Under the pieces are notes generated by a model that searched no databases, was not told where the DNA came from, and saw nothing but the letters and a program-made list of their open reading frames with translations. Positions 1 to 34,370 of a stretch of DNA of 34,370 bases are shown one piece after another. Position numbers and translations under genes: made by a program. The DNA comes from Entamoeba histolytica HM-1:IMSS (Eukaryota > Evosea > Mastigamoebida > Endamoebidae): contig NW_001914971.1 in assembly GCF_000208925.1 (NCBI RefSeq), positions 9,910 through 44,279 on the forward strand, in the 5' to 3' direction. Numbering within the stretch: position 1 is the stretch's first letter; each line of letters opens with the position of its first letter.

Positions 1-509
1 ATTAAAACTAAATAAATGTTCAAGTACCAGAAAGATGTGATAGTATCAAATTCTTGAAGAAAAAGAGTGTAGGTGTTCATATTATTCGTTATAAACCCTT
101 TAAAAAAAATAAATAAATTATTATTAAATAACAAAAACTCTTTTTATTTCTTACAAAGAAATAAAATTATTTATTCATTGTATTTTTGTTTTATTAAACT
201 AACTTTCTTCGACTCTCTTGTTCCTTACTTTAACCTCTGTATTATCTAATGTTTTTGAAGTTATATACATGTTTTGTTAAGGAATTTAAAACAAAACACC
301 ATTTAAGAAAAAGGAAAAGTATTTAAAATAATAAATTCTACAATTAAAATTTATATCGTTTTCATTATTCGTTAAAATAAAATACATAAAAAGACTTAAT
401 AGAATTATTGATGAAACAAAACACTAATTTACCTTCTAGTACATACCTGATTTGGTACGAATATGACTATATAAAACCTAATTATGAATCTAATAAACAT
501 AATATTATA
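1..509. other. AT-rich edge region, possible 3' end of an upstream gene
   Basis: Mostly AT-rich non-coding DNA. On the plus strand, positions 12-116 form an open stretch of 34 codons that ends in TAA. Its composition looks partly coding (it includes VQVPERCDSIKFLKKK), but an in-frame TAA at 9-11 precedes it and no TAG acceptor is visible in the few bases available. It could be the last exon of a gene outside the window or chance. A TATATAAAA motif at 468-476 lies 34 nt before the ATG chosen for the next gene and may be its TATA element. Confidence 0.3.
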
Positions 510-914
510 ATGTTGTTTGTCTTGATTGTATTTTCATGCATTTGCTCAGCTTATACCTATGATGAAAATGATTTATTATCTTTTGATGATTTTCTTGATG
601 AACTTGATGATATAACTGATACTACTGCTAATACAGGTAATCAACAACTTAAAGTTGGTGCAATACCTACAACTACACCTAATAAAGTTTCTAATACCAC
701 TGATTCTGGAAATGCTACTAGTACAAAAGTAGGTGTTACTAGTAATAGTAATAAAAAATCACTCAGTGAACAGGTAAAACAAGCATTGGATAAAGCAAAA
801 GGTGCTAATATAAATGCTAAAAAGAGTAAAGCACCTAAACAACCACCTTTAGGTAATACTAAGAAACCTGTCAATAAGAAAAATCCAAAAGTTACTCAGA
901 CAACTAAAAAATAA
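510..914 (+). CDS. Small putative secreted protein, Thr/Asn/Lys-rich
   Basis: Predicted 134-aa protein of unknown function. The frame is open further upstream (ATG at 411), but I chose the ATG at 510. That start puts a clear signal peptide at the N-terminus (residues 1-14, MLFVLIVFSCICSA), followed by an acidic segment (residues ~17-36, DEN...DELDD), a Thr/Asn/Ser-rich middle and a Lys/Pro-rich tail ending in KK. A TATATAAAA motif 34 nt upstream also favours this start, since Entamoeba 5' leaders are very short. There are no transmembrane segments after the signal peptide and no cysteines in the mature part. The charge pattern (acidic, then neutral, then basic) suggests an unfolded secreted or vacuolar protein. 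I recognise no family. The gene stands alone, with about 1.4 kb of non-coding DNA downstream. Confidence 0.6.
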   Translation: MLFVLIVFSCICSAYTYDENDLLSFDDFLDELDDITDTTANTGNQQLKVGAIPTTTPNKVSNTTDSGNATSTKVGVTSNSNKKSLSEQVKQALDKAKGANINAKKSKAPKQPPLGNTKKPVNKKNPKVTQTTKK

Positions 915-2339
915 TTAAATAACATACCAAAAAGGAAGGAACAGTATTAACTTAATGATTCACATCAAACTCACTTTTATTTATAATTTGGTACCTTTTA
1001 AAAATTGAAAATGAAACAAAAATAGAGTAGTTGAAAAAGACTTGTTGAAGTAATAACCATTTTAAATCCAAAAAGACCTTTTCATAAATATTGTATAATT
1101 ATCATAAATAAGAATAAACAAAACTATCTTAACATTCTTTAATTTAACACTCAATAATAAATTTTATTTTTCTTGTCAAATTAACTTAAAAAATGAATAT
1201 ATTATCAAGAATTACATCACGAAAATTGTGAAGTTAATTTTTTAACGAATCGAAATCATTTTTACATAAACAAATAATAATAATTTTTTGTTAATTATAA
1301 CAATTAAGTTTATATCCTTTTTCACTATACAAAGACAAAATATGACATTCAATTTACACCATCAACGCTTAATCCGAAAGACCCATTGACTACCTTCTTT
1401 AGAGTGTTTGACTATTCAGTTATTATTAAAACTAATTCAATCTTTTTAATTGAATAAACCCCTTTTGCTTTATTCATAACTTTTGTAAAATAATGTTGAT
1501 AATAGCTTTAGACTATATTCCATTGTCTACTAAATCATTAACAAACAAAATAACATACTACACAACTTTTTATACTTAATTCTTTTGTATTTTTCTTGGA
1601 TTCGTTAATTTAAAAGAATTTTCTCTTTAAGTATAAAAGAACATAATTTTAATTAACTCTTTTAACACACCTTTGTTTATTACTATTCATCTTTTACTCA
1701 ATAAATCTCATTACTTTCATGTCATCACACTTTTATAGATTTTGTAAGACATGTTTTTATAAAAATCTGTTTTCTAATAAAGTCTATTAGAGGAATATTC
1801 TTAATACTGATGACAAGAATATTGGAATTGTTAGCAAAACGATGCTCAATTTAAGAATAAAACATTTCATAATTGATTTTTTATAAAATAGCTTTAATGC
1901 CAATGAATAATTAATACACACAGAATATCAATATATTCTAAAATATGATAACAACAAATTTCTTTGTTATGAAAATTTAAGATGAAAGGGAGTGATTATA
2001 AGCATTATTTGACATTAATTAAATACATGAATGATTTATAATAAAAATTTTCTTTTGATAAATTCTTTTTAAGTAATTCATTTGTTAATTGAAATAGAAA
2101 ATTTTTGATTCGATAAACGAACGTTTCAAATACAACTTGAATGTTTTTGAGACTTATTGAGTGAGAATATACTTTTACTTTTATCTAATTGAAGAAGCTT
2201 AAAAATATCAAAAAAATTTTTGAAAGAAAAAAAAAGGGTTTTATAAAATAAACAAATAAACATCTTTTTGAAATATTTAATTAAAAAAAATATAAAAATA
2301 ACTAAAAAATGAAAAGAAAACTCAAAAATCAGTTATATT
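915..2339. other. Long AT-rich intergenic region
   Basis: About 1.4 kb with stop codons in all frames, many A and T runs and no recognisable RNA gene, element or repeat. The last ~60 bases hold the promoter of the following deadenylase gene, including an ACTAAAAAAT stretch and an initiator-like motif at 2324-2331. I see nothing else that can be named. Confidence 0.5.
2324..2331 (+). promoter_or_regulatory. Initiator-like motif of the CAF1 gene
   Basis: AAAAATCA resembles the Entamoeba initiator consensus (AAAAATTCA) and ends 8 nt before the ATG at 2340, the usual spacing for the very short leaders of this genus. The assignment is by motif and position only. Confidence 0.4.
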
Positions 2340-3275
2340 ATGCAACCATATCCAGGTATGGAATACCCATTTATGAATATTAACGCCTCACCATTTTATA
2401 CAGGGTTTTCAATGCAACGATTTCCTCAAATGCCAATAATGCCACCCAATAGACAATTTCCACCATACGTAATTCCAGAACCAAATTACCAAAACAGTTA
2501 TTTTACTGATGTGTATCAAAACAATTTACAAGAAGAAATGATGAATATTAGTGAATTAATTGATAATTATCCATATGTTTCAATGGATACAGAATTTCCA
2601 GGATTTTCAAGTAGAACATCTTGTAATATGCAAGATTCAGTAGATCCAGATGAACATTATTCCTTTTTAAAAGGAAATGTAGATGAATTAAAAATTATCC
2701 AAGTTGGTATTACATTACAAAACAAAAAAGGACAATATCCAGATAATGTTAGAACATGGCAATTTAATTTTCAATTTGATACTGATAAAGATGAATCATC
2801 TGTTGATTCAATTCAATTATTACAAAAGGCGGGTATTAATTTTGGTAAATTTAAAAATGCAGGTATTTCAGCTGAAGATTTTGGAGAAGCGATAATGGCA
2901 TCAGGATTAGTTTTAAATGAAAATACACATTGGCTAACATTTCATAGTGGATATGATTTTGGGTATATGCTTAAATTGTTAACATGTGAAAAATTACCTT
3001 CTACTGTTGATGGATTTATTAAAAAATTAAGAATCTTCTTTCCTAATATTATTGACCTTAAATATGTTACTAACCAAATTAGTCAAACTTATCATGGTAG
3101 TTTACAAGCAATTGCTTCTAGTTTAGGTGTTCAACGAATTGGTACAATGCATCAAGCTGGTTCAGATAGTTTAATTACAGGAGGACTTTATTTTAAATTA
3201 AAAGAAAAACATCCAGAGTTTGATGATGAAAAATTTAATGGTATATTATTTGGATTAAATGACGAATATGAATAA
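2340..3275 (+). CDS. CAF1: CAF1/POP2 family deadenylase (CCR4-NOT subunit)
   Basis: A 311-aa protein of the DEDD-type 3'-5' exoribonucleases that shorten mRNA poly(A) tails within the cytoplasmic CCR4-NOT complex (CNOT7/8, Pop2). The catalytic residues are all visible: Asp83 and Glu85 in MDTEFPGF, Asp206 in SGYDFGYM, and His271 with Asp276 in MHQAGSDSLIT, which makes the DEDDh set complete. Other family signatures are LKIIQVGITL, the WQFNFQF strand and WLTFHSGYD. The first ~65 residues are rich in Met, Pro, Tyr and Asn and precede the conserved domain. They have no counterpart in short homologues and look disordered. The ATG is supported by an initiator-like motif just upstream. The gene has one exon. 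Enzyme activity is inferred from intact residues and family knowledge. Confidence 0.95.
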   Translation: MQPYPGMEYPFMNINASPFYTGFSMQRFPQMPIMPPNRQFPPYVIPEPNYQNSYFTDVYQNNLQEEMMNISELIDNYPYVSMDTEFPGFSSRTSCNMQDSVDPDEHYSFLKGNVDELKIIQVGITLQNKKGQYPDNVRTWQFNFQFDTDKDESSVDSIQLLQKAGINFGKFKNAGISAEDFGEAIMASGLVLNENTHWLTFHSGYDFGYMLKLLTCEKLPSTVDGFIKKLRIFFPNIIDLKYVTNQISQTYHGSLQAIASSLGVQRIGTMHQAGSDSLITGGLYFKLKEKHPEFDDEKFNGILFGLNDEYE

Positions 3276-3447
3276 GTAAATATCATAAATAAATTTAAAT
3301 AAAATAATAAGAAATATTAGCCTTGTATTGAAATTTATTTTGATTTAACACAAATAAGAAGGATGGTTAATGATTTTTATTATAAAATTATAGGATTTTA
3401 ATATTAAAAATATAAATAAAAAATAATCATTCAATTTAGTAGTTAGT

Positions 3448-6400
3448 TTAAAAGAGTTTTGAATGTTTGAATTGTTCACACTTTAATTGAATTTGAACTG
3501 GAGTCATTTCAAGATTATTTGCTATTTGTAATTGAAGTTTAGGATCCATTTGATTAAAATAATCACATAAATCACCATCAATAACACCAATACCAGGATA
3601 ATTTGTTCCACGATAAGAATCAAACGAATTTGAAAGTAATGGAGAATAATTATTTTTAATTTCCATTTCTAATTTTGAAAAGAATTCTACATCTTCTCTA
3701 AAATTAAATGGTATTAATACACCAATACGTCCCATTAAACATGAATAAATAATTACATTTTTATTTTCTTTTATTTGTTCTTCAAAAGTATATTCATTAG
3801 TATTATCTGTTATTCCTTTCCATATTTCATTAACAGAAACAGAAGTAACAACATCTCCAACATACCACTGAACTATTTCATTTGACAAAGGAATAATATC
3901 AGTTAAATTAAGTTGGTTTGAATTTGTATTAGTTTCTGTAATAAAAACACTTCCAAGTTTATCAAATCCAATAGTAGAAGTTTCATCTAAAATTGTTGAA
4001 GCTGTTAAACTATGCCAAATACGATCTTTTTCAGTAATACTTAAAATATTAGCATCTGAATCATAATTAACATAAATAAATCCTGTAGCAACTGTTCCAA
4101 CAACTATTTTATCTCCAATTACTTCTAATGAATTAATAATTGATGGAAATCCATCTAATTCACATTTTCTTATTAATATTTGTTTTCCTAAATCATATAA
4201 TCTAAGTGTAGTACCAATACCTGCTAATAATCGTTCTCCACAAGACGTCAATGCATGACATATATCTTCTACTGGTGTTTTATGAATTAATTTAAATGTT
4301 TTAAGATTATAAACATTAATCCAACATTCTCCTTTCATTTTCTTATAATGCTTAACTTGTGAAGAAATAAAACATTGTTTCTTTTTAAATGAAACATGTG
4401 CTCCACAAATTATTGCTTCATCAGTTTTAAAATATGATTTAAATAATGAGTTATCAATAATTCCAACTTCACTTGCCCATTTTCCATCTTCTTGTAAGTC
4501 AATACCAATCTTTCTTTCATTAAATTCATTTGTCTCATTATCTATAGTAGGATTATATAAATTACTTTTATTATCACTACATAATACTGTTGTTGGAAAA
4601 TAATTTGATTTAATTACTTTTCTTGGTGTATACAATAATGGTTGTTCATCATATGTAAATCTATCATCTAATGAACCAATTGCTATAACTGTTAATTCAT
4701 CATTTGTAATTCCTGCAATAGACTCTCCAGAAAAATCAGTAATAAATGGTGCTAATGCTTTTAATGGTTGATATGAAATTGGTGTAAATTCAATGCGGGA
4801 AAAATATGAATACATAAAAATCATTGTACTTGATGACATAATAACCCCAATATTTCCACCAAACTCATATTGTCCAAATACAACAGGATCAGTTCCAATT
4901 AATTTACACCACATTAATTCTGAATTTTTTCCAATAACTTTATATCCATAACAACAACCATCCTTCATTCCTATACCAAGGAATAAAAATGGTTCTGATA
5001 TCTCATTAAATTGTGTTAGTATTATTGATTCTGCTTCACCTTCAACAGTAATATTTATTTCAAGAATTTGAAGAAATTTACTTTCTTTTTCTAATGTTAA
5101 AATATTAGCCATTCCATTATCACAAATATATGCAACTTTCTTAGCTTTTCCATTTTCAAAGTCACCTAATGCCATTGCAATAATATTACTTCTTATAATT
5201 CTTCTTTCTACTTCAGCTAATTTCTTTGTTTCAGTATTATATTCAAAATATACAATTTCACATTTAGATTGTGCATTTTTTAATGCAATAACTACTTGAC
5301 ATGAACTTGATGTTCCTACTAAAATCGTTCGTTGTGCTCCTGGGTCTTGTTCTGATAATTTTTCATTTAAAATTGTAATAATTCCATGTGCATGAATTTG
5401 AACTAATGTCCCATCTATGAACATTCCTGCATGTAGTGTTTGTACATTAGGTCGAATACCACATTCAGGACATTGTTTTAATGCATCAGGAAGAGTTTTT
5501 AATACATATGTTTGATTTTCTAATCCAATAACAACATATTGATGAGTTTGTTCATTATATGGTTTTAATGTCCAGATATTTCTTGGATGTTGTAATGATA
5601 ATGACATACATTCATCAGGATTAAGTCCATGAGTTAATATTTTTAATGAACTTCTACTTCCTTTTCCAACAAAAGCCCTTATTTGCAATACTTCATGACT
5701 ATCTACAACATCAATTGATGTTAATGGATGATGTGAAGAAATAGAAGTAGAAATATTAAAATACAATGATTGTGGTTTATAAGTAAATGATGATTGGATT
5801 GGAATTGTGAGTGGTGGTACTTTTAATACAAGATGATTTTGTGACTCAGATGCACTGAAAATAATATCACCATTTATTGACCAACTTACTGAAGGTGGAA
5901 TAGTATCAAAATACTCAATTGTAGATGAATTTGGAAGAATTCTAAAAAGATCACCTAATTCATTTTGAATTAATAATACATTTTGATTATTTAATGGAAC
6001 AAAGAGAACATTAGTGATATGAACAATAATATTTTCATTCATTGTTTCTCTATGAGGTAATAAATAAATAGATGGTGTATAATTATTGTAAATAATAATT
6101 TGATTATTCATAGTTAAAGCAAAAGAATTTGTACTAACTTCTATTTATATAAATACATAATTTATAATTGAATATAAGAACAAACTAAATATTGATTCAG
6201 TTTCATTATTAACTTCTATGTTTTTTATTTCTTGAGGTGAATTATTACAATCAAATACTTTAACATATTTCTTTTTTTCATTCATTAAATAGACTAATGT
6301 TGCATAACAATTATTTCCAATTGATACAATTCCAAAACAAACACAATTATCAATACTCACTTCTTCTTTTAAAAATGTACCATTTTCTTCTTTAAAATAA

Positions 6401-6819
6401 TCAAAACCACCTTGAATTGCACCTGTAATAAATGAACTATTTTCTTCATCAACAGCAAGATACCTTGATTTAATAAATCTTTCTGTTTTTTTTTCAAGGT
6501 CAATTCGTTGTACTAATTTAAATTTAAAACCTTCCATTTGAATAATATTAATCGCATCACATAAAGCAATTATAATATAATCTGTTTGATTATTTGATAA
6601 ATTCTTTAGGCAAAGAACATTATTAACTGTATTATAACTATCTAATTGTACAAACAAATCTAAAACAATATCATTTTCATTTGAATCTACTGTAATAAAT
6701 TCTATTTTTCTTTCTGCTTTAACAACTACAAAATCATTTGATTCTTTAGAACGAATATTTCCATTACAACATGAAGTGATAGCAGTTGGTTGAATTAATG
6801 TATAATCAATAAACTGCAT
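3448..6819 (-). CDS. SF3B3: Splicing factor 3B subunit 3 (SF3B3/SAP130), two exons
   Basis: Two exons, 6819-6186 and 6140-3448, encode 1,108 aa after removal of a 45-nt intron (6185-6141, GTTTGT...TAG). Joining the frames there gives one continuous product. SF3B3 is a three-beta-propeller scaffold of the U2 snRNP SF3b complex and works in branch-site recognition. Matches to the family run along the whole length: the N-terminus (TLIQPTAITS), VGKGSRSSLKILTHGL, LLYTPRK, WASEVGIID, HKTPVEDI, LRLYDLGKQILIRKCE and the C-terminal IDGDLCDYFN at ~1065-1074. The last of these separates it from the paralogues DDB1 and CPSF160. It is about 100 residues shorter than human SF3B3. The start is the ATG at 6819; the frame is open one TTG further up. 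The gene is divergent from the SEC61 gamma gene, with 147 bp between the starts. Confidence 0.93.
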
Positions 6820-6938
6820 TAACAATTAAAATACAAAGTTCCTTTTTTCTCTTTTTACTTCTCAAGAATATGAAACATTTAAAATGTTTTTTATAACATT
6901 ATTTTAATTTTAATAACCATCTGAAAACTTAAAAAAAG

Positions 6939-6947
6939 AAAGAACTT
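6939..6947 (+). promoter_or_regulatory. GAAC-like promoter element of SEC61 gamma
   Basis: AAAGAACTT lies about 20 nt before the ATG at 6967. It resembles the Entamoeba GAAC core-promoter element (AATGAACT). Position and motif support it. It sits in the short intergenic region shared with the divergent SF3B3 gene. Confidence 0.4.
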
Positions 6948-6966
6948 AAAATTAAATAAAGGAGCA

Positions 6967-7235
6967 ATGGATACCCTTGAACAATATGTTCTTGAACCAA
7001 CTGAAGAATTTATTTCTGATAGTAAGAGATTTATCACTAAATGTAATAAACCAGATAGAAAGGGTTTGTTGAATAATTAATTTATTCATCAAAAAAAGAT
7101 TATTGTATTAATTATTCTATAGAATATACAAAAACAATTTATGCCGTTTTAATTGGGTTTGCAATCCTTGGTTTTTGTGGTTACATCATTAAATTGATCC
7201 ATATCCCAATTATCGAAATTTTAATGTCCTCCTAA
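6967..7235 (+). CDS. SEC61G: Protein transport protein SEC61 subunit gamma, two exons
   Basis: A 69-aa tail-anchored subunit of the SEC61 translocon in the ER membrane, made from exons 6967-7063 and 7123-7235. The 59-nt intron (7064-7122) starts with GTTTGT and ends with TAG. It splits a glutamate codon (G|AA), and removing it recreates the family's most conserved stretch, CNKPDRKEYTK, corresponding to TKPDRKEF in animal proteins. The rest matches equally well: an amphipathic N-terminal helix (EEFISDSKRF), then the single membrane segment (~residues 39-60, IGFAILGFCGYIIKL) and the end IHIPI. The length equals the usual 68-70 aa. Each exon is too short to show up as a long open frame, so this gene is easy to miss. 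Confidence 0.93.
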
Positions 7236-7424
7236 TTTTTCAATTGATGAATGACCATTTTAATTTTTTTGTTTTTCTTTCTTCTCTTCAAAAAAAATTC
7301 ATCACCACTTCTTTTTTTTTTTAATTTTTAGTTTTTTTTTATTAGTTGAATTAAATTGTTTTATATAACAAAATTAAAATAAATATGTTATTTAAAACAA
7401 GATAAATACCAAAAAAGAACTTTG

Positions 7425-8345
7425 TTATTCCATTAAAATTTCAAGATTTGGTTTGTCAGGTAATGTTGGATAAAGGATGTAAAGCATAATCCCTTGTCCA
7501 ATTGAAAAAATACAATAAAAGACAACTAGGAAATGAGCACTATTTGTGGCTATTACTTTAAAAAAAAAACTTAACAAACAGAAGAAATAATATTGAATAC
7601 CAAAATTGTGACCTAAAGCAAAATAAGATGCAAATAAAGGAAGGATAATTGCTAATACTGTATATCCTAATGTATAATGTTTTCTTAATGGTAAATAAAT
7701 AAAAATAAGAAGGAGAAGTGGACAAAGAATATGTAATACTTTATAAAAGAAAGAAGCTGTTTGTGTTGTTGGTAAGAAATGAAGAACAGTTTCTCCAAAG
7801 ATATATTGAACTAATATTAATGATGTAAAAGAACGATTGAGAAATGATTTACGTTCTGCAAAGATTGGTGTTGGGAAAAATGGTGCATTATTAAAATATC
7901 TTAATGTTCCAATTAATGATAAGAAAAGAAATGTTACTGTATAAACTGACATTAAAGTAATTGGAAATATATCAAATTTAATTGAACTAATGAAATGTAA
8001 AGGAATCCATATCATCCACATAATTAATACAATAATATACATTCCAATAAATGATGGAATACAACTTAATGTTAATGAATCAATTAAAAACGATGTCCAT
8101 ATAAGTTGTAAATGATTTGTTAATTCTATACATGAAACTCTATTAAAAGTAATATCAAATGAATCGTTATTTTCATAACTAAGCATTCCTTCATTAATTA
8201 GTAAAGTTATTAATGACATAATTCTTACAAAAAAAGAAACTGATATATTTGATAATACAATGACTCGATATAATGGCTCCATCCCAGTGTAACATTTTTT
8301 GATAGTATTAATATCTAAATGAAGACAAGCTTTTGCAAAGTTCAT
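7425..8345 (-). CDS. Multi-pass membrane protein of unknown function
   Basis: A 306-aa hydrophobic protein with about eight or nine likely membrane segments (roughly residues 28-50, 80-100, 101-121, 127-148, 172-192, 203-222, 226-246, 250-267 and 270-293). It has no signal peptide; the N-terminal ~25 residues are polar. A hydrophilic loop at ~52-78 carries acidic residues and two cysteines lie near it. I cannot match it to a named transporter or ER protein family. On the minus strand a GAAC-AAAAAATT-like sequence just before the ATG is a good Entamoeba promoter, so the gene is probably real and expressed. It ends about 190 bp from the end of SEC61 gamma, convergently. Confidence 0.75.
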   Translation of the reverse strand: MNFAKACLHLDINTIKKCYTGMEPLYRVIVLSNISVSFFVRIMSLITLLINEGMLSYENNDSFDITFNRVSCIELTNHLQLIWTSFLIDSLTLSCIPSFIGMYIIVLIMWMIWIPLHFISSIKFDIFPITLMSVYTVTFLFLSLIGTLRYFNNAPFFPTPIFAERKSFLNRSFTSLILVQYIFGETVLHFLPTTQTASFFYKVLHILCPLLLLIFIYLPLRKHYTLGYTVLAIILPLFASYFALGHNFGIQYYFFCLLSFFFKVIATNSAHFLVVFYCIFSIGQGIMLYILYPTLPDKPNLEILME

Positions 8346-9090
8346 ATAAAATATTACAACAATTTTTTAGTTCTTCTTTTTTTCAAATAGAAAGAACAGA
8401 AAGAAATATTAGAATTTATTTATAACATATTCTGTTATTCTTCAAATTTAATTCGTTAGTTATTGTGAGAAATAAATTAATTCTGATTATCTACTATTTA
8501 TATTTTTATTATAGTGAATAATGAAAATCTAATAGAGTTTCTTTTATACTCTTTATTTCTTTTAATGTACTAGTTTTTTAATTAACTCAAACTAAATAAT
8601 CCTTCATTTAAGTTATTGACCCATTTTTAAAAAAAAATAAAGAAAAAGAATGTTTTATTTCATTTATTATATTTATTATATTTATTATATTATTTTGATT
8701 TAAAAAAAATTATATTCATATAATATCATTATGGCTGGATACTCTCTTCTTAAAACTTATTAATTATTGATAGAAGTTATTTTTTATGACTAATATATAT
8801 TTCATATTATAAAATTTCAATTCTTTTATAAATAAATACTAAAAATTATATTTAATGATACTTTTTTTTTCTTTAATACAAAACAAACTTAAAAACAAAA
8901 AAGAGATTATTTTATATAAAAAATAACATGCCATAACAGGATTAGTAATAAGATTTTAAAACCTTAATTTTGTTTTATAATTTTATGTCATTTAATTGAT
9001 ATTTACCACCACGTTTAAGTTAAAAAAGAAATTAGATAAAAAAATATAATTTATTATTCAATAAACATACATAAGACTCATTCTACTAAT
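8346..9090. other. AT-rich intergenic region with a short tandem repeat
   Basis: About 745 bp without an open frame of note. It contains three perfect tandem copies of the 9-mer TTTATTATA at 8663-8689. The first ~60 bp next to 8345 hold the promoter of the membrane-protein gene. Nothing else is recognisable. Confidence 0.5.
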
Positions 9091-10593
9091 TCAATAACTA
9101 ACTTCACCATCAGTTAATTCATCATTTTGACAAGTAAAAAAGTCAAAGAAACTCGATGTTTTTGAGTCTTTACTTCTTCTTCTTAACGGTGCTTTATTTA
9201 TTTCAAAAAAGTCAGGAGAAAGACTTTCAGAACTAGAAGACTTTCTTCGAGAAGCATCAGACAATTGTAAACAGTTCATTGGTAAACCAAAAGAGTGACA
9301 CAAAGGAGAGAAATGTCTATTTGGCGATGTTTTATTAAATGCAAAATAATGAGGGTCTTTAGGAGAAAAAGAATAGTGTTCAGTAGGTATGGTTGGAGAG
9401 TGTATTGTGTTTGGAGAAATACTTCTAGCTCGAGCAGAGTGACTTTCTAAAGGAGAAGAAATAAATGGGGAATTATGTTCATTTGATTTAATTTGACGGA
9501 AGAAGGTATGTTGGATCCAAGGAGATGAAACAAGGTCATTAAAAAAAGGAGGGGTAATAGTACTAACTAATGAGTTATATTTGTTAATCCAACCACCAAC
9601 ACGAATACAACCAAAAGAAGCATGATCTAATTTACCTGCCATACTTTCTGGAAGTTTAGTTTTAGGATGTGTTTTTAGAAATATCCTTGAAGGTTGTGTT
9701 AAATCATAAACATCTTTAAGCACATTTTCTGTAATATCAGAGAATGTAACACTTGATTCAATAAAATTCTTTAATAACTGACATCCTTTTTTCTCAGCAG
9801 AACCAGTAAATAACATTTTTCTGAAATAAGGATTTAAGTTATGATGAATTCCATCAGTCATTACCATTACAATGTCATTTTCTTTTAATTCAATTTTACC
9901 TAAAACACCATCAACTACCCCTGGAATGTAATTTTCAGTACTCCCTAATTTACCCCCACAATTTCTTGTTTCTCCAATTTTTGAAAGTATTTTTCCACAT
10001 AATAAATTTACTTCTTGTGATTCACTATTATAATTATATGCACTACAATCACCTATACTACAATATACTCCATTATAACTTCCTGTTTCTAATGGAACTA
10101 TTGCAATAATTAATAATGTTGTTGTTCCAATATTTAATAAACTTGAGTCAGATCTAAGAATTGCTTCATTAGCCTCTTTTACTGCTTTTAATTCTAATTC
10201 ACCAACATCTCTTATATTTTCACATTTATTTAAACAATTCATTGTACTAAAAACTGTGTCTATTGCTATTTCTGCAGCTTTACATGAAGCAACTCCCCAT
10301 CCACAACCATCAGCTACTACATAAACAGCACTATTTTCAAATAATTTTAAACCAATACGATCACAAATTGGTTCACCTGTTTTTTGACCATTAATTATTG
10401 CATAATAACTAACTGTAGACATACTACAACATTCATCAATTGTACTAATTTTATAAGGAACATTTGTTGATTGTATTATATTTCTCACAATAACCCCAAT
10501 ATTCATAATTTTATTCATTGGTAATGATTTTATCTGTGAATTAAATACTGAATCAAATACTTTTTCACGATGTTCTCTTTCTTTATGACTCAT
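9091..10593 (-). CDS. PP2C-like protein phosphatase with Ser/Pro-rich tail
   Basis: A 500-aa protein. Residues ~60-335 carry the PP2C/PPM metal-dependent Ser/Thr phosphatase fold. Visible motifs are Asp78 (GEPICDRIG), Asp95 in VVADGCGWG (the DGHGG-like motif), the GTTTLLIIAI strand (~156-165), Gly-Asp at 181-182 in SIGDCSAYNY, Asp247 in VMVMTDGIHHNL, and Asp323 in KLDHASFG (the usual DN). The metal-binding aspartates are therefore present, though the classical N-terminal RxxMED motif is replaced by the ICDR version. The last ~160 residues are rich in Ser and Pro, with many SP dipeptides and RRKSSSS/RRRSK stretches, and look like a phosphorylated regulatory tail. The gene has one exon. The substrate is unknown. 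Confidence 0.8.
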   Translation of the reverse strand: MSHKEREHREKVFDSVFNSQIKSLPMNKIMNIGVIVRNIIQSTNVPYKISTIDECCSMSTVSYYAIINGQKTGEPICDRIGLKLFENSAVYVVADGCGWGVASCKAAEIAIDTVFSTMNCLNKCENIRDVGELELKAVKEANEAILRSDSSLLNIGTTTLLIIAIVPLETGSYNGVYCSIGDCSAYNYNSESQEVNLLCGKILSKIGETRNCGGKLGSTENYIPGVVDGVLGKIELKENDIVMVMTDGIHHNLNPYFRKMLFTGSAEKKGCQLLKNFIESSVTFSDITENVLKDVYDLTQPSRIFLKTHPKTKLPESMAGKLDHASFGCIRVGGWINKYNSLVSTITPPFFNDLVSSPWIQHTFFRQIKSNEHNSPFISSPLESHSARARSISPNTIHSPTIPTEHYSFSPKDPHYFAFNKTSPNRHFSPLCHSFGLPMNCLQLSDASRRKSSSSESLSPDFFEINKAPLRRRSKDSKTSSFFDFFTCQNDELTDGEVSY

Positions 10594-10879
10594 GGTATGA
10601 GAGTATCAAGTTAGTCTAGTTGATTACATCAAATAACTTGATACCCCTTCTAAATATATCAATAAAAGTTCTAATTTTAGTATGTTCAACTGAATTTCAT
10701 ATAAATGAAAATAGAAATAAAACGAGAAGGAATTGATTACAACAAATTTTATTTTTTCCTTCATTTCTCAACATTTACAACTTTAATTATCCTATTATAA
10801 AATAACTATAAAAACCTTAAAATAAATTTGACAATTTTCATCTTACAAACTATCTCTTACATCATCATCTTTTTTTTTA

Positions 10880-11590
10880 TTAGTTGACACTACTATAATC
10901 ATATGATTGAGTAATATCTTCTGTAGTAGAATCATTTCCTTCTTTATCACTTTCATTTTTTCCTTTTTGATTAGGTTGTTGTGATAAAAAATCTGTTAGT
11001 TTTATTCCATTTAAAGATTCTTCGTTTAGAGCAAGCATTTCAGGAGTAATAATCATTATTCTCAAACCTTTTTGAAATTGTTCTTTTACAACAGCATCAA
11101 GACGTTTTCCAAATTCCATTAAAACACTTTTTTCAAGAATAACTTTTGTAGGAGATTCCATTTTTTTAATTCTATACATTTTAATGGTTTTTCTAGCAGA
11201 ACGTGTTCCTTTAAATTCAGGATTATATCCAACATTAATTAACATTTGAAGATAACCATTACTTACTTCTGCTTCTTTTGATCTTCTTTCTTGTTTAGGA
11301 TTCATTGGTGTAGTAATAGTATCAACTCCAAATCGATGTTGTAATTTTCTACCTTCTTTTTGGATGTCTTCTTGACTAACACAAAGTTCATTTTCAATAA
11401 ATAACTCATCAACACAATATAATTTAATTGTTTTTTCTGCATGTTTTGTTTGTTTAAGTTTTGCACTAAATCCAAATTCTCTAATCAAAATGTATAAATA
11501 TCCATCAGCCAATGTTGCCTCTTCATCTCGGGATTCTCTTTTTTTAACAGTTAAATGAATATCTTCATCTTTCTTTAAGTTTGGTTTCAT
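10880..11590 (-). CDS. Unknown protein built of two ~80-aa repeats
   Basis: A 236-aa basic, soluble protein without a signal peptide or membrane segment. It consists of two related halves, roughly residues 19-98 and 101-186. Each half starts with an (E)xR-x-x-EA stretch and then has GYLYILI or GYLQMLI, a (A)xKTIKLY or ARKTIKMY motif, a charged helix ending in GRKL or GKRL, and a strand ending in TITTP or IITPE. This is a clear internal duplication. A polar tail (~200-236, Lys/Glu/Ser/Asp) follows. I do not recognise the fold. The mix of conserved basic and aromatic residues would fit nucleic-acid binding, but that is only a guess. The single exon has a clear ATG. Confidence 0.75.
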   Translation of the reverse strand: MKPNLKKDEDIHLTVKKRESRDEEATLADGYLYILIREFGFSAKLKQTKHAEKTIKLYCVDELFIENELCVSQEDIQKEGRKLQHRFGVDTITTPMNPKQERRSKEAEVSNGYLQMLINVGYNPEFKGTRSARKTIKMYRIKKMESPTKVILEKSVLMEFGKRLDAVVKEQFQKGLRIMIITPEMLALNEESLNGIKLTDFLSQQPNQKGKNESDKEGNDSTTEDITQSYDYSSVN

Positions 11591-11829
11591 TAAATTTTTA
11601 AAGGATCTTATAATTTAAAAAATTTTTATAAAAAACTATATTTTTTGATTAATTCTTCGATAATTTCATTTTTTGTTGTTATTAAGTTGAAAAGGAATGA
11701 CAACAAAGATTTTTTCTACTTATGTTATAAATTTTTAGATGAAAAGTAATTTTACATGGAATTGGATGGATGTTGGAACAGTTAGAAAGTAAAATGGAAT
11801 TGGAAGGCAATCTTTGAAAACTATGGGAA

Positions 11830-12499
11830 TTATTTATCATCAGACCCTTTTGGAATTTCATTTTTTGATGGAATGGAAGAATCATTTACCCTAAAACTTT
11901 TACGTTCACCCCTTTTTGGTGAGCTGCTACCAGAACGACCTCCAGAACTTTTATCTCTTCTTGACTTTGAATAAGATGATACACTTCTTGACCTATTATA
12001 TCTTCTTCTACTAGATCTACTTCTTGATCTATTATGTCTTCTATTACTTCTTGATCGATATCTTCTTCTACTAGATCTGCTTCTTGACCTTCTTCTAGAA
12101 GAACGACTTCTTGACCTATCATAACTTCTTCCATGATATGAGTGTCTATAACTGCTACGATAATGGTCTCTTCGTTTTCTATCTTGTGGACGTGATATTT
12201 GGACTACAACAATTGATCCATCAATTTCTTTACCATTCATTTCATTTACTGCTTTTTCAGCAGTTTCTTCATCATTAAAAGTAACAAATCCAAAACCTTT
12301 TGAAGCTCCATCTTTATGAGTTGCAACACGAGCTAAACAAATTAAATTCTTATTTTGTTTCAATTAACAAATAAATGAAATAAAATAAAAAAATTAACCA
12401 ACAATTCTTTATTTCTCCAACTGATGCAAATACTTCTTTTAATTTATCTTTGTCAGTATTTAAACTCAAATTACCAACATACACTTCTAATCGATTCAT
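11830..12499 (-). CDS. SR-type splicing protein (RRM plus RS domain), two exons
   Basis: Exons 12499-12403 and 12332-11830 encode 199 aa. The 70-nt intron (12402-12333) ends in TAG but begins GTTGGT rather than GTTTGT. Without removing it the RRM would be cut, and joining restores GEIKNSRVATHKDG. The N-terminal RRM (~1-78) has RNP2 (VYVGNL, 6-11) and RNP1 (KGFGFVTF, 44-51). From ~85 an RS domain with many RS, SR and RRRYRS repeats follows, ending in a polar tail. Family knowledge: SR proteins define exons and recruit U1/U2 components through phosphorylated RS repeats in the nucleus. The repeats make the DNA at ~11960-12130 internally repetitive. Which SR subfamily it belongs to is not clear. 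The serine codon (T|CT) at the junction fits. Confidence 0.88.
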
Positions 12500-12604
12500 T
12501 TTTTGAATAAGATTAACCCTTAAGGGTTTTTTATTACTTTTTAGTTTTTCTCTTTTCTTATAAAATAAAATTAATAAAAAATTAAGTTAAATTGAATAAT
12601 TCTT

Positions 12605-13390
12605 TCATTCCATTTGTACAACAAGAATTCTTATTAATTTAAACACTTCATTATTTGTATTATTCAAATCATCATTATCAATCCCTTTATATTTATTTGA
12701 TATATTAACACATCCACTTTGTGAAATTGTAGTTTTAGCTACTGAAATAAATCCATCAGGAAAACCTATTTCACATAATCTACCAATTTGATTTGTTTCT
12801 CTATTAAGAAAGAAACAAGTTGAAGGTTTATCATCTCTTCCAAACCAACGAATAGGAGAGTCAATTCTTTCATTAGATTCTAAAGAAAAAATGAAATGAC
12901 TTTTATCTTCCATTCTTTTTCCAGGTCTTGAAATAGACTTTCTATTATATCCTCCAAAAATATTTCCTTTTTCATCAAAAAGAATTATATAAAGTGATGG
13001 TTTATTCATTAATGATCGTTGAAAACATACTACATTTTGATCATCAATATCACTATCAAAAATAATATTCATCTTTATTCTTCCTGTCCATTCTCTCATT
13101 TCATTCATAAGTAATATCATTTTTTTTTCATATAAACTTTTTTCATTTGTTTCTTCTATTTCAACTAATTGTTGTTCTTCTTGGTTTGTTTCTTCAAATT
13201 TTATTGATAATTTTTTTTTTAATTCTTCTACTTCTTTCTTTAAAAGATAATAATCTTTCATTTTTACTTCCATTTGTGTGTATTTCTTTTCAACAAAATC
13301 AAGACGATTTTTACATTGTATTAGTTCATTTTGAGTTTGGATGATAATTTGTTGTAATTCAATGATTTTGTTTAAAAGTTCTTCGTTCAT
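12605..13390 (-). CDS. Coiled-coil / TLDc domain protein
   Basis: A 261-aa protein. Residues ~1-75 form a coiled coil (heptads of Leu/Ile with Glu/Lys). The rest resembles the TLDc domain as found in a large Entamoeba family: YIILFDEKGNIFGGY (~130-145), SHFIFSLES, then CFFLNRE and a final RILVVQ strand. TLDc proteins elsewhere are linked to oxidative-stress resistance and V-ATPase binding. That role is not shown here. There is no signal peptide or membrane segment. The single exon starts at an ATG followed directly by the coiled coil. The SR-protein gene lies 105 bp downstream in the same direction, so they are separate units. Confidence 0.72.
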   Translation of the reverse strand: MNEELLNKIIELQQIIIQTQNELIQCKNRLDFVEKKYTQMEVKMKDYYLLKKEVEELKKKLSIKFEETNQEEQQLVEIEETNEKSLYEKKMILLMNEMREWTGRIKMNIIFDSDIDDQNVVCFQRSLMNKPSLYIILFDEKGNIFGGYNRKSISRPGKRMEDKSHFIFSLESNERIDSPIRWFGRDDKPSTCFFLNRETNQIGRLCEIGFPDGFISVAKTTISQSGCVNISNKYKGIDNDDLNNTNNEVFKLIRILVVQME

Positions 13391-13492
13391 GAAGGAGTAA
13401 TAAATGAAAAGAAGTTTTTTATTATTTTTTTTCTTTTTTTTTTGTAGAAAAAATTAAAAAAAAAAAATAAGATTTTTTGTTATTTTATTATT

Positions 13493-15150
13493 ATGAGTAA
13501 GTTTATCAATTTAATTTCCTCTCGTTGTCCTAATACTATTACTAAACCTATTATACAAGAATTTGATTATGTTTACATATCTATATCTATTTATGATGTA
13601 TTTAATATTAATGATATTGAATCCTTTCTCCAAATTTGTATTCCAACAAAAATGTTATGTATTTTTATTGAAGGTATTGTTCCTCTTGCTCTTCTTCGTT
13701 CAAGAAAACATAAAATACACATCCAATTGACTTTGATAATTTAATTAAAAATTTTATTCAAAAACACCCTTCAGTAGAAGTTATTCTTTCTGATAAGTCA
13801 GTTTGTGGTGAGGCAAATCAAAAAAGTCTTGATTTTGTTAGAAAACAATTAGAATGTATGAATTGTCCATTAGATAACACTCATTGTTTTATATCTAATT
13901 CAATGCCTTTCCAATTTCTTTCACTTCATTTATCAAAAAGTGTTATTTACATTCCATCGGTAGGAATAATGTTTGACTTAATCCCAACAGCATTAACATT
14001 ATTAGAAAGTTATAATATTGACTTAATAAATCATAATTTAACTCAATTAGTTGATGATTTAGTTGTATTATCTTTAATAACTGAAAATGATGTGATTCCA
14101 CAAGAAGGAGAGATTTCATTAGATGGGTTATTACGAGAATATCAAAGAGAAATTAAGACACAAGCAATAAGTTCTAATGGAACAATATCAAAACAATTCA
14201 TAGGAAAAATTTTATCAAGTACATTTCAACATCAAATTGAAGAAATAAAAAAGAAAGAAGTAGAAAGAGGTAGAAGATTAATTGGAAATGTAGAATATGA
14301 AATTGATCAACTTAATTATCACAATGATCAAGTAGCAAAAAAATTAAGAAAAGATTTAATTACAATTCGAGGAAGAAGTAAAAATACACATACAACACAA
14401 TACGTTAAATGTTTAAATACTATTGCCTCACAAAAAGATGTTGAATATATTTGTCAAATGTATTGGAAAGGAATAGAGTGGTGTTGTATTTCAACTTTTA
14501 GAGGAATTCCTGATTGGGATTGGTTTTATCAATTTAATGCACCACCAGAAATAACTGATTTAATTCAACATTGCTCGTCTAATTCATTTAGTTTAGGAAG
14601 GCCAATACATCCTTTAATATATCAGATATTAATTAGTTCATGTAAATCAAAACTCCCAAATGGATTAGAGTGGTTAAATACAAGTCAATCAGAATTTTAT
14701 GAATATTTTCGTAATCCACAACAAATGGATATTCTTCAAATCATTAAAATTATTACAGAATCAAAACTTTTTCAAGACTTAAATAGTGTTCATTGGGGAT
14801 GGCATGAGTTATGGTCAACAAAACAATATGTTAAAGGAACTCTTATTCCTAATGAATATGATACTTCACAACCATCTCAAATAGATATCATTACTAAAGG
14901 TTCTTTTCTTTCATATAAAAATAAAAACATTGTAGAAGGAAGTATTATTCAATGTTTTAATAAACAACATCAAGAAGATAAAGAGTTACCTTTTAAATAT
15001 GGATTTATAGAACCTTGGTATTCAAAAAATTTTATTTTTGAAAGTTGTTCTATTGAAGCTCCACAAAGAATATTACAATTTGATTATAATGAACGAAAAA
15101 GAAAACAGGAAGAAATAAAAGAACCTATTATTCCACCATTTACTTATTAA
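13493..15150 (+). pseudogene. XRN-family 5'-3' exoribonuclease-like gene, frameshifted, catalytic residues lost
   Basis: Two overlapping frames together cover an XRN (XRN1/Rat1) protein of ~550 aa. The first (13493-13744) matches the XRN N-terminus (MSKFINLISSRCP, IQEFDYVYI, FIEGIVPLALL against the family's VDGVAPRAK). The frame one base back is open from 13714 and runs to 15150. It continues with VEVILSDKSVCGEANQKSLDF (family: VILSDASVPGEGEHK), NTHCFISNSMPFQFL (family: HCLYGLDADLIML), and later IEWCCISTFRGIPDWDWFY, FSLGRPIHPL and SEFYEYF from the conserved second block. A single-base loss near 13712-13718 would explain the shift. No usable intron is visible, and ~50 residues of the normal core are missing around it. 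The catalytic acidic residues are replaced: Asp of LDMNGI, Asp of VDG (to Glu), one Glu of GEGE and both Asp of LDAD. So it is either a decayed gene or a non-catalytic XRN relative with a sequencing error. Confidence 0.75.
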
Positions 15151-15192
15151 TTCTTTTAATTACTAAAATTTGAAAATAACAAATAATTCAAT

Positions 15193-18100
15193 TTATTTAG
15201 GAGATGAAAATGTAAGATTTAATGAACTTTTAAAGAATGTCTTTTTCTTTGCGTCTTCACTAGACTTTTTTGTTTTTAATAATTTAAATAATCCTAATTC
15301 TCCAGTCATAGATTTTGAAAAATTTTGTGTGTCAACTAATTGTGCTACAACCGTAAAAATATCACTTCGATATTCTTCATGTTCCCAACATGAATGAATA
15401 ATTTTAGACAAAAGAACATCTTTTTGTGGAACTTCAGGCATTGTATATGAAGCAACCATATCCCTAACTACACTAAGGTTTTTAACATCTGGAAATGGAT
15501 GACTCCAACAATACAATTCCCATAAGATCATTCCAAATGAAAAAACATCACTAGCTTCTGTGAAATGATTATTTAAAATAACTTCTGGAGCAAGCCAATA
15601 TGGACATTCAACAACATTACATGGTCCACTTTGGTCTTCTGGAATAGTTTCTCCAAAGTCTGTAAGAGCACATCTTTTTATTTTTTTATTTGAGTCTAAT
15701 TCTACTAATATATTTGGTGTTTTTAAGTCTCTATGAATATGTTTTATAAGATGAAGTTGTTTAATTCCATTTGCAATTTGAAGACCAACACTTCTAACTT
15801 CTTCATAACTCAGAGATGGATAATGTTCTATATATTCGAATAAATTACCATCTTCAAAATATTCCATAATAATCATCATTGGACATTCAACATAGTTATA
15901 AACTCTAGCAAGGTTTTCATTTGGTTGGAATTGAATTGAATAAACTTCATGAATAAACTCTCCAACTCGTAACAAATATTCTTCAACAGATGATTTAATT
16001 CCTTCCATATGACACATACTAATATCTACATTTATTTCTTTTATTACTACCTTCTTTTTTGTATCATTTCCAATATGTCCAACTGATATAATTGATGAAC
16101 TTCCTCGTGTTAATACCTTTTCTTGGTGAACATCTTTTACAGAAAGACAATAACCAACAACTTCTTTTAAACATATAAATAAAAGGTCTAATGCAAATAA
16201 TGGTAAAACAACATAATGTTCTTTATTGTCACTTTCAATTTTCTCAAATACTTTATTTTTAATTGAATTTTTAATTTGTTCTTTGTTGAATAAGAATGGT
16301 TTGTCTTTTGTAACACAACAACTACACATAATATGAATATCATATTGTATATCAAACCTATTTGATAAAGTACTTAATAAATGTTCTATTTCTCTAAATA
16401 ATTTCATTGACTCTAATGTCATATCATCTCCCATGAGATATCTTAATCTTAATGATAATTTTTGACGGGATTGAGAAAATACAAAATACATAAATATATC
16501 TCCAGAATCTACTCGTTCAGAACATATAATTCCTCTTTTCCAAACAACAATCATTTTGTAATAAATAGAGACATAAGCCAATAACTTTACATACATCTCT
16601 CTTGGCATTAATGAAAATTCATAAACTCGACCAATTTCTAATTCCATTTTATGATATTTAGATGGCCAGAAATTTTCTATTGTAAACCCAGCTGTTAGTG
16701 AACTAGTATTAAATATTAAGTAATTTGGTTGTTGTTGTTGATTTTCCGTAGCTGTATCTGAACGAGGTGAATTTAAAACATTATCTTTATGTGGAGAAGA
16801 TATAGAAGATTCAGTTTGGAGTGGGAGTGTTCTAAGTGACATTCTTTTTGATCCAATAGAAAAAGAAGCTCTTGGTTTCCTTGTTGGTCCAATAGAATGG
16901 GTTTGATGTATTAAACTAGAGTTTAATTTTTCAGAGCTTTCTTTTTCTAAAGAGGATAAATTAAGTCCTGGACTAGTTATTGGAGATTGGTCTGATGAAA
17001 GAGAGTTAGGACATCCATTTGATAACACATGGTCTGAATAATATTTCAAATATGACATTGGAATATTCATTTTTTTAAAGAATTCATCATCAACTAACAA
17101 TATAACATGAAGAGAATGCATTAAATGTAAAACAAAATGAAGGGAATAGGAAGAAACAGACAATGATTGTTGTAACGTCATAACAGAAACAATTCCATTT
17201 TTTGTTTTAACAGTTGCCAAGATACTTCTGATTTTATCCATTATAGAGTAATCAACTAAACAATATCTATAACCATCTAAAGTAAATATACCTTTTCTTT
17301 TTAAAGAATTAATCATTTTAGAGTCATTTTCTTTTGGTATTTCAAAATATCTGAAAATATTACATAATTCTGATATTCTAAGAATTCCATTTTTATATTC
17401 AAATGATTTAATTTCATGAAGTAAATGATCTACAATAGTTTCTTTACGTTTATTTTTTATAACTTGTTCTATTACTTCTTCAACATTTAAATTTATCTCT
17501 TCTATTTCTCCATTTGACTTCTTCTTTTGGATTAAATCAATTACTTTTTGGTCAGTATTTGATTGTTCAATTATTTTTTTAATACGTTTACCTGTTTCTT
17601 GTTCTCCACAAATAAAAATCATTCCAAGATAACAATATTTATATGATTGTTCTTCAAATATATCTGGAGCTACAGAAATAAAATCTACATCAAAAGAAGA
17701 TCCATTATAAGTTAATAACATATGCTCTAAATTACCTGAAGAATAATTTGTACCATTTAATATTGCAATAGAAGACATTATATCTTTTCTAATTGTGTCA
17801 CTACCAGTAATAACAACATTAATATGTTCAATAATATTTTTATTCTTTTCTAATTGTTGAATTGAAACATCACAACATGATTCTAATGAACGAGGATAAA
17901 ATATCAATGGATTTCCTATTAAAGATAATACCTTGAGATTTTTTAAAGAAGTCATTTGTCTTGGAAAATGTGTTATTTTATTATTTTTTAAATTTAATGA
18001 TGTTAAGTTTGTTAGTCCTTGAAATCCATAAGGAAGTCGTTCTATTCCACAGTCTGTAATACTTAAATCTTCAAGTGTGACTAGTGATGTAATATTAAAT

Positions 18101-21100
18101 GGTAATGATTCTTGTTTAGTGATAGAATTAATAGATAAGAATTTAATCATTGGTAATGTCTTAATAATGAAGTTTAAAAAAGAACTTGAACAATCATGAG
18201 CAATAATTCTTTGTACTGAAGGAATTGTTATTGGAAAGATTGAAGAAAATCCTGAAATAACAAAAGTTTGGAGTGATGGAGCATGAAGCCGTACTAATGG
18301 ATTATATGAAATATTAAGAGAGTCAAGTGACAAATATTGTAACATTGGAAGATGACAAATATCGTTATTAGCCAAATTAAGATTTTTTAAATTAGTAATT
18401 GAGGTAATTGATTCATCTATAACAGTAAGATGATTATTTTGAAGATTAAGACTAATTAATCCAGTAAGAACAGTAATTTCTTGTGGAAATGAAGTTAAAT
18501 GATTATTAGATAAGTTTAATGATGTTAATGATGTATAATTATTTAACATTCCATCATATAATGGGAAATATACTAAATTATGATGAAATTCAAGAGAATA
18601 TTTTGATTGTAGTGATTGTAAAGTAAAGAAATTATAAGTATAAGGATTAATTATAGTTGAAAAGAGATTATTTAAATGTAATTTTGTACATGGAATTTCA
18701 ATTTGTCTTTCTAAATAATTAGTATTAATAAATTCATTCTTATGAATTTGAAGATAAGAATAAACACTAGCTAATCCATAAACTTGAAATGGAAGAAATT
18801 CAATAAATCGTTTAGAATAACAATGGTAATAGAAGAATTTGATTAAATGATTATTAAATTCAAATTGATTTGGGTTTGTTTGTATTAACATAAGAACACA
18901 TGCTAAATACAATATAAAATATTTATTAAAATCTCGTTCTGGTGTTTCAAGAAAAGGAAATTTATTCCATACAAAGTTTTTTAAGAAAAGATGAACAAAT
19001 CCATCAAATGTCCTATAATGAGAGTCTGTCATTAGTTCAATTAATGAACAAACAATATTAACTGAACAATCAAAACTTTTATTTGGTAAAAGAACACATA
19101 ATGTTTCTGGTGTTTGAATTAATAATAATATTTTATGTATCATTTGAAAAACTGTATCTATTTGATTAGAGTAACATTCCATTGTAGAATCGAAGAGTTG
19201 AATACATTCATTTGCATTAGATGTATATGAATCAAAGAGTCTCATTTCTAAATCTTTCATTGTTTTATACGTTTCATTATCTTTAAGAGCAATATCAGGA
19301 AATGTTATAAGATATTTTACAACATTAGAAATACTAGAATTAAAAATAATTGGAGTTGGTGAATTTAGAGAGATACTTGAAGATAAAGAGAATTGAATAA
19401 TTTTAGATTTATTTTTTGTTTGGAAAGCAACATAAGGAACTCTACTTGTATCTGAACATTCAATACCTTCAACAATAGGTGCATTAATTTTATATTGTTT
19501 AGATGGTGAGTTTGATTCTGTTCCATCAAAAGAATAACCAATTCGTTTATATTCAAATTGAACTATATCATTCAATGTATTTTCATCAAAAATTTTTGAT
19601 TGATATTCATTGAATGGTTGATACTGATATTGAATATGAACAAATTCTTTATCAATAGAATCAAATGGTTGTTTTGACCCAAAAAATAAATGAGTAAAAT
19701 TTCTACAAAACACTACCAATCCGTATAATTGATTTCTTTCTTCAATTCTAAAACTTGCAATATAATTAATTGGTATTTGACCAATTGTTGAAATTATTTG
19801 TATTTTACTTGAGTCATCACAATTATCAGGAACAAATTTTATTCTATAATTCGTTAAAAAGAGTTTACCATGTTCCCATGAATCAAAATTAAAAGAATCA
19901 TCTTTCATTTCATGTGTTGTAATATATTTAAATGGACAATAAACATCATTATAACAATATTCAATAAATTCTCCTTCATATTGCCATGTACTTTCAAATT
20001 GTATTATTTGTTCATTATTAGATGGTGATGATAATAATGAAATAAGAGATATAACACTCTTTCTATTAATCATCCCTTGACATAAACAATTTAGAAAATA
20101 ATTTGCACATTCTTGTTGCATTTCTTTATTCATTTTACATTGATCAATTAATTCATTAATAAAACTAATTGTATAATCAAAAACTTCCCTTTTTATTTCT
20201 CCTTTTTTACCTAGTGCATTCTCTTCCATTTGGATTAATTCTTCTTTTTTAAAATTTTCTTGTTCAAGATATATTAACATTTCATTATAAACATCTTCTT
20301 CAATAACTGGATTGGGTAATGATAGGAAAAAATGTTTCCATAATAATAATGCAACTCTAATAGATCCAATTTCATAGAGATTTGGATAATTCCCTTTATT
20401 TAACTCATTAAGAATCATCAAAACAATATGTAACTCTTTATAACTCTCTTCATTTATTTTTTCTAATTATAAATATCATTGATATTTAAAAATAAAAGAA
20501 AAACACATTAACAAACTAAATAATTGACTGCCAATGTCTTGAGTATTTATAAGTTCCATAATAAAAGGAATATCTTTCTCTTTAATACCTCTAAATTTCC
20601 ATTCCATTTTACTAACATTAAATTTAGTTGTTTTATTTTCACTAATTGAAGTAATAATTGAAGAATATTGAGATAAACCATTATCTTCAAGTAATTCAAG
20701 TTTTTCTTTAAGTGTTAATTTATCGAATGGAATAGTAGTTTGATATTTTAAACTAACTAAAATATATTTTTGGATATATGACTGAATTAAAGGGATGTTT
20801 TGAAAGGTTCGATCTCCTAATTTAATTTTAGTAATTTCTTCACCAACAATAATATATTTTTCATTCTCACTATTTGTTATTTCTAATTCTTCATTTTTAT
20901 GTTCTTCTTTAACACTATCAACTTCTTTAATTTCATTTTCACCATCATTATTTTCATTTTTAGGAGGGATGTATGGTGTAATCATTCCCATAAAACCAAT
21001 TCGTGGTGTTTTAAACATTTGATTCAAATTAGTACCAAATTTTTTAATTAAATTTCCTTTTTTTTCTGAGTGTGATGACTGTGCAGTAGGTGTTGGTAAT

Positions 21101-21268
21101 TCATTACTCTCTTCTAATGAAATTTTTCTTTGTTTATCACTACGACTTAATGATGGAAGTTTTGACTATTTAAATAATTAATAAATTAAATAATACTTAA
21201 AAGAATAAAGAACAAACGAATTGTATTGAAGTCATTCGACCAATATGACCTCCCTTGCTATTTTTCAT
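15193..21268 (-). CDS. ROCO-type protein: RhoGAP, GRAM-myotubularin, LRR, Roc-COR, kinase; three exons
   Basis: Exons 21268-21218, 21165-20517 and 20462-15193 encode 1,989 aa. The introns, 52 nt (21217-21166) and 54 nt (20516-20463), both run GTTTGT...TAG. Domains by residue: RhoGAP-like ~135-310 (Arg209 in WKFRG at the arginine-finger position; LSLPNPVI matches LPEPL); PH-GRAM ~388-500 (GKLFLTNYRIKF); myotubularin-like ~500-800, whose CX5R active site is replaced by LLPNKSFDCS, although SHYRTFDGF and FEFNNHLI still match; ~8 leucine-rich repeats ~877-1092; a Roc-like segment from ~1113 whose P-loop (GSDTIRKD) lacks GK[S/T]; COR ~1230-1640 with a Ser-rich insert at ~1380-1480; TKL kinase ~1677-1942. 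The kinase looks active: Lys1708, HRD Asp1812, DFG Asp1835, APE from 1858. Dictyostelium and LRRK2 ROCO proteins act in cytoskeletal and GTPase signalling. Its stop is 42 bp from that of the XRN-like gene. Confidence 0.85.
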
Positions 21269-22710
21269 TAAATAACAAAAAAACAGATTAAAATCTAAGA
21301 AATTTGTGAGTTGTATAATTTTTTCTATTTTATCTTTGATTTTCAAACAAAATTGATTAACTGTCAGTTTTCAAAAAAATTCCTCACATCTTTATTTTTA
21401 TTCCATCGTTCTTACTTAAAAAAAACTCTAAGAAACTAAATGTTCTCCCTTCAATACAATTTAAGATTTCATACTAATTAACTTTTTTTTTTATTCAAGA
21501 TCCTTTACTATTTATTTCCTTTCTTTTATCAAACTACTATCAAACCTGCTGAAACTGACTACCTAAAATCATGAAAGGCAATCTTTTCCAGAGTATTCCT
21601 GTTAAAGCAACAAGTCTGAATTTTTCTATTCTATTATTTTCTCCGAATAACTTTTTGAAGTCTAAATAAATTTTAACTATTAAAATTGTTATTTGTATTA
21701 ATTCTAACTAATTTACTCCCTTTTGTAATATTTTCCTATATTTATCAGAACACCCTTGCGTTCTATTAACGGATTGATTAATTATTATTCTTTTCTTTAT
21801 TACTATTGTATCGACATACTTTTACTTCCTTTCATTTATTCCTCTTTAAATTTATACACCTATGTGGTTAGTATCTTTTATCACTTGAGATATTATTATG
21901 AATGTTATGTTTTAAAATATCGTTTAATATTACATATTAGCAAATAATAAAAGTTAATTTCAAAATTTTATATATTGTTCAATTTAATAAATAACACTAA
22001 TTAGACTCTCTGAAAAACTTTTTCTTCTTGTCAAATAGCTTTTGTATATAATTTCTTTGTTGGTGTCATACGTTATTTCTTTTAAAGAAGAAATTATTTA
22101 ATATTAATGTCTTGTTGCTTTTTTCTTTTATGTTTTTCCCCAAATCATAATACACCTTTTTATCAATTAAAATATAATGACTTTTTATGTTATTTTTGAA
22201 AGATTCTTCTTAAGTCTTGGTAACGTTAATACTCTATACTCAATTTAAAAAAACTGTTTTATTTGTGTCTTAATACATTTTAAATGATGATAATATTCAT
22301 TAATAAGCAAATTGTATGACAAATACTTTGATGTTAGCTTAATTGTTGCAATAAGATTAAACAATAACACTCTTATTATGAATAATTCAAGCAAATAAAT
22401 CTTTCTTTGTTTTTCAAATATTGTTGAAACTCTTTTATTTTTATCAGTCAAGATATTAACATTTATTGAAGCTTCAAATTATTAACCAAATGAAATCATT
22501 GTTAATTACTTTGGTTAACTATTTCTATCTATTTTAGTTAAACAAGTCTAGTTTAAATAATAATTTAAAAGATGTTTCAAGAGAAAGTATTTTATGGTTA
22601 TTTTAATTTAAAAACTAAGTCTTCAATCTTTTTATCATAATGTTGATAATAATTAGTTGATTAAACAATCTCATTCATTCATTAGTAGTACTATATAATC
22701 TAATGTCATG
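21269..22710. other. Intergenic region upstream of the ROCO gene
   Basis: About 1.4 kb of AT-rich DNA between the ROCO start and the SINE target site. The short open frames here are low-complexity Tyr/Leu/Ile translations without motifs. A less AT-rich patch at about 21545-21625 stands out slightly but matches nothing I know. I see no RNA gene. Confidence 0.45.
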
Positions 22711-22734
22711 AATTTTATATAAATAATTAATAAA
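22711..22734 (+). repeat. Left target-site duplication of the SINE
   Basis: This 24-bp AT-rich sequence (beginning AATTTTATATAAATAA) is repeated without a mismatch at 23281-23304, directly after the element. The flanking bases differ, so the duplication is exactly 24 bp. Long perfect duplications of this kind are made by target-primed reverse transcription. Confidence 0.88.
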
Positions 22735-23280
22735 AATTAGTTAATTAAGTATTAATAGAATTTTCATCTATTCTTCCTAGCTCAGGGGAGACTAATCCCA
22801 TCCCTGAGCTTATTAAAAAAGAGTAATCTCTTTGTTGAACCTATCATTTAGGTTTGTATTGGAAATTGAGGAAAGCACTTCTTTCCTTTATTTCTTCCTA
22901 TTAAGGTTTTTCAAACTTCTTCTGCTTAATTCTTCTTTTTAAGCCTTTGTTTGTTTTCTGCCTTAATTTTAAGGAATTTCATTTTTCTTATTTTATGAAT
23001 GGGAGAAGGAATCATTTTATTACTACTGTATTACTTTGACTAATCTTCTTTTTAGTCTTACTTTGACTAATCTTCTCTTAGTCATACCCACACTTCAGTA
23101 GATTCTTATATTACATCCACGTAATATTCTACTGTATTCTCTTGCTGCACCCTTTGCAGCATTCCCTAATACATTCCTAATTCAAAGGCACCGTCATAAC
23201 CAGATAATAACTGGGAGAGTCGAAGAATGAATTTGTACTAGGGTTTATGTGTGGTGTTTCAGACGTGCCACCTTCGATCT
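22735..23280 (+). mobile_element. Non-LTR SINE, EhSINE1-like, 546 bp
   Basis: A 546-bp non-coding insert with much higher GC than its surroundings, bounded by perfect 24-bp direct repeats. It starts AT-rich, then has a stem-loop (CTCAGGGGAG paired with CCCTGAG, ~22780-22810), pyrimidine-rich DNA, two tandem 26-27-bp repeats (23031-23083) and a structured 3' end (GTGTGGTG...GTGCCACC, preceded by GAGTCGAAG and followed by CTTCGA). No poly(A) tail is present. Size, internal ~26-bp repeats, lack of a tail and variable-length target duplications are those known for EhSINE1, which is mobilised by the EhLINE1 reverse transcriptase and endonuclease. Orientation is taken from the 3' structure and is less sure than the identity. 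The perfect duplication implies a recent insertion. Confidence 0.82.
23031..23083 (+). repeat. Two tandem 26-27-bp repeats inside the SINE
   Basis: Copy 1 (23031-23057, 27 bp) and copy 2 (23058-23083, 26 bp) share TTACTTTGACTAATCTTCT and end in TTAGTC. They differ only in a short T/C run. EhSINE1 copies are known to vary in the number of such units, so the count can serve as a copy-specific marker. Confidence 0.85.
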
Positions 23281-23304
23281 AATTTTATATAAATAATTAA
23301 TAAA
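23281..23304 (+). repeat. Right target-site duplication of the SINE
   Basis: Exact 24-bp copy of 22711-22734, immediately after the CTTCGATCT end of the element. It fixes the right boundary of the insertion. Confidence 0.88.
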
Positions 23305-24129
23305 TATAAATTCCTTTCTTAGAAAGACTTACCAAATTCTTTGTTTTGATGTATTATTCTTATCAAGACATTTTAATAGTCTAGTGCTAAAGAATATCTT
23401 TATTTAGTTTGGCATTGAATCAAACAAAATGTATTTCTGTCCAAATAAAGATAGTAATATTCTCATTCTAATTCTCTTAAGTCTAAAACTATTTTATTTA
23501 TCTTTCCATTCAACTAGTTGTTATAAATACAATCTTATGTATAACCAATCATATAATAAGCAATTTTTATCAAAGAACTCAATGAGTATTTATTTCTTTA
23601 ATCATTTAGTTAGTTTTCCATATCTCATCTGAATGTTTTCTTTATGAAATACAAAATAATGAAATAAACTTTGACTAAAATTAAATATAATGAATTTTTT
23701 ATATTTAAACAAAAAAAAAACATCCACCTATTAAAGAAATAATTTAAGTTCAAACAAATAATAATATATAAGTTTCCTTTTTAATATTATTTTAAAGAGA
23801 TTTAATAATTGGATTTATATTGATGTTGTTTAGTCTTCTTTATTAACTTTGATGAAAGAATAAATTCATTAACTCATTGTAGGTAATAGTTAGGAATAAC
23901 CTTGAAACAATAGATAAAGAAAAGAAATAAAGGAAGATTCTTCATAGACTCAACTTAAAATATAAACAATGTTTTTATATTTTCATAGAACTTAAAAAAA
24001 ATTATAAAAATCATAAAAATGTAATTAAAAAAAACAACTACTAAAAAACTATATTTTAATAAGAAGAAAAAAGAAAACAAAAATAACTAAAAAAGAAAGA
24101 AAGAACTTAAAAATCATCATATTATTGTT
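23305..24129. other. AT-rich intergenic region
   Basis: About 825 bp between the SINE and the next gene, with no convincing coding frame. The 67-codon frame at 23429-23632 is low-complexity and has no motif. The last 70 bp are purine-rich (AAAAAGAAAGAAAG) and carry the promoter motifs of the next gene. Confidence 0.45.
24101..24116 (+). promoter_or_regulatory. GAAC-like and initiator-like motifs of the 24130 gene
   Basis: AAGAACTT (24101-24108) is followed at once by AAAAATCA (24109-24116), which ends 13 nt before the ATG. The pair and its spacing fit the Entamoeba core promoter (GAAC element next to the initiator). By motif only. Confidence 0.5.
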
Positions 24130-24639
24130 ATGAGATTTTTTGCAATCCTTGCTTTAACATTTGTCCTTTCAGCATGTGCTCAATCAAGTGGATTTTGGAT
24201 GCCAACACTATACCGTGTTCAAGAAAGACTTGGAGAAGTTGCTATGAGATTAGATGAAGTTGAAGATGAAGAAAGACATGTCGGAGATATGATTGATGAA
24301 AATATTAAAGATTTAGAAAATGTGATCACAAAACGAGAAAAGTATATTATTGGAAGAAAATTAACACATTTAAGATCTAAAATGGTTGTTTACCATACAA
24401 AGAAATTAGCCCTTCTTAGAGTTATGAAGAAAATTGTTAAAAACATCCCAAGAAAATTCAGAGCTAGAATGATTAGAAGATTAAGATTAGAAAAGAGATT
24501 CAACGCTATTAGAGATATTGCCCGTGATGCTAAGTATGTTCTTAAGTCACATGGACATATTTCACATAAAACAGATACCAAAAAAACTCTCAAGAGAATT
24601 GGACATGGAATATACAAAAATACTAAAGGAAAGAAATAA
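24130..24639 (+). CDS. Secreted basic alpha-helical protein, unknown family
   Basis: A 169-aa protein with a clear signal peptide (residues ~1-17, MRFFAILALTFVLSACA). The mature part is almost entirely charged helix: an acidic section (~35-60, with DEVEDEERH and DENIKDLENV) followed by a strongly basic one (~65-169) rich in Lys, Arg and His, including RKFRARMIRRLRLEKRF and a final KGKK. No cysteine remains after the signal peptide, and there is no membrane anchor. Many C-ending codons (for example AAC, ATC, CCC) contrast with the AT-rich neighbours and, with a textbook promoter, suggest strong expression. The charge would suit binding to polyanions such as glycans, nucleic acid or membranes, but I cannot name a family. 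It differs from a pore-former in lacking the saposin cysteines. Confidence 0.7.
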   Translation: MRFFAILALTFVLSACAQSSGFWMPTLYRVQERLGEVAMRLDEVEDEERHVGDMIDENIKDLENVITKREKYIIGRKLTHLRSKMVVYHTKKLALLRVMKKIVKNIPRKFRARMIRRLRLEKRFNAIRDIARDAKYVLKSHGHISHKTDTKKTLKRIGHGIYKNTKGKK

Positions 24640-24769
24640 TTAATCTTTTGTCTCTTGTTTTAATTCAATAGAATTAATTAGTTTTAATTTTTTCTCTGAT
24701 AGACAGAGTATTTGTTACAAAATATTATTAATGTATGAAAAAATAAATAACTAGTCCTAAATAATACAA

Positions 24770-25489
24770 TTATTCATTGCACAATTCAAGTAATTTCTCT
24801 GAAATAATATCAAATATTTGATTAATATTATTCCCTGTTTTTGCACTACATTCTAAATTACCAATAATATTTGAGTTAGAACTGTTAATAAAATCATTCA
24901 CAGAATTTTGATTAACTTCACGTTCTTCTTGTAAGTCATCTTTATTCCCAACAATTAAAATCATTATGTCATTGGTCGTATTAGACTTTAATTCAGCAAC
25001 CCAATCAGTTACAGCATTAAATGTTTCCTAATTCAATAAGTCTTATTATTTTCTTTTTTTTTTCTTGTTAACTAATATTGAACTTAAACAAACCCGTTTT
25101 GTAATGTCATATACTAATAATGCAACTGTTGCATTTCTATAATAAATTGAAGATAATGATCGATATCTCTCTTGTCCAGCTGCATCCCATAATTCATATT
25201 TAATAATTCTTTTATTATAGGTTACTGTTTTTGAACTAAATGCACACCCAACAGTAGCTGTTTGTCTAACAAATTCATTACTAATCCATCTGTGTAAAAT
25301 ACAAGTCTTTCCAGTTCCCATCTCTCCTAAAACAACCACTTTTATTCCTTTAGAAAGTTGTTCACTCAAAGGTAATGGTGTTGGAGGTTCATCATTTGTG
25401 ACTATTAACTGAGTATAAATTCTCTTATTTGTTTAAATGAAAAGCAAACTATCAATAATACTTTCGTTTTTTCCTGAACAACAAGACAT
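24770..25489 (-). CDS. Rab-family small GTPase without C-terminal cysteines, three exons
   Basis: Exons 25489-25450, 25401-25094 and 25027-24770 encode 201 aa. The introns are 25449-25402 (48 nt, donor GTTTGC) and 25093-25028 (66 nt, GTTTGT), both ending TAG. The second junction restores YDITKRETFNAVTDW, typical of Rabs. All nucleotide-binding motifs are there: P-loop GEMGTGKT (39-46), switch I Thr63 in TATVGCAF (close to the Rab5/21/22 STIGAAF), WDAAGQERYRSL (85-96), GNKDD (143-147) and CSAK (176-179). YYRNATVALLVYDIT is the Rab-specific region. Rabs direct vesicle tethering and fusion. Unusually the protein ends LLELCNE, with no CC, CXC or CAAX prenylation signal. The N-terminal exon instead begins MSCCSG. 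The first exon is the least certain part, as it rests on splice motifs and phase. Confidence 0.85.
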
Positions 25490-25714
25490 ACGAGTGAATG
25501 TTTTGAGTTATTTCTTTATATTTTTAGAGTAATATTATATTTTATTTTTTTTTCAATCTTTTTCATCTTTTTATTTTCTTATTTTATTAACAAAAAACAA
25601 AAACATAAAATAAAGTTAATGTTATTTATTTTTTGTGACAAATAAATAAAACACAAAAATAAAAAGTTAAAAGAGAAAAAAACTAAAAATCGAATAGACA
25701 TTCGTTTAGCTCTA

Positions 25715-26053
25715 ATGAATTATCTCCTTCTTTTTATGATGACATTTCTTGCTTTCACTTATGGAGAGGTACAAGAAAACCCAACAAAAGAATACCAATC
25801 ACTTTTATTTCAACCCGTTGTTGTTTGTTAATTATATTTTTATAGTAATAAATATTAATTAATAAAAATAATACTTATTGTAAAATAGTATCAGTCAGTT
25901 GTTGTGACTGACTTCATTCCATTAATTATGATTGCAGTTGTTATTATTATTATTGTGAGTGTTATTGTAGGGTCAATTATTACTAATTCAATGGCAAAAG
26001 ATGCGGAAAAGGATGCAATTCTTTATCTCTCTTCTAAAATTGTTTGTGTTTAA
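25715..26053 (+). CDS. Small type I membrane protein, two exons
   Basis: Exons 25715-25822 and 25889-26053 give 90 aa, with a 66-nt intron (GTTTGT...TAG) in phase 0. The N-terminus is a signal peptide (~1-16, MNYLLLFMMTFLAFTY). A short polar lumenal part (GEVQENPTKEYQS) follows, then one strongly hydrophobic membrane segment (~45-68, PLIMIAVVIIIIVSVIVG) and a ~20-residue cytosolic tail with KDAEKDAI. No family is recognised. The end is ambiguous: the last codons GTT TGT GTT TAA contain another perfect GTTTGT donor at 26042. Splicing to a TAG ending at 26100 would swap the final VCV for a single Asn. An ACTAAAAATC promoter-like motif lies ~30 nt upstream. It is divergent from the Rab gene. Confidence 0.65.
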
Positions 26054-27616
26054 ATTAATTCATTAAAAATAATTTTTAAGAGGAATTAACGTATGTGTAG
26101 AATTAAATTAGTGTTAAGTGAATAAATTAATTCACCTTTTTGTTTATTTGTCTTTTTGATTCAAAATGAAAGTGCATAATTTTTGTATTAAATTAAAAAA
26201 ACTTTTTTTGAGAATAACATTTTATAAAATAAAAATGTTTTTCTCTTATTTGACTGTTATTTTCTATTATAATATTTTAACTTCATGATTTTTAGTCGTT
26301 ACTTTGAACGTTAATTTAAAAATTAATACATTTCATCAATTTTGATATTCATTATTTATAAAAATATAAAAAAGTAATTTTTAATTAAACAAGAGATTTT
26401 AATAAAATGATAAAAGACTTTTAGAATTTAAATATATTTTTGTTTATTAAACTTTAGGAATAGTTTATCCATTTTGATTTTTAGAGGATATAATCATATT
26501 AATTTTACTTCACTTAAATTTTAAAAGAAAATTAATGAAACTTTAATAGTAAATACTTGCCTTTTAGTATTTATAGAAATAAAGAAATTAGTATAAGATA
26601 TTATCAAATTAAAAGATAAATATTATATTACTATTAAATAATTCTAGTTTCAATACTTTTTATTATTAATTTAGAAGTTTATATAATCAGAATGTTTCAT
26701 TGTTGAAATTTAGTCTTATTTTTTTTATCAAAAACACTCTTATAAAGACAGTTTTTTCTTAAACTAATGTTATATTATTTCTATAACTAACAATGACCTA
26801 AATACGTTTAAATATTTGTTATAAGTAAAAATGAAAAGTAGTCATTAATTTATTGTTATACAATTAATATTTTAAAACTTTTATAAAATAATTTTATAGA
26901 GTCAATCCTTAACTCTGAAAGTTTTTTGTCTTTTATGTATAGGATTATTTTCTTTTATGATTAATATGAGCTTCTATTTCTATTGACTCAATGTATTATA
27001 ACCAAACTTATTTTTTGTATAAATACTAGTACTTTCATTGTTATTACAAATGTTATTCTATTATCAAAAAACGAAGTTTTGGATATGGTTATTTACTTTT
27101 TGGATTAATAAAAATAATTGTGACTTATTATGTTATTATTATTGTGCATTTCTCACAACTTTTTTTTATGGGTTTTCATATCTAGTTTTTGTTAATATTC
27201 TTGTTTTAGATACTTTAAATTCTTATAGGGGTTGTTAGTTTAATAAATCTTTATTGTACGAACTCGTTCAAACAGGAATTGACATAAATAATTTTGTTTC
27301 ATTCAGTTATAACTCAGATTTAAAGAATGAGCAACGAAAGGTGTTATCTTCTTTTAACTCTTTTTAAGTGAAGATATTACAAACTAAGACAACTGAAAAC
27401 CACTCAAAATAAAACCACAAATATCTTTTTGATACAAAAAGAAAATTTTAAAGTGAAAATACATATTTTTCAATTTTCATATTAATGGAATTTGCACCTT
27501 TTTTGAAGAAGAAACGGGGTTGAGTTGAATTTCTTCTTTTGTTTCATGGAGAAAGGAAGAGGCAGAAAAAAAAAAATAAAAAATTCTTTAAAAAAGGAAA
27601 CAGAGTTATTTTGAAA
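26054..27616. other. Long AT-rich intergenic region
   Basis: About 1.56 kb. The only open frame of note, 27038-27238, translates to Phe/Tyr/Leu-rich low-complexity sequence and is probably chance. At 27485 an ATG opens 12 codons (MEFAPFLKKKRG, then TGA). It could be a first exon of the Sec7 gene if an atypical donor (GTTGAG at 27519) were used, but I do not favour that. No RNA gene or repeat recognised. Confidence 0.45.
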
Positions 27617-27624
27617 AATGAACT
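27617..27624 (+). promoter_or_regulatory. GAAC promoter element of the Sec7 gene
   Basis: AATGAACT is an exact match to the Entamoeba GAAC core-promoter element and ends 22 nt before the ATG at 27647. It argues that transcription starts just downstream, so translation begins at 27647 rather than at any upstream in-frame codon. Confidence 0.55.
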
Positions 27625-27646
27625 TAATAATCAGTGGTTTCTAGAC

Positions 27647-30600
27647 ATGGGAGATAAATATTCTATTCAAATGTCTCTCGCTGTTATCCAATCATGTATT
27701 GACCGTAAACAAAAACAAACTATGGAAACTTACCAACAATATGAAAATAAATTTATTCAAGGAAATAATCTTTGTGATACTAATCAAAGTTCATTACTTG
27801 GATGTATGAAAATTGGACTAACAATTTATTATTCTATTAAACAAACAGATAAATTGGCATCATCATTATTAGCATTAATTCAACCTGAAATATTAACTGT
27901 AAATACTGTTCAACAAATATTAGAATTATCAATATCTTATTTAACAGCTCAAAATATTAAATCAAATAAAAAAATACTTCAATTTACATTTGGACTAATA
28001 GAAAATACTATTCCATTCAAAATAGAAAAAAAATTTGTTCTTGAAAATTTTAAATTACTTAATGATATGTTTTGTGTTGTTTCTCCAAATGATGTTTGTT
28101 TTAGTATATCATTTTAAAGATATATAAGTGGTATTCATTTAATTAGTCAAATGCCCGTGCAATTAAAAAGATTCAGGAAAAATATATTCGTTCATTATTT
28201 ATTATGTATGGAGGAGTAACTAGTTTTGATGAAGACATTGAACAGCCTTCTCCATCATTATCTTCACATTTACAATTTTTTAGTTCAAATGGTTTAAGAA
28301 GAGAACGTGATAGAGCAATGTCACTTTCAGTAACTAGAGGAATTAAATTGAGTTCCTCAGACAAACTAAGGTTTACTCCTTGTAATGATGATATTTTTGT
28401 GAATCCTCAAAATAATTTCCATGGAAATACTCCTATATCAGTTTTAAGTAAACCAACAAAGAAAGAAGATAAAGAAGTCATTGAAATAAAAAATAATTCA
28501 AATGATAGTATTAATTCTCATGAAAATACAAGTTATCATTCAAATGAACCTCACGAAACATTCCTTGGAGAATTTGCTTCTGATGATGAAGAAATATCGT
28601 CATCAGAAGACAGTTCTGTTGATAAAGAAATTAAATCTCCCAAAACACCAAAAGAAGGAGAAAGCACAGAAGAATATATTGGACAAACGAGTGAAGAAAA
28701 GTCTACATTAACTAAAGGTGGAAGTACACAAGAACTTCAAGTTCAAAAAGAATTAGCTCAAATGAAACGAAGAACAGCAAGACAAGATAGTGCACTTGAA
28801 AAAGAAAAGTTACTTGAAGAAGATTTACCAATTCATTTAGCAGTACTAAGTTTATTAATAAAAAACAGTTCATTTGATCATATAAAATCTCCATTTTTAT
28901 CAGAACAAATTAAGAAATCCCCATGGAAAGAATTAAGAGGAAAACGACCAATGGTTCTTAGAATGGAAAAACATATTCTTGAATTAACACGTTATTGGTT
29001 AGATAAATGTCCTGAAACATGTAATCCTACAGTAATCAATAAATGGAATATTGATTTTGTTGGTTGTTTAAGTTATAACGTATTTTCTGATGATAAAACA
29101 TTATTTATTACATCATTACAAATACTCATTATTTGTATACTCAAATTTAGAACAAATTTAAAAACTGAAATTGCATTATTATTAAATTCAATAGTTTTCT
29201 TCTATATTTTATCACCCTTACCATTATATTCATATAAACAAATAGTTATATCTGAATTAGTAAAGTTATGTCAAGACTCTCAATTTTTAAATGATATATT
29301 CTTAAATTATGATTGTGATAAGTTTGGACAAAATATCTTTGAAGAGTTATTAAATACTATTTGTTTTATTCTTACACCTGAATTTAAAAATGCTTCTATA
29401 GAAGAAATTCCTATTAAAATTCTTGCAGATATGAGAAAAGAATGTTTATCATTAGTTCATATTATCATAGACTCAATTAAAAAATTAATGATTCAGGTAA
29501 ATGGATTAGAAAGTATTGGAATGGTTGAATTAGATAATGGAATTCCTGTTAAAACAAACTCAACATTAGTTTTAAAATGTTTAATTGATAGAAAAATTAA
29601 AGTTGATATTGTAAAAGCTAAACAATTATTCAAAGAAAAACCAAATGATGGAGTTTCATATATGATTAAATCAAATTTATGTTATAATGACCCAATGTCT
29701 GTTGCTCAATTTCTTAAAAACTTAGAAGGCATTGATAAAATTGCATTAGGTAAATATCTTACTTCTAATAAAGACTTTAATAAAGAGGTCTTTAAAGAAT
29801 ACATGAAATTAATTGATTTTAATGGACTAAGTGTTGATGAAGCATTAAGATTAATGTTTAATTTATTTGTTATGCCAGGAGAAGGTCAAGTAGTTGATCG
29901 TGTAATGGAAATGTTTGCTCATAGATATGCTGAGTGTTGGAGTGATAAAATGAAAGAGATGAATATTACATCAAATCAAATATATTTCTTAGCTACAACA
30001 ATTATTTTCTTATCAACAGAAACACATAATTCAAATGTCAAAACAAAAACAATGGATAGTTATGAGAAATTTAAACAAATGGTTGAACAATTTAATTTTA
30101 CATTACCTGATAGTTATCTTCAACCTTTATACCAAAGTGTTACTCAAAATGCATTTTTGATTCCAGAACAAAAAGAAAAAGTTGAAGATGATAATAAATA
30201 TATAATTACTATTAAAAATAATCCTCATCAAAGACCTCAAATTTTATTGTTAAAAAGTCAAATTACTGAAGCTAAAATTGATGAAGATACTGTTGAATCA
30301 TTATCCATTTCTAATAAAGATATTCTTCATGCACTTATAGAAACTATGGTTCCAATAGAATTAAAAAGTTTAAAAATTGCGTTTGATATATATAATGATA
30401 TTACAGATACTTTAACTTATTTAAAAGAAATGCTTGACATTTGTATTGTAATGGATTGTAGAGAAATGACTGAACTTATCATTAAAACTATGTGTGAGTG
30501 GTGTGTGTATTATGATTTTAATAGTTGTAAATCATGTAATATTCAGGTTACTAAAATGATAATAGATATTAGTAATTCATTACAAAATAAATTACATGGA

Positions 30601-32772
30601 GGATGGAAGTATTTGTTTATTGTTCTTTCAAGATTTGAACAAATGAACTTAATTGAACATCCAACTATTTCAACATTAAAAAGTATTCCAAAAAACACTA
30701 GAAAATTATTTTTTATGGAAGTTCAACATCAATTATATCAACCAAAAGATATTAAAATACCAACAAATATTTCAAATGATATACTTAATTTAAAGAAAGA
30801 ATTAAAAATTGAAATTGAAACAATACCATTAATATTTGATTCATTAAAATTATTAAATGAAGACAGATTTTGTGAAATTATCAAATGTCTAAGTAGCAGT
30901 GCCTTAAATGAATTAAATTGTATCACTCCACCAATGTTATTATTAAATCAATTTAAATTAATTGTTGAAGGATTTATTGAAAAGAATAAAGAAATAAATA
31001 ATAAAGAAACAATTGAAATTATAAGAAATTTCTTATTACAATGTATGCTTCATCCACATGAAACTATTTCAATGAAAGCTATAGAAATATTTTTTAGATT
31101 TTGTGAATTGGATTTATTTAAAGAATCAAAAGAAATATTAAAACCAGTTGTTATTGCAATGGGAGACTCTCCCTTAGAGAAATGTCGTTCTAATATTCTT
31201 GAAGTATTAAATAAAGAATTAAAAAAGAAAGATAATTATATAACACAATCTTGGAAAGAAGTATTTGAAATATTGTTCATTTCTACTATGGATGAATCTT
31301 TAAGTATTATGAAAGAAGGATATGAAACATTAAGCACAATAATAGAATTAAAATATGAATTTGATGAAAAATATTATTCATATTTCTTTAAAACACTTAT
31401 AAAATTTTCTCTTACTAATGAAAAAGCAGTTGTTCAAGATAAACAAAGTGATCCAATTATTATTGTTGGATTAAATAGAATTATTGATAAATATCCAATT
31501 GATACTATTGACTTAAGTTTAGACTCTCATTTCTTTGATATCTTCTTTGATTTCTTATTTACTCATATGAATATTACAAAAAGTCAACATATTATTATTT
31601 CTTCTTTGGCATTACAATCTTTAACTCATTACATTGAAATTTATTCTCCAAAACTTTCATATAATGATTGGTATTTTGTGTTTTATAAAATATTCTTTAG
31701 AGTTTTAGAACCAATTGGATATTATCATTTAAAATCTGAAAATATATTTAATTCTCGTGGAGATGAATGGTGGTCATCTGTATGTTTAAGTATGTTAACA
31801 AGAGCTTGTGATTTCATTTCTAAAAATCCAGGATTATTACAACCATTTATGGCTGACATTATTCATATTGTAATTACTTTTATTATTAGAGGTATTTCTC
31901 AATCTTCATCTGTAGCTGTATTAACAATTAAATTAATATTTTCTTATTTTATAGATAATCCAAATTATATTCCAATGTATAAACTTATGATAGAAGATAT
32001 TATTAATTACATGTATGACTCAATGAAATATTTTGTTGAATTACCTTCAATACCTTTAACAAATGAAAGTAAAATAAACCATCAAGAAATAACCTCTAAT
32101 GAAGAAGAACAACTCAAATGTAGTTTTTGTAATAAAGAATTATATGAATTTAATAAATTAAGATGTCCATTGTGTGATACATTTTATTGTTCTGTTGAAT
32201 GTAAAGAAAAAGATAAACAAAAGCATCATCATTCACCTGAAATAAAATCAACGTTCAAAGACCAATTTATTCCTCATTTATTTATACCATCATCATTTGA
32301 TTTCCCATCAACTACATCTGCTTTTGATACATTTTTAAATGCAATATCTTCATTTTCTCAACAAATTACATTAATATCTAAAGAAGAAGACCAAGATATA
32401 TTAATCTGTTTATTAAATAATATAAAACGATTTATTGATGTACTTAAAGAACTTAAACAAACAAATCCAAATTATCAAAATGTTTTATCAATCAAAAATG
32501 CAATAGAATATCATCTCACTTTATTTGCACATGAAGTATGTAAGACATATCCAATTGTTATTGTCAATTTGATGAATGAATTTTTAAGTATTAGCTCAGA
32601 TACTATTCTTCTTCTTGCATTTGAATTAATTGAAAAATGTGATAATGAGTTACTTAGACTTGTTCATCAACAATCATTCTCAAACCTTCTTTCATTAATT
32701 CCTCATGAAAATATTGAAATAAGACAACACCTAAGCTCTGCTTTATTAAAAATATATAATGCCATCAAATAA
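27647..32772 (+). CDS. Sec7-domain ARF guanine-nucleotide exchange factor (BIG-like) with MYND-like zinc finger, two exons
   Basis: Exons 27647-28093 and 28147-32772 encode 1,690 aa. The 53-nt phase-0 intron (28094-28146) is GTTTGT...TAG. The protein activates ARF GTPases at Golgi or endosomal membranes. Residues 1-150 are helical (DCB-like). Next comes a Ser/Glu-rich linker (~175-365), then the HUS domain with its hallmark LNYDCDKFGQNIFEEL (~535-550). The Sec7 domain is at ~623-818, with the catalytic Glu728 in MPGEGQVVDR, then HRYAEC and the THNSNVK loop, so exchange activity should be intact. Helical HDS-like repeats follow. At ~1474-1511 lies a zinc-finger pattern C-x2-C-x11-C-x2-C-x4-C-x3-C-x7-H, like MYND but without the final Cys. 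This is not a usual part of BIG/GBF proteins. An exact GAAC element supports the start. The frame is open upstream, but only from a TTG. Confidence 0.88.
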
Positions 32773-32825
32773 TTCAATTATTATCGTTAATACAATTTGA
32801 TGTTTGTTTGATAAAAATGACTCAA

Positions 32826-33662
32826 TTATTCACTCTCATAACTTTCATCATTTGAACTTTCACTATCTTCATTTAATAATGAAGAAAATTCACTTGAAAA
32901 ATCATCTTCATCATCATCAGAGTAAGGTTCCATTTGATTTTTAAAATAATATAAACTATTAAGAATAATATCATTAGAAAAACATATTGTATCATCTAAT
33001 TGTTCATCTAATTTATCTTCAATTTCTTCTTCTTCCTCTTCATTACTATATTCTTCTTTTTGGTTTATTGGTTCAAAGAAATCAAAAAATGAATGTTGAC
33101 TTGAATCAATCATTTTAGGGTTTTTTCCATCATAAAAAGTAACACCTGAATTTGAAATTTTAGGATAATAAATTGGTTCATTAAATATATATGACACTGT
33201 TTTACTTAGTTCTGTTTCTTCAAACCATTCATTTTTTTCAAACTCAAATACAAGCTTAAATCCAATCCTTAATCTTTTTCTATCAGCTATTACTGGTCCA
33301 ACTGTACTAACTACTGTAAATGATGTAAGATAAATATCTTTTAAATGTTCTAAGATTTCAATGTCTGTATTTGTTGATTGTATTTTCTTTAATATTCCAG
33401 AGTTTTGAAGAACATAACTCCAATAGTGGGGAATTTTTTCACGTGAAGGTTTAAATGCTTGAAATCGTTGATGAGATTCTCGAAATTCATTTATCATTAC
33501 CATTTCATTTTGTATTGTTAAATTATTAAGTTCTATTTGTTGTTGTTCTAATTCAGATATTGCTTCAATGGTTTCTTTACCAAACTTAGCAATCATTTCA
33601 CTATATTTATTATCTTGTTCTTGGTCTAAATGTTCAACCATTTCTGCAATAATTAAGTTCAT
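32826..33662 (-). CDS. NAP/SET family histone chaperone
   Basis: A 278-aa protein of the nucleosome assembly protein family, which binds histones H2A-H2B (or H3-H4) and carries them between cytoplasm and chromatin. A long N-terminal dimerisation helix (~18-65) is followed by the NAP core: IPHYWSYVLQNSG (~77-89, family IPxFW), HLKDIYL, the FKLVFEFEKNEWFEETELSKT stretch split over ~135-155, and SFFDFFEP (~191-198). The C-terminal ~75 residues are very acidic (Glu/Asp runs near 206-222 and 247-278), as expected. The closest type is hard to fix between NAP1 and SET; the short length favours SET. It ends 53 bp from the stop of the Sec7 gene, convergently. A start at Met8 is also possible. Confidence 0.87.
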   Translation of the reverse strand: MNLIIAEMVEHLDQEQDNKYSEMIAKFGKETIEAISELEQQQIELNNLTIQNEMVMINEFRESHQRFQAFKPSREKIPHYWSYVLQNSGILKKIQSTNTDIEILEHLKDIYLTSFTVVSTVGPVIADRKRLRIGFKLVFEFEKNEWFEETELSKTVSYIFNEPIYYPKISNSGVTFYDGKNPKMIDSSQHSFFDFFEPINQKEEYSNEEEEEEIEDKLDEQLDDTICFSNDIILNSLYYFKNQMEPYSDDDEDDFSSEFSSLLNEDSESSNDESYESE

Positions 33663-33751
33663 TATTTTGTAAAATAAATTTCTTAAAAAGTGTCATAGAA
33701 AAACATAAAAGTAAATAAAAAAGTGTTAAATTAATATAAGAAAAAGAAGAG

Positions 33752-34232
33752 TTAATCTAAATCATCTTCATCTAATCCTTTACTATCACTATCCAATATA
33801 GCAATAACATTTTTTAAGTCTGAGTCAGGATAATTGTCTAATGATTTTATTAACATTTTTGCTTGATCATTTGATGTTGGTTTAAAATTACATAAAGAAA
33901 CAATTTCAAGTAATGACAAATGAGACATGCTTTTTAACTTTTCAATAAGTTCTTTTGAGTTACCATTGTCTTTAAATTGTTTACAATATTCTTCTGTTTC
34001 ACGTGCACTGAAGTATTAAGAATTATTTTACTTTTTAATAATTATATAAAAAAAAAACAAACTATTTTCCTGTTCCTTTTGTTGATACTTCTTCCAATAC
34101 TTCTGAAGTAGTTAAAGGAATAGCATCTTTAAACATATCACCATATTGTAAAATATCATTATTTGTATTTCGTTTTGTGTTAGCTTCTTCCATTCTTTTA
34201 TTTTTGTTTTTTTTTTTGGTTTTGATAGTCAT
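33752..34232 (-). CDS. RPB4: RNA polymerase subunit Rpb4-like (Rpb4/RPC9 family), two exons
   Basis: Exons 34232-34063 and 34007-33752 encode 141 aa. The 55-nt intron (34062-34008) begins GTTTGT but ends CAG, an exception to the TAG seen in the other nine introns of the window. It removes an in-frame TAG and makes a Tyr codon (TA|T). The product has a basic N-terminus (KTKKKNKNKR), an IPLTTSEV stretch like the LLISEV or LSNYEV start of the family fold, and the HRDC-like helical part EYCKQFKDNGNSKELI, SLLEIVSLCNFKP, AKMLIKSLD, ending in an acidic tail. In Rpb4 the AKxLIPSL motif is conserved, which favours Pol II Rpb4 over Pol III RPC9. Rpb4 pairs with Rpb7 on the polymerase stalk in initiation and mRNA decay. 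Confidence 0.65.
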
Positions 34233-34325
34233 TTTGTGTTATTTGAATAATCCATATAATTATTATAAAAATAGTTAATAATATTATAAAATACTAAATT
34301 TGAAACCTAAAGAAAGATCTAGTAA

Positions 34326-34370
34326 CTATTGAACTAAACCTAGTTCTAAAGGAGAATGTCCACACAAGTT
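34326..34370 (-). CDS. Possible C-terminal end of an ankyrin-repeat protein (partial)
   Basis: On the minus strand the last 15 codons in the window read NLCGHSPLELGLVQ and stop (TAG at 34328-34326). GHSPLELGL resembles the conserved turn of an ankyrin repeat (GxTPLHLA). The gene would start outside the window. The stretch is too short to be sure. Confidence 0.3.
   Translation of the reverse strand, partial: NLCGHSPLELGLVQ

What the first reader, a model, noticed from the sequence alone, without database searches (positions are those of the whole stretch)
15193..21268. Giant ROCO protein with a dead myotubularin module and a degenerate Roc GTPase but an intact kinase
Seen: a continuous 1,989-aa frame after two introns, with RhoGAP-like, PH-GRAM, myotubularin-like, LRR, Roc-like, COR and TKL kinase regions. 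The myotubularin CX5R loop is replaced by a stretch without the arginine, and the Roc P-loop lacks GK[S/T]. The kinase keeps Lys, HRD and DFG. Known: Roc normally gates the kinase in ROCO proteins, and some Dictyostelium ROCO proteins carry phosphatase-like or RhoGAP regions. Inference: here the kinase may be controlled by something other than nucleotide binding, with the lipid-phosphatase fold kept as a phosphoinositide or docking module.
Basis: partly seen in the sequence, partly recalled or inferred. Interest (0 to 1): 0.75.

Follow-up and report, generated by a model that had tools for sequence, protein, structure and literature searches.

The report
Known amoeba kinase with dead modules
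This is one of nine giant kinases of the dysentery amoeba that carry disabled enzyme domains, a family described in 2010; what is added here is that a further domain, the RhoGAP, also seems disabled and that the GTPase part may have decayed more than once while the kinase was kept.

Summary
Minus strand 21268-15193, with two short GTTTGT...TAG introns removed, encodes 1,989 aa: RhoGAP-like, PH-GRAM, myotubularin (CX5R loop lost), LRR, Roc-like (no GK[S/T]), COR and TKL kinase (Lys, Glu, HRD, DFG present). The E. histolytica HM-3 protein is identical apart from its N-terminal gene model. It is one of nine such paralogues in its genome. Kerk and Moorhead (2010) described nine as IMLRK proteins and drew the same inference (live kinase, dead Roc, altered control), so the finding as written is already known.

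Added here: (1) Predicted folds match myotubularin and Roc-COR structures; COR is well supported, Roc weakly. (2) No copy has the CX5R loop or the P-loop (0 of 9 each), so this is not local decay. (3) The RhoGAP finger arginine is missing in 8 of 8 aligned copies (the ninth left out); 18 of 18 sampled RhoGAPs of the genome keep it. A conserved insert, perhaps SAM-like, lies beside it. (4) Three relatives from outside the genome share the dead myotubularin loop; one has an intact Roc, two a partly decayed one. The phosphatase may have died first, with Roc decaying repeatedly.

The parts
15193..21268 (-). IMLRK-type ROCO kinase gene, 1,989 aa, three exons
   Evidence: deposited match P0001
21218..21268 (-). 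exon 1 (17 codons)
21166..21217 (-). intron 1, GTTTGT...TAG, 52 nt
20517..21165 (-). exon 2: N-terminal linker, RhoGAP helix-A-like segment, SAM-like insert
20463..20516 (-). intron 2, GTTTGT...TAG, 54 nt; splits the codon at the RhoGAP finger site. Pattern-predicted GTTTGT...TAG introns adjoin the same site in C332, C392, C288, C376 and C266 (some with a second possible acceptor)
15193..20462 (-). exon 3, with stop
20758..20796 (-). segment resembling RhoGAP helix A (IPLIQSYIQKYI, from residue 141); a similar segment is seen in all nine paralogues
   Evidence: resemblance by eye, not a scored match
20530..20733 (-). conserved insert, possibly SAM-like (residues 162-229; borders chosen by me)
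   Evidence: SAM_2 E 0.0016 in paralogue C380 (under cut-off), 0.063 in C392; no Pfam match in this copy
20122..20415 (-). RhoGAP-like core, residues 250-347; the arginine-finger position just upstream is K234, whose codon is split by intron 2
19606..20001 (-). PH-GRAM-like domain (about residues 388-519)
18673..19578 (-). inactive myotubularin phosphatase domain (about residues 529-830)
19057..19098 (-). replaced catalytic loop (CVLLPNKSFDCSVN, from residue 689) in place of HC[ST]DGWDR
17845..18597 (-). leucine-rich repeats (about residues 856-1106)
17443..17826 (-). Roc-like pseudo-GTPase region (about residues 1113-1240)
   Evidence: low model confidence
17782..17817 (-). degenerate P-loop VVITGSDTIRKD (from residue 1116)
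16153..17436 (-). COR domain (about residues 1243-1670), with a low-confidence linker at about 1354-1493
16315..16326 (-). CxxC in the C-terminal part of COR (C1613, C1616), invariant in the nine paralogues
15328..16113 (-). TKL-type kinase domain (about residues 1684-1945)

Best explanation
This gene encodes one of nine Entamoeba histolytica IMLRK proteins, most likely the one catalogued as EHI_048230 (inferred, not shown). It probably works as a membrane-anchored scaffold kinase. The dead myotubularin with its PH-GRAM, and the finger-less RhoGAP, bind phosphoinositide or active myotubularins and a Rho/Rac-type GTPase in trans. The Roc-like domain is a structural remnant that holds COR. COR and the LRR bring two copies together, and the kinase is switched by recruitment and dimerisation rather than by GTP in its own Roc. 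Shown: domain order, loss of catalytic motifs in the paralogues, predicted folds, retained kinase residues. Inferred: every binding and switching step.
Against: No functional data at all. The Roc half is modelled with low confidence (block pLDDT 41-66 over residues 1113-1184, lower after that) and had no sequence or profile match to Roc. The kinase glycine loop is degenerate, so kinase activity is not assured. PMC2927912 held that EHI_048230 alone keeps a Roc residue set that might allow activity and that its RhoGAP is probably active; if this copy is that gene, my motif reading disagrees with both statements. Stray DxxG or [NT]KxD strings occur in the Roc regions of some paralogues, though not in this one.
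Confidence: 0.5

Rival explanations
1. The Roc still binds nucleotide by an unconventional site, so the kinase is gated as in other ROCO proteins.
For: PMC2927912 singled out EHI_048230 as having a Roc residue set that might confer activity; a Lys survives in TGSDTIRKD and falls on the P-loop Lys if aligned without a gap (sequence).
Against: No GK[ST], DxxG or [NT]KxD in the Roc region of this copy; two of three outside relatives show partial loss of the same motifs.
Confidence: 0.15
2. Local decay: the gene is degrading and its motif losses have no functional meaning.
For: Three enzymatic motifs are lost in one protein.
Against: The frame is open over 1,989 codons; the losses are shared by the paralogues (0 of 9 CX5R loop, 0 of 9 P-loop); the deposited strain copy is identical where the gene models agree.
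Confidence: 0.05
3. The RhoGAP is active and uses another arginine, such as R209 in the insert (WKFRG), as its finger.
For: RhoGAP passes the Pfam cut-off when spliced (25.6 against 24.5 bits) and its core matches RhoGAP by profile and fold; PMC2927912 called the EHI_048230 RhoGAP probably active.
Against: R209 is not conserved among the paralogues, and the finger position aligned after it is Lys.
Confidence: 0.15
4. The kinase is also a pseudokinase, and the protein is a pure scaffold.
For: Glycine loop LTRGSSSIISVG keeps one of three glycines; paralogue C334 has HRN and no catalytic Asn.
Against: K1708, E1739, HRD, N1817, DFG and APE are present in this copy.
Confidence: 0.15

Closest known systems
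[quoted passage not shown]
   Same: Same species, same architecture, nine copies, dead myotubularin, degenerate Roc, probably active kinase, RhoGAP in five; the present gene is in all likelihood one of them.
   Different: Here the RhoGAP finger is found missing, a conserved insert is noted beside it, and this copy is read as lacking all Roc nucleotide motifs.
Dictyostelium Roco9 (DDB0191512) and Pats1 (DDB0191503)
   Same: Inactive myotubularin-LRR-ROCO-kinase order; Roco9 also has an N-terminal RhoGAP (both per PMC2927912).
   Different: Their sequences were not obtained here; state of their Roc and RhoGAP residues not tested.
LRRK2/LRRK1 and Chlorobium Roco (3dpu, 6hlu)
   Same: Predicted COR fold matches.
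   Different: They have a GTP-binding Roc and no myotubularin or RhoGAP (recalled).
p190RhoGAP pseudoGTPases (PMC5593906, abstract) and the OCRL1 RhoGAP-like domain (PMC4278560, passages)
   Same: Precedents for GTPase folds that lost nucleotide binding and for a catalytically inactive RhoGAP-like domain that binds Rac1 and Cdc42.
   Different: Different proteins; analogy only.

Membership tests
IMLRK | PH-GRAM plus myotubularin domain without CX5R | tested here: met
IMLRK | LRR followed by Roc-COR followed by kinase | tested here: met
   LRR and kinase; COR; Roc half only weakly supported
IMLRK | found in Amoebozoa | tested here: met
   100% match to an E. histolytica HM-3:IMSS protein
ROCO GTPase, catalytically competent | P-loop GxxxxGK[ST], DxxG, [NT]KxD | tested here: not met
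   none present in the Roc region of this copy
ROCO (by fold) | Roc-COR tandem | tested here: inconclusive
   COR met; Roc region low confidence, though Foldseek aligns 635 columns with 3dpu_A
Active myotubularin phosphatase | HCX5R loop | tested here: not met
Active RhoGAP | arginine finger in the G[IL]FR loop | tested here: not met
   Lys at the aligned position; use of another arginine such as R209 is not excluded experimentally
SAM domain | SAM profile in the RhoGAP insert | tested here: inconclusive
   SAM_2 E 0.0016 in C380 (19.0 bits, cut-off 20.5) and 0.063 in C392, 8 of 9 copies scanned; PDB profile search gave 16 hits, of which three (2d8c, 3tad, 4rqm) are SAM-bearing by recall, at E 0.30-0.37, with five other hits ranked above
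TKL kinase | Lys, Glu, HRD, DFG | tested here: met

The most novel reading that the evidence does not exclude
IMLRK proteins are kinases built round three dead enzymes. The RhoGAP finger loop was lost, beside a small inserted domain, turning a GAP into a Rho-binding sensor. The myotubularin died before the family spread to other lineages. The Roc GTPase then decayed at least twice (in Entamoeba and in the lineage of P0004/P0005, while P0002 stays intact), each time with the kinase kept. This would mean that a ROCO kinase can repeatedly be rewired from internal GTP gating to gating by a GTPase bound in trans.
Probability: 0.35. Interest if true: 0.6.

Novelty: already known. Interest (0 to 1): 0.3.

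Why it matters
The architecture and the idea of a ROCO kinase freed from its GTPase have been in print since 2010; the searches made here showed no experiment on the Entamoeba proteins, within an open-licence library. If the added points hold, these proteins are natural tests of how much of LRRK2-type control depends on GTP at Roc and how much on COR-mediated dimerisation and recruitment. P0002, P0004 and P0005 would give a graded series from intact to decayed Roc.

Tried and rejected
Pfam COR-A over the whole genome: no match; COR in this copy was recovered only by profile comparison and fold. PDB sequence profile of the Roc-COR alignment: two irrelevant weak hits. SAM_1 over the genome: nothing there or in the controls, so uninformative; SAM_2: two places, not in the IMLRK frames. 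The SAM label stays tentative. Pfam Roc over the genome gives 156 matches; none of the listed rows lies in the nine IMLRK frames, but the list was cut and only 150 of 209 candidates were scored. The third protein search (E cut-off 1e-30, only the 7,988 candidates sharing most words scored) listed no further myotubularin-ROCO kinase among 31 hits, but it also missed P0004 and P0005, so it shows no absence. VIA lists for both models are dominated by one domain, so absence of a fold there means nothing. C-x5-R strings occur outside the loop in 6 of 9 paralogues and in P0005; I did not count them as the motif. In one search my script could use only 3 of 8 high-scoring myotubularin loci for the alignment because it read one strand; one search then found the active motif in 8 of 8. 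The kinase tree groups the nine, C160 and P0002/P0004/P0005 with support 98/94, but its outgroups hold no known ROCO kinase lacking a myotubularin apart from C160, so it does not show that the architecture arose once; 4 of 25 chosen outgroups dropped out for length or lack of match. The identity with EHI_048230 was inferred from score ranks only. The RhoGAP control used 18 of the best 22 rows, of 72 matches in all. C334 was left out of the finger alignment beforehand because I could not place its site.
Full report
Gene and identity. The minus-strand frame is real. Two classical short introns (GTTTGT...TAG, 52 and 54 nt) join three exons into 1,989 codons ending at 15193. The window lies in a 16.95-Mb genome. 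A protein from E. histolytica HM-3:IMSS is 100% identical over the part searched and equals ours at residues 76-144 and 241-1989. Its model starts at M76 and has one His in place of our residues 145-240, so it lacks the RhoGAP finger site. The model used here has typical introns and adds protein with counterparts in the paralogues, but no RNA evidence was available.

A family of nine. Genome searches with the protein and with the myotubularin profile find eight more long frames with the same order: C332, C392, C288, C350, C380, C376, C266 and C334. Identity to this copy is 19-26%. A shorter relative, C160 (884 aa), has no myotubularin or LRR match. Nine is the number of IMLRK proteins that Kerk and Moorhead reported from E. 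histolytica (PMC2927912; passages, part 1 of 2 of section 6, and the Discussion). C334 shows HRN and loss of the catalytic Asn, and C332 has FT where this copy and most others have LH upstream of HRD. These fit what the paper says of EHI_135010 and EHI_107230. By rank of RhoGAP and kinase scores, this copy fits EHI_048230; that is inference.

What was already in print. The 2010 paper gives the architecture, the dead phosphatase, the RhoGAP in five copies, the loss of Roc residues, the intact kinase residues in seven of nine, and the conclusion that control of the kinase must differ from the usual Roc gating. PMC6563779 (passages) and PMC4104024 (passages) report the family after it. A search for 'IMLRK' finds these three papers only. 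'EHI_048230' is found in one.

Dead motifs. At the CX5R loop none of nine has the motif, while 8 of 8 high-scoring myotubularin loci of the same genome have HC[ST]DGWDR (three of them aligned). GK[ST] is missing from the Roc region in 9 of 9. This copy also has no DxxG and no [NT]KxD there; stray DxxG strings occur in C332, C288, C376 and C266 and stray [NT]KxD in C288 and C334. DFG is present in 9 of 9 and the HRD Asp in 8 of 9. In this copy the kinase has K1708, E1739, HRD from 1810, N1817, DFG from 1835 and APE from 1858, but its glycine loop (LTRGSSSIISVG) keeps one glycine of three.

RhoGAP. The Pfam match begins after the finger (profile position 34). Aligned with 18 RhoGAPs from the same genome (18 of the best 22 rows, of 72), all 18 show G[IL]FR, while this copy has QLFK with K234 at the finger. 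Upstream exons were predicted by intron pattern for six paralogues. Five of these, with the unbroken frames of C350 and C380 and this copy, give no Arg at that position in 8 of 8 (Lys in C281, C332, C392 and C266). C334 was left out beforehand because I could not place its site. Between a segment like RhoGAP helix A and the finger site, all nine carry an insert of 59-68 residues by my borders. Its best-supported match is SAM, below accepted thresholds. In six copies, this one included, a GTTTGT...TAG intron adjoins the finger site. This goes against the paper's view that the EHI_048230 RhoGAP is probably active, if the identification is right.

Relatives outside the genome. A profile search (85 hits) found three proteins with myotubularin, LRR, COR, ankyrin repeats and kinase from unnamed or transcriptome sources (P0002, P0004, P0005). 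All three lack CX5R at the loop. P0002 has GEENVGKT, DFAG and THLD; P0004 keeps GGPQSGKS but not DxAG; P0005 has GHDKAGKK and no G3 motif (the DKAG that one search reports for P0005 lies inside that P-loop). In a kinase tree of 34 rows, P0004 and P0005 pair (99/95), P0002 joins them (93/86), and all thirteen group (98/94); the nine Entamoeba copies form one side with 87/79. The simplest reading is that the myotubularin was dead before these lineages split, and that Roc decayed separately in Entamoeba and in the P0004/P0005 line. It rests on three sequences of unknown species and a tree without proper ROCO outgroups.

Mechanism. The best guess is a recruited, dimerising scaffold kinase whose GTPase input comes in trans through the finger-less RhoGAP and whose membrane input comes through PH-GRAM and the dead phosphatase. 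OCRL1's inactive RhoGAP-like domain binds Rac1 and Cdc42 (PMC4278560, passages), and p190RhoGAP carries pseudoGTPases (PMC5593906, abstract). COR's role in dimerisation is described in PMC6337361 (passages). None of this has been tested for this protein as far as these searches show.

Verdict. The finger loss and the Roc series are modest additions that deserve a check.

Noticed in passing
window 22718-23310: A dispersed repeat of about 550-590 bp, with 39 other near-complete copies listed at 93-98% identity in the same genome (only 40 of 432 candidates were scored); SINE-like by size and spread.
   Followed up: no
window 24935-25342 (-): The Pfam Roc profile scores 89 bits here with three stops inside, probably an intron-split Ras/Rab-type GTPase gene.
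   Followed up: no
window 2340-33662: Neighbours by Pfam: CAF1 ribonuclease (2340-3272), CPSF_A/DDB1-like (3451-6111), PP2C (9094-10593), TLDc (12608-13390), Xrn helical domain (13858-15147), Sec7 with a weak MYND match (28204-32769), NAP (32829-33662).
   Followed up: no
window 13858-15193: The Xrn-like gene converges on the kinase gene; their ends lie 42 bp apart.
   Followed up: no
L032:5031-7682 (+): C160, an 884-aa relative with a kinase but no myotubularin or LRR match, in a locus with a stretch that reads N; it groups beside the nine IMLRK kinases.
   Followed up: partly
P0001 against window 20400-20840: The deposited HM-3 gene model starts late and leaves out the RhoGAP finger region, which may mislead domain annotation of this protein.
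   Followed up: partly
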